DNA of 64,000 bases from Rhizophagus irregularis (Eukaryota > Glomeromycota > Glomeromycetes > Glomerales > Glomeraceae): positions 2,108,001 to 2,172,000 of the forward strand of contig NC_089441.1 of NCBI RefSeq assembly GCF_026210795.1, written 5' to 3'. Of the stretch, positions 1 through 64,000 are shown one piece after another. How positions within the stretch are numbered: position 1 is the first letter of the stretch; each line of letters opens with the position of its first letter. Under the pieces are notes generated by a model. The model was not told the DNA's origin and did no database searches. It saw only the letters and a program-made list of their open reading frames with translations. The position numbers were made by a program, and so were the translations under genes.

Positions 1-2110
1 TTAATGTTTATTATATACTCTAATTTTATCACATCAATGATTCAAAGGAAGATGCTCACATTCCCGTATTATTTCCTCTCATTTATTGCCGATGTTAACT
101 CTTGTACTATATAACAATCATGGACTTAACATTTGGTCTCCATATTGTATAATTACTACTATTACGTGAGTATAAAATAAACGTTATATCTTATTTGATC
201 CACATCTTTCCTATTCGTTCGTCTGTTTGATGTTTATTTTATAACCGTTACTAAGAAAGTAGTGTCCCTTCGAACTGAAATACAACAATATTCCTATTGT
301 TAAATATTATCTCCGAAGAGTTTACTAACTAAGACAATTACTACAGTGCTCTCGTTGAACAGCGTCCATGCATTAAAAATTCTTTGACTCTCCTGTTCAA
401 TAAAGGTATATTGATAAATATTGTAACGATTATCACACACAATTCATATTCGAAACCTAGTGTCTATCTATCCCAATGGAATAAATCACTCGAAAATCGA
501 GGAATTATTAACTAGAACAAATAGCTTGATCCGTTGTCATTTTTCATTTCTTAAGAATACAAAAGAGATTATTTAGGAAAAAGTAAATGGGTTCTGTACA
601 TACAATGCAATTTACTCATGCTGTACGTTCCCAATTAGTTCCAAACGAACTTTTAATTAGCGATGAGCAATCAACGTGTTCCCGAGAACATCGAGAACAT
701 AACAATAAAATTTTTAATAAAGGTCATTAATATATAGGTCTTGCACACAAAACAATAGTGTAACAGTCGCACGTGCCCCTTAAAAATTGTCGCAGTCGGC
801 AGTTCTCTGTCTGTGAATTACTATTGGTGCATTAAATAAGGACCTATACCTTTTTCATATTAGGTTACCATTTTTTGTAACGTAAGATCTAGATATCAAT
901 CTAATCTTGTAAATAAAAAGTTGACACGTCGTCTTCTTAGTAGAAATTAAGCGTACAAAATGATATACATTTAAGAATCTCAGAAAACGACCTAAATATT
1001 ATACTCGTCTCAGAAAAAGTAGAAATCGAAGAGTAAATGTAGACAACAATAAGAATAATACACGGAATTTATTGGTTCTCATGAAGGATACACAACATAG
1101 ATAGTGAGGTAGTTGAGTATGTTAAGATATTATTTATTCGACCGAAATTATACTATTTTCTATCGTTACCATTATACTCACACTATTTCTTATGTATATT
1201 TGTTAGTTAAGGGTATACTGTATCATAGCTTTATGGACATGAAACCACACCCACGATATGCTATATGATTATTTTTAGCATACAAACTACCCGTGTTATA
1301 GTTGCCTTCCTCTACTCTGTTGCTTGAATAACAAAAAAAAATGTCTTGGATGTCGTCCTATTACTATTAAGAGAGAAATAGTTATTTTTGTTGGTAACAT
1401 TAGTTTGGTAGTTAGGTGACGATATTCCATTTGCTTATACTTGGATATTGCTTTTTTTTTACTTGGAGAACATTGCGAAGAAATGTACAAACCACATTTT
1501 CTTTCAGGAGTGTAACAATTAATCACGTTTATAGAACTATTATTACTGCATGAGGTTTCATGTTGTCAGCAAATGGCCATATCATTCGAATTTTATAGAC
1601 AGATCACTACTGAAAACTTTATTTACATTAGGACATATGTTACTCACAGAGAAAGCAGCAATTTCCGTTTTTAACTGTCTAAGAACAACAGTTCATGCTA
1701 GACATATCTAACGTTGCATAACAAATTGTTGGAAAAAGAGTATTAGCTATGCATTCTTGTATCATAGATTAATGTGTACACAAATATATTTCGAATTAAA
1801 CACAATCATTGATATAATACTATCGAAGCTAACAAAGTACAAAAGTAATTGACAAATGTTCGTCCACAATTTTGCCATGAGAACACGCAATTAAAAAAAA
1901 CGACAAGAAATACCTGGAGGGCATTATCCCCCAAATTTCTCTCTTCTATCAAATCTGTTAATTTTTTTTACCCTCAGATGTTCATTCAATTTTAATGCCA
2001 TATCTTGAAATATATGTTTAAATCATTATAATAATTCTTCGCGCATTAGTTTATGGGAAGTTAATTTTGTCTTTATATTTATTAGCGTAATTCCTTATCT
2101 AATCAATATA
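1..2110. other. AT-rich spacer, no supported gene
   Basis: I see only short chance reading frames, homopolymer runs and no splice-bounded coding chain, TIR or poly(A) insertion here. Nothing in this stretch has an obvious second copy elsewhere in the window, so it lies outside the duplicated blocks that dominate the rest. Confidence 0.5.
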
Positions 2111-2116
2111 TGTATC

Positions 2117-2420
2117 GTTTCTTAGTTCAACTTCTGCCTTACTTGGTAACGCAACAACTTCACCTGCTCACTTACTTCTTTAATAACCTTTACCACTTCG
2201 CTGAGAAGATTTTCTGATATTTGTCTACTTCTGTGTCACCTGATTTGGCGAAGGGAGTCTTCCATTCTTCTTTTTTTCTCTCTCATTTTTATGAATTTTT
2301 TCTTCTTTCTTATCTACTTGCATGGGAGTTAATTCTTTCTTCTCATTTTTTTTTCTTGAAACCGACAGTTGATTTATCTTCAGTTATTTATCTTCTAATT
2401 GTTTTACCAAAGCTACATCT
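2117..2420 (-). pseudogene. possible degenerate coding remnant, charged
   Basis: Read on the minus strand, two adjoining frames give lysine/glutamate-rich peptide. One piece contains KELTPMQVDKKEE-like sequence. The other ends with about 30 residues of helical sequence (SEVVKVIKEVSEQVKLL) before a stop near 2117. A shift at an A-run joins them. I do not recognise the family. The alternative is that this is merely purine-rich low-complexity DNA that happens to be open, and I lean only slightly towards a real remnant. Confidence 0.2.
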
Positions 2421-3767
2421 ATATAATTAAAGAATTGTGATATTTTGAATAACCGTACAAATAAAATTACAATTGTAAGCGTCCCTACATCGTCCGTGAT
2501 CTATTGTGTAATATGTGTGATATGTAATCGCGTAATCCTACATATGACTTTGAATAATAGTAACTCGCGATCTCTAAATTATAATTATAACAGTTCTCAG
2601 AATTGTCAGACAAGAAATGCAGTCTATAAAGAAGTGTTGTATTATATACTTATTGTATAGGTCTCACAATCTGACCGATCAAATGGCTGAGATCGAAAAC
2701 AGCCTAAAGACTTATACAATAAGTGTTTTATTATATAGACTCTCACGTTAAATCAGTCACGAGTTAATTTATAGTCTATTTAAGGTTTTATTGTATAAAA
2801 TCTAATTTATTAATGTATTTGATAATGATTTAAACAGTATTCATTTATTATATATAATCAATAAAGCTATTCAATAAATGTAAAAAAAAATACAGTGATC
2901 CTATAAGGATATATAATAAAATACTAATAACAAGGATTAAATAATGTGAAAAAAAAAAAATATTGTTGACTCATGTGCCACTTTATTGATGTACCCAATA
3001 CGGCCATATCTAATTAAAAATTAAAAATTTCTAATTAATAAAAAACAATTGTCGTCATACTTGTATCAGTCTCTATTTTCAAGTTGTTCATGAGTAGAAT
3101 TTATTTCACCTACTATCTTTATTTTTTAAATATATTTATTTATTATTTATAAATTTATAAATTTAATCACATTTCAAAAAAATATTTACCTGAATAAAGA
3201 AAACTAAAATATAATTAGCAATTTTAACTGAAGCTTTCTTCTTCATCCCATATTTTGCATCAGATATTGTTGTATATTCAATATCTCTATTACTTCTACT
3301 ATCCCTATGATTGTCGTTATTCTCATCATCATAATTATTAATTACTATTAATTTCTTCAGCAACAAAAGTTGCTTCAATTGTTTGATAAATTAACATATA
3401 AACATTTCCTTTTTTTCATTTTTACGAATTTTATATAATAAAATATCAATAGTAATTTTTAACTATTACCAACTTCTCAGACAATTAATTATACCTGCGG
3501 TTATGCAATTCAAAATGAGAAAATCATTTGCTGTGTAATATCAGATAATTCGATATGGATCCGTATAGCCTAAAAATTGCATAAAAAGACCATTATTAAC
3601 TAGTATTCAAAGATTTCCTGCGACTTATCTCTTCAACGTCAACATCGATAATAGATAATCGTTTCAAGTATCGTATTATTCACTTTTTAGGCTATTATAT
3701 AAATAGGATAGGGGTTAAACGTTTGAGTACATATTATCAAGGACTGAACTAGTAAATAACCTAAAAA

Positions 3768-3900
3768 TGTTAGAGTGTAACGGAAATTAAAACGCTTAAT
3801 GCATTTTTATTTCAAAAAAAGGTTAAGTAATAACTTTCTTTTAATGTAGCATTAAGCGGTAAATACAAATTTGTATAAATCATTAAACGCGTAAAATTAT
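3768..3900 (+). repeat. dispersed repeat shared with 37850-38040 and 62520-62690
   Basis: The segment starting TTAGAGTGTAACGGAAATTA and continuing through CATTAAGCG-type motifs recurs at about 37865-38040 (same strand) and 62520-62680 (opposite strand). This copy is shortened internally. It has palindromic CGCTTAATG/CATTAAGCG pieces but no transposase, so it could be a small non-autonomous element or a stray piece of the duplicated block. Confidence 0.55.
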
Positions 3901-4109
3901 AGGGTTATTTATTGTTACCAGAATCACATGACAATTTCACGGGTCCTGATCTGGATAGACAGCATGTTTGTCTAGGTGAATTAAGATCGATTAGATAAAA
4001 TTTTAATTAAGATAGTAAGATCGAAAAGGATTAATTAACAATTCATATAGTATTTGAAACGTTACAGTAACAATAAATGTAGTCTATAGCCTAACGCCCT
4101 AACCTGCTT

Positions 4110-5949
4110 TTAATTTTTTTGAAGACAGCAGAGCCAAATTTTGGCCAAATGATAATTGGCATTTAACTGCGGCTAAAGATTAAGTGGTGATCATCACCAT
4201 ACTATCCTAATTTTTGGTAGTGGTGATAGATTTATTGGCTATATTTTGACCATTTTAGTCATGGACAAACCATCCAACCCCGACAAATGGCTAAAGGCCA
4301 TGCGCCAATTAGTTGTAAAATTTCACTTTTCAAAAAAAACAGGAATTAGAATTTGTTAAAAAACTGCTATGTCAAGTATCAACGGATATTAGGATTCATT
4401 ATACATTTGAATTTCTATGAACTTACATGATATTCGTGAAATGGCACTAGAATAATAACAAGTCACACAAGTCACAGTGTTAAGAGAATAATTTTTCTCC
4501 TCTCCACTTTCTTTATCCTCATTTCATATTCTTTTTCTCATTTTCATTTTTCCTTCACAAAGTTTGGAATCATGAAAGCGAGAGGTTATGCGGTGTATAG
4601 ATGTACATATTGTACTAATATTTATTGCAGTTCAACAATTTTTATTAACAAATTCTTTTTGAACAGTAATAATAATTACTTTAATTTTTAATAGTAATAG
4701 GATTATTAACTATTATTAGTTCGTAATTATAAGTTAAAAATAGAAATACTAATTTAAAACGTAATTTCTGAAAACTCCGTGAATACGATACATTTACGAG
4801 AAAATAATTTAAGTAACTTTGGATAATTTTCATGTTTGAGACCGTGAATATGATACATTTACGGAAACAACATGGAATAAAAAATACGAAATAAATTTTT
4901 TACTGTATCATCTCTAGTAAATTATTATATATTTATATTACCCTGAATAAGTTAAGTGTACTATTGTAACGTGTAGCATGTCTCCATACGGATTGTTATC
5001 TTAAAATAGATCGGTTTAACCGGTGAAGGAATGTCTCATAAAAATTTTAAAAAATTTAATATAATGCTCCATTTTTTATGCTGTGTTACTTACCCTCGCT
5101 CACTATCATTGTTTTGCTCTTAATTAAGATATAAACTTTTATGAAATACTGTTCTGCTTCATCAGAGTTGTCTTACAAATGGTAATGGTTTCATATCTCA
5201 AGGTACAATAGATGAGGAATAATATGTTAAAATGTCAGCAAATTGGATTGTTTATTACGCCATTTTGCATCCAGAAAGATGAAACATAAGCTTATACACC
5301 AAATGTCAAAAATTTTCTACCAGCAGTGATACTAAAATTATGATAAATTAAATATTATTTGTGTGCATAATTTATGATATGTTTTTTATTTATCCCAGTG
5401 CTTATGGTTTAATTGCTTCCAAAGTTTACTTGTACAAGGTAATAGACGTTTTACTACTAACTCTCTTTGACATGCGCATATCAAATACTAGAATTACTTT
5501 CAAAGAGTGTCAGACTAAAACAATTAATTTTTCCATTTAAATTATAATTAACTATTAATAGACTAGTTCAAATTTCTATAACATACTTATTACAGCATTT
5601 ATTTTACATATGTGAATAAAACAGGATTTTGAAAGTAGTATAATAATAGCTAGAAATGCTTGAAATTGTATTACAATATAAATCATCCCCCCTTTTTTGG
5701 GGGGGGATTTTTTTTCTTTTTTTTTGTTTGTTTTTTTTTGAAGCACGTTTGGTTTTTTTTTTTAAAATACGTTTTTTTTTCTTTTTTTTTTGAAACACGC
5801 TTGTTTCTTTTTTTTCGAAACATGTTTGATAAAAAGAAAAGTTATTAATAGTTAATAAACAAATCAAGATATAAATGACGAGAAACATATATAAGTGTTC
5901 TGTAATCCCCAAGTAAAAAATTAAACATTTTTCAAGTCTCTTAATAAAA
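4110..5949 (+). promoter_or_regulatory. duplicated 5' region of gene copy 1
   Basis: This block lines up with 16220-18119 (same strand) and 52000-53990 (opposite strand), the upstream regions of the other gene copies. Shared marks include the TGATCATCAC motif near 4190, a CT-rich stretch near 4495-4560, the GTAACGTGTAG...ATGTCTC stretch near 4970, and a TATA-like box CATATATAAG at 5887 followed by TGTTCTGTAAT. The region 5690-5825 is nearly pure T with G runs and is an expansion not seen in the other copies. The block shows that roughly 1.8 kb of 5' sequence travelled with the gene when it was duplicated. Confidence 0.7.
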
Positions 5950-5990
5950 ATGTTCAATTAAAAGCGTTGATCACCTTTATCTGTTTAATA

Positions 5991-7001
5991 CCAAATGTCC
6001 TTAAAAACCTCACTTCACAACGTCAAACTATTTGCATTTTTGGAATGAAGGAATATGTTCCCAAACAAAAATCCATAAATTAACTGGTATTCCCCTTTCA
6101 ACAATTAAATATAACATCAAAAAATTGAAAGAAACTGGCAATATTTTGCATAGAAAAGGGAATGGACATCCTAAAAAAACAACGGGTTATTCATTACGAT
6201 CACTTAACCGATATATTCGTCAAAATAATTCACAAAATTGTCAAGAAATGGTTTAAATGTGTCTCATGTGCAGTAGGGAACTTGGTTATAGAAACAGTTT
6301 ACCAATTGGGACGCCTATGCTAACAGCTGCTCAAAAAGTAAAGCGTATTGAGTGGGCTCAAGATCACCTTAATGATCGATGAGAAAAAACATTATTTTCT
6401 GACGAGACAGCATTTCAATTGTTTAGAAATACAATAAATATTGGCATAAGGTCCTAGCCAATTCGGCCTCTTCCAAAAAATCGGCAAAAAGTTTTAGCAT
6501 GGGCTGAATTTGCGCTAATGGAAAAACAAGTTTGTTTTGCTTTACACAAATTATGGTGCTAGATTTTATATTGAAATTTTACGGTAGCATATTCCAGAAA
6601 TTAGAAGAATGCTTGGTAGAAGGTGGATGTTCCAACAGGATAATAATCCAAAGCATACACGTTCCCGATATTATTGATTGGCTTTCAAACAGCCCAGACC
6701 TTAACTCCATTGAAAATTTATGGAGTATTGTTAAGTATAATGTGGAAAAACGTATGCGCAAAATATTGATGAATTGAAACAATTTATGGCTGAAGAATGG
6801 AATAAAATTCCAGATAGTTTTTTGGTTAATCTTATCCAATCAATAAAGAGACGATGTCAGCTTGTTATTGATTTATTTAATTTTTATATCATTAGAAAGC
6901 TCTAGTTTTAAACTTTCAAACAAGTTATTTATGTTAAAATTGATGCATTATTGTTGGTTCAATAAGAGTTTTCAGAGATCAATTTTTTTCTTAACACACT
7001 G
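5991..7001 (+). mobile_element. Tc1/mariner element type A, degenerate, in gene copy 1
   Basis: A DNA transposase relic in several frames. The N-terminal helix-turn-helix region is at 6032-6256 (TKIHKLTGIPLSTIKYNIKK). The middle contains SDETAFQLF. The C-terminal SPDLNSIENLWSIVK at 6690-6740 carries the final acidic residue of the triad. Comparing the copies gives a D34E spacing for the last two catalytic residues, as in Tc1. The right TIR ends ...TTAACACACTG followed by TA at 7002-7003; the left TIR is eroded. Stops and frameshifts (for example near 6256, 6380 and 6775) make it inactive. The same insertion at the same gene position appears at 36303-37279 and 42799-43815. Confidence 0.88.
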
Positions 7002-7490
7002 TATCCCTTCAAGATATGATATCACCCAAAATATATCATTCATTTACGAAGAACCAATTAATGGTCTAAAACTTTACACTACTTTAGTCACTGTTGATTA
7101 TTTGATGATTTGGATGGCCTTTGAAGATGAAGATCCAGAATGCATGTTACCTTATTTCCATCTACGAATAATAAATAAAATAACGGGACAAACCAATTAT
7201 ATAGATCTTAATTATACTCTTCCCGCGGAAGCAGTTTACCCCATTAATATTAACCTTTTACCTTTAACTGATAATTATATGATGTTGTTTTATGATAAAA
7301 CAACAAATGGTATTATGGATTAATTTTCAATTACAACAGTGAAATTTTAAGTAAGTTTAAATGATGGAACATCCTCATTTATGAAGGTCAATAATAATGA
7401 CTCAATAATAATTCTTCTTTTTAGCGAAATATATTTAGGAAATGCTAAAAAACATAGTATATTATCAAATAAAGGGTTTATTAATATTGG

Positions 7491-8699
7491 AAAGCCAGAC
7501 GAGTCCAGCCCTGGAAAGTTTTGACTTATTTAAGTCGCAAAAGGACCTGGAAGACACACTATCGAAGGCGGCCGAAAAGGAGATGGAACAAAATGGACTT
7601 TCGGACTTTCAAGGAGGTGAAAGATCAAGTGGAAAGAGAACGGAACGAAAGAAGGAGCCAACGAAACTTAAGAAAACAAGCGCTATTTGAACGACAAGAA
7701 AGAAACCTTTCATTTGGGTCGATAGATTCGGACAAAATTCAAGGTCGTATGAATGGAGCTTGGACAGGCTTTTAGAAAAGGAGGAGAATATGAGTAGAGA
7801 AGTGATACATCCCTCGGTCGAACCTGAGGAAGTAGTAAACGTTGTCAACAACCTTAGGAACGACCCTCAATCACGTGATCCGGAGAAGGCAGACGACGCA
7901 AAAAAAGAAGAATGCATCGAACGTCTTGTCAATAAATCAGATAATTACGAATTAACAGAGGATGATGTGGTTGAATTCATTAATGAATATAAAGAGATAC
8001 AATACAAAGGAGCGGAGGAAGTAGATGATGAGGGCGACCACCATTTCTGGAAAAGATTACGCATCATCTGGTAATAAACGAAATTGTGGAACAAAAGATT
8101 AATCCACAATTTAAGCCATATAGCTCTAATCGGATTCCAAGTAAAGAGGAGGTAGAAGAGTTTGACGCTAATAATGAGAAGATGAAGAAACGTCTTGCGA
8201 AAGAAGACAAGACGAAAAGAGTGGAAATCGAAAACCAGTGGACAGGCCAAAGAAGATAAGGGCAACTGATAACGAAAAGGTTTAGTGTTATCGAGTGTTT
8301 AAAGGGTAGTAAGTTTTTAGGATAGTTTTCGTAAATGCGGGTTTTTTGCTAGATATCGTAGATGGTAATTTTTTACAAAAAATGTACGTATGTACCACGA
8401 TGTCAAATTTAGCTAACAAATGACCATTTCAAATTTGTTTTTATTATTTTTGGAGGGGTTAATTTAATTCTAAGGTTCAACAGTAAAAAAGGTGTAACTG
8501 TTAGTTTTTACAATAGCCGAACTAAAGGATAGGCCGGTAACATTGTTCATAGTTAGGAAGAATAACAATGGCGTGGTATGACAGGAGTGGCATCTATTTG
8601 ATGTGCATAAATGTAGGTTATACGGGTTTGCCGGTGTAAGTTCTGCATCCTATACTAATAAAATTCGGTAATAAATACCATAAAAAAAAAAGCTAGACG
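7491..8699 (+). mobile_element. poly(A)-tailed retroposed insert with target-site duplication
   Basis: Exon 2 of copy 1 is interrupted after AAAGCCAGACG (7491-7501) and resumes after a run of A with AAAGCTAGACG (8689-8699), an 11 bp near-identical duplication. The insert ends with two AATAAA-like signals (about 8658 and 8671) and then ten A. Its body reads as charged helical protein in shifted frames: about 7580-7775 (FKEVKDQVERERNERRSQ) and 7760-8250 (EPEEVVNVVNNLRND; VEEFDANNEKMKKRL). Stops fall at 8072 and 8258, followed by a 3' untranslated-like tail. This is the hallmark of LINE-machinery retroposition of a polyadenylated RNA. I cannot name the source gene; it could be a processed pseudogene or a truncated LINE. 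Confidence 0.75.
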
Positions 8700-9517
8700 T
8701 AGCAACATGGAATTGGTATAGCACTCCGTAAGTATTTTTATGAATAAACAATTTTTTTTTTGAAAATATTTTATTGTTCAGTCGATTAACTTTTTCATCT
8801 AATATTACAACAGGAGAAGTGGTGGAACATAGTAGTGGCGAATTTCATGCGCCAAACCTACCATCGTATACCTTAGTAGATAGTTTAAATTTTGATTTAG
8901 TGGATGTAGGTTTTGTTTCTGTATAATTTAAAATATGAAACGAAAGGATCATCAGTAATAAAAGATCCAAATCTTCAATACTGGAAAATTTACGAGTCAT
9001 TTTTAAAAGAGAAGCAGATTTCCTACAAAATCCTCTCTACTTTACCAAACTACTCAGAAAGTAAATAATATAACACTTAGATCATGTTCCCGACTTAAAG
9101 TATAATGCTGAAGGATATATATGCTTTACTATCAATGCATATTTTCTTGATAGCCGTATAATAGCATATACAGCTACCCTATTATATTCATGTTCTGTAA
9201 TAGTTGGTTCAATATATATTAAAACATTATGTCATTAATTATATAATTTACATTACAACATGTACAGTATATCAATATAATGTTTTTACATTTACAAAAA
9301 TAATAAATAAAATATCTTTTTATTAACCTTAATACAACAATTACAATGTATTCTTAAAAATGTATCTATTGCATTGGTTACATCTATATGATCAAAAATA
9401 AAATAAAAGAAATTAAGGTTGCTTTCAACTAAATTCCTAAAAGACAATGCGTTTAAAAAAGAAACAAAGAATTAGTAAAAGTTAAAGGAAATGAGTGAAT
9501 AAAGAAAGGCTACTCAC

Positions 9518-9549
9518 TTTATTCGAATCAAAAGCCCAAATAGCTTCGC
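9518..9549 (-). other. exon-like micro-cassette
   Basis: On the minus strand a T-rich tract ending TTTAG precedes GCGAAGCTATTTGGGCTTTT..., and the unit ends at GTGAGT (complement of 9512-9517). It is 32 nt long. It resembles cassettes in the 25755-29251 element (shared TTTTGG/TTGG motifs). It is not clearly coding. Confidence 0.5.
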
Positions 9550-10113
9550 CTAAAAAAAAGGGAATAAACAAATTAATAAAAGATAAAAATGGTAAAATAG
9601 AAATAGTAAAAAAAGAACAATACTCGCCTTGAATCCCCACCAAAATGGAATTATTGGGAAATCGTATGTAAAAAAAAGATCACACAATTAGGCGATTTCC
9701 CTATAAAAATGTTTGTCCAATAAATATTCGGAATGGGGTCAATTTTTCCGGACATTCGCACGCTATTATACAATATTTATTACAATTTAATACAAGATGC
9801 GGAGATTGAGAATTTTTAACCACATAAAAAACGTACAATATCATGATGAATGTCCGGACAATATTTTTATAGGGTTTGTGTAATACAAGTTTCACAATTA
9901 AGTTTTTTAATAAATGCAAGTGAAGACGAAAAAAAAAACGAAAGAAGGGCAAAAAAAGGAAGAAAGAAACGAAAAGAAGAGAGAAAAGAAATGAAAATGA
10001 AAATGAAAGAAAATAAAAAGGAAAAGAGGACGAAAAAGGAGAAGAAAAGGAGACGAATGAATTAGTAAAGTTAAAAAGAAAAAAAAAGAAGAGAAAAAAA
10101 ATAAAAAACTTAC

Positions 10114-10140
10114 CAAGTTTTATCAAAATCGAAGCTATAC
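10114..10140 (-). other. exon-like micro-cassette
   Basis: Minus strand: TTCTTTTTAG, then a 27 nt unit beginning GTATAGCTTCGATTTTG, then GTAAGT (complement of 10108-10113). The match to both splice consensus ends is excellent. Confidence 0.55.
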
Positions 10141-10452
10141 CTAAAAAGAAAACAAAAGAAGTAGAAGAGTGATAAAAGAAAGATAAATGAAAAAATGGGA
10201 AAGAAAAAGAATGGAAGAAAGAGAAAAAAGAAAGGGGAGGAAGAGAGATAAAAAAAGAGGAATGAGGAAAGAGGAAAAAAAGAAAAGAGAGACGAAAATA
10301 AGGATGTGGGACGAAAAAAAGGATAGGAGGCGAAAACAAAGGATAGGAGACAAAAAAAAAAGGATGGGAGACGGAAAAAAGGAGAGAGAAAGAGAAGGAT
10401 GAATAAGTAGAGGCAAAGAAAATGAAAATAACAAAAGAAATGAGAAACTTAC

Positions 10453-10491
10453 CTAGATCTTATTGAAATGGAAACCAGAAGATGCGTGTAC
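10453..10491 (-). other. exon-like micro-cassette
   Basis: Minus strand: TTTCTTTTTAG, then a 39 nt unit containing CTTCTGGTTTCC, then GTAAGT (complement of 10447-10452). The CTGGTTTC core resembles the TCTGGTTCTTGG of the cassette at 28271. Confidence 0.55.
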
Positions 10492-11539
10492 CTAAAAAGA
10501 AATAAAGAAAAAGACTTAACTCTGAAAGTTAAAAAAAGCCGCAACACCATGTGTTTGTGTAATATAAATTATAAGATTCGTCTAGAAAATGATGTGAAAG
10601 AAAGAACGAAAGTAAAGTAAAAAGTAAGGAAGAAAAAAAGATAAAAGAAAGGAAAAAAGAAACAAAAAAAATAGAAGGAAAAAAAAGAAAAAGAAAACAA
10701 AAAAGGAAAATAAGGAGGAAAGAAACAACTAAATTAACAAAGGTAAAGGGAAAACGATAAAAAATTTTAATTTGAAAATAAAAAAGACGCGTTTATAAAA
10801 AGTCTAATTTTTGCGCCGATCAGATTTGTTACACAACAGATCAATAGGGGAAACGAAAAATAGAGGAAAAAAGAAGAAACAAAAAAAAGAAGGAAAAGAA
10901 GGGAGGTGGGAGACAAAAAAAGAAAAGGGGGAAGGAAGACAAAAAAAAGGAGATAAAAAAAGGGAAGGGAAAAAGGGAAGTGAAAAAAAAGAAGGGAAAG
11001 GGGGTAAGAAAGAGAAGGAGAGGAGACGGAAAAAAAGGAAAAGGAAGAAGGAAGACGAAAAAAAAGAAAAAAAGAAGAATGAATTAGTGTACTTTGACTT
11101 TCGCGCGTATCTAAAATCACGTGATCTGTGGCGTAGTTCGATTTTGGAAATTGGCGCATTCAAGTATAGAATAGGCAGATTGTTCGTAATGGATATAGTA
11201 TACTTAGTGTATATGAATATTGTAATAATATTTGATATGCTTAATATAATATTTACATAATACCTTAACTGTTAAATTAATGTGAATTTTAAGTCTATTT
11301 ACTCTATTAGCATGATCTATACCAACATATATATTACTAATTAATGTATGACAAATATTCTTTTATATGTCAAATACTGTATCAATAACCATATTGTCAT
11401 GCATGATATCTTTATAACATATCAAAATCCATGATAATAATATAATAAAAGGATTGTAATATACTATCAAAAAAACATACATTGATAGCAAAGTGTGTTA
11501 TAACATTAAATAATACGATTACGAATAACAGATAATGAA

Positions 11540-11861
11540 ACTATTGATTACAATAGATAAAACAAAGAATATCATACTAAATAATAATAAATAAGAAAAT
11601 AAGTAATCAATTAAATTAATCTTAGAATAAAATCAGATATAAATAAAATAATATTAAATGAAATTTCTTACTTTGTCGCAGAGTTTCTTCCTTCGGAATT
11701 TTTTAGACTCGCTGAAACATGTAAAATTCTTCAAAATAATTTTCTGTAAAGTAAAGAATATAAATTTAATGAAATATTAATCATTTACAAATGTCAAAAA
11801 TATTTAATGAACACACTTACGGGTCATTGTAAAAGGTGCGCTTTCATCAATTAAAGACGTA
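11540..11861 (-). pseudogene. 3' fragment of the orphan membrane gene, cut by Tc1-B
   Basis: Minus-strand exon 7 start (11540-11600), intron, a shortened exon 6 (about 11680-11750) and the end of exon 5 (11817-11861, DESAPFTMTR) are recognisable. Exon 6 has lost most of its transmembrane segment. The Tc1-B element sits at the TA within the exon 5 codons for Thr-Ser-Leu. The fragment equals 39970-40242 and, reversed, 59614-60270. Confidence 0.75.
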
Positions 11862-12985
11862 CAGTGTTGGACAAAAAAAATGAGAATCAAAACATCGGTC
11901 ACTCAATTCACTCAATTATTATAATAAATCACGTGAATTTTTTTTTTATTTAAAGATTAAAAAAAAATTAATATGACCCATTTTTTCCATTTCATTGACT
12001 TTGAAAGATTGATTAGAACGGTATTTGGTATATTTTGTCATTCCTCCGCCATAAATTTCTCCAGATCATCAAGATTTCTTGGCATCCCTTATTCTTAATA
12101 ATTCACCATAAGTTTTCAATGGGGCTTAAGTCGGGGCTATTGGATGGCCACTCTAAAACTACCGAAAATTTTCTTTGAAGAAGGCCTTTGCAAGACGACT
12201 TGTATGAGTGCTTGGGATCGTTGTCCTGTGCGCCAACGATCACCAAGCATCAGGAGCATGTCTACGAAGAATTTCCACATAAAATTCAGCATTCATGATT
12301 TGCGTGAAACAAAATAAGATTGTTTTCCCCTTCGCCCACGCCATAATTTTTGTATGATCTTTAGGCATACGCCGAACCGGCCTCTCTCCTTTATACCAAC
12401 GTTATACAGTATTCCTAAAAAGCTGGAATGCTGCTTCATCTGTAAACACAGTTTTATTCCATCGGTCACTAATATGTTGTCGTGTCCATTATACCCGTTT
12501 TATTTTGTGTGCTTCAGTCAGCATTGGTGTTGCTTTGGGTAGTCTTTTTAAATAGCCAACTCCTAAAAGGCGCCTTCCAACAGTTCTATATGATGCCTCT
12601 ACACCTATATTTTGTAATTTTCTCGCTAAAGTCCTTGTGGAAAGGGAAGTATCACGGCTAATACACGGGAGCCGCTTGCGGTAATCTTTTTAGGTCAACC
12701 ATTCCCTCCAGCATGCTCTAACGCATTTTTTTTATTTTTTCGATGTTTCTATAAATTGTGGATAGAACGTTCGTAAGCTTGTGTAGTTTTTTTAGTATCA
12801 TGTATACCGTTATTCCACAATCTTAATAGAGTTTCGTCGTAAGTTTTCGTCATTGCGCAAGATTTTATGTGGGAGCCTGGCAGGTGTTGGTAAACACAAA
12901 GGTTGTCAAACGTAGCCACAAACGTTATTTATTATGTATTGAGGTAGTACAAAAACAATCCGCTATAGTAATATAGTTTTCTCAT
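11862..12985 (-). mobile_element. Tc1/mariner element type B, left-arm copy
   Basis: The TIR at the low-coordinate end is CAGTGTTGGACAAAAAAAA after a TA (11860-11861); the far TIR near 12985 is worn down. The minus-strand remnant includes FTDEAAFQLFRNT and PVRRMPKDHTKIMAWG-like segments (12300-12480) and the downstream D34E region at 12030-12180, all with shifts. It is paired with copies at 40243-41368 and 58495-59613. Confidence 0.85.
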
Positions 12986-13189
12986 TTGGAAATTTAATTG
13001 GCATAATTATTAATTGGGAAATGATCATCGATCAAAATTTTTTTCACTAAAATTTAATAAAAACAATCGCACACTAATATTAGTTGACAGTAAAATTTGA
13101 GATTTTACTGATTTTACTGTTAATAATAAATACACCTCTATTGGCTTTGTATAGTTTATATTTGCAAATATTTTTTATTATTAAAACAA

Positions 13190-14990
13190 CTATAACATAA
13201 TGAAGCTATAATTTATACAAATGGATTTATGTATTTATATTATTTCGCTTAATAAAGAGTAATACATTAACAGTTGAGGCTTTAATCTATTCCTTTAAGA
13301 GATCTACTTCGGGAAGAGCCTGTGGTGTTTTTATTTCATCCAAATAGTAAGAATGTTCTTCATAAATTGAAATTTGAGACCGAGAGAAACCAAAAACACG
13401 GGATGCAAAAGTTTTGCATTTTTGATTAACTTGAAAATGAGTATTTGTATTTGTTTCTTTCAAAGACTCTTCTTCTTCTTTGTATTCAGATCATAAAAGT
13501 GATGTTGTTTTTTCATCCCATGCATTTGTTTAGATCTTGGATCCAATACACTTGCCAAAATAGTTGCGTTAGGTGGTTATCAAGATAGTCATAAAGCGCA
13601 TTATAAATTTCTTCTTTAATTTTATTAATAATAGCCGTAATATCGATTTGTTCATCTATTGAATTAATAGAATCTATGAACTTTCGCATCATCATCATCT
13701 GTTAAAACAAAATTTTATATTAATAAATGATAATATAATTTAAAATTAAAATAATAATTAAATATTACCATTTTATTATCAAATTCATCACTATCTTCAT
13801 CACTATTTTCATCATCATTATTCTCATTATCACAGTTTTCATCATTATTCTTATTGTCATCGTTTTCTGTTGCGTAAGAATATTTCAGAGCTTGAATAGT
13901 AGGATAAATTAATGATACGTGCAATACTTTTGACCACCCAAAAATTTTCAATTGGTTTGAACAACTCAATTAATTTATCTAATAAATTCCTTAACATTAG
14001 TTCCTGCAGCTGTCTATCATACTCTATAGTCTTTTTTACTCCGATAATCACTTTAATACTTAAATTAACTAAAGCGCGTCTAATTGCAGGTTTCAATTCC
14101 CTTAATCTCTTCGTCATGAAGCTAATGCAAATCCCAATCTTGTTGACACTTCCAGTAATTGTTCGTAAAATATGTGGTTGGCGTTCTTCTGGCATTTCAT
14201 TTGATTATTATCTTGATTTGATTTTGTAAATCACGTTGCGCAAGTTTTGCATTTAATTCAGCTTGTGCTTCTTCCAATTTTTCATTTTGTTCAACGTAAT
14301 CTGTTGTTTTTTTTAAACCTTTGATTACACATAACTGCAGAGTGTGTGCTGAACAAGGTATGCGTTATATACCTTCCCATTCTTGGATTGCTTTTACCAT
14401 ATTACAACCATTATCGGTAAGTAATCTTATTAATTAACTTGAGTTCTTTAACTATAATAGTTTCGTATATGACTACCAGTATGTGGATATTTTATTGGTT
14501 CTATACATAATGGAATATCCTTTAATTCCATTTGATCTGTAGCACATGATGTCCATAAATCCGTTGTTATTGAAGCAGTATCACACATAGAATTTAGCAT
14601 ACTTTTCATTAATTTATTTGCCGTTTGATATCCGAGACCCTAATCTTATTTAAATGTTTGATAACATGGTGGTTGAAATTGGGGATTGACTTTTTTCATC
14701 ATTCTTCTAAAACCATTTCTATTTATTGAAAGGTATTCCATCCGTTACCATCCAATCGCAAACTGAATTCCTTAATTCTTTTTGTTTAGGTTCTTTGTAA
14801 GGTATCACTTTTAAATTCATCATCAATTTTAAGTTGCTCCTATAATATATACAGTATATAATTAATATTATTTTCTTTAAATATATAAAAAATTTTTGTA
14901 GTTATACATATCGCTTTTTTTTCATAAACTTTATGAGTTGTATTCAAATGATAGTATTTCAGACCACTAGTTTCTGCAGCTTCGGACGAG
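13190..14990 (-). mobile_element. hAT transposase relic, left arm
   Basis: Minus strand. From the high-coordinate end: VVWNYYHLNTTHKVYEKK-like start; TTDLWTS (near 14560); a DNGCNMV motif (near 14400); the IREERQPHILRTIT helix region (14060-14200); an Asp/Asn-rich linker (13790-13870); an intron; then ILASVLDPRSKQMHGW-like sequence (13520-13580). The conserved C-terminal dimerisation motif (SVPS..LFSDAGN) seen at 58160-58210 is deleted here between about 13300 and 13310. The element is dead. No convincing 8 bp duplication was found. Confidence 0.82.
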
Positions 14991-15091
14991 TTTCACTTCC
15001 AGAAAAAATTGGCAAAATCTAAAAAAAAAAACGAAAAATGAATTGTTAGTAAAATTCATTAAAATCGTCAAAGAAAAAAAAACGAAATTAC

Positions 15092-15220
15092 TTTATCAAA
15101 ATCTCATAACCCAAAACCACCTAAAATTAGAAAGAAAACGAGCTGTTAATCGTTCGTTAAATAAGAGCAATTAAAAAAAATAAACCAACCAAAATTTCAC
15201 ACAAGAGCAGAAAGAACAAC
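15092..15220 (-). other. pair of exon-like micro-cassettes 5' of hAT, left arm
   Basis: Two minus-strand units with splice-like edges: 15190-15220 (31 nt, acceptor TTTTTAG, donor GTTGGT) and 15092-15120 (29 nt, acceptor AATTTTAG, donor GTAATT). They are conserved in the right arm at 56210-56242 and 56313-56341. Conservation of both edges while the surrounding T-runs drift suggests that the splice sites mattered. Confidence 0.5.
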
Positions 15221-15244
15221 CTAAAAAAAAAATAAAAAATAGTC

Positions 15245-16200
15245 TACAAATGTAAGAATTTTTTTAATAGAAAGTATGAGAAGTGTTATAAAAAAAAACA
15301 ATTTTATTAATTTCATTTACGTAGTTGATGTGAATTTTAGGCTAATCAGATACAAAACACCAAAGAATATCAAAATGAAAATCTCAAAGAATAGTTGTGC
15401 TAGTCTATTGCCTGCTTTACGAAAAATAAATAAATAAATAACCTCAAAGAATAGTTATTTTAAATGCGTAACATATTGGTTATGTACGTTGAAAAATATT
15501 GTTTCATGTTTTTAATTAACGTAATTATTTTATTTTATTGTGTTTGTTTTGGTTATTTGCACGAATTCTTGTTATGAATAACTTACCAGAACCAAAACAT
15601 TCTGCATTTTTATTAATTCTAAAATATTTTTTCGTCCAATCAAAATAAATTACATTATGATAAAGAAAAAAAGGATCCATTACAGTATTTGAATAAGTAA
15701 ATAATTAAAGGAAAAAAAAAACAACAATTTCGCTAATACGAAATCTAACGCATATTATACATATTATTATTAAAAATTTTTTTCTCTTTTATAGTAGTAT
15801 GCATAATAATTTTATTTAATGTTTCTTCAAGTTGACTCATTTTACACTTCTATGATAATTTGGAAATGGATTATTATAACGTTTTCCTTTAGTAGTTGCT
15901 GTTCTCTTGCGTAATAATTGAGTGAGATTGGTTAGTTCCACGGAATGAGGTTGGTATGTTTCTGGCTACCATACTAAAGAATTTAAAGCTCTGCGTTTCG
16001 TAGCGAATTCAACCGGAGAATCGGAGATAAAATTCACAAGTAAAACAGCAAAGACTAAAGTACAATCCAAGAAATTCGTACCATTTTATTTATAAAAGCA
16101 AATTTTATGAAAGAAAAAAATCCAAGTTTTATTTTTCCAGTTTCGTAAAAAAAGAAAGAAAGGAAAGGAGGTAGGGGGCTAAACTAAGATAAAGGAATTA
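15245..16200. other. left-arm spacer
   Basis: This is non-coding sequence paired with 54000-55250 on the other arm. It contains a TAAATAAATAAATAA run near 15427. It represents the empty site for three right-arm insertions (54240-54716, 54791-54945, about 55262-56014), which are absent here. Confidence 0.6.
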
Positions 16201-16229
16201 AGAGTAAAAATGAAAGGCGATGTTCCGCA

Positions 16230-16243
16230 GTGATGATCATCAC
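16230..16243. promoter_or_regulatory. perfect 14 bp palindrome in the gene 5' region
   Basis: GTGATGATCATCAC is self-complementary and is kept exactly in the right arm at 53969-53982, with a variant near 4184 in copy 1. It lies about 1.9 kb upstream of the start codon. It may be a dimeric regulator site; this rests only on symmetry and conservation. Confidence 0.3.
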
Positions 16244-17953
16244 AATTAGGGCGAAATTTCAGACACAATTATTAATTAACACTCCTCCCTAGTTTTTGGC
16301 AGTGGTGATCGTCACCTCCGATGTTATTTAGATTTTAGTCATGGACTAACATCTGACCCCGACCAAATGGCTAAAGGCTATGCGCCAATTACACAAGTCA
16401 CAGCGTTAAGAGAATAATTTTCTCCTCTCCACTTTTTCTTTATCCTCATTTTCATATTCTTTTTTCTCATTTTCATTTTCCTTCACAAGTTTGGAACATG
16501 AAAGCGATATATAGATGATGATGGATTTACATATTGTACTAATTGTAGTATATAGTATACTCTATATTTATTGCAGTTCATCAATTTTAATTATTAATAT
16601 TTAATACTGTAAATATTTTAAATACTACTAGTAGTCTTTTTGGACAGTAATAATAAAGTAATAGGAATAAATATAATTATTTTAATTTTTAATAGTAATA
16701 GAATAATTAACTATTATTCATAATTATAACTTAGTTAAATAGAAATACTAATTAAACTAACTTTGTAAAACGTAATTTCTGAAAAACCCCGTGAATATGA
16801 TACATTTATGAGAAAATAATTTAACTTGGATCATTTTCATGTTTGAGGCTATAAACTCCGTGAATTTGATACATTTACGGAAATAACATGGAATAAAAAA
16901 ACACGGAATAAATTTTTCACTGTATCTCTAGTAAATTATAGATTACCCCGTATAAGTTAATTTTGAGTTTTGTATTGTAACGAATGTAACGTGTAGTATG
17001 TCTCCGTAATTTATTAAGGATTGTTATCTTAAAATAGATCGGCTTTCACCGGTGATCATGACAATTAAACAATAGGAATGTCTCAATGTTAAAAATTTTA
17101 ATTTAATTATGTTGTGTTACCTTGCTCTCTATCATTGTTTTACGCTAAATTAAGACGTAAACTTTTATGAATATCCTTCCATTCCCTTGCAATGGTTTCA
17201 TATCTCTAGGTACAATACGGTAGATGAGGAATAATATGTCAGCAAATTGGCTTATTGCGCCATTTTGCATCCAATAATCATAGAATGATGAAACATAGTT
17301 GTAATATACCAAAATGTCAAATTTCTGCAAGCAGTGATATCATAATTTTATCACTAAATTATGATAAATTTTAATAAATTTAAAAAATTTAATATTTATT
17401 TCCAGAATATTATTGTGTGAATAATTTACCATATCTTTAAGTTCATTGATCACAGTGCTTCAGTTATATGATTTAATTGCTTCCAGTTTATTTGTACAAG
17501 GTAATTGACGGTTTACTAATTCCTTGGTACCAAACGCATGTGCATTATACCAAATACTAGGTTCTGAATTACTTTCAAAGTGTGTAGATGTAAACAATTA
17601 ATTTTCCATTTAAATTACTAATTAATTATTAATAGACTAGTTCAAATTACTATAACATACTTTTTACGGTTTTTATTGTTCAAAATTAGCGTATTATATT
17701 AATGAAAGCTTTTGTAAAAAATTCTTTGCGAATGAAAAAAAACAAAGACCGCATGTGTTTATTTATCACCACGTTTTTTACATATGTGAATAAGGCAATG
17801 CAGATCAGTTTTTGAAATACAAATTTGGTAGTATAATAATAGAAATGCTTGAAATTGTATTACAATAATAATTGAAACACGTTTGATAAAAAGAAAAGTT
17901 ATTAATAGTTAATTTAATAGTTAATAAATAAATCAAATTATAATAGCGAGAAA

Positions 17954-17964
17954 TATATATAAAT
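17954..17964 (+). promoter_or_regulatory. TATA-like box of gene copy 2
   Basis: TATATATAAAT followed by GTTCTGT is found at the same place ahead of all four gene copies that keep a 5' region (5887, 36194 and, reversed, 52039-52049). It lies about 130-155 bp before the start codon. Confidence 0.5.
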
Positions 17965-17986
17965 GTTCTGTTCTGTAATTCCCAAA

Positions 17987-18119
17987 GTAAAAAATTTACC
18001 ATTTTTCAAGTCTTTTAGTAAAAAAAACTTACCATTTTTCAAGTCTCTTAGTAAAAACTTACCATTTTTCAAGTCTCTTAGTAAAAAAATTTACCATTTT
18101 TTAAAGTCATTTAGTAAAA
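17987..18119 (+). repeat. tandem leader repeat, four units
   Basis: Four roughly 29-36 bp units of the form TTACCATTTTTCAAGTCTC plus TTAGTAAAAA lie directly before the start codon of copy 2. The right-arm copy has three units (51912-52014); copies at 5917 and 36225 have one. In one frame the repeat reads as a repeated NLPFFKSLSK decapeptide opening from an ATG at 17963, out of frame with the main product in this copy. Confidence 0.75.
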
Positions 18120-21100
18120 ATGTTCAATTTAAAGGTGTTGATCACTTTTATCTGTTTAATATCCATCGTCTCATCCGTCTCATCTCAATATATATCATCA
18201 CGAAATATATTATCTCAAAATGCATCTTCCCAAGATATATCACCCCAAGATATATCATTTATTTACAAAGAACCAATTGATGGTCTTAAACTTTATACTA
18301 CTTTACTCACTCATGATTATTTGATGATTTGGATGGCCTTTGAGGATGAAGATCCTGAATGCATGTTACCTTATTTCCATTTACGAATAATAAATAAAAT
18401 AACAGGACAAACCAATTATATAGACCTTAATTATACTCTTCCTGCGGAAGCAGTTTGCCCCATTAATATTGATTTTTTGCCTGTAGCTAATAATTATATT
18501 TTGTTGTATTATGCTAAAACAACAAATGGTATTAAGGGAAAACATGGAATGATAATTAATTACAGCGGTGAGATTATGAGGTAAGCTTAAATGATGGAAC
18601 ATCTTCATTTATGAAGGTTAATTATAATGACTCAATAATAATTCTTCTTTTTAGCGAAATATATTTAGGAAATGCTGACGGATATGTTGCATTATCAAAT
18701 GAAGGGTTTATTAATATTGAAAAGCCAGACGAAAAAGGAATATCAGCATGGCATTGGTATAGCTCTCCGTAAGTATTTTTATTAATAAATAATTTCTTTT
18801 GAAAATATTTGTCGATTAACTTGCTTTTCATCTTATTTTAGAAATATTGAAACAGGAGAAGTGGTGGAACATAATAGTGGCGAATTTCATGTACCAAATC
18901 TACCATCGTATACCTTAGTAGATAGTTTAAATTTTAATTTATTGGATGGAGGTTTTGGTTTCCTGTATATTTTAAAATATGATGAAACGAAAGGATCACC
19001 AGTAACAAAAGATCCAAATCTTCAATACTGGAGAATTTACGTGTCATTTCTAAAAGTGAAAACAGATTTACCTACAAAACCCTCTCTACTTTACGAAACT
19101 ACTCAGAAATTAAATAATATAACACTTAAATCATGTACTCTGACTTATTATCATGCTGAAGGATATATATGTGTTATGACATTAAATAACACGATTACGA
19201 ATAATAATAATTCATAAACCGAGATAAATTATTATCAGTTGGGATTTTTATCAACTGGGGCCCTAATACGATTGGAGATAATTCCTACTCTAACAAATAT
19301 TCCAAACTTTGATTTGAGAGCTTTATATTATGGAGGATTTATTGTGATTTACCAAAATGCAACTGCTATTGATTTTTATCTTTTGGATGATAATGGAAAT
19401 GATATGCAATCACGGGGATCCTTCGGGCCAGAGTTCTTTCATTATAATACATTTCGGTTGATTAATACTATTTTTGGAGTAAAAGAACAGGCCAAAAATA
19501 AATTAGAATTTTTATTCAAACCTTTACCAAAATTAAAACAGGGTAAGCTTTTAATCTCTTTTCTTTCTTGTTTACATATATATATACAGTATAATAATTT
19601 TTTTTATCTGTAGTTTCTGAATTTAATCCTGCAATTGAGTCAGTCAAGCCATCTATAAATGAAGTTATTGATCCTTTGATCAAAGAAATTACAATCAAAT
19701 ATACCATTCCAGTGAAGTTATTTACTGGGAATGTTTCAATATTTCAATTAAATGATGATAAATATAAACCGGGCCTATTACGTCAAACATTTTCGGGAGA
19801 TTCTAAATTATGTAACATTGGAAGTGATAACCGCACAGTACATATTCCAATTTTTGAAAGCACATTCAACCAACAGAATTCTACCTACTATGTGCTTGTT
19901 GAAAATAATTTTGTCATCTCTCAAGAAAGAGATGAACCTTTAATTGGAATTAGAAAGAATATTTGGACACTTTCAACAAGTAATTTACATATTTTTTTTT
20001 TTAATTTTTTAATGATCGAATAGAAAAATTTATATTCTGTTACTATATTTAGAACCACTTAAAACGGCACAGCACTCAGATTCAGTTACAGGATTATTAC
20101 GATTAAACGAGGAAGGAAGTTCAAAATTTTTCCAAATGAATCATTCAATATTTTTCAAGAATATGATTCAAGAATTTGCTAAAGTAATTCCAGTAACTGA
20201 ACAGAGGCTATCAGCAAGTGGTAAATGGCAATATGACCCTACTTCCCCAAAAAAAGTATTATTGTCATTTAACATAATTGAAGCTAAAGATCATACAATC
20301 GAACTAAACTCCCAAATAATATTTGATGATATAAGTACTTTGATCAAAAAAAAGGGGTTTACTGCACTTTCATTCAATGAATATACATCTTTAATTGATG
20401 AAAGTGCCCCTTTTACAATGACCCGTAAGTGTGTTTATTAAATATTTTTGACATTTGTTATTTGTAAATGATTAATATTTCATTAAATTTTAATTCTATT
20501 ACTATACAGGAGATTATATCAATGAATTTTATCCATTGATCATCATATTTGTAGTAGGTTTGGCTGTAATAATAGTATTATATGTTTTGGCTCGTAGAAA
20601 AAATCCCAATGCAAGAAACTCTGTGATAATTGAGACCTGTTTTATAATGCAAGATATTGCCATGGATCTAGCATTCATATTATTAAAGGTTAAAAATACA
20701 CCACATCTATTTATTCCAACGTAAGAAATCTCATTTAATATTATTTTATTTATATTATTTTAAAGATTAATTTAATTGATTACTAATTTTCTTATTTGTT
20801 ATTATTTAGTATTATATTCTTTATTTTACCTATTGTAATCAATTTTTTATTAGCCATAAATATTTTTGTATCTGAAATGGCAATGAATCCATCGTTCAAT
20901 AAATGGGTTAAGGAGTCTCCGACATTATCATCAATGTGCACATTATTTTCAGCCATTGATATACAAATATTAAACACTTTATCGTCGGATTTATTTGGCC
21001 TTAGAATATTTTCAGCTCCTTTGACTCAAAGATCAAAAAAAATAATGCTTTGGGGTGTTATCATAAACATTTTTGTTGAAGATATACCTCAAATCATTAT

Positions 21101-21300
21101 CCAAGGTCTATATTACAATAGTGTCATAACATATGATCTTATTCCATCTCTCATCTGGTGGATTAGTTATAGCAAATAAATTAGTTCTAAGATCATATCA
21201 CGCGTTATTAAGATGGAATCATCGACGCGATAAAATTAGAGAATATAATAGAAATCGACGTTTATCTGCTGCTTCTATAAGATCCATAAGGTCGAATTAA
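18120..21300 (+). pseudogene. orphan membrane-protein gene, copy 2 (left arm), two lesions
   Basis: Seven exons can be placed by GT-AG edges and by the intact copy: 18120-18580, 18655-18768, 18842-19542, 19614-19979, 20053-20424, 20510-20720, 20810-21300. The start follows the leader repeats and opens with a signal peptide (MFNLKVLITFICLISIVSS). Lesions: a Trp codon of the intact copy is TAA at 19215-19217 in exon 3, and an 8 bp deletion near 21150 shifts exon 7. All splice sites remain good, so the loss of function is recent compared with copies 1, 4 and 5. A shortened product ending in exon 3 is possible but would lack all C-terminal membrane helices. Confidence 0.85.
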
Positions 21301-22785
21301 AGCAGAGAAAAAGATCTTGCCGAATATTTTTATTTATAAAAAATTTTATTGGACGAAAAAATATGTAATACTATTAATTTAATAAAATACTTTAGACTGC
21401 GCCATCTGCGTCATAAAAATTGGTTTTTTTTTCGTTTCTCAAAAAAAATTTTTTTTTTTTTGGAGCATCTCAATTCAACAATTAATGTTTTTCTTTTTGG
21501 ACAATAAGAGTCATATTGTGTACTGACAATAACAAATTCCAATTTGAAATTGAAATTTTGACTTGGGAGTTTTAACTCACGTAATCGCGTGTGGGTTACA
21601 ATATTTTAAAAATGCCTAGGTTACGTGTTCGGATGTGATGTAGAAAATCGTGGTTCAAAAATGACCGTTCATAATCGTTATTTTTCCGTGACGGATAAAT
21701 TAAAGTGGAGTGTCAATTCGAAAATGAACATGATCATAAGTATAATATGTATCCTTCTTGGGAGACAACGTTTGCATTGACCTGTCAGACAACTGAAAAA
21801 TTAAATAGCAACCTAGTTAGTGACATCATTGTGACTAATTTTATATACTGTATTTTTATCAAATAATGTTATTTTCGAAACTTTTTTTTATCGAGACTTG
21901 AATTATTGATTTATTTGGATTAATTCTATTTAATAAATATTGCAATATAAATTTTCATACAATCTTGATTTTTAATAGCCTTCACGAGAAATTTTATGAT
22001 CTCATCATAAACATAGTATTAATTAGAAGATTTGGCAAGTTTGATTTTAATCGTTTAGCGTAAAGAATATTAACTCTCAAAACCATAATTATTAGTTACG
22101 GTTATTACGGTTAGCTTCTGAAGGCTAAATTTTGTTACGATAGGAATTGATTAATTATCAAGCGGAAGATTGGAAGTTTAAACGTCAAATATTCAAATAT
22201 CATTAGCCTTTAAACAAAAAAAGCTCGCACATTCAAATTATTGTTTGAAAAAAAATGTAATACTGTGATATCTAATTGGAATTTGAAATTTTTTCCGATT
22301 AGAACATGGCAGTGTTTTATATTGAATTACTTAGATCCTTTAATAGTATGTCATTAAATTACTTTTTTTATTAGTTGTTTAATAATTTATATAACTGAAT
22401 AATATTTATATTTTGTTGTCTATTGTCTACTATTAGCTGCACACTTGCCTTATCATCTGGATTAGCTAAAAAACAACGCCGCTATAAACAATTAATATAC
22501 TTCAAAATGTTATTTAATCTCTTACTTTTGAATTCGTCATATCTAGTATATATATACTATGTCGTCAAGCTTTTTATATGACGAAAAAATTGATATTAAG
22601 AATAAGTTATTAAATAGCGACATAAAAAAATTCTGGAAAAACTCCTATAAATGATCATTTTCTAGTTTTTATTCCGAAAAAAATGTGATATAAATTTATC
22701 GGACGTAGGATATCGACAACACTTTACATAGTAACCTTTCTCTAGCTTATTTACTTTCGTTTATTACCATTCCCTGATCCAACGA
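21301..22785. other. 3' spacer of gene copy 2
   Basis: Non-coding sequence paired in reverse with 46605-48726. It is the empty site for the right-arm insert 47051-47209 (near 22300-22320) and lacks the extra block at 48030-48473. A T-rich run near 21450 may be the gene's 3' processing region. Confidence 0.6.
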
Positions 22786-23359
22786 ATGTTTGAAGGTTTT
22801 GGCTATAGAGCATAAAAAAATATCTAACGGGATAGAAAGTTAATAGTTTTATGTTTATGAAGGAACAACCCTTTTTGCTATCCCGACTTTTAAAAAATTT
22901 CTTCTTATGTTATTTTCTTATAGATAACTTTACTGTCAAGGTCAATTTTTTTTGGCATGATTTTACAATCATTATACATCGATCCATGTAATCATAATGT
23001 TGACATATACATACATGTTATCCTGTATCATGTTAACATGAAGATTGACAGGTTTTTGAATTATAATAATAATGTAATAAACCATTACAAAATAATAATT
23101 GTCAAGTATTATGCAATAATCTCAATAAATAATTATTTTGATATATATGTTGATATAATGATATAATTCATTATATTTAGCAAATATGAATAAAAATGCA
23201 TTACAATATTTTATTTACATACATTGCCAAATATAATTATAATATTTTTCTATGCATTTCAATTGACCTTTAACGTTAGGCCGATCGGTCATGTGAATCA
23301 TCACATTTTTGACCAATGGTAAAATTCAATAATCAATACTACTAACTATGTAGAAACCT
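22786..23359. other. spacer, nothing recognised
   Basis: AT-rich sequence just beyond the arm breakpoint. Short open frames here have no supporting splice sites or homology that I can see. Confidence 0.4.
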
Positions 23360-24175
23360 ATCGAAGACGCTAATTATCAAATGTACTGTTAATAATGTTT
23401 GTATAGTGATGTAAAAACAGCACGGTGATGTTCCCATTTTCATTATTTTCCCTCTCTTATTTCCTAATCGGCAATTAACAATTTGATCCGTTCGTATAAA
23501 GAACCGAAAAGCTTTAAATGTAGCAAGACACACTATTTTGTCAGTGTTATTGATGACTATATTTCACATTATTTTTTAGTTAAGGTCAGAAACACTATTG
23601 CTTTTCTATACTAATTTTAAATATTTTAATGATATTCGGAAATTTTTTCGGTCACAATCGCGTGAAGATTGATATTCCGTCGGAATTGATCTAAAGCACT
23701 TTTCAATATATGTAATATCATTAATTACCGCTCTCTTATTATTTATAACTATAAAATTCGTAGTAATCTCCCGTTTGGAAAAGTGAAATCTTTAATATTT
23801 GAATAAGTTAAAGGGATATGATGATTTTCTTTGTTCTATGATTACAGAAATATTTAAGTGAAGATGCTACTGTATTACGCCTATGTAACTGAATTCAATA
23901 TAAAGAACGGTCAAATTTCCAATTTCATTTCAGATTCTTTAAAAATTACATTATCGTTAACATTAACTGTTAAGTATCATATTCATATAATGGTATGATA
24001 GTTAACTTCAAATATTAAAAAACATTTTAAAGCTTCTTACCGCGTTTACCTAGTTTAAATATTACTTGTTTCAACAGACGGAATGTTTCTAGAAAAAAAC
24101 TTTAAATGTCTCGAATCTCGAAAGCAGTACGAGAATCTGCCATAAAAATTTCCGCTAAGATATAATATATATATT
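23360..24175. repeat. inner inverted repeat, left copy
   Basis: Pairs in reverse with 31385-32453. Minus-strand codons for IVCLATFKAFRFFIRTDQIVNC (split here: IVCLATFKAFR, FFIRTDQIVNC) at about 23440-23540 are retained in both copies, which hints at an old coding piece. I do not recognise the protein. Confidence 0.7.
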
Positions 24176-24303
24176 AATTCGTAGTCCGCCTGATAAGCGG
24201 TGATCGACATATAGTATATGCGATTTATATACATTTTAAACGTTTTTCAGAATCCTTCTAATCTGCTGACTTATTAAACTACTTCTAAAGTAATACTAAA
24301 GCA

Positions 24304-25754
24304 ATGTCAAAGCAAAAAGAATACTCAGTTTCACTTATTTCTGCAGGAGAACTTATAGACAACTTGCATTATGGACCATATGCTAGAGAATGGCGGTTAG
24401 CTCGCCTGTCTGACGCCTGACTAATAATAATATACCTTTTTATACTGTATATCCAATTCGTCTTGGTTTATGTAATAACGTATGTAATAGTTCATCACAG
24501 CGATTACTTCAGTATGTCAAAAAGCCTTTTCTAATAAAACAAAACATGCAGGGCCTTTGGTTATGGGATTTGACATTCCGCATATATCTGAAACATTACT
24601 TTCAGATGTACATTTTCGTCCCTTTGCTTTTTAAGGCAGAGAATTTGAATATAATGGTTTTTAGTATTGGTGATCAAAAAATCTTGATTGGAATTATGCG
24701 GGTGAAGGGTATAAAAGTTCTTTTATACATGATTATAACCATTCTCGATCATTATTTTTTCAAGAATTGACGATGATTAAGCAATTGTTAGAATTTATAA
24801 AGAATTTCAAGAAATATGTAACAAAATTTAAAGGAAACACCCTCTTTGGACTTGGAACATAATGAAATAAATTAGTAATTGATCGAGAAAAAATTCCCTA
24901 TTGTACGACCGATGACTGGAAAAATGAAGAAATTACTATGAATAAAATTTTCCAATTGAAAAAACGTGTTTTAACGTCTATTAATTGGAAAAATCTTTTT
25001 ATTGAATGGCAAATCAAAAAAGTAGTATTATTGAATTAACACAAAAACTAAAAGAAATATATCCAGTTGGTTATATTATCAAAGATCATGAATTTCGGGC
25101 GTGGAAAGCTTTATTGCGTCATGCTGGTTGTATTAAGATAACCCCTTTTGAAAAAGAAGATTCAGAGGTAACTAATTAAAAATTCAATTTTATTTACATA
25201 ATTTTAAACTGAAAAATTTTTTTAGCTTCAATTTTGGACGCGGTCAAAAGATCCAGATAAAGACAAAGATACACTAATTCAATTGTATAATTGTCGATTT
25301 CTTCAAACAAATCCTGAAAAACCATACAAAGCAATTTTGGAATGCATTTCAAGATGCATTAGATAGCAATATTCGTGGAATTGATGGTAAAAGAAGAATA
25401 TTATCTATTATTGCCGATACATTTTCATATGAATGATAAAACGAAATTTATCAGTTAGTATCAAAATTTACAAAATTATAAAAAAAAAATCTAATAAATT
25501 TATATAATACCCGTAATTATTAGGTCCAGGAGGTGTTCAAATGGAAAAACTGAAAATTACTCCTCAAACGACTATCACCTTAAAAAAAAGATCAAATTGA
25601 AATTTTTTTCAGAATAAAGCAAACGTTATAATGAGTTCTTACAAAACCAGACAGTGCCAGTGGATTACCTGTATATTATCCAAAAAATACCAAAAAGATT
25701 TTGTGGGAACGGTTCCATGAAAAATATCCTGATGAACTTAAAAGAAGCCAACTA
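24304..25754 (+). pseudogene. unknown-family pseudogene, 5' part
   Basis: Shifted-frame coding pieces on the plus strand: MSKQKEYSVSLISAGELIDN at 24304; GPLVMGFDIPHISETLLSD near 24555; YPVGYIIKDHEFRAWKALL near 25060; an intron ending TTTTTTTAG near 25225; LQFWTRSKDPDKDKDTLIQL at 25226; RGIDGKRRILSIIADTFSYE near 25375; KANVIMSSYKT near 25617; LPVYYPKNTKKILWERFHEK near 25670. These segments look like a large orphan family I associate with Rhizophagus genomes; its function is unknown to me. The gene is interrupted at 25754/29252 by a TIR element. Confidence 0.55.
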
Positions 25755-26272
25755 CTTTGCAGAAACTCGAAATTTTTTAAGGTATCATTAAGCTACCTTA
25801 ATTATACTGTCTATGAATCTTAAAAGTAACGTGACGGTCGAATTTTCTTAGTATATCATCCTAATAATGAAATGACATTTGGATGATATTGATATGGTCA
25901 TGTAACGTTAATTTGCATGACATTTTAACTATACTAGGCAGATATTTTTTACAATATTGTGAAATTGTTAAGAAGACATCTTTTTAGCATATTCACGGTA
26001 TTCTAAATACATTTTTTATAATATACAATTATTTTTTAAAAGATCAAATACTTATGCGTTGCTTATTGTCATACAATTAGAAAAAAATATTTTTTTGCAA
26101 TTATTTATTAATAAATATCAATATAATGCAGCTTTTAATTACAAATACATATTTATTGCATAAAAAATTTTTTTAAAGCGAAATAAATCAGAGCCAGAAA
26201 CACTTCTAGCATGTGACTATCATGTGATTATAGGGTCGATTGTTAGTGGAATCATAAACTTCGTAGCCACGC

Positions 26273-26455
26273 TCAATTAAGGCAATGTATTACTAGACCT
26301 ACACTAAAGATGACTTTAGCAAGGCTTTCTTTGTGATGAATTAAAAGAAATTTCATACACTTTGCCAGCTGGTGGGATAGCTTATGACCTCTAACAAGTC
26401 TGTTTATACTAATAAATCCAGAAGTTTGTACTGCTAATAAAAGTATCCTAAAAAG
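26273..26455 (-). CDS. unrecognised minus-strand exon inside the TIR element
   Basis: After a clean acceptor (TTTCTTTTTAG, complement of about 26456-26466) an open stretch of about 60 codons reads ILLLAVQTSGFISINRLV and continues to SLAKVIFSVGLVIHCLN before a stop at 26275. It is not low-complexity, unlike most frames nearby. It could be the last exon of an element-encoded protein or of a host gene. I find no motif that names it. Confidence 0.35.
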   Translation of the reverse strand, partial: LFRILLLAVQTSGFISINRLVRGHKLSHQLAKCMKFLLIHHKESLAKVIFSVGLVIHCLN

Positions 26456-26555
26456 AAAAAATAAATAAATGAGCAATTAGTATCAATTAAATAAAAAAAA
26501 ATAAATACTTTCATTTTTGTTTATAATCATATGATATAAATTGATATATACCAAC

Positions 26556-26579
26556 CAAATTTTATGCGTCTAGATTCAT
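26556..26579 (-). other. exon-like micro-cassette
   Basis: Minus strand: CTTCTCTTTAG, a 24 nt unit ending GCATAAAATTTG, then GTTGGT. The end resembles the TGCGAAATTTTG/GTTGGT cassette at 56210-56242, so cassettes occur on both strands of this element. Confidence 0.4.
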
Positions 26580-27279
26580 CTAAAGAGAAGGAAAGTGGAA
26601 AGCTACCCGTAGCCAAATATGATATAAATAGATATTTATTTTTAAATAAAATGGGTAAGATAATATAACAACAATACATGGGAGTACAAAACTAAACTAA
26701 ATATTGAACCTACAACTATTTGCTAATTTAGAAATATCAGCCACAACTATTTCTCGTCAATCAGATCATTTTTTATTTCAACTCACAATATAAAATATGG
26801 GCCATTTTCCGATAAAAGATTTATTTTATATTTTTTTTTAGTAGTAAAACGTAATACTTTATTAAAAAAAAATAATAGTAAACTGGAGTTAGAAGAAAAC
26901 CAAAATTTTCATGTACTACATAATACTTTCTGGTTCCTCTATAAACGTTCTTCCATTGAAAAAAAGCTTTTACTAAAATAATAATATTTCTATAGGAGAG
27001 AAAAAAGTTTTTAGATTATAGATAGTTGTAAAAAAGCGTGAAAAAAAAGTTTATATAAATATTATAAGTGGGAAAAAAAGTTTAAATAAATAAGTATTTT
27101 AAATGGGGAAAAAAAAGTCCATATTTTCGGTTATACAAACTTTTTGTAATAAATTAAGTATTACGCGCATCATGTGATTTAATATTAACAATATAACAAT
27201 CACTTTTTTTAAACTTTAGAAAAAGTCTAGTTTAAAAAAAAAGTCTAAACTTTTTCGGCATAAACTTTTTTTTGGTAAA

Positions 27280-27398
27280 CTTTCCTCTCTCATTTTTTCC
27301 CCTTTCCTCTCTTTCATAATTTCCCTTTCCCTCTTTTCATTTTTCCCCTATCTCTCTTTCTCGTACTTCCCTTTCCCTCACTTTTTTTTTTTTTTTAG
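27280..27398 (+). repeat. long polypyrimidine tract before the cassette array
   Basis: About 110 nt of almost pure C and T (CCTTTCCTCTC-type) ends in a T-run and AG at 27397-27398. Similar CT-rich leaders precede the cassettes at 56090-56209 and, on the minus strand, those at 9518-10491. In fungi such tracts often mark promoters or strong acceptors. Confidence 0.5.
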
Positions 27399-28470
27399 AT
27401 GGATGTAAATTTTGATATTTTTTGAATATTTTTGGACAAAGATTTTGGTAAGGAGGAATGTTTTTGGCTTAACTCTTTAATGAAATAATTATTAATATTT
27501 TGTTTCTTTTCTCTTTTAGGCGACTTTTTGGTTCTTTGGACATAGGATTTTGGTGAGTATATTACTTTTTTAAAAAATTTCTTTATTTCGTTTTTTAAAA
27601 TGATTACTAATTTCTTTTTTTTTCTTTTTTTTTTAGACGGCCTGGACATATAGAATCTCAGTGAGAAAATGGCCTTGGTTTTTTCATATTTTTAGACAAG
27701 TCTGGATGCGTAGGATAGGTAAGTTTCGAAAACAGAAATTTGAAACTTTAAAGAAAAGTTTTTAACTTTTTTTTTCACTTTTGTAGGAAATCAGCTCTGA
27801 CTTGGAAACTGAAATCCTAGATAATGGCAAGTTTCAAAAAAAGGAATTCAAAAATTTTTAAAAAAAACTTTTTATCGAAAAAAATTTTTTGTAATTGATT
27901 AAAAAACAGTTTTTATTGACCTTTTTTATTTCTTTTGTAGGACTCTGTCTTCAGAACCCTTGTGAAATTACAGTAATGACTTTTTTTATTTTGTAGTTTT
28001 CCTTTGACTTAATTATCAGAACTCTCAGTATGATAACGGTTTTATATTGTTCAGGTTGTACGAAATTAGTAGGTTGAAGGTAATTTTTGGGAAAAAAATT
28101 CGAAAATGATAAAAAATTTTGATTAACATTTTTTCTTTTTTTTTATAGGACAGATTTCCAATTTACGAATGGGATCGGATGGTGAGTTTCAAAATTTTGA
28201 AATTAAATTATTTCAATATTGAATTTTTTTAAAGGAATATTAATATTTACTTTTCCTCTCTTTTTTATAGGAAATGGATTTCTGGTTCTTGGGTGGATTG
28301 GATGGTAAGTTTAATTTTAGAAACTTTAAAATTTATTTAGCCATTTTTATTAATGAAATGATACCAATATTTTATTTTATTTTTATTTTACAGAAGCCTA
28401 AAGAATTACTACGGTGGTTTCAAAATTTTCCAATTACGTTTATTGATCGGAATCCATGTGTATTCTTTAT
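27399..28470 (+). other. array of ten exon-like micro-cassettes
   Basis: Units with acceptor and donor-like edges: 27399-27447 (donor GTAAGG), 27520-27552 (GTGAGT), 27637-27660 (GTGAGA), 27696-27718 (GTAAGT), 27787-27826 (GCAAGT), 27941-27972 (GTAATG), 27997-28079 (GTAATT), 28149-28191 (GTGAGT), 28271-28304 (GTAAGT) and a last unit from 28394. Lengths are mostly 23-49 nt, spacers 35-113 nt. Several share a core like TTTTGGTTCTTTGGACAT, so they look like diverged repeats of one unit. Joining them gives no obvious domain. A spliced non-coding RNA, a split protein, or decayed tandem repeats are all possible. Confidence 0.55.
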
Positions 28471-28868
28471 TGTATGAATACATGTAATACTGAGCATGAT
28501 GAAGCAAATCAAAGTTAAATTTTAAACAGATATTATTATAATGCAGTATAGATAGAAATATAGTTTATTTATGGCGTTATTATATTACTAACATAATAAA
28601 CATATTTTATTATATTACTTTATTATTCATCAAAAACAGAAATGAAGTTGCCGGTTTACAGGCTTTAACGGCATTTTTAATTCCATACCACAAGAAATTT
28701 GGTCAAGAGTAATTTATTCTTGGTCTTTATTTACCACAAATTATGGTAAAATCAAGTTCGTGAATTTTATTGGAGGAAATCTTGTTTTTCGAAAAAATGA
28801 ATCATTTTGAGATTTTGAGATATTTTCAACGTATTATAATTATTTATATTACTATTACATTATTTTAT

Positions 28869-28980
28869 ATATTGTTGTTATATTATCACTATATGATTGC
28901 TATATAAATCAAGACATATTGTTGTCATATTTTCGTTATATGATTGTTATATAAACCAAGACATATTGTTGTCATATTTG
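28869..28980 (+). repeat. tandem repeat, about 50 bp unit
   Basis: Two full units and a partial third of ATATTGTTGTCATATT...GATTGTTATATAAACCAAGAC lie near the right end of the TIR element. Units differ by a few substitutions. Subterminal repeats of this kind are common in DNA transposons. Confidence 0.65.
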
Positions 28981-29251
28981 TAAGTTTCTGCAAAGTACTA
29001 CTTTAATGTTATTTAACAACATAGTTTAAATAATTTAAATGCACTGTTACGATATTTTTACAATAGTTAAAGTGATGTATCTGCAATACATTTAAAATGA
29101 TTTACCATGCATAGTAACGGACATGGCAGTATATCATAATTTTTTCCATTACTTAATGTTAACTTACTCGTGAATTCAATTGGCACAGTACCGTCCCGAT
29201 TCTAATTAAACATCTTAATGACATTGGATAAAAATTGAAGTTTCTGCAAAG

Positions 29252-29426
29252 TAGTATACTTTATGGATATTTACAAGGAAACCAATATATATATATAAAG
29301 AGGATTTTGGGAGGTCTCTGTTCAATCTGTAACAATACATATGGATATGAATCATTTGATGAGTTTCGAAAATTACTAATACAATGTCTTATTCTAAACT
29401 TGAATTTACAGGTAAATATTAATTGA
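29252..29426 (+). pseudogene. unknown-family pseudogene, 3' part
   Basis: This continues the gene at 24304-25754 after the TIR element: YGYLQGNQYIYIKRI, then GGLCSICNNTYGYESFDEF, with two cysteines spaced CxxC, up to a donor-like GTAAAT at 29411. Joining the two flanks across one TA restores a continuous reading region apart from small shifts. Confidence 0.5.
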
Positions 29427-29757
29427 TTGATGACTTGAAAGTTTGAACTTGTGGAATAATGAAAAAAAGCAATTAATATAAATAGTATTTCATAACTGAA
29501 ACAACTTTTTATTAATTGGATAATTGCTATTGATGCTAGTGTTGATTTAAAATTCTTTCAAGAAACTACTTTTTTTTTTTGTCGCAATAAGTCACGTGAT
29601 CAAATAACACATACATTCGATTAAAAATTTTTTTGTTTAATATTACCTACAAAAAAATACAAATAAAAAAGAAGTTAAACCCAAATAATAAAACAAAAAA
29701 AAATAAAAAGAAAATTTTGAAGTTAATTTATTATATTAAAGAAATAGATCATTATAC

Positions 29758-29790
29758 CTCCATGTCCAAGGGATTTGAGGGACTGACCAC
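29758..29790 (-). other. exon-like micro-cassette
   Basis: Minus strand: TTTTTTTTTAG, a 33 nt unit starting GTGGTCAGTCCCTC and holding CTTGGACATGG, then GTATAA. The TTGGACAT string also occurs in the cassette at 27520-27552 (TTTGGACAT). Confidence 0.45.
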
Positions 29791-29974
29791 CTAAAAAAAA
29801 AGAAAACGTTAATGATCATTTCGTTAAAAAAAGATGAATTTTTTTTTAAAAAAAATAACCTGATATCTACCTTGAGATCCATTGTTAACGCAACTACGCT
29901 ACTTTCTAATGATTACATTGTTAACATACAATAAAATCATGTGGTTATACCGTGCTTGTGGTGATGTTATTTTT

Positions 29975-30216
29975 TAATTATATTAATTTATAATTAATTT
30001 CCTCCAAATTCTGAACTTTGGAGCTAAATTCTTTTAATTTATTAAAGGTCTCAAAGTTAACAACATTATCGATCTGATTTTTGTGAACAGATATCAGATC
30101 CTTTTCGCATCTTAAACTAGCACATCCTGATGATAACTTAAAATCATCATCATTCAATTTTCTTGTATTCCCCTGAGTAAATAATGTCTCTCTTAATGTT
30201 CTGGAAATTGTATGCT
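29975..30216 (-). pseudogene. unrecognised terminal-exon fragment
   Basis: Minus-strand open stretch of about 75 codons: TLRETLFTQGNTRKLNDDDF, then SSGCASLRCEKDLISVHKN and FETFNKLKEFSSKVQNLEE, ending with TAA near 29977. An acceptor-like AATAATAAG lies just upstream. Composition is that of ordinary protein. No family assignment; no second copy in this window. Confidence 0.35.
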
Positions 30217-30654
30217 TATTATTATTAAGAAAAGAAACAATTAGTTACATTCAATTTAATAGTTTGATACTATTACATTAATCCATTTTTAAAAATATAT
30301 TATGTTTTTGAATAATACTACTTGTCTATAAATAACTCGGACTTCAAAGTATTACTCTCCACACCGAGAAAATATAGGATACAAAGCTCCATGTATCTTC
30401 CCATAAATAGATTTTTAAAAATGATGTTAAAAACAATTAATTAAAGAAAATATATATACCGTAAAAGTTTGTTTATTTGTTGCTGTTATCTATAACAACA
30501 ACTCTAGCAACTTGTGCATTCTTGTTGTGCTTGGACTTACGAATTGTTGTTATCTTGATAAGCAGTTCATTATCATAAATTATAAAAATGTGATAAAAGA
30601 AAAATCGAGAGGTATTTATAAGATTGATACAAATTTTGCCTTATACAATATCGA

Positions 30655-30920
30655 ACTAATTCATGTGGTTAACTAAGCCATACATATCTAAGCCTTTAGC
30701 TTGATTATTCATTATGAGGCTTAAAAAAAAGTTGGGTATCGGAAAAACTCAAAAGTATTGTGTATTGTGATCAAAGCCACAAATTTTACAATAGAATTAA
30801 ATCTAATTCATGTGATGATCCAGATTTAATAAGCCATATATAGTAAGCCTTATTTGTAAATTAATGTAAGCCTTTAGCTTGACTATTTTTAAGAATTTTC
30901 ATATGGCTTAAAAAAGTGAA
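30655..30920 (+). repeat. two-unit tandem repeat with hairpin motifs
   Basis: Units near 30665-30730 and 30825-30915 share AATTCATGTG...AAGCCATA, AAGCCTTTAGCTTGA and a GGCTTAAAAAA end. The AAGCC/GGCTT pairs could form hairpins. No coding potential seen. The rest of 30217-31384 is AT-rich with nothing else recognised. Confidence 0.5.
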
Positions 30921-31384
30921 ATATATTATGATTGTGTAATTTAAGTAATTTGTGTAATTTCAGTTCAAATTTTTTTAATACGAACTTTTTCAACTTTTTT
31001 GTAAATACAATACATAAAATAAACTAGGATGCAAGAATTTATATTGCCATAGTCTCTAGAGTTAACTAACCGTCTACACGGATTATTTCAGCCCCATAAA
31101 GTTTTTTTAGAAAATTGATCAAATGTCTGAGTTCTTCAAGAGTAAAAAACTAGAAAAATAATTATATTTTTATTTTAACGTTATTGTTTAATTCATAGTT
31201 TCAGAATGCTTTGATGTTAAATTTAAACGAATCAGGTAAAATAATTTATTTGAAGTAATTTATTATTTTATTAATAATGGTTTTTCTTGTCTAATTTTAT
31301 TTAATAATTTTAATAATAAAATTAATCGAAAATAGTCAGAGTATTATTTAATAAATTTAAGTTAGTATTTAAAAAATTTTATTA

Positions 31385-32453
31385 ACTTAGGTTTAATATT
31401 ATATCTTAGCGGAAATTTTTATGGCAGGTTCTTGAGATTCGAGACATTTAAAGATTTTTTTCTAGAAATATTCCGTCTGTTGAAACAAGTAATATTTCAA
31501 TTTAGGTAAACGCGGTAAGATAATATTATTTATTAATTAAAGCTTATCCGCGAGTCAACTGCAAACGATCTGCGCGTGGCGTCAAATAAAAGTAAAAAAT
31601 TATGTGAAAAAATTATTGTAAAAAACAAATTATTTGAAACTTTGAGAGTTTGGGATAAATATTATGTATGTTGTTGGTATTGAAAAAATTACATAAATTT
31701 GCATAAATGAATTTTTTACAGTTGACTCACGGATCACGAATTAAAATGTTTTTAATATTGGATTTAATATTAAATAAAAATGAATTAACTATCATATGAA
31801 TATACTTAACAGTTAATGTTAACGATAATGTACTTTTTAAAGAGTATGAAATGAAATTGGAATTTTGACCATTCTTTATGTTGAATTCAGTTACATAGGC
31901 CTAATACAATAGCATCTTCATTTAAATATTTCAAATATTATAAATACTTTAATATGAAAATTAATAATCATCATATCCCTTTAACTTATTCAAATTCACC
32001 ATATACTACGGATTTCCTTTATTATAGTTATAAAGAATGAGAGTGGTAATTAACGATATTACACATAGTGAAAAGTGCTTTCGACAGAATATCTTCACGC
32101 GATTGTCGAATATCATTAAAATTATAGAAAAGCCTGATTGCCGATGGATAATAGTGTTTCTGACCTTAACTAAAAAATGATTAAGCTCGTTTCATATCAT
32201 ATGAAAAAATATATCAATAACGCTGTTAAAATAGTGTGTCTTGCTACATTTAAAGCTTTTCGATTCTTTATAGTACGAACGGATCAAATTGTTAATTGCC
32301 GATTAGGAAATAAAGTTAAATTATTCATATCAAGAGAGGGAAATAATGAAAGTGGAAAAATATATCATGTCTTTTCAGTTCATCACCGTGCTGTTTTTAC
32401 ATCACATTATTAACAGTACACTTTAATACGTTTCATTTGATAATTAGCGTCTA
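31385..32453. repeat. inner inverted repeat, right copy
   Basis: Reverse partner of 23360-24175. It is longer because of an extra block at about 31520-31740. The plus-strand CLATFKAFRFF region near 32240 matches the minus-strand one of the left copy, with a small in-frame insertion. Confidence 0.7.
31546..31734. mobile_element. candidate MITE with 16 bp TIR
   Basis: ATCCGCGAGTCAACTG (31546) and CAGTTGACTCACGGAT (ending 31734) are inverted repeats with one mismatch. The block is missing from the paired repeat near 24010. AATTAAA occurs on both sides (31535 and 31739), a possible but offset target duplication. Too short to encode a protein. Confidence 0.55.
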
Positions 32454-33339
32454 TTTATTAAAATTTAATACTGTATACTGCAAATTAACGAATAAATTTT
32501 TTATACATATAAAAAGTTATAATGAATAATATGTATAAGTTATACATAATTATTGCTATACCCTATTATTTATATTATATCATAGAATAAAATAATAATA
32601 TTTTTTTTTTAAAATATTTTTATAAAATATTTCCTATAGGATCACACTAGTTCTTTTTGACCGATAATTTCATATATTGGTTTAGAAGATAATCAAATAT
32701 CAAGAGAAAGAAGAAATAAACAGTACTTGTACATAACTATAATCCGACTAAATTAATAGCAGACAAAATAATGAAAAATCGACGTAACCGCTTATTGCGT
32801 TATATCAGTATGAGCCAATAATAATACATATTGAATTGAGCCTAAGATAACATTTTTACTATTTTGGAGTGACTAATCTCTGCTGCCCTCTATAAAAAAT
32901 TTTCTGAAAAAAACTCCGATGAATGTTAGAAAAAGAAAAATCAAAAATCAAGCTAAAATGCAAAGAAAATATTTCATTATGAAATTTATTTATTCCCTAT
33001 TTTTTTTTTTGTAAAAAAACAGATGAGAAAGCACGTCAAATTATTAAATTTGCGGATGAATCAATCAATTTTAAAGTTATTTTTATTTATTACTATTCTA
33101 TTCATGCTAACAGTTGTTGTACGGACACAAAAAAAAAGTTAGCATCAAACGTGAAAAGTCACATTTAATCACGTGATTATTAATAATATGGAGTATGGAC
33201 TGTACTACTGACGTTACTCAACAGAAATCCTATATAAACAAAAATGGATCCTTACCAGGACATTATGCCGTTCTGATTTCTTCATTTATATTTATATCTA
33301 AATATTTTACTTACTGCTAGTATTCATAGCTCAATATCG
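32454..33339. other. spacer with possible promoter
   Basis: Mostly AT-rich sequence. A TATATAAAC at about 33232 followed by AAAAATGG could be a start region for the RBM25-like gene just downstream, but the reading frame from that ATG closes quickly. Confidence 0.3.
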
Positions 33340-35755
33340 AGTTTCTTACGATTTACTCCACCAGGCGGTCCTCTTACCTATGGACAAACCTCACGGGGTG
33401 GCTATACTTCTGGTATTCTTACACAATGTACAGCTAATATGGCTCCTAGACCCAGTAAATAGTTTTTGTATAAATTTATACCAAACGGGCTCATTGGCTC
33501 GAAATTAGCATTTAGAGCCAATTATATATGGATGAGCCCATTTGTTACAAATTTATGCAAAAACTATTTACTGGGAGACCAGGTTATGGTATACCTTTGG
33601 GTGGTATATCACCAATGGCAGCTCAGGTTCAGAAATAGAAAAATTGATAATTCTTTTCATTGATATCATGATGATTGGATGGAAGAATTCTCAAGGTAGT
33701 GATCAATTATTTAATTTTTTGGTGGGCAAATGAATGCTATATATCGATACTTGTCAACAAATTGACGATGATTTCCAATCGAAGGGATGGAGATTTTAAT
33801 GAACACTATATTATCAAATGAACCTTGAGAGCTTTAAAAGAAGGCGTAAATATTTGGAGATGCGATCAAGAAAAAACTTTTGTATAATTTTCTTACGTAT
33901 TATTTTGGATGCTAAAATTTTTTTTCCCAGATAGCTTTCGAATTTATCTTAGTCTTGAAAGCTTTAATGCGCTTATTGGGCGCATGAACATTTTCAGGTG
34001 TGATTTTATCAAATACTTTAGCTGGCAATTTATTTTTGTTTTTTTTTGATTTGCTTATCTGGCGATTGCAAAGACTTGTGGTACATTAAAATCTTGGAAA
34101 CGAGTTAAAGACTAATCCGGAAATCCAAAGGGTTTTGGATTTGCGGAATATGCTGTGTACTGCGTTCTTTGCGTGTACTTGGTGGTGAAGGATGATAAAA
34201 GATAAGGGAGTTGTTCTTCCTGCTTTGAAGGAAGGTGCTAATAGCAAAAAATTAATAGTAAGCAATCATTTCTTGGTAAATTACTTTTTGATCCTAATTC
34301 TTCATCTAAATACCATTTTATCCACGCACATATATTATAGGTTAAAGCCGATGAAAATACAAGAAAATATCTTGACCGATATGAGGCTTCAAGGTCAAGA
34401 ATGGTGGTCTGTATTAAACTATAGAAATATTTTTTTTTTATTTTTTAACTATCACAGTTGATGTAAATTATTGTCTTTCAGAATGATACAGAGTTGGATA
34501 AAAGTGCCTTGTTATCAGTTATAATCGTTGTTGAAGACATGACTAAGCCACAGGATAGAAAAGATCTGTCACCTTCAATAAATTCGCAATATGAAAATAA
34601 ACTAGCTCTTCGAACATCACCAGCTACAGAAATAAAACAGAACATGGAGGAAAGGATGATGACACAGATTTACCGGCTGATCTTCTTCTAGATCAAAAGG
34701 ATCTTATTTATCAAGAAATAGCATACTTTCGAGAACGTGCTGCAGCAAGAGAACGAGGGCGTCAGAGAGAAGAGGAAGAACGAGCAAATCGTAGAGCTAA
34801 AGCTGAAAAAGAAAGAGAACGCTTACATGGAAGGGTAAATAGAGAGAGAGAGAACGTGAGAGAGAAAGAGAGCGGGATCACGATAGAGTTCGAGATCGGC
34901 AATATGTACATTATCATCAACCAGTAAATTTTATTCCTGCAAGAGAATCAAGACGCGAATCTTATATTTTAGCGATAAAGAAGAGGAACAACGCAGACAA
35001 GCTAAAAGAAAAACTGAAACGGAAATGGCTTTTAAAGAGGTATATTAAATTATTTAAAATTTTGATTTTGGATTATATATACTGATTTTAATAATAATTA
35101 TCTTATATTAGAGAGAAAGACGATGGCAACATAGAGAAGAAATAATGGCAACAAATCGTGAACGTGAAGCAGAACGAGATCTAGATGTTAGAGAAAAACC
35201 AATTCGGGATCGGGAAATAATGGCGAGAAAGTTAGCGGATGGGACGATGACATTGTAATCAATTTAACGGAGAAATTATGAATTTTAACTTTTTTTATAA
35301 TATGTAGATCTCGTTCGTTGGTGGTTCCATCGACGACAGTTCAGAGCACGTGAATTGGCTATGGATGAGGCAGATAGGTTGCGTGAACAGCAGGAAATTG
35401 AGCTTGAGCAACATCGATTACAGACGCTTGAGGAAGAAAGAAAGCAGCGTGAAGAAGCTATGGAAGCAGAATTAAATAAGAAATTTTAACGCTTGCAACA
35501 AATGGTGCTTCACAAAATAATAGCGTTAAACCAAAACTAACTCTTAATCTTGCATCAAACGTCGCGCGGCATTAATGGCCCCGGCTGAAGATGAGGAATT
35601 TGACGATGAAGAAGGTATTGAATCAAAACGTAAACGTCGAATTTTAGTTCCTTTAGAATATAGTGATAATGAGGACGATGAAAACAAAGCCGAAGAAAGG
35701 AAAAAAGAAAATTAGTTAAAGAATTAGTGGCAACTATACCAACGGTTTAGTCTTC
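33340..35755 (+). pseudogene. RBM25-like splicing-factor pseudogene, lacks PWI end
   Basis: RBM25 proteins bind RNA through an RRM, followed by an Arg/Glu-rich region and a C-terminal PWI domain, and act in nuclear splicing. Here, in order but in shifting frames: Pro/Gly-rich start (FTPPGGPLTYGQTSRGGYTS near 33350); an RRM RNP1 motif KGFGFAEY at 34129-34152; VVLPALKEGANSKKLIV at 34205; RKYLDRYEASR near 34365; DLIYQEIAYFRERAAARE at 34700; a long RE/ER helix (34740-35240); FHRRQFRARELAMDEADRL near 35330; and an acidic block near 35600 ending LVKELVATIPT. The sequence then switches to duplicated spacer at 35756, so the PWI domain is missing. A MITE splits the first exon, and there are stops near 34180 and 35487. 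The call is from family memory; the order of regions fits well. Confidence 0.75.
33453..33573. mobile_element. small MITE in the RBM25-like coding region
   Basis: CAGTAAATAGTTTTTG at 33453 faces CAAAAACTATTTACTG ending 33573, and the inverted repeat continues inward (GGGCTCATTGGCTC / GAGCCAAT...GAGCCC). AGACC stands on both sides (33448-33452, 33576-33580). Removing the 121 bp element and one repeat joins MAPRP to GYGIPLGG in frame, so the insertion clearly hit an exon. Confidence 0.7.
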
Positions 35756-36257
35756 AGAAAGTTGACAGTAATTAATAACCGTAACTAATAATTATGGTTT
35801 TGAGACTTAATATTAAAGAATCTTTATGCTAAACGATAAAAATTAAATTTTGCATGATTTTTTAATTAATATACTTGTGATAAGATCATGAAATTGTACT
35901 CCTTTGATACCAAACGCATGTGCATACCAAAATGATCGAATTGTCAAACAATTAATTTTTCCATTTAAATTACTAATTAGACTAGTTCAAATTTCTATAA
36001 CATACAGCAATGCAGATCGGTTTTTGAAAGTAGTATATAATAATAGAAATGCTTGAATTTGTATTACAATAATCATTCCTCCCTTTTTTTCTTTTTTTTT
36101 GAAACGTTTTGTTTTTTTTTGAAACACGTTTGATAAAAAGAAAAGTTATTAATAGTAGTTAATAAATAAATTAAGATATATATGACGAGAAACATATATA
36201 AATGTTCTGTAACCCTCCAAGTAAAAAATTTAACATTTTTCAAGTCTCTTAGTAAAA
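35756..36257 (+). promoter_or_regulatory. rearranged 5' region of gene copy 4
   Basis: 35756-35895 matches 47440-47580 (3' spacer of the right-arm gene). At about 35905 it switches to the family's 5' region (ACCAAACGCATGTGCAT), keeping the TATA-like box near 36194 and one leader unit (36225-36257). The junctions show that this copy was built from rearranged pieces of the larger duplication. Confidence 0.65.
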
Positions 36258-37835
36258 ATGTTCAATTAAAGGTGTTGATCACCTTTATCTGCTGTTTAAT
36301 ATCAAATGTCCTTAAAAACATCGCTTCTATTTTGCATTTTTGGAATGTAGGAATACGTTCCCAAACAAAAATTCATAAATTAACTGGTATTCCTCTTTCA
36401 ACAATTTAAATATAACATCAAAAATTGAAAGAAACTGGCAATATTTTGCATAGAAAACGGAATAGTAGACGTCCTAAAAAAATAACGGGTTCATATTCAT
36501 TACGATCACAACCGATATATTCATAAAGTAATTCACAATCTTTACACACTTTTGCTATAAAATTGTCAAGAAATTTAAATGTGTCTTATGTGACAGTAGG
36601 AAACCGTTTAAAGGAACTTGGTTATAGAAACAGTTTACCAATTGAGACGCTTATGCTAACAGCTGGGCTCAAGATCACCTTAATGATCGATGGGAAATAA
36701 CATTATTTTTTGACGAGACAGCATTTCAATTGTTCAGAAATACAATTAAATATTGGTATAAGGGTCCTAGCCAATTCGGCCTCTTCGGCAAAAAGTTTTA
36801 GCATGGGCTGGATTTTGCGCTAAAGGAAAAACAAGTTTGTTTTGCTTTACACAAATTATGGATGCTAGATTTTATATTGAAATTTTACGGCAGCATATTC
36901 CAAAAGTTAGAAGAATGCTTGATAGAAGGTGGAGGTTCTAATAGGATAATAATCCGAAGCATACAAGCCGACTTGCAAAAGAATTCCTTCAAGAGAACAT
37001 TTCCGATATTATTAATTGGCCTTCAAACAGCCTAGACCTTAACCCCATTGAAATTTTATGGAGTATTGTTAAGCATAATGTGGAAAAGCATATGTCGCAA
37101 AAAAATTCCAGATAGTTTTTTGGTTAATCTTATCCAATCAATGATCATGAAAGAAATGGGGAAAGGATTCCTTATTAATTTATTTAATTTTTATATCATT
37201 GGAAAGCTCTAGTTTTAAGCTTTATGATGCATTATTGAAGGTTTAATAAAGAGTTTTGGAGATCAATTTTTTTCTTAACGTTATAACATTAAATAATACG
37301 ATTACGAATAATAATAAATCATGGACCGAGATAAATTATTATCAGATATAATTCCTATTCCAGCAAATAATACGGACATTGATTTGAGAATTAGAATTTT
37401 TATTCAAACCTTTACCAAGATTAAATGATCAGAGTAAGCTTTTAATCTCCTTCCTTTCTTTACATATAGTATATATATATAATAATTTTTTTTTTTATCT
37501 GTAGATGCTGAATTTAATTGAAGGTATTGATCCTTCAATCAAAGAAATTACGATTAAATTTGCCATTCCAGTGAAGTTACCTACTGCGAATGAACTAAAT
37601 GATGATAAATATAAACCAGATCTATTACGACAAACGTTTTCAGGAGATTCTAAACTATGTACCATGGAAGTGATAACTACACAGTGCATATTCCAATTTT
37701 TGAAAGCACATTTAACCAACAAAATTCTACCTATTATATGTTTGTTGAAAATAATTTTGCCATCTCCCAAGAGAGAGATGAACCTTTATTGAGAAAATTT
37801 GGACGTTGTCAACAACTGAGGTATTATACATATTT
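36258..37835 (+). pseudogene. orphan membrane gene, copy 4 (fragments)
   Basis: Start region 36258-36302, then the Tc1-A insertion (36303-37279), then directly part of exon 3 (37280-37435, with internal deletions) and exon 4 (37504-37826, KEITIKFAIPVKLPTANELN). Exon 4 has a small deletion and a frameshift near 37663. The Tc1 right end is fused to exon 3, so exons 1 (rest) and 2 are lost. As in copy 1, the first ATG reaches TAA after three codons; here a frame from 36182 runs through the leader repeat into the signal-peptide codons. Confidence 0.8.
36303..37279 (+). mobile_element. Tc1/mariner type A, copy 4
   Basis: Same element and same insertion point as 5991-7001. It keeps better stretches of the middle domain (HLNDRW, FCAKGKTSLFCFTQI, DARFYIEILRQHIP) and the SPDLNPIEILWSIVKHNVEK-like region near 37030, with stops and small deletions. 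Its right end stops at TTTTTTTCTTAAC, missing the last bases of the TIR. Confidence 0.85.
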
Positions 37836-39969
37836 TTTTTGTTACAAAATAACTTAAAAATGTTAGAGTGTAACGGAAATTAAAATACTTAATGAATTTT
37901 TATTTCAAAAGAAGGTTTTAAGTAATAATATTATATACAAAATTACGAAAAAAACAATATTTATTTGTTAACTTTTTTTTTTGAATAATATGAAGCGCTT
38001 TCTTTTAATGTTATTAATTATTAGCATTAAGCGTTTAATAATTTAAAAATCTAAATAATCATTTGATTATTTAATCGTACAGCCTTAACAACCTATATGC
38101 TAATTTACAAATTTATGATATTCTTTAATATTTACATGAAATATACTATAGCATAAATATATCTAAAAAACATATTATTTTACGAATTTCATTCATTAGT
38201 AAATAAATTTCGGAGATTATTTAATTAATTTATGTCATTTCGAATTTTTTCAGTGACTTTTCAGAAACATTACTAGTTGATTAACACGGAAATTAAATAC
38301 GTCAAATTAACTATGCAATTATAAACATTGTAGCTGCATTTTAACATCAATATTATAAAAATGAAAAAAACAATACTTTAAAAATTTTAATATAAAAAAA
38401 ATCCATATTTATGATATAGTCATAATATATCAAACAACGCAACCACATTACCACAGTATTGTAAGTGTATTGCAATTTCGTATTAACATACAATGCCAAC
38501 CTCATCAGAATTTTTTTCCAATAAAAATCCACATGGAAATCTACATCGAATATTGTGGAAATATGTGGAAATCCGAATAGTTCTAAATACCCTGTGGAAA
38601 AACACATGGTATTTTCGGCGTAGATCCACAAAATTCGATCCATGTGGAATTACATGGATCGATCTACCTAAAAATTTCATGATGCTGTGAGAGCGATGTC
38701 ATAAAATCACAGGTTTCAGCAATTGTATATATAAAGATTATTTTCTTGAATTGCTTTTCTTAACATTGTTATGATTCTACATACAAAAAAAAATGTATAT
38801 AAAAAAAAAATAAAAAAATAAAATGTGTTCTAAATAATGCCTCAATTATCATTAATTTTTATGATTTGTTGCTCTTTATCCAATTTTTATAAACGCCGAA
38901 GAAAACTACAGTGCTGATAATAATCCTGAACAACAAAGGTTAAATGATAATAAATTTCACATCATAGTTTATACTTATTATGTTGTAAGATTTTTAAATG
39001 CAATTGGGTGTTAACCTTCGTATTTTGTAAATCTGGTAAATGTGATTATAGTTAATTATCTTCTTAATTAGTATTGCGATTTTACAAATAATAGCCGGTC
39101 CATTTTGATTTTTATGTTAAACATATCACTGATAATATTTAACATATTTTAATTTATGTAATATTTTTGTAATATCAATAACATATAGACAGAATAGCTT
39201 TATGATATTTCTCTTATATTCCAAATTACTAATAATTTAGCAAATATTTTTGTAATTTAAATAACTTATTTTTGGAATATTTCTATTTATTATATACTGA
39301 AATACAACTATATTATGGATACAGTATATGCAAAAATATAGCAAAATTATATATTTTGCAATGCTTAGTATTTGAAATGTATATAATATTTAGTAAATTT
39401 TAAACTTTTCCGAAACTTTTCCCCCTTTCTCTCGTCCTATGCCTTTCCTTATTATCCCTCATCCCTAATTCTTCTCTCTATAAATTTCTTATAATTAAAG
39501 AAAAGTTTAATAAACGGTTCGATTTTTTCTTAAAAAAAAACTTTTTCTTTTAACCGGAATTCTTAATTTTTTATCTCTCTCTTTCTTATCAATTTATTTT
39601 TTTTTTTGAACAAAATTTAGGAAATCGGCTTAACAGGAATAACTCTGCGCCTGGCCATAAAAAATGGCAGTTCTGAACGTTCGTTATACAGAAATCCAAT
39701 ATCCAAAAAAACCGAGGGGAAGAAGACTTCCAAAATCCGAATCTCCTTGAAAGCGTAATCGACCTTGAACAGTGAATTCTAATACCTCTCCCCCAAATCC
39801 AAACTCCAAAAAATTCCTCCAATCCAAAGAGTGTTTATAATTCATTCTAGATTGCCATTAAAAACCTTTTTGTATTTCTTAGAACAAAAAATTCATGTTT
39901 ACATTTATTTACCTGGTCTCTAACGAAAATCTACCCATACTATTATTTTTTTTGATCTTTGAATGTTAG
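37836..39969. repeat. inverted-repeat spacer paired with 60275-62690
   Basis: The whole stretch is mirrored on the right. Shared landmarks: TTAGAGTGTAACGG (37866), the CT-rich block 39415-39485, and the AGGAATTTTTTGGA...ATTCACTG segment (39589-39822), which is open in both copies but has no other sign of being coding. A MITE-like block at 38503-38684 is present only here. Confidence 0.75.
38503..38684. mobile_element. candidate MITE rich in TGTGGA motifs
   Basis: Absent from the mirrored copy near 61945. The ends CATCAGAATTTTT and AAAAATTTCATGATG are weak inverted repeats. The inside is a set of CCACATGG / CCATGTGG / TGTGGAAAT motifs in both orientations, so it can fold almost entirely. CT may be duplicated at the ends. 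Confidence 0.45.
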
Positions 39970-40242
39970 ACCCCGCCATTGTGAAATCTTGTATTATAAA
40001 ACAGGTCTCAAATATTGCAGAGTTTCTCCTTCGGGAATTTTTAGACGTGCCAAAACATATAATATTATTAATACTACCAAACCTACTATAAGTATTATTA
40101 ATGGATAAAATTCTTCAAAATAATCTCCTGTAAATAGAATCAAAATTTAATGAAATATTAATCATTTACAAATGTCAAAAATATTTAATGAACACACTTA
40201 CAGGTCATTGTAAAAGGTGCGCTTTCATCAATTAAAGATGTA
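39970..40242 (-). pseudogene. 3' fragment of the orphan membrane gene
   Basis: Minus-strand exon 6 (about 39975-40132, with the FYPLIIIL...VLIILYV membrane segment), intron, and the last codons of exon 5 up to the Tc1-B insertion at 40243. Exon 7 has been deleted at the 39965 junction, where only TTTTTTTGATCTTTGA of it remains. Confidence 0.75.
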
Positions 40243-41368
40243 CAGTGTGGGACAAAAAAAATGAGAATCAAAACATCTATACACATATATATATCGAATA
40301 AATCACGTGAATTTTTTTGCCAAAGACTATTAAAAAAAATTAATATCACCATTTTTCAATAATTAACTCACAACGTCGTTTCATTGACTTTGAAAGATTG
40401 ATTAGAACGGTATTTGGTATATTTTGTCCATAAATTTCTCCAGATCATCAGGCATCGTTTATCTACCTTATTCTTTAATAATTGACCATAAGTTTTCAAT
40501 GGGGCTTAAGTCGGGGCTATTGGATGACCACTCTAAAACTACTGAAAATTTTCTTTGAAGAAGGCCTTTTGCAAGACGACTTGTATGAGTGCTTGGGATC
40601 GTTGTCCTGTGCGCCAACGATCACCAAGCATCTGGGACATCTCAGGAGCATGTCTACGATGAATTTCCACATAAAATTCAGCATTCAGTCATGATTTGCT
40701 TGTAACAAAATAAGCTTGTTTTCCCCTTCGCCCCACGCCATAATTTTTGTATGATCTTTAGGCATACGCCGAACCGGCCTCTCTCCTTTATACCAACGTT
40801 CTACAGTATTCCTAAAAAGCTGGAATAATGCTGCTTCATCTGTAAACACAGTTTTTATTCCATCGGTCATTAATATGTTGTCGTGTCCACTATACCCGTT
40901 TTATTTTGTGTGCTTCAGTCAGCATTGGTGTTGCTTTGGGTAGTCTTTTAAAACAGCCAACTCCTGAAAGGCGCCTTCCAACAGTTCTATAATGATACCT
41001 CTACACCTATATTTTGTAATTTTTCTCGCCAAAGTCCTTGTGGAAAGAGAAGTATCATGGCTAAGTACACGGGAGGCGCTTGCGATAATCTTTTTAGGTC
41101 AACCATTCCCTCCAGCATGCTCTAACAAACCAACGAACCATTTTTTTTATTTTTTCGATTTTTCTATAAATTGTGGATAGTGGAAAGTTCGTAAGCTTGT
41201 GTAGTTTTTAGTATCATGTATACCGTTATTCCACAATCTTAATAGTTTCGTCGTAAGTTTTCGTCATTGCGCAAGATGTGGGTAAACACAAAGGTTGTCA
41301 AACGTAGCCACAAAAGTTATTTATTATGTATTGAGGTAGTACAAAAACAATCTCATTTTTTCACACTA
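40243..41368 (-). mobile_element. Tc1/mariner type B, middle copy
   Basis: Low-coordinate TIR CAGTGTGGGACAAAAAAAAT after TA (40241-40242); the far TIR reads ...TCTCATTTTTTCACACTA with TA at 41369-41370. The best-preserved piece is minus-strand 40685-40870: DGIKTVFTDEAA, FRNTVERWYKGERPVRRMPK and DHTKIMAWGEGENK (segments). The catalytic N-terminal Asp lies in FTDEA. Frameshifts elsewhere make it inactive. Confidence 0.87.
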
Positions 41369-41559
41369 TATTTAGGAAATTTAATTCGTTGGCTTAATTA
41401 TTAATTGGGAAATGATCGTTGATCAATCACAAAAAAATTTTTTCACACACTAATATTAGTTGACAGTAAAATTTGATATTTTACTGATTTACTGTTAATA
41501 ATAAATACACCTCTAATTGCAAATATTTTTTATTATTATTAAAACAACCATAACATAAT

Positions 41560-42190
41560 GAAGCTGTAATTTATACAAATGGATTTATGTATTTATGTAA
41601 TTTGATTACCTGCATCACTAAAAAGTCTTTCGCTCGGAACTGAAGTAGCTATTATACCCAAATATTTTCTCGCGATTTTATAAAGTAGGGAACCTTCAGT
41701 TATCTGATTTTCATACCATCATTCAAAGGGATCTACTTCGGGAAGAGCCTGTGGTGTTTTTATTTCATCCAAATAGTAAGAATGTTCTTCATAAATTGGA
41801 ATTTGAGACCGAGAGAAACCAAGAACACGGGATGCAAAAAGTTTTGCATTTTTGATTAACTTGAAAATGAGTATTTGTATTTGTTTCTTTCAAAGACTCT
41901 TTGTATTCAGATCTTAAAAGTGATGTTTAATTCTTCTAGCCACCCATGCATTTGTTTAGATCTTGGATCCAATACACTTGCCAAAATAGTTACGTTAGGT
42001 GGGTTATCAAAATAGTCATAAAGCGCATTATAGATTTCTTCTTTAATTGATTAATAGAATCTATAGACTTTCGCATCATCATCATCTGTTAAAACAAAAA
42101 TTTATATTAATAAATGATAATATAATTTAAAAGTAAAATAATAATTAAAAATTACCATTTTATTATCAAATTCATCATTATTTTCATCAC
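41560..42190 (-). mobile_element. hAT transposase C-terminal fragment
   Basis: Minus strand: the C-terminal part of the same hAT as at 56426-58290, including [20 protein letters not shown] at about 41610-41670 and ILASVLDPRSKQMHGWLE near 41945-41995. It ends at 42190, where it is joined to an exon of the membrane gene, so the N-terminal half has been lost by rearrangement. Confidence 0.8.
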
Positions 42191-44105
42191 TAAGTATGTT
42201 CTACCACTTCTCCTGTTGTAATATTTCTAAAATAAGATGAAAAAGTTAATCGACTGAACAATAAAATATTTTCAAAAAAAAAAATTGTTTATTCATAAAA
42301 ATACTTACGGAGAGCTATACCAATACAACGCTATTCTTTTTTCGTCTAGCTTTTCAATTTTAATAAGCCCTTTATTTGATAATATGCTACATTCAACATA
42401 TCCGTTAGCATTTCCTAAATATACTTCGCTAAAAAGAAGAATTATTATTGTGTCATTATAATTGACCTTCATAAATGAGGATGTTCCATCATTTAAACTT
42501 ACCTCATAATCTCACTGCTGTAATTAATTATCAATCCATGTTTCCCTTAATACCATTTGTTACTTTAGCATAAAACAACATTATATAATTATCAGTTAAA
42601 GGTAAAAAAAAAAAATTCAATATTAATGGGTAACCTGCTTCCGCAGGAAGAGTGTAATTAAGATCCATATAATTGATTCGTCCTGTTATTTTACTTATCA
42701 CTCTTAAGGTAGCATGCATGCTGGATCTTCATCTTCGAAGGCTATCCAGATAATCAAATAACCACGAGCCCATTAATTGGTTCTTCGTAAATGAATGACA
42801 TAAATAACTTGTTTGAAAGCTTAAAACTAGAGCTTTCTAATGATATAAAAATTAAATGAATTAATAAGGAATCCTTTCCCCATTTCTTTCAATTACAAGC
42901 TAACATCACCTCATCATTGATTGGATAAGATTAACCAAAAAAACTATCTGGAATTTTATTCCATTCTTCAGCCATAAATTGTTTCAATTCATCAATATTT
43001 TGCGGCATACATTTTTCCACATTATGCTTAACAATACTCCATAAAATTTCAATGGGGTTAAGGTCTGGGCTGTTTGAAGGCCAATCAATAATATCGGAAA
43101 CGTTCTCTTGAAAGAATTCTTTTGTAAGTCGACTTGTATGCTTCAGATTATTATCCTATTGGAACCTCCACCTTCTATCAAGCATTCTTCTAACTTCTGG
43201 AATATGTTGCCATATAATTTCAATATAAAATCTAGCATCCATAATTTGTGTAAAGCAAAACAAACTTGTTTTTCCTTTAGCGCAAAATCCAGCCCATGCT
43301 AAAACTTTTTGCCGAAGAGGCCGAATTGGCTAGGACCCTTATACCTTGTATTTCTAAACAATTGAAATGCTGTCTCGTCAGAAAATAATTTTTTTTCTCA
43401 TAGATCATTAAGGTGATCTTGAGCCCACTCAATACGCTTTGCTTTTTATGCAGCTGTTAGCATAAGCGTCCCAATTGGTAAACTGTTTCTATAACCAAGT
43501 TCCTTTAAACGGTTTCCTACTGTCACATAAGACACATTTAAATTTCTTGACAATTTTATAGCAAAAGTGTGTAAAGATTGTGAATTACTTTATGAATATA
43601 TCGGTTGTGATCGTAATGAATAACCCGTTATTTTTTTAGGACGTCTATTCCCTTTTCTATGCAAAATATTGCCAGTTTCTTTCAATTTTTGATGTTATAT
43701 TTAAATTGTTGAAAGGGGAATACCAGTTAATTTATGAATTTTTGTTTGGGAACGTATTCCTACATTCCAAAAATGCAAAATAGAAGCGATGTTTTTAAGG
43801 ACATAAGTAGGACATTTGGAAGTTATTTATTGGATAATTTAATACGCCAAGAAATTGTGGAACAATGAAAATAAATAAATATAGTGATGGTCAACATTAT
43901 ATATCTCGCGATGAGATGAGACGAAAAAAAACATGATTATTGTAATACAATTTCAAGCATTTCTATTATTATACTACTTTCAAAACCGATCTGCATTGCT
44001 TTATTCACATATGTAAAAAAAATGCTGTGAAAAGTATGTTATAGAAAAATGAACTTAGTCTATTAATAGTTAATTAGTAATTTAAATGGAAAAATTAATT
44101 AGTTC
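42191..44105 (-). pseudogene. orphan membrane gene, copy 5 (fragment)
   Basis: Minus strand. The 5' region is at 43926-44105; a stub matching the CGTCTCATC codons lies near 43915; then comes Tc1-A (42799-43815); the rest of exon 1 is at 42483-42797; exon 2 at 42318-42430; and the first codons of exon 3 at 42191-42226. The ATG and leader are deleted. Exon 1 continues straight out of the Tc1 at ATTTATG/TCATTCATT, so the right Tc1 end was deleted with some exon sequence. The exon 2 sequence AAAGCTAGACG is the variant that also flanks the retroposed insert in copy 1. Confidence 0.8.
42799..43815 (-). mobile_element. Tc1/mariner type A, copy 5
   Basis: This minus-strand copy retains most of the element from the N-terminal helix-turn-helix (about 43640-43770) to the IPDSFLVNLIQSM tail (42915-42955). 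The Asp and Glu of the D34E pair lie at about 43160 and 43055. A stop and frameshifts near 43340 and 43610 inactivate it. The 110 bp beyond its left end (43816-43925) has no match in the other two insertions and may be more of the original element end. Confidence 0.85.
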
Positions 44106-45046
44106 CTTTCTTTTATTCAGTTATAAGTGAAAAATAAATTATTAAATAATATTATTAATAAAATAAATCATGTAAAAAGTTAATGTAAATAAGTACCTTC
44201 AGTAAAATCTATTGCTTCTATGAATAATAGTTAATGATTCTATTACTATTAAAAATTAAAGTAATTATATTTTATTCCTATTACTTTTTAATAAGTACAT
44301 ATTTGCGTTTATTGATGAAAGGAACAATCGCTCAGTCTTTTATCCGAAAAAAAAGGTTGATTTGCGCGGATAAATGAATATTACAAATTTATAAATCAAA
44401 AGATGTTTTTCTAGATCATCGTTTATGAGCCTCATAAGCAAGAATACGCGTAACAATACAAGAGTCATAATAGCACTACTTGATTATAAATGTAAAGTCA
44501 TCATTACTTTAATGCAAATAATTTTTAAAAATTCTTTATATTTTAATCTCTCTTTTTATGCTCCGTAATTTTGTAATTTTAAAATAAAAATTTTCTACCA
44601 ATATATGAATTTCTTGGTAATTACCTTAATATTTGGTATTTCTTAGCAGTTGAAACAAATGTTCACATATTACAACAAAATTTAAGCAAATTTGTCGCTT
44701 TTAAAGTATATAGTGTTTATTTATTTTTCAATATCAGATTTACAGTATTAACCATATATAGAGAAATAATCGTCAATACAGTACATAAAGGAATGAAAAA
44801 TTTACAATTCAATTAAATGCTTGTTATCAACAATTGGGAAATTAAATGGTAAAATAGCAAATTCACACTTATATTTCGGAAATTGTAAAAGAAAAGATTT
44901 TGTGTGATAGGAAGGGAAACTATTATTGATAAATAAATAAATCAAATGGTCGTAGCCAAATTATATTTACTGAGGTTATACCATCCTTTAGCTCATATAA
45001 AAACAACATTATTTATGCTTTAGAAAAACACTTATATTACAGAATG
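44106..45046. other. AT-rich spacer
   Basis: The first 200 bp still resemble the gene 5' region (ATAGTTAATGATTCTATTAC). Beyond that I see no gene, TIR or splice chain. Confidence 0.4.
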
Positions 45047-45101
45047 CCTAACCTAATCCTAACCCTAATTTTCTTACCTAACCCTAACTCTAATCCTAAA
45101 T
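45047..45101 (+). repeat. degenerate interstitial telomere-like repeat
   Basis: CCTAACCTAATCCTAACCC is followed by CTTACCTAACCCTAACTC and TAATCCTAA. This is CCCTAA-type sequence with substitutions, the complement of the TTAGGG repeat of most fungi. It lies deep inside the window, so it is a relic of a telomere or of telomerase-mediated repair rather than a chromosome end. Confidence 0.55.
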
Positions 45102-45475
45102 TTCCTTGTCGATGGAGGCGAAACACTTGTCTGCGAAACGACCCTGTCTTTTTGTCGTCGGTTCAGAACCGAAATTCTCATTTTGACTCATTCTACCCAT
45201 TCCGCGAGAATTGTACGAAAAAGTTAATCAGTTATTAGAATATATAATCAAACTTATTTGCAGTGTTCGATCCTTTAGTTATTATTATCTTTTCTTCAAA
45301 TTTTTTTGCGCGATTAGTTGGTTAGCCAATAATTGGAGAGAAGAAAAGGGAGAAAAATTTAAACAATTACAAAAAAAAAAATTATATAAATAAAAAATTT
45401 GGTCTCTTCAATATATGAAAAAGTTAAAATGGTTCATAAATTCATGATTTTAATAGATAAATAATGTATAATCAA

Positions 45476-46607
45476 TTATCTAGCGAAAAAAAAATAAATG
45501 AGTAAAATAAAATAAATATAACTACTAATGACTATAAACAATATAAAAATATATATATATATTATTATATACACAAAAAATATATCATATATGTACTGTA
45601 TTATATATCCATTTCGTTCATTCTCTCGGCTAGTAACTGCTTTTTCTAACGTTTCATATTCATAAATTAATTCTGCACGGAATTTTAATACAGCTTGTCT
45701 ACCCGAAGCCCTTGCATCATCAAATACAGAACTAAATTTTTTATTTGCAGATTAAGTTAATTGGCTTATTTTCGAATTGTCATTAATAAAATGTGTTTAA
45801 ACTTACGTCATAAAGGCGACTAGCATATTTTGCATAACTGTAATAAGCAAAATACTTGCAACTATAAATTAAGAATATAAAAATTTATAATAATTGTCAG
45901 TTTCATAATCTAATATTTGATCCAATAACCGAAATATCGTTGGTTACGTACCAAAGCATAATATCTCAACCGGTCATTGATCTTACTTGATCCCATCGTC
46001 CATTAATCCAAAAATAAACAGTCATGATAGCACCCCAAAAATTCGAAAAATAACTATCAGCGACATTATCAATTTTCACATAACTTGACTTACATTGAAT
46101 GCGCAATTGCAATTATCAATATAAACATGAAAATGAAAAAGTAAAATACCCTTCTTATGATGCTCAAACTTATATTAATGTAATTTGCTGGCCCTAGATA
46201 AAAAATATTTTGAACACAATCATAATAATTAATATGAAGTTTAATTACTTAAGACTTATAAAGATAACTTCAACAATATGTGTTTTTACAAACCTGAGAA
46301 AAATCTCAATAATAAAAGCTAAAATAAATTTAAAAAAAAAAGAAATTTAGTATTGATTCAAAAAATTTAATTTATAAATTCAACTTTGCATTTCTACACT
46401 TACCAATTCAATCCACATAACTAAAGTAGTTAAAGAAGTTGCGACTGTATAATTTCTTAACGGTACACCATTACTATTTAGATCTAAATTAATTGGATCA
46501 AAAAAATCCAATGATATGATGACCAAACCTACTGGTACTATTACAGCTATAAACATTAGCATATCTTCTAAATCCTTTATGCTTAAGTTGAATATATTCC
46601 GTCGCAA
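45476..46607 (-). pseudogene. ion-channel pore-domain gene fragment (Ion_trans type)
   Basis: Minus-strand exons: 46404-46607 (LEDMLMFIAVIVPVGLVII...VMWIEL), 46294-46318 (25 nt, LLLLRFFS), 46094-46193 (GPANYINISLSIIRRVFYFF and a further membrane segment), about 45987-46075 (SNFWGAIMTVYFWINGRWDQ, the pore-loop region), 45807-45861 (ASILLITVMQNMLVAFM), and 45731 down to about 45476 (ARASGRQAVLKFRAELINE). This is the last three membrane segments and tail of the TRP/voltage-like channel family expanded in Glomeromycotina, a plasma-membrane cation channel type. The N-terminal domains are cut off at the inverted-repeat breakpoint. The loop after AHSM is deleted, leaving a stop, so I call it a pseudogene. 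Confidence 0.72.
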
Positions 46608-47050
46608 GCATTGGATAGGGAACGGTAAACGAAAGTAAATAAGCTAGAGAAAGGTTACTATGTAAAGTGTTGTCGATATCCTACGCCCGATAAATTTTAT
46701 CACATTTTTTTCGGAATAAAAACTAGAAAATGATCATTTATAAGAGTTTTTCCAGAAATTTTTTTTTGTCGTTATTTAATGGCTTATTCTTAATATCAAT
46801 TTTTTCGTCATATAAAAAAGCTTGACGACATATATACTAGATATACGAATTCAAAAGTAAGAGATTAAATAACATTCCGATAGTATATTATTTGTTTATA
46901 GCGTTGTTTTTTGAGTAAGAACGGCTAATCCAGATGATAAGGCAAGTGTGCAGCTAATAGTAGACAATAGACAACAAAATATAAATATTATTATATAAAT
47001 TAGATATACGGGTTTGAATAAAATTTGCAATTGAATGTTTCCAGATAAAT

Positions 47051-47209
47051 ATCAATATAAAATACTACAGTCAGGAATCGTCGTCTTCGGGCGGCTTGAT
47101 TGTTAGTGATAGAATTACTTTCGACTCATTTGTATGTTGTCCTTGTAATTTTTACTTCAACTTGGTTTTTCTGTAACATAAAAATAAAAAAATCAATATA
47201 AAATACTAC
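47051..47209 (+). mobile_element. 123 bp A-tailed insert with 18 bp target duplication
   Basis: ATCAATATAAAATACTAC occurs at 47051-47068 and 47192-47209. The sequence between starts AGTCAGGAATCGTCGTC and ends AACATAAAAATAAAAAA. The left arm has a single TTCAATATAAAACACTG at the matching place (complement of about 22303-22320). Duplication plus A-rich tail plus empty site point to retroposition. The source could be a small RNA, a SINE, or a heavily truncated LINE or mRNA. The relatively GC-rich start (TCTTCGGGCGGCTTG) stands out from the local composition. Confidence 0.72.
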
Positions 47210-48029
47210 CATATTCTAATCGGAAAAAAAATTTCAAATTCCAATTAGATATAACAGTATTACATTTTTTTTCAAACAATAATTTAAATGTGCGGATAAT
47301 CTTTCATTTTAACCAATCTTCTTGTCAAAAAGTAGTATCATTCGTTTTTTTGTTTAAAGGCTAATGATATTTGAATATTTGGCGTTTAAACTTCCAATCT
47401 TCCGCTTGATAATTAATCAATTCCTATCATAACAAAATTTAGTCTTCAAAAGCTAACCGTAATAACCGTAACTAATAATTATGGTTTTGAGAGTTAATAT
47501 TCTTTACGCTAAACGATTAAAATTAAACTTGCCATAATCTTCTAATTAATATGTTTATAATGAGATCATAAAATTGCTCGTGAAGGCTTTTAAAAATCAA
47601 GATTGTATGAAAATTTATATTGCGATATTTATTAAATAGAATTAATCCAAATAAATCAATAATTCAAGTCTCGATAAAAAAAAGGTTCGAAAATAACATT
47701 ATTTGATAATAATCTGATAAAAATACAGTATATAAAATTAGTCACAATGATGTCACACTAACTAGACGACTTAGGTTGCTATTTAATTTTTCAGTTGACT
47801 GTCAGGTCAATGCAAGCATTGTTTCCCAGAAGGATACATATTATACTTATGATCATGATCCTTTTCGAATTGACACTCCACTTTAATTTATCCGTCACGG
47901 AGAAATAACGATTATGAACGGTCATTATTGAACCACGATTTTTCTTATTGCAATATTTTAAAATAACCAACACGCGACTAGGTTTGAGTTAAAACTCCCA
48001 AGTCAAAATTTCAATTTCAAATTGGAATT

Positions 48030-48473
48030 TTTGAAATGTTATCATATCCCAAACCAAATTTGGAAATTAAAATAGACGTTTGGAGACATATTTAGGATCG
48101 AAGAGTGTTTGATTATCGTCGGTCTTGAACTTATGGCTTAAATTTACCAGATGGATGGAAAATCGCAAATTAAATTCGGAGTTGGGTTACAACAGCATCA
48201 TTTAGGTTTGTAAGGCTGAAGGAGACCCTTGTTTGATTCTTTATATAAAATTATATACGTATATACGCAGATTAAAAATGGAAAGAGAAGAAAGGAAGAG
48301 GCGTGTTGTACAAATTGAAATAAATGCAAAATAGTATAACAATAAATTTTCATAATCAAAATTTTTTTATTTCTTTTAAAATACTATAATCAAATTCAAT
48401 AAAACTCGGGCACACTGGTTACATTATGTTTCATGTGCGTAATAAATTTCATGTATAAGATACTATTCAGTTA
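48030..48473. other. extra block in right arm, class unknown
   Basis: The left arm joins GGAATTT directly to GTTATTG (complement near 21530). Here about 445 bp lies between them. It contains ordinary-composition sequence (GGCTGAAGGAGACCCTTG) and an A/T-rich end, but I find no TIR, poly(A) or target duplication. It could equally be a deletion from the left arm. Confidence 0.45.
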
Positions 48474-48726
48474 TTGTTAGTACACAATATGACTCTTATT
48501 GTCCAAAAGAAAAACATTTATTGTTGACATTTGAGGAATTGAGAGTCAGAATGATGCTCCAAAAAAGAAAAAAAAATTTTTTTGAGAAACGAAAAAAAAG
48601 AATAGAATTTTTATGGCGCAGATGGCGCAGTCTAAAGTATTTTATTAAATTAATAGTATTACATATTTTTTCGTCCAATAAAATTTTTTATAAATAAAAA
48701 TATTCAGCAAGATCTTTTTCTCTGCT

Positions 48727-51700
48727 TTAATTCGACCTTATGGATCTTATAGAAGCAGCAGATAAACGTCGATTTCTATTATATTCTCTAATTTTATCGC
48801 GTTGATGATTCCACCTTAATAACGCGTGATATGACCTTAGAATTAATTTATTTGCTATAACTAATCCACCAGATGCAAGCACAAGAGATGGAATAAGATC
48901 ATATGTTATGACACTATTGTAATATAGACCTTGGATAATGATTTGAGGTATATCTTCAACAAAAATGTTTATGATAACACCCCAAAGCATTATTTTTTTT
49001 GATCTTTGAGTCAAAGGAGCTGAAAATATTCTAAGGCCAAATAAATCCGACGATAAAGTGTTTAATATTTGTATATCAATGGCTGAAAATAGTGTGCCCA
49101 TTGATGATAATGTCGGAGACTCCTTAACCCATTTATTGAATGATGGATTCATTGCCATTTCAGATACAAAAATATTTATGGCTAATAAAAAATTGATTAC
49201 AATAGGTAAAATAAAGAATATAATACTAAATAATAACAAATAAGAAAATCAGTAATCAATTAAATTAATCTTTAAAACAATATAAAAATAATATTAAATG
49301 AGATTTCTTACGTTGGAATAAATAGATGTGGTGTATTTTTAACCTTTAATAATATAAATGCTAGATCCACGGCAATATCTTGCATTATAAAAAAGGTCTC
49401 AATTATCACAGAGTTTCTTGCATTGGGATTTTTTCTACGAGCCAAAACATATAATACTATTATTACAGCCAAACCTACTACAAATATAATGATCAAAGGA
49501 TAAAATTCATTGATATAATCTCCTGTAAAGTAATAGAATTAAAATTTAATGAAATATTAATCATTTACAAATAACAAATGTCAAAATATTTAATGAACAC
49601 ACTTACGGATCATTGTAAAAGGGGCACTTTCATCAATTAAAGATGTATATTCATTGAATGAAAGTGCAGTAAACCTTTTTTTGTTTATCAATGTACTTAT
49701 ATCATTGAATATAATTTGGGAGTTTGATTCTATTGTATTATCTTTAGCTTCAATTATGTTAAATGACAATAATACTTTTCTTGGGGAAGTAGGGTCATAT
49801 TGCCATTTACCACTTGTTGACAACCTCTGTTCAGTTACTGGGATTACTTTAGCAAATTCTTGAATCATATTCTTGAAAAATATTGAATGATTCATTTGGA
49901 GAAATTTTGAACTTCCTTCCTCGTTTAATCGAAGTAATCCTGTAACTGAATCTGAGTGTTGTGCCATTTTAAGTGGTTCTAAATATAGTAACAGAATATA
50001 AATTTTTCTATTCAATCATTAAAAAATTAAAATTAAAAAAAAATATGTATATTACTTGTTGAAAGTGTCCAAATATTCTTTCTAATTCCAATTAAAGGTT
50101 CATCTCTCTCTTGAGAGATGACAAAATTATTTCCAACAAGCACATAGTAGGTAGAATTCTGTTGGCTGAATGTGCTTTCAAAAATTGGAATATGTACTGT
50201 GTGGTTATCACTTCCAATGGTACATAATTTAGAATCTCCCGAAAATGTTTGTCTTAATAGGCCTGGTTTATATTTATCATCATTTAATTGAAATATTGAG
50301 ACATTCCCAGTAGATAACTTCACTGGAATGGTATATTTGATCGTAATTTCTTTGATCAAAGGATCAATAACTTCATTTATAGATGGCTTGGCTGACTCAA
50401 TTACAGGACTAAATTCAGAACCTACAGATAAAAAAAAATTATTATACTGTATATGATATATATGTAAATAAGAAAGAAAAGAGATTAAAAGCTTACCCTT
50501 TTTTAATTTTGGTAAAGGTTTGAATAAAAATTCCAATTTGTTTTTGGCCTGTTCCTTTACTCCAAAAATAGTACTAATTGTCCGATATGTATTATAAAAA
50601 AAAAACTCTGGCCCGAAAGATCCCTGTGATTGCATATAATTTCCATTATCATCCAAAAGATAAAAATCAATAGCAGATGCATTTTGGTAAATCACAATAA
50701 ATCCTCCATAATATAAAGCTCTCAAATCAATGTCTGTAATATTTGTTGGAGTAGGAATTATCTCCAATCGTACTAAGGCCCCAGTTGATAAAAATCCCAA
50801 CTGATAATAATTTATCTCAGTCCATGATTTATTATTATTTGTAATCGTGTTATTTAATGTCATAACACATATATATCCTTCAGCATTATAAGTTAAAGTA
50901 CATAATCTAAGTGTTATATTATTTAATTTCTGAGTAGTTTCGTAAAGTAGGGAGGGTTTTGTAGGTAAATCTGTTTTCACTTTTAAAAATGACACGTAAA
51001 TTCTCCAGTATTGAACATTTGGATCTTTTATTACCGATGATCCTTTTGTTTCATCATATTTTAAAATATACAGGAAACCAAAACCTCCATCCACTAAATC
51101 AAAATTTAAACTATCTACTAAGGTATATGATGGTAGATTTGGCGCATGAAATTCACCACTACTATGTTCCACCACTTCTCCTGTTTCAATATTTCTAAAA
51201 TAAGATGAAAAGCAAGTTAATCGACAAATATTTTCAAAAAAAAAAATTGTTTATTCATAAATACTTACGGAGAACTATACCAATGCCATGCAGATATTCC
51301 TTTTTCGTCTGGCTTTTCAATATTAATAAACCCTTCATTTGATAATGCAACATATCCGTCAGCATTTCCTAAATATATTTCGCTAAAAAGAAGAATTATT
51401 ATTGAGTCATTATAATTAACCTTCATAAATGAAGATGTTCCATCATTTAAGCTTACCTCATAACCTCACCGCTGTAATTAATTATCATTCCATGTTTTCC
51501 CTTAATACCATTTGTTGTTTTAGCATAATACAACAAAATATAATTATCAGCTACAGGTAAAAAATCAATATTATTAATGGGGCAAACTGCTTCCGCAGGA
51601 AGAGTATAATTAAGGTCTATATAATTGGTTTGTCCTGTTATCTTATTTATTATTCGTAAATGGAAATAAGGTAACATGCATTCTGGATCTTCATCTTCAA

Positions 51701-51911
51701 AGGCCATCCAAATCATCAAATGATTATAAGTGGGTAAAAGAGTTACAAATTTAAGACCATCGATTGGTTCTTCGTAAATGAATGATATATCTTGGGGTGA
51801 TATATCATGGAGGGATCCATTTTGCGATAAAATATCTCTTGATAATATGTTTTGTGATGAGACGACGGATATTAAACAGATAAAAGTGATCAACACCTTT
51901 AAATTGAACAT
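48727..51911 (-). CDS. orphan secreted/multi-pass membrane protein, intact copy 3
   Basis: Exons (minus): 51457-51911, 51269-51382, 50497-51194, 50056-50421, 49607-49978, 49312-49522, 48727-49225. Six GT-AG introns of 74-86 nt; the phases agree and give 904 codons plus TAA. The start follows three leader repeats and begins with a signal peptide (MFNLKVLITFICLISVVSS). Residues about 20-670 form a large domain with several N-glycosylation sequons, placed outside the cell or in the lumen. From about 677 there are roughly five hydrophobic helices (LIIIFVVGLAVIIVLYVLA; IIFFILPIVINFLLAINIFV; a helix with EDIPQIIIQGLYY; LIPSLVLASGGLVIANKLIL), then a basic tail. The EDIPQIIIQ motif loosely recalls the E-PQL-LQ helix of XK-type membrane proteins; that is only a resemblance. 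The function is unknown to me. Four broken relatives lie in this window. The 5' region with a TATA-like box at 52039-52049 is shared with copy 2. Confidence 0.85.
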
Positions 51912-52049
51912 TTTTACTAAGAGATTTGAAAAATGGTAAGTTTTTTTACTAAAAGACTTGAAAATAGTAAGTTTTTTTTACTAAGAGACTTGAAAAATGG
52001 TAAATTTTTTACTTTGGGGAATTACAGAACAACAGAACATTTATATATA
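51912..52049 (-). promoter_or_regulatory. leader repeats (three units) and TATA-like box of copy 3
   Basis: Three diverged units of the 30 bp leader repeat abut the start codon (51912-52014), with the conserved TATATATAAAT at 52039-52049 upstream. The count differs from copy 2 (four units), so the leader length has changed since the arms separated. The upstream ATG that opens a repeat-encoded frame in copy 2 closes early here. Confidence 0.6.
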
Positions 52050-54231
52050 TTTCTCGCTATTATAATTTGATTTATTTATTAACTATTAAATTAACTATTA
52101 ATAACTTTTCTTTTTATCAAACGTGTTTCAATTATTATTGTAATACAATTTCAACATTTCTAATATTATACTACCAAATTTGTATTTCAAAAACCGATCT
52201 GCATTGCTTTATTCACATATGTAAAAAACGTGGTGATAAATAAACACACGCGTCTTTGTTTTTTTTATTAGCTTTCATTAGTATAATACGCTAATTTTGA
52301 ACTTTAAAAACTGTAAAAAGTATGTTATAGAAATTTGAACTAGTATATTAATAATTAATTAGTAATTTAAATTGTTTACGTCTACACACTTTGAAAGTAA
52401 TTCGGAACCTAGTATTTGGTATGATGCACATGTGCTTGGTATCAAAGGAATTAGTAAAACAATACCTTGTACAAATAAACTTTGGAAGCAATTAAATCAT
52501 ATAACTGAAGCACTGTGATCAATGAACTTTAAAGATATGGTAAATTATTTGCACAAATAATATTCTGGAAATAAATATTAAATTTTTTAAATTTATTAAA
52601 ATTTATCATAATTTAGTGATAAAATTATGATATCACTGCTCGCAGAAATTCATTTGACATTTTGGTGTATTATTACTCTTCGTCTATAACTCAGCTATGT
52701 TTCATCATTCTATGATTATTGGATGCAAAATGGCGCAATAAACAAGCCAATTTGCCGACATTTTGACATATTATTCCTCATATACTGTATTGTACCTAGA
52801 GATATGAAACCATTGCAAGGGAGTGGAAGGATATTCATAAAAGTTTACGTCTTAATTTAGAGTAAAAAACAATGATAGAGAGCGAGGTAACACAACATAA
52901 GCATTATATTAAATTAACGTTAACATGAGACATTCCTATTGTTTAATTGTCATGATCAGCCGATCTATTTTGATAACAATCCGTAATAAATTACGGAGAC
53001 ATACTACACGTTACATTCATTACAATACACAACTCAAAATTAACCCTATAATTTACTAGAGATACCGTAAAAAATTTATTACGTATTTTTTTATTCCATG
53101 TTATTTCTGTAAATGTATCAAATTTACGGAGTTTATAGCCTCAAACATGAAAATTATTATTTTCTCATAAATGTATCATATTCACGGAGTTTTTCAGAAA
53201 TTACGTTTTACAAAGTTGGTTTAATTAGTATTTCTATTTAACTATGAATAATAGTTAATTATTCTATTACTATTATAAATTAAAGTAATTATATTTATTC
53301 CTATTACTTTATTATTACTGTTCAAAAAGACTACTAGTAGTATTTAAAAATTTATAAAATATTTATAGTATTAAATATTAATAATTAAAATTGATGAACT
53401 GCAATAAATATAGAGTATATATACTACAATTACTAGTACATTATGTAAATCCATCATCATCTATATACCGCACAATCTCTCGCTTTCATGTTCCAAACTT
53501 GTGAAGGAAAATGAAAATGAGAAAAAGAATATGAAAATGAGGACAAAGAAAGTGGAGAGGAGAAAATTATTCTCTTAACGCTGTGACTTGTGTGACTTGT
53601 TATTATTCTAGTAAAATTTCACGAATATGTAAATTCATAGAAAATTCAGATGTACAATGATTTATTTAAGCGAATAATATAATCTTTTTTATATCATACC
53701 TGCTGTTTTCTATTTTCACTTCTTTCTTGATGTAGTTTATTTGACATAGTAGCAATTTTAACAAATTCTAATTCCTGTTTTTTTTTGAAAAACAATTGGC
53801 GCATGGCCTTTAGCCATTTGGTCGGGGTTAGATGTTTGTCCATGACTAAAAATGGTCAAATATAGCCAAAAAATCTAAATATCATCGGAGGGGACTATCA
53901 CTACTACCAAAAATTAGGGAGGAGTTCCGAGAAGTGAATTAAAAATTGTGTCTGAAATTTCGCTAATTGTGATGATCATCACTGCGGAACATCGCCTTTC
54001 ATTTTTACTTAATTCCTTTATCTTAGTTTAGCCCCCTACCTCCTTTCCTTTCTTTCTTATTTTACGAAACTGGAAAAATAAAATTTAGATTTTTTTCTTT
54101 CATAAAAATTTGCTTTTATAAATAAATTGATACGAATTTCTTGGATTGTACTTTGGTCTTTGCTGTTTTACTTGTGAATTTATCTCCTATTCTCCGGTTG
54201 AATTCGCTACGAAACTCAGAGCTTTAAATTC
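52050..54231 (-). promoter_or_regulatory. duplicated 5' region of copy 3
   Basis: Reverse partner of 16000-17950. It holds the palindrome at 53969-53982, a GA-rich run at 53505-53570 (CT-rich when read towards the gene) and the TTACATTC...ACATACTACACG motif near 53000. No separate gene seen. Confidence 0.6.
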
Positions 54232-54724
54232 TCGTAGTGTAGTGATTGTATCCGGATTCAGCATATCCGGTTAAGCTAAAGGATATCCGATAAAAATGGA
54301 TATCCGGATGGTTTTTTTAGTTTACGGGTATCCGGATGAGTATCACGTGACCCAGATACACTCCGTTTCACCTGTTTACCAATTAAATTTTTGGATTACA
54401 TTAGTTTGTGGCTAACTTAATTCTTACTTATACTCAAACTTTATTAAGCTCGTGTTTAAGTCCGTGACTGATTTCTTTTTTCATTTTATTTAACTCTTAC
54501 TAACAATAATACTAATTAAATTACTTGGCTTTAAAATTTATACAATTGATACGGATTATTTTCAGATATCTGCTAAGAAACCCATTATAAAATCCTCGAA
54601 ATTACCGGATTTATCCGGATGCTATCCGGATGCTATCCGGTTTATTTAAAAGAAATATCCGGATATGAAAATCCTTGGATTTTTTTATCCTGGATACTTA
54701 CCGGATACAATCACTATCGTAGTG
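54232..54724. mobile_element. hAT-type MITE with 8 bp target duplication
   Basis: TCGTAGTG at 54232-54239 and 54717-54724 flanks a 477 bp element whose ends are the perfect inverted repeat TAGTGATTGTATCCGG / CCGGATACAATCACTA. Inside, ATCCGG or CCGGAT occurs about a dozen times near both ends. No transposase. The left arm lacks it. 8 bp duplication and TAGTG-type termini fit the hAT superfamily, though its TIR need not be that of the nearby hAT relic. Confidence 0.85.
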
Positions 54725-54790
54725 AAGTATTACGGTATTTTTTTGTTTTGAGATTTTTTAATAATTTTTAAAATTTTTATTTAGTATGGT

Positions 54791-54945
54791 CTTTACAGAA
54801 ACTTCAAGATCGTAGCGATGGCTTAATGCGCAGTAACTGCGTTATAAATACATAGTGATCACATTATGTAATCGTAAAGAAATTACATATAGTATGCTGT
54901 TACTGCGCATTAAGCCATCGCTACGATCTTGAAGTTTCTGTAAAG
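54791..54945. mobile_element. 155 bp foldback element with 47 bp perfect arms
   Basis: 54791-54837 and 54899-54945 are exact reverse complements starting CTTTACAGAAACTTCAAGAT; the 61 bp centre is AT-rich. The left arm reads TATGGTAGCC uninterrupted (complement near 15973), while here TATGGT and GTAGCC flank the element, giving a GT duplication. The first 17 bases match the right end of the 25755-29251 element at all but one position, so this looks like its non-autonomous derivative. Confidence 0.8.
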
Positions 54946-55261
54946 GTAGCCAGAACATACCAACCTCATTCCGTAGAACTACAAAAATCATGTTTCTTTT
55001 ATTTATTTTGTTCTAATTAATGTAATAATGCATTATCAGAGATTACATTCAATAATGTATGCATTTAAAATAACTATTCTTTGAGGTTATTTATTTATTT
55101 ATTTATTTTTCGTAAAGCAGGCAATAGACTAGCACAACTATTCTTCGAGGTTTTCATTTTGATATTCTTTGGTGTTTTGTTACTAATCAGTCACGAGATC
55201 TTATCTGATTAGCCTAAAATTCACATCAACTACGTGACTGAATGTTAATTTAATTTGTCAC

Positions 55262-56014
55262 AAATCGCCAAAAATTACGCAAATTCTTGACGAGCGTTTA
55301 TTTATTTATTTATTTTATTTATTTTATTTCTAGAGAGGAGTAACCAATGACAAAAACATAATAGAAGTTAACAACTACAAGTAGCGAAAAACTAATCTAT
55401 TAGGGGTACTGTGGTTATTAATCCCACATAACAGGACCTCACCCTCCGGAACTACTCTAAACAGTAAAACTACGCTACTGATAAAGCTAAAAGAAAAATA
55501 GGAACAAAAAATAAAGCTATCTAAAAAAAGAAAAAATTAGTAATAAACAGTAGCTAAGTTAGAGTGATATTGTGCCCGTTGGGCTTATATGAGAAATAGA
55601 ATAGTGTTAAAAATATTTGTATGAAAATCAGATAAATCATTGTCCAAAGTCGATAACCAAGGTAAATTATGTAAGAAATTTGATGAAGTAAGGTAGATCC
55701 ATAAGATATGATTTTCGATATGTCTTCGAGAATCGTTGAAAGGACATCTATATCCATTAATTGTATTGATATTATTAAATTCGGATTGTTGTAATCTCCT
55801 CATCGAGTCACGTGAATAATTGCGTCGGTAATGGATGAATGATTTTTTTGTCTTTTTTTAAATTGTTTCCATGAAATCGCTCTATATTTCCATATTTTTT
55901 CATAAATGTCTTTATGGAGGTCAAATAAAAATTTCATTAAGATTTTCTTGGTAGTGGCTTTGCTAATTTTAGCAGCTTTAAACGGATAGGTAGTCTTGAC
56001 GATAAATCGCCAAA
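55262..56014 (-). mobile_element. probable truncated LINE 3' end
   Basis: Absent from the left arm. On the minus strand a coding-like piece at about 55590-55800 contains CPFNDSRRHIENHILW, resembling the Cys/His motif at the end of LINE reverse transcriptases. The strand ends in a TAAATAAATAAAT tail near 55300. AAATCGCCAAA occurs at 55262-55272 and 56004-56014 and may be the target duplication, though about 25 bp separates it from the tail. The 5' end is missing. Confidence 0.45.
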
Positions 56015-56209
56015 TTTTTGATAAGCAAATATACTATCACGTGAACCACGTGATAATCACTGATTTAAGCCTACTTTAACTTTTTAAATTTTTCTTTGCC
56101 CCTTTAATAAAATTCGTATCTTTCCTTTCACCTCTCTCCTTTCTCACTTATCATACTTTCTATTAAAAAAAATCCTTACATTTATAGACTATTTTTTATT
56201 TTTTTTTAG

Positions 56210-56341
56210 GTTGTCCTTTCGGCTCTTGTGTGCGAAATTTTGGTTGGTTGATTTTTTTTAATTGCTCTTATTTAACGAACGATTAACAGCTCGTTTTTCT
56301 TTCTTTTTTTAGGTGATTTTGGGTTATGAGATTTTGATAAA
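56210..56341 (+). other. pair of exon-like micro-cassettes 5' of hAT, right arm
   Basis: Units 56210-56242 (acceptor TTTTTTTAG, donor GTTGGT) and 56313-56341 (acceptor TTTTTTTAG, donor GTAATT), followed by a third acceptor at 56411-56412. They match 15092-15220 of the left arm and chain by GT-AG into the first hAT exon. Confidence 0.5.
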
Positions 56342-56412
56342 GTAATTTCGTTTTTTTTTCTTTAACGATTTTAATGAATTTTACTAACAATTCATTTTTC
56401 GTTTTTTTTTAG

Positions 56413-58290
56413 ATTTTGCCAATTTTCTCTAAAGTGAAACTCGTCCGAAGCTGCAGAAACTAGTGGTCTGAAATATTATCATTTGAATACAACCCATAAA
56501 GTTTATGAAAAAAAAAGCGGTATGTATAACTACAAAAATTTTTTATATATTTAAAGAAAATAATATTAATTATATACTGTATATATTATAGGAGCAACTT
56601 AAAATTGATGATGAATTTAAAAAAGTGACACCTTACAAAGAACCTAAACAAAAAGAATTAAGGAATTCAGTTTGCGATTGGATAGTAATGGATGGAATAC
56701 CTTTCAATAAATAGAAATGGTTTTTAGAAGAATGATGAAAAAAGTCAATCCCCAATTTTAACCACCATGCTATCAAACACTTAAGGTCTCGGATATCAAA
56801 CGGCAAATAAATTAATGAAAAGTATGCTAAATTTTACGTGTGATACTGCTTCAATAACAACGGATTTATGGACATCATGTGCTACAGATCAAATGGAATT
56901 AAGGGATATTCCATTATGTATAGAACCAATAAAATATCCGCATACTGGTAGTTATATATGAAACTATTATAGTTAAAGAATTCAATTTAATTAATAAGAT
57001 TACTACTGCAATTACCGACAATGGTTGTAATATGGTAAAAGCAATCCAAGAATGGGAAGGTACCTTGTTCAGCACACACTCTGCAGTTATGTGTAATAAA
57101 AGGTTTAAAAAAAACAACAGATTACGTTGAACAAAATGAAAAATTGGAAGAAGCACAAGCTGAATCAAATGCAAAACTTGCGCAACATGACTTGCAAAAT
57201 CAAATCAAGATAATAATAGAAGAACGCCAACCACATATTTTACGAACAATTACTGAAGTGTCAACAAGATTGGGATTTGCATTAGCTTCATGGCGAAGAT
57301 TAAGGGAATTGAAACCTGCAATTAGACGCGCTTTAGTTAATTTAATTATTGAAAGTAATTATCAGAGTAAAAAAGACTGTAGACAGTTGCAGGAACTAAT
57401 GTTAAATACTTATGAGTGGAATTTATTAGATAAATTAATTGAGTTGTTCAAACCAATTTAAAATTTTTGGGTGGTCAAAAGTATTGCACGTATCATTAAT
57501 TTATCCTACTATTCAGCTCTGAAATATTCTTATGCAACAGAAAACGATAACAATAAGAATAATGATGAAAACTGTGATAATGAGAATAATGATGATGAAA
57601 ATAGTGATGAAGATAGTGATGAATTTGATAATAAAATGGTAATGTTTAATTATTATTTTAATTTTTAATTATATTATCATTTATTAATATAAATTTTTGT
57701 TTTAACAGATGATGATGATGCGAAAGTCTATAGATTCTATTAATTCAATAGATAAAGAAATCTATAATGCGCTTGATGACTATTTTGATAACCCACATAA
57801 CGCAACTATTTTGGCAAGTTTATTGGATCCTAGATCTAAACAAATGCATGGGTGGCTAGAAGAATTAAATGAAAAAACAACATCACTTTTAAGATCTGAA
57901 TACAAAGAAGAAGAAGAGTCTTTGAAAGAAACAAGTACAAATACCCATTTTCAAGTTAATCAAAAATGCAAAACTTTTTGCATCCCGTGGTTTTGGTTTC
58001 TCTCGGTCTCAAATTCCAATTTATGAAGAACATTCTTACTATTTGGATGAAATAAAAACACCACAGGCTCTTCCCGAAGTAGATCCCTTTGAATGATGGT
58101 ATGAAAATCAGAAAAGGTTCCCTACTTTATAAAATCGCGAGAAAATATTTGAGTATAATAGCTACTTCAGTTCCGAGCGGAAGACTTTTTAGTGATGCAG
58201 GTAATCAAATTAGTGCAGAAAGAAATAGATTAAAGCCCTCAACTGTTAATGAATTACTCTTCATTAAGCGAAATATAAATACATAAATCC
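56413..58290 (+). mobile_element. hAT transposase relic, right arm, most complete
   Basis: GT-AG edges suggest exons 56413-56519, 56592-57638 and 57709-58284. The protein, with shifts, shows ELRNSVCDWIVMDGIPF (56655), TTDLWTSCATDQMEL (56860), DNGCNMVKAIQEWEG (57017), the helical EERQPHILRTITEVSTRLGF region (57220), an Asp/Asn-rich linker (57540-57630), ILASLLDPRSKQMHGWLEE (57810) and the C-terminal dimerisation motif [19 protein letters not shown] (58190). This is the RNase-H-like DDE plus hATC layout of hAT transposases, which cut and paste DNA in the nucleus. Stops near 56713, 56960 and 57460 and a shift near 58025 make it inactive. Confidence 0.85.
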
Positions 58291-58492
58291 ATTTGTATAA
58301 ACTATAGCTTCATTATGTTACGGTTGTTTTAATAATAATAAAAAATATTTGCAAATATAAACTATACAAAGCCAATAGAGGTGTATTTATTATTAAAATT
58401 TTACTGTCAACTAATATTACTAGTGCGCGATTGTTTTTATGATCGATGATCATTTCCCAATTAATAATTAAGCCAATTAAATTCCCTAAATA

Positions 58493-59615
58493 TACAGTGT
58501 GGGACAAAAAAAAAAAAGATAAAACTATTATAGCGGTACTACCTCAATACATAATAAATAACGTTTGTGGCAACCTTTGTGTTTACCAACACCTCCCAGG
58601 CTCCCACATAAAATCTTGCGCAATGACAAAAACTTACGACGAAACTCTATTAAGATTGTAGAATAACGGTATATATGATATTAAAAAAACTATACAAGCT
58701 TACGAACGTTCCACTATCCACAATTTTTAGAAAAATCGAAAAAATAAAAAAAAAATGGTTCGTTAGATCATGCTGGAGGAAAAAGATTACCACAAGCGCC
58801 TCCCGTGTACTTAGCCATGATATATAGGTGTAGAGGCGTCATGTAGAACTGTTGGAAGGCGCCTTTCAGGAGTAGGCTATTTAAAAAGACTACCCAAAGC
58901 AACACCAATGCTGACTGAAGCACACAAAATAAAACGGGTATAGTGGGCACGACAACATATTAATGACCGATGTAATAAAACTGTGTTTACAGATGAAGCA
59001 GCATTCCAGCTTTTTAGGAATACTGTAGAACGTTGGTATAAAGGAGAGAGGCCGGTTCGGCGTATGTCTAAAGATCATACAAAAATTATGGCGTGGGGCG
59101 AAGGGGAAAACAAGCTTATTTTGTTTCAAACAAATCATGAATGCTGAATTTTATGTGGAAATTCACCGTAGACATGCTCCTGAGATGTCCCAGATGCTTG
59201 GTGATCGTTGGCGCACAGGACAACGATCCCAAGCACTCATACAAGTCGTCTTGTAAAGGCCTTCTTCAAAGAAAATTTCCAGTAGTTTAGAGTGGCCATC
59301 CAATAGCCGACTTAAGCCCCATTGAAAAATTATGGTCAATTATTAAGAATAAGGTAGAGAAACGGATGCCAAGAAATCTTGATGATCTGGAGAAATTTAT
59401 GGCGGAGGAATGACAAAATATACCAAATACCGTTCTAATCAATCTTTCAAAGTCAATGAAACGAGTTAATTATTGAAAAATGGTTAACGTATACCATATT
59501 AATTTTTTTAAATAGTCTTTGGCTTTAAAATAAAAAAATTTCACGTGATTTATTATAATAATTGAGTGTGTAATGACCGATGTTTTGATTCTCATTTTTT
59601 TTGTCCCACACTGTA
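58493..59615 (+). mobile_element. Tc1/mariner type B, right copy, both TIRs present
   Basis: TA (58493-58494), CAGTGTGGGACAAAAAAA, about 1.1 kb, TTTTTTTTGTCCCACACTG, TA (59614-59615). Transposase pieces: KLTTKLY-like start (58625), FTDEAAFQLFRNTVERWYKG (58988), KDHTKIMAWGEGENK (59070), RRHAPEMSQMLGDRW (59168) and a shifted C-terminal region (59310-59420). Several frameshifts. The right flank is exon 5 of the membrane gene, but the left flank is hAT tail, so a deletion or rearrangement followed insertion. Confidence 0.88.
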
Positions 59616-60270
59616 CGTCTTTAATTGATGAAAGCGCACTTTTTACAATGACCCGTAAGTGTGTTCATTAAAATATTTTTGACATTTGTAAATGATTAAT
59701 ATTTCATTAAATTTTGATTCTATTACTTTACAGAAAATTATTTTGAAGAATTTTATCCGTTGATTATAATACTTATAGTAGGTTTAGTAGTATTAATAAT
59801 ATTATATGTTTGGCACGTCTAAAAAATCCTGAAGGAAGAAACTCTGCAATATTTGAGACCTGCTTTATAATACAAGATTTCACAATGGTAACATTCATAT
59901 TATTAAAAGTTAAAAATACACCACATTTGATGATTCCAACGTAAGGAATTTCATTTAATATTATTTTATTTATTTTATTTTAAAGATTAATTTAATTGAT
60001 TACTAATTTTCTTATTTATTATTATTTAGTATGATATTCTTTATTTTACCTATTGTAATCAATATTTTATTAACCATAAATATTTTTGTATCTGAAATGG
60101 CAACGAATCCATCATTCTCTAATTAGGTTAAAAAGTCTGACATTATCATCAATGTGCACATTATTTTCAACCATTAACATACAAGTATTAAACACTTTAT
60201 CATCGGATTTATTTTGCCTTAAAATGTTTTCAGCTCCTTTAACTCAAAGATCAAAAAAAAAATAATAGTA
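59616..60270 (+). pseudogene. 3' fragment of the orphan membrane gene
   Basis: End of exon 5 (59616-59654), exon 6 (59734-59940, membrane segment FYPLIIILIVGLVVLIILYV) and part of exon 7 from 60030 (ILPIVINILLTINIFVSEMA) with a stop near 60124 and shifts. It breaks off near 60270. Mirrors 39970-40242 and 11540-11861. Confidence 0.8.
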
Positions 60271-60274
60271 TGGA

Positions 60275-62690
60275 TAGATTATTGTCGTTAGAGACTAGGT
60301 AATTAAATGTAAACAAGAATTTTTTTGTTCTAAGAAATACCAAAAGGTTTTTAATGGCAATCTTATGAATATAAACGCTCTTTGGATTGGAGGAATTTTT
60401 TGGAATTTGGGTTTGGGTGAGAGGTATTAGAATTCACTGTTCAAGGTCGACTACGGTTTCAAGGAGATTCAGATTTTGGAAGTCTTCTTCCCCTCGGTTT
60501 TTTGGACTAGTGGATTTCTGTATAACGTTCAGAACTGCCATTTTTTTATGGCCAGGCGCAGAGTTATTCTTGTTAAGCCGATTTCTTAAATTTTGTTCAA
60601 AAGAAAAGTAAATTGATAAGAAAGAGAGATGATGAAAAAATTTAGAATTTCCGGTTAAAAGAAAAAGTTTTTTTTTTTAAGAAAAAATCGAATCGTTTAT
60701 TAAACGTTTCTTTAATTATTAAGAAATTTATAGAGGGAAGAATTAGGGAAGAGAAAGGATGAGGGATAAGGAAAGGCATAAGAGGGAAAGGGGGAAAAGT
60801 TTCGGAAAAGTTTAAAATTTTATTAAATATTATATACATTCCAAATACTAAGCATTGCAAAATATATAATTTTGCTATATTTACTGTATCCATAATATAA
60901 GTTGTATTTCAGTATATAATAAATAGAAATATTCCAAAAATAAGTTATTTAAATTACAAAAATATTTGCTAAATTATTAGTAATTTGGAATATAAGAGAA
61001 ATATCATAAAGCTATTCTATCTATATGTTATTGATATTACAAAAATATTAAAAATATTACATAAATTAAAATATGTTAAATATTATCAGCGATATGTTTT
61101 ACTATTATTTGTAAAATCGCAATAATTAAGATAATTGACTATAATTATAATCACATTTACCAGTGTCAAAAAAAATATCTCTGCATACTCTTATGTAAGT
61201 CATAATGCTAATATAATAATGTAAGAATACTAAGTATATTTTCAAGCGAAGGAAATCTTATTTCATACCTTATTACACCATAAAGAGATAAATTTAATGA
61301 GACAAAAACCCCAAGATAATGCTCCTACTATATATTGCCGTATGTGTCTACGATCAAGTAGCTAGTATTTATAATGTTTTTAATATTTTTAGTCTTAAGT
61401 GAAAACTTACATTATTTATCGCACCAGAAATAAGAATTCCAAAATTTAAAAAAAAAATTATCATCATTATCATTAGAGTCGCATCAAATTAATATCATAG
61501 TGATCAGTGAATAACATATACCTGAGATGGTGGTATAGAAAGGTACATTGTTAACCTATTTTTATTTTTTTACAAAACATCCATTTTATAAAAGATTTAC
61601 AAAATACGAAGGTTAACACTTAACACCCAATTGCATTTAAAAATCTTACAACATAATAAACTATGATGTGAAGTTTATTATCATTTAACCTTTGTTGTTC
61701 AGGATTATTATCAGCACTGTAGTTTTCTTCGGCGTTTATAAAAATTGGATAAAGAAAGAACAACAAATAAATCATAAAAATTAATGATAGGCATTATTTA
61801 GAACACATTTTATTTTTTATTTTTTTTATATATATATTTTTTGTATGTAGAATCATAACGACGTTAAGAAAAGCAATTCAAGAAAATAATCTTTATATAT
61901 ACATTGCTGAAACCTGTGATTTTATGACATCGCTCTCACAGGTTGTGATTTTAGTAACGTGACAATGCATTGTATGTTAATACGAAATTGCAATACACTT
62001 ACAATACTGTGGTTGCGTTGTTTGATATATTATGACTATATCATATAAATATGGATTTTTTTATATAAAGTTTTTAAAGTATTATTTTTTTCATTTTTAT
62101 AATATTGATGTTGAAAATGCGGCTGCAATACTTATAATTGCATAGTTAATTTGACGCATTTAATTTTGATTTATCCCGTGTTAATCAACTAATGTTTCTG
62201 AAAAGTCTCTGAAAAAATTCGAAATGACATAAATTAATTAAATAATCTCCGAAATTTATTTACTAACGAATGAAATTCGTAAAATAATGTGTTTTTAGAT
62301 ATATTTATGCTAAAGTATATTTCATGTAAATATTATGAATTGTAAATTAGGTTGTTAAGGCTGTACGATTAAATAATCAAATGATTTATTTAGATTTATG
62401 TTCATTATTACATTATGTCTCAAATATAGATAATGAACACTATAGTTAAATGATAATTATAGAAATATAAGATAATTAATGTATATTAAAAAAGTACTCT
62501 TTTTATCTTAAATCATTAAACGCTTAATGCTAATAATTAATAACATTAAAAGAAAACGCTTCATATTATTCAAAAAAAAAGTTAACAAATAAATATTGTT
62601 TTTTTCGTAATTTTGTTACTTAAAACCTTCTTTTGAAATAAAAATTCATTAAGTATTTTAATTTCCGTTACACTCTAACATTTTTAAGTT
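60275..62690. repeat. inverted-repeat spacer paired with 37836-39969
   Basis: Reverse copy of the spacer next to copy 4, with its own indels. 61150-61560 has no clear counterpart on the left and looks like an extra block of AT-rich sequence without TIR or tail. The open segment 60387-60611 corresponds to 39589-39822; conservation is no better than in the surrounding spacer. Confidence 0.7.
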
Positions 62691-63155
62691 ATTTTGTAAC
62701 AAAAAAAATATGTATAATACTTCAGTTGTTGACAACGTCCAAATTTTCTCAATAAAGGTTCATCTCTCTCTTGGGAGATGGCAAAATTATTTTCAACAAA
62801 CATATAATAGGTAGAATTTTGTTGGTTAAATGTGCTTTCAAAAATTGGAATATGCACTGTGTAGTTATCACTTCCAATGGTACATAGTTTAGAATCTCCC
62901 GAAAACGTTTGTCGTAATAGATCTGGGTTATATTTATCACCATTTAGTTCATTCGCAGTAGGTAACTTCACTGGAATGGCAAATTTGATCGTAATTTCTT
63001 TGATTGAAGGATCAATAACTTCAATTACAGGACAATTAAATTCAGCATCTACGGATAAAAAAAAAAAATATTATTTATATATATATATGTAAAGAAAGAA
63101 AAGAGATTAAAGGCTTACTCTGATCATTTAATCTTGTTAAAGGTTTGAATAAAAA
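62691..63155 (-). pseudogene. orphan membrane gene exon 3-4 fragment
   Basis: Minus-strand exon 4 (about 62735-63050; KEITIKFAIPVKLPTANELN) preceded by intron 3 and the last codons of exon 3 up to 63155. It has the same NELN deletion as 37504-37826, so both come from one ancestor. The duplicated block ends at 63155. Confidence 0.8.
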
Positions 63156-63159
63156 TGTA

Positions 63160-64000
63160 ATATTCATCCGAAAAAAGGAGCGTAGCAAATTTAAATATTC
63201 TATGTAGTACACTATTTACTAACTACGAGATCGTGACAGTTTTTGAATTTTTATATGGGAAATCTTAACGTGTTCCAGGAGGTATACGCTACTTATCCTG
63301 TTTCCCCCTCTTACGTCACACACTGATTTATTTGTTTATGCTTCGATGATCAAATAAACTATACACATTTTTTTTATATGCGCAGTCCAATATATTGTTG
63401 ACACGTGCTCTCACATGATAATGTTCACGAATAACATCAAGCAATATAATATCTGATCCTTTGAGAACTCGTTATTACTTTTATTCCATATAACTATGTA
63501 TTTCAATTTCAATACGAGTACAACAATACGGTAGATGTAGAATAACTAATAATCGGACATTCACTTATCTCATTCCACATATTCTTCAAATCGACACTCT
63601 GTCCTTGATGAGAATTATAGCATCGTATTTATTTTGTATTGCTTTACAAAAAAATAAGAGGTAAAATAAATTGTGTCAAATACCAAAGATATCTAAGGGT
63701 ATGGTACGTTTCATGCACCCTTCAGATATAATCCGTCCTTAACACACCATCTAACAACCGTAACCAACAACCCTCGTTATTATTTGTGCACAGTAAAGTA
63801 TCTAATTTTATGATCATTGTATTCACCGTACTTTATTTCCCTTTAACTTGCAAAGTTTTCTATGTCTCTATAATGTAATACAATGTCAATAGTGAAACTA
63901 ACATAAGTCTAGAGTTGGATTTCACATTACACTAATATATTACTTACGAAATGAATCGTTCAGAAAAATACACTACCTTCGCAGGACAGGTAGCAGTAGA
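63160..64000. other. unassigned sequence beyond the duplicated block
   Basis: Slightly less AT-rich than the spacers and without a second copy in the window. I see no open frame with splice support, RNA gene or element end. Confidence 0.4.

Follow-up and report, generated by a model that had tools for sequence, protein, structure and literature searches.

Schistosome micro-exon genes (MEG) consist of very short exons in regular series, separated by long introns, and encode secreted proteins, as described in PMC10526429. Introner elements are individual introns that act as mobile units between unrelated exon pieces and give rise to many similar introns, and terminal inverted repeat (TIR) transposons can be introners according to the account in PMC9860276. 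SP7-like effectors of arbuscular mycorrhizal fungi are repeat-bearing genes with a conserved intron before the first repeat (PMC11333574). For the Plavaka transposons (CMC/CMCT clade), termini of TGT..ACA (A) or CATCA..TGATG (B) and target duplications of 2 bp or 2-3 bp are given for the families treated in PMC12730594, and six strains of R. irregularis are reported in which Plavaka is especially prevalent (PMC11075540).

The locus analysed here lies in a 64-kb window of Rhizophagus irregularis (C13:2108001-2172000 of a 146.7-Mb genome in 32 contigs) and is referred to as W (25755-29251). W and its relatives share with MEG the regular series of very short exons, but their introns are about 70-85 nt, their units are tandem duplicates and their exons are without coding constraint between copies. 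With introner elements they share the many similar introns and the link to a DNA transposon, whereas in W-type arrays the exons are homologous too and one TIR pair surrounds the whole array. The likeness to SP7-like effectors is by description only and lies in the repeat-bearing genes; no microexon array is mentioned in the part of PMC11333574 that describes them. The comparison with Plavaka is given with the coding relative below, and the features of W are listed in Table 1.

Table 1. Features of element W and of the DNA on either side, in positions of the window.
Feature	Position	Strand	Remark
Interrupted flanking gene/pseudogene, left half	25220-25752	+	
Left copy of 2-bp target duplication (TA)	25753-25754	.	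ACTA occurs once in C26 paralogue
Left terminal inverted repeat, CTTTGCAGAAAC...	25755-25792	+	
Paired CATGTGA/TCATGTGA motif	26210-26233	+	directly before conserved core; by eye
Near-invariant core block, imperfect long hairpin	26249-26410	.	common to subfamilies with neighbouring DNA about 60% alike
E-box-like TCATGTGA	27170-27177	+	upstream of array
CT-rich tract	27280-27396	+	promoter-like
Cassette exon 1, 49 nt	27399-27447	+	donor GTAAGG
Cassette exon 2, 33 nt	27520-27552	+	donor GTGAGT
Cassette exon 3, 24 nt	27637-27660	+	donor GTGAGA
Cassette exon 4, 23 nt	27696-27718	+	donor GTAAGT
Cassette exon 5, 40 nt	27787-27826	+	GC donor GCAAGT
Ambiguous block (a single long exon or several short ones)	27941-28079	+	donor GTAATT
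Cassette exon 7, 34 nt	28149-28182	+	donor GTGAGT
Cassette exon 8, 34 nt	28271-28304	+	donor GTAAGT
Terminal-exon candidate	28394-28475	+	past last acceptor; end undefined
Right-end motif, additional internal copy	28982-29000	-	
Right terminal inverted repeat	29214-29251	-	
Right copy of 2-bp target duplication (TA)	29252-29253	.	
Interrupted flanking gene/pseudogene, right half	29254-29520	+	

Ends, copies and target duplications

W is a DNA transposon of 3497 bp with CTTTGCAGAAAC at both ends in inverted orientation and TA on both sides. A 42-nt inverted pair at 25751-25792 and 29214-29255 was 79% complementary. Genome searches with the terminal sequences found other copies, the left end (146 bp query) and the right end (156 bp query) each matching 10 places. 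A near-full copy of W was found at another site on C8 (L001, 98.5% identity over 3534 columns), together with a second one that was without the left part (L002, C13b).

An exact 2-bp target duplication was present in 11 of the 13 elements for which both ends lay inside the fetched DNA and could be read, which bears out the multi-copy DNA transposon group proposed in the earlier note. The duplication was TA in three elements (W, L003 and L004), TT or AA in six (L001, L005, L019, L021, L027 and the coding element on C13), GA in L025 and AC in L033, while the two sides did not match in L015 and L026. Loci with a single end or worn ends (L002, L006-L013, L016-L018, L020 and L034) were left out of the 13, and so was a pair of 264 bp with CTTTACAG ends in L028, which has AT at both sides. 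Since the duplications vary among copies, TA is the site of W itself and not a rule; the same note had described a TIR element with TA duplication, and of this the TIR ends, the exact 2-bp duplication and the TA at W stood while TA as a general target did not. In Tc1/mariner transposons the TA duplication is obligate. Membership in Tc1/mariner was rejected on this ground, as 8 of the 11 duplications were not TA.

The two sides of W had also been read as halves of a single pseudogene. A paralogue of this flanking gene on C26 (L041) is continuous through the site without the element. At the insertion point L041 has ACTA once, yet it is 8 bp shorter there than the joined flanks of W. A second paralogue (L042) was interrupted nearby by a different sequence. 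Excision was also performed in silico for 11 elements (W and L015 were left out) by joining the flanks minus one 2-bp copy or with both copies kept and comparing the open frame across the join. Removal of one copy gave the longer open frame in 9 of the 11 elements, with a gain of at least 17 aa in seven: L005 (200 vs 177 aa), L021 (336 vs 292), L019 (193 vs 137), L025 (260 vs 142), L033 (229 vs 132), L027 (71 vs 49) and the C13 coding element (306 vs 289). Smaller gains were seen in L003 (62 vs 49, 13 aa) and L001 (43 vs 36, 7 aa), and the opposite direction in L004 (69 vs 76 aa) and L026 (241 vs 374 aa).

Coding relative and probable relation to Plavaka

No ORF of at least 100 aa was found in W within the scanned stretch. 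The element L005 has a W-like left end (89% over 742 columns) and also holds a degenerate coding stretch, and a genome search with this stretch found a coding relative of 7921 bp at C13:607054-614974 with ends similar to those of W and a TT target duplication. A copy on C18 was 99% identical to the right 5.5 kb of the coding relative and had the same right terminus. Alignment between W and the coding relative was obtained at the ends only, while the frames of the coding relative match the degenerate remnants in L005. One frame matched the Plavaka locus L013 at 25.6% over 164 columns (E 7e-8) and contains a CxxC motif (CRSC). Pfam gave no significant match in eight frames of the coding relative, and PF18759 was unlisted among them at E up to 5, a range where HMMER filters drop most weak matches.

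The 2-bp target duplications of the W group are like those of Plavaka, and the ORF of the coding relative has a CRSC motif and a distant similarity to the PF18759-positive L013. Unlike Plavaka, the W group carries a cassette array and ends in CTTTGC..GCAAAG rather than in TGT..ACA or CATCA..TGATG (PMC12730594), and PF18759 itself was not listed for the eight frames of the coding relative. Because the published termini differ, the group is named Plavaka-related and not Plavaka; judged from sequence, we call W a probable non-autonomous DNA transposon of a Plavaka-related lineage. Movement of W would probably depend on a transposase resembling the one of the coding relative, whose ends are similar and whose insertion likewise produced a 2-bp duplication. 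L013, with a clear Plavaka transposase beside the same right end, was considered as the autonomous partner and rejected as a separate element, since comparison with L022-L024 showed that it has its own end near TGATG and abuts a 32-bp remnant of a W-type end.

Array anatomy, distribution and surroundings

The array of W comprised nine acceptors and eight donors (seven GT and one GC) between 27397 and 28393, which delimit seven clean short exons of 23-49 nt, one ambiguous block and a last exon without a defined end. Each unit pairs an exon of 23-49 nt with an intron of about 70-85 nt, in which GTAAGT is followed by a TTACTAAC-like motif and by poly-T-AG. An array of ten micro-exon-like cassettes had been reported earlier for this stretch; the array with its ordered splice signals was confirmed, but the number was not. 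A strict scanner, which required a pyrimidine tract with AG, then 18-60 nt and a donor, at a spacing of 40-160 nt, found one chain of four cassettes at 27399-27826 and no further chain of at least three on either strand of the 64 kb. When the window was shuffled 10 times under a Markov-1 model (both strands) and 27280-28420 was shuffled 500 times (+ strand), no chain of at least three arose. In addition, 19 units from five sources aligned in the order exon, GTAAGT, A-rich stretch, TTACTAAC-like motif, T-tract and AG, with a mean column identity of 59% and with the donor G, the fifth-base G and the TA of the branch-point-like motif invariant.

With a sequence-only model of the array units (R1, matches counted at E up to 0.01) and by alignment, an array was identified in 12 of the 13 paired elements. 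At least one R1 match was found in W, L001, L003, L004, L015, L019, L021, L025, L026, L027 and L033, and five in the C13 coding element (E 7e-8 to 9e-3); L005 had no match at this threshold (best E 0.05). L019 and L021 had one R1 match each, and their array rests mainly on alignment with W (25900-28569 at 72%). In the coding relative the array has the opposite orientation relative to the ends from that of W and lies beyond the minus-strand frames, toward the element end, so that the arrays of the family need not share one ancestral array. Such arrays are not confined to the W transposon group. Eight examined loci (L029-L031 and L035-L039) have arrays without an enclosing pair of W-type ends in the fetched stretch, among them L035 with 13 R1 matches over 2 kb, and two further places in the window, 15023-15213 (-) and 56231-56409 (+), have two R1 matches each. 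Matches to one of three arrays, in whole or in part, were obtained at no fewer than 93 loci on 28 contigs, a count which merges three DNA searches to the nearest kb, includes short matches (those at C13:1733k and C26:3244k cover the last exon only) and misses loci because the best 40 of 170, 67 and 157 candidates were scored.

The E-box-like octamer was present upstream of 13 of 18 arrays, several of them related, as against 18 of 184 background 600-bp bins, the upstream stretch being 217-768 bp and mostly 600 bp; it was missing in the other five. In the W family a CT-rich tract lies between this octamer and the first acceptor.

Further upstream, 26199-26252 was matched at 85-87% in 11 other places, and the core that follows contains about 150 nt almost invariant in 13 sequences. 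In bins of 60 bp, identity of 26235-26534 to seven other elements was 0.78-1.00 (the alignment of L015 covers bins one to four of five), and 0.60-0.68 in the bin directly before 26235 for the four other-subfamily elements aligning there. The core is present in the array-less L005 and gave no alignment in the coding relative. In 25500-29500 no Rfam family matched at E up to 1, and in L021 1000-1600 there were two hits only (E 8.1 and 9); no tRNA was found. The core was rejected as a structured RNA, with z of -1.0 to -1.8 and both sides changed in 0 of 43 predicted pairs, and as coding sequence, with its 36 variable columns falling on every codon position and with stops in all six frames of L021.

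Splice-signal retention and readings of the array

With the sites of W as reference and one locus per subfamily (L015, L018, L020 and L021), acceptor AG and donor GT were kept in 47 of 53 cases as against 170 of 240 control AG/GT (Fisher P 0.009; in this test and the next, copies that are related and sites that are neighbours count as independent, and poorly aligned sites were dropped here). All eight loci, which are not independent, gave 100/111 vs 361/507. The GC donor at 27827, which is AT in four of the eight other loci (L014, L015, L017 and L020), was left out of the W-referenced count; including it turns 47/53 into 49/57. A second set of five comparisons among L025/L003/L006, L029, L030 and L035-L039 gave 57/82 vs 254/534 (P 2e-4); the effect came mostly from L037-L039, with little difference in L036 (23/36 vs 110/203) and L025 (11/18 vs 60/108). 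That splice signals outlast other AG/GT is as expected of an RNA that is spliced now or was formerly. Individual copies have lost sites (27518 and 27635 in L019/L021, 27719 in L016/L018), so at least some arrays are decaying.

No coding constraint was found between copies, yet exon lengths in arrays outside the transposon (below) make a coding ancestor plausible for this cargo, which the earlier note had taken as either a heavily split gene or a spliced non-coding RNA. Exon bodies were not conserved above introns in the transposon family (exon/intron identity 0.838/0.875, 0.860/0.850, 0.874/0.875 and 0.678/0.696) or in L036 against five loci (0.833/0.876), where the codon positions were equal (0.830, 0.831 and 0.837). 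A branch-point hairpin was also considered as evidence for RNA. Its stem exceeded slid controls (82% paired vs 30-57%) and shuffles in double-changed cells (63 vs 36.4 ± 6.1), and did not exceed shuffles in pairs with double changes (5 vs 4.8) or pair types (15 vs 13.6). As G-U pairs were as frequent as A-C mismatches (57 vs 58) and the stem is absent from the introns of W itself, it was not used.

Overall, we favour, at a probability of roughly 60%, the reading that W is a non-autonomous Plavaka-related transposon bearing a spliced transcription unit that is now non-coding and was perhaps once coding. W would hold its own RNA polymerase II-type unit, with the E-box-like site, the CT-rich start region and then the array. 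The array would be a tandem series that grew by duplication of the exon-intron unit, every copy of which carries a donor, a branch-point-like motif, a pyrimidine tract and an acceptor. From the retained signals we infer that RNA of W, if transcribed as proposed, is most likely spliced to a short non-coding product, possibly derived from a once-coding and heavily split gene. Selection would then have acted on the splicing and not on the exon sequence.

Among the alternatives, the arrays could be decaying copies of a protein-coding microexon gene family with a repeat of 11-12 aa per microexon, like schistosome micro-exon genes, although we regard this as rather unlikely. In L029, L030 and L035-L039, arrays outside the transposon, 27 of 35 exon lengths are divisible by three (33 nt in 12, 36 nt in eight and 24 nt in four), which makes a coding ancestor plausible and would be left unexplained if the origin were purely non-coding; 25 of the 35 exons are open in phase 0, as against 17.8 ± 2.9 after mononucleotide shuffling and 19 and 16 in the other frames. 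Against a coding family, exons are not conserved above introns and no codon position is favoured, and the exon lengths are not independent since they are inherited within tandem families. Moreover, one 36-nt exon that contains a TGA is shared by L029, L036 and L039, and translation from the ATG of W exon 1 would stop at codon 9 (TGA). In a less strict scan of 12 loci, some with the ends and some lacking them and with false cassettes included, 24 of 82 lengths were divisible by three.

A somewhat smaller chance is given to the arrays being detached multi-intron 5' leaders of transposon genes, which would serve the expression or export of transposase RNA. The array at 56231-56409 does sit 5' of a degenerate transposase-like frame, as does the array of an inverted duplicate at 14.5-15.2 kb, and the last exon of L003 resembles by eye the exon after the 56231-56409 array; the frequent E-box-like site upstream of arrays would also fit. 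The window frame at 56.8 kb is one we take to be hAT-like, and Pfam gave no match for ORF 57039-57458, the single ORF tested near it. The array of the coding relative, however, leads into neither gene and sits past the minus-strand frames, and Pfam on the frames downstream of a few arrays gave an AAA-ATPase fragment in L030 and nothing in L028.

It is improbable that the array is a satellite-like repeat, that is, a T-rich unit duplicated in tandem with splice-like motifs by chance and without splicing. The units are indeed tandem and homologous, some being nearly identical (about 109-bp spacing in L028), but donor, branch-point-like motif, pyrimidine tract and acceptor keep their order and spacing across units of 59% mean column identity, and the splice dinucleotides outlast the control dinucleotides. 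That every intron is a separate introner insertion can be virtually dismissed despite the many similar introns, as unit duplication explains the mutually homologous exons between them and the TIRs enclose the whole array and not single introns.

A search of one full-text literature collection for Rhizophagus irregularis microexons gave a single unrelated paper, and tandem microexon/intron arrays in terminal inverted repeat transposons were not found there. It may tentatively be suggested that the 93 array-matching loci represent a class of mobile arrays, built of tandem microexon-intron units and so far undescribed, in which splice signals are maintained while exons drift, so that repeated splicing would itself be selected. 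The class would have spread in part within the Plavaka-related lineage, whose array-bearing members mostly have the non-coding core of about 150 nt. This near-invariant core points to a second function of these elements. With so many loci and copies, nature has already provided an experiment on the constraint of splice sites. Should the arrays be transcribed and spliced, serial splicing would be conserved without conserved exons, which would bear on the retention of introns by transposons and on the origin of microexon genes.

Cassette arrays in another repeat family

The cassette arrays at L036, a locus elsewhere in the genome, were found without the CTTTGC ends of the transposon, and L043, L044 and L045 showed 94.7-96.8% identity to L036 across 2 kb. 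The four loci are therefore assigned to a repeat family other than the CTTTGC-ended transposon.

Features of the element, the duplication and other array loci

Cassette matches were contained in both arms of a large inverted duplication. The degenerate frame with ITTDLWTS in both copies is presumably hAT-like. The tandem repeats, one per arm, had GGTAAGT inside the unit, one on each strand. The core block of the transposon was non-coding and had no Rfam match.

Features of the window and of two other array loci, L028 and L030
Feature	Position	Strand	Description
Inverted duplication arms	window 11722-22782, 46611-59755		blocks ~84-91% identical; element region between arms
Tandem repeats	window 17989-18120, 51911-52010		32-33 bp unit
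Degenerate frame with ITTDLWTS	window 14570, 56854	-, +	directly 3' of cassette array in both duplication copies
Near-invariant block, ~150 nt	window 26249-26410		common to transposon subfamilies with neighbouring DNA only ~60% alike
MITE-like 264-bp pair of CTTTACAGAAAC ends	L028 2432-2695		AT on each side; adjoins cassette array
AAA-ATPase-like fragment	L030 587-832	-	PF09820, E 5e-6; between cassette stretches

Branch-point repeat and Plavaka elements

A covarying 8-bp inverted repeat (arms AAYGARYA and TRYTCRTT, loop TTACTAAC) surrounded the branch point of the array introns in columns 152-194 of alignment A3, which came mostly from outside the window element. Mismatches in this repeat showed no strand bias.

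A 203-aa open frame was common to many of the 123 matches to PF18759, the Plavaka transposase family. Plavaka elements (L013 1-5253 and L022-L024) were abundant and alike, and are probably young.
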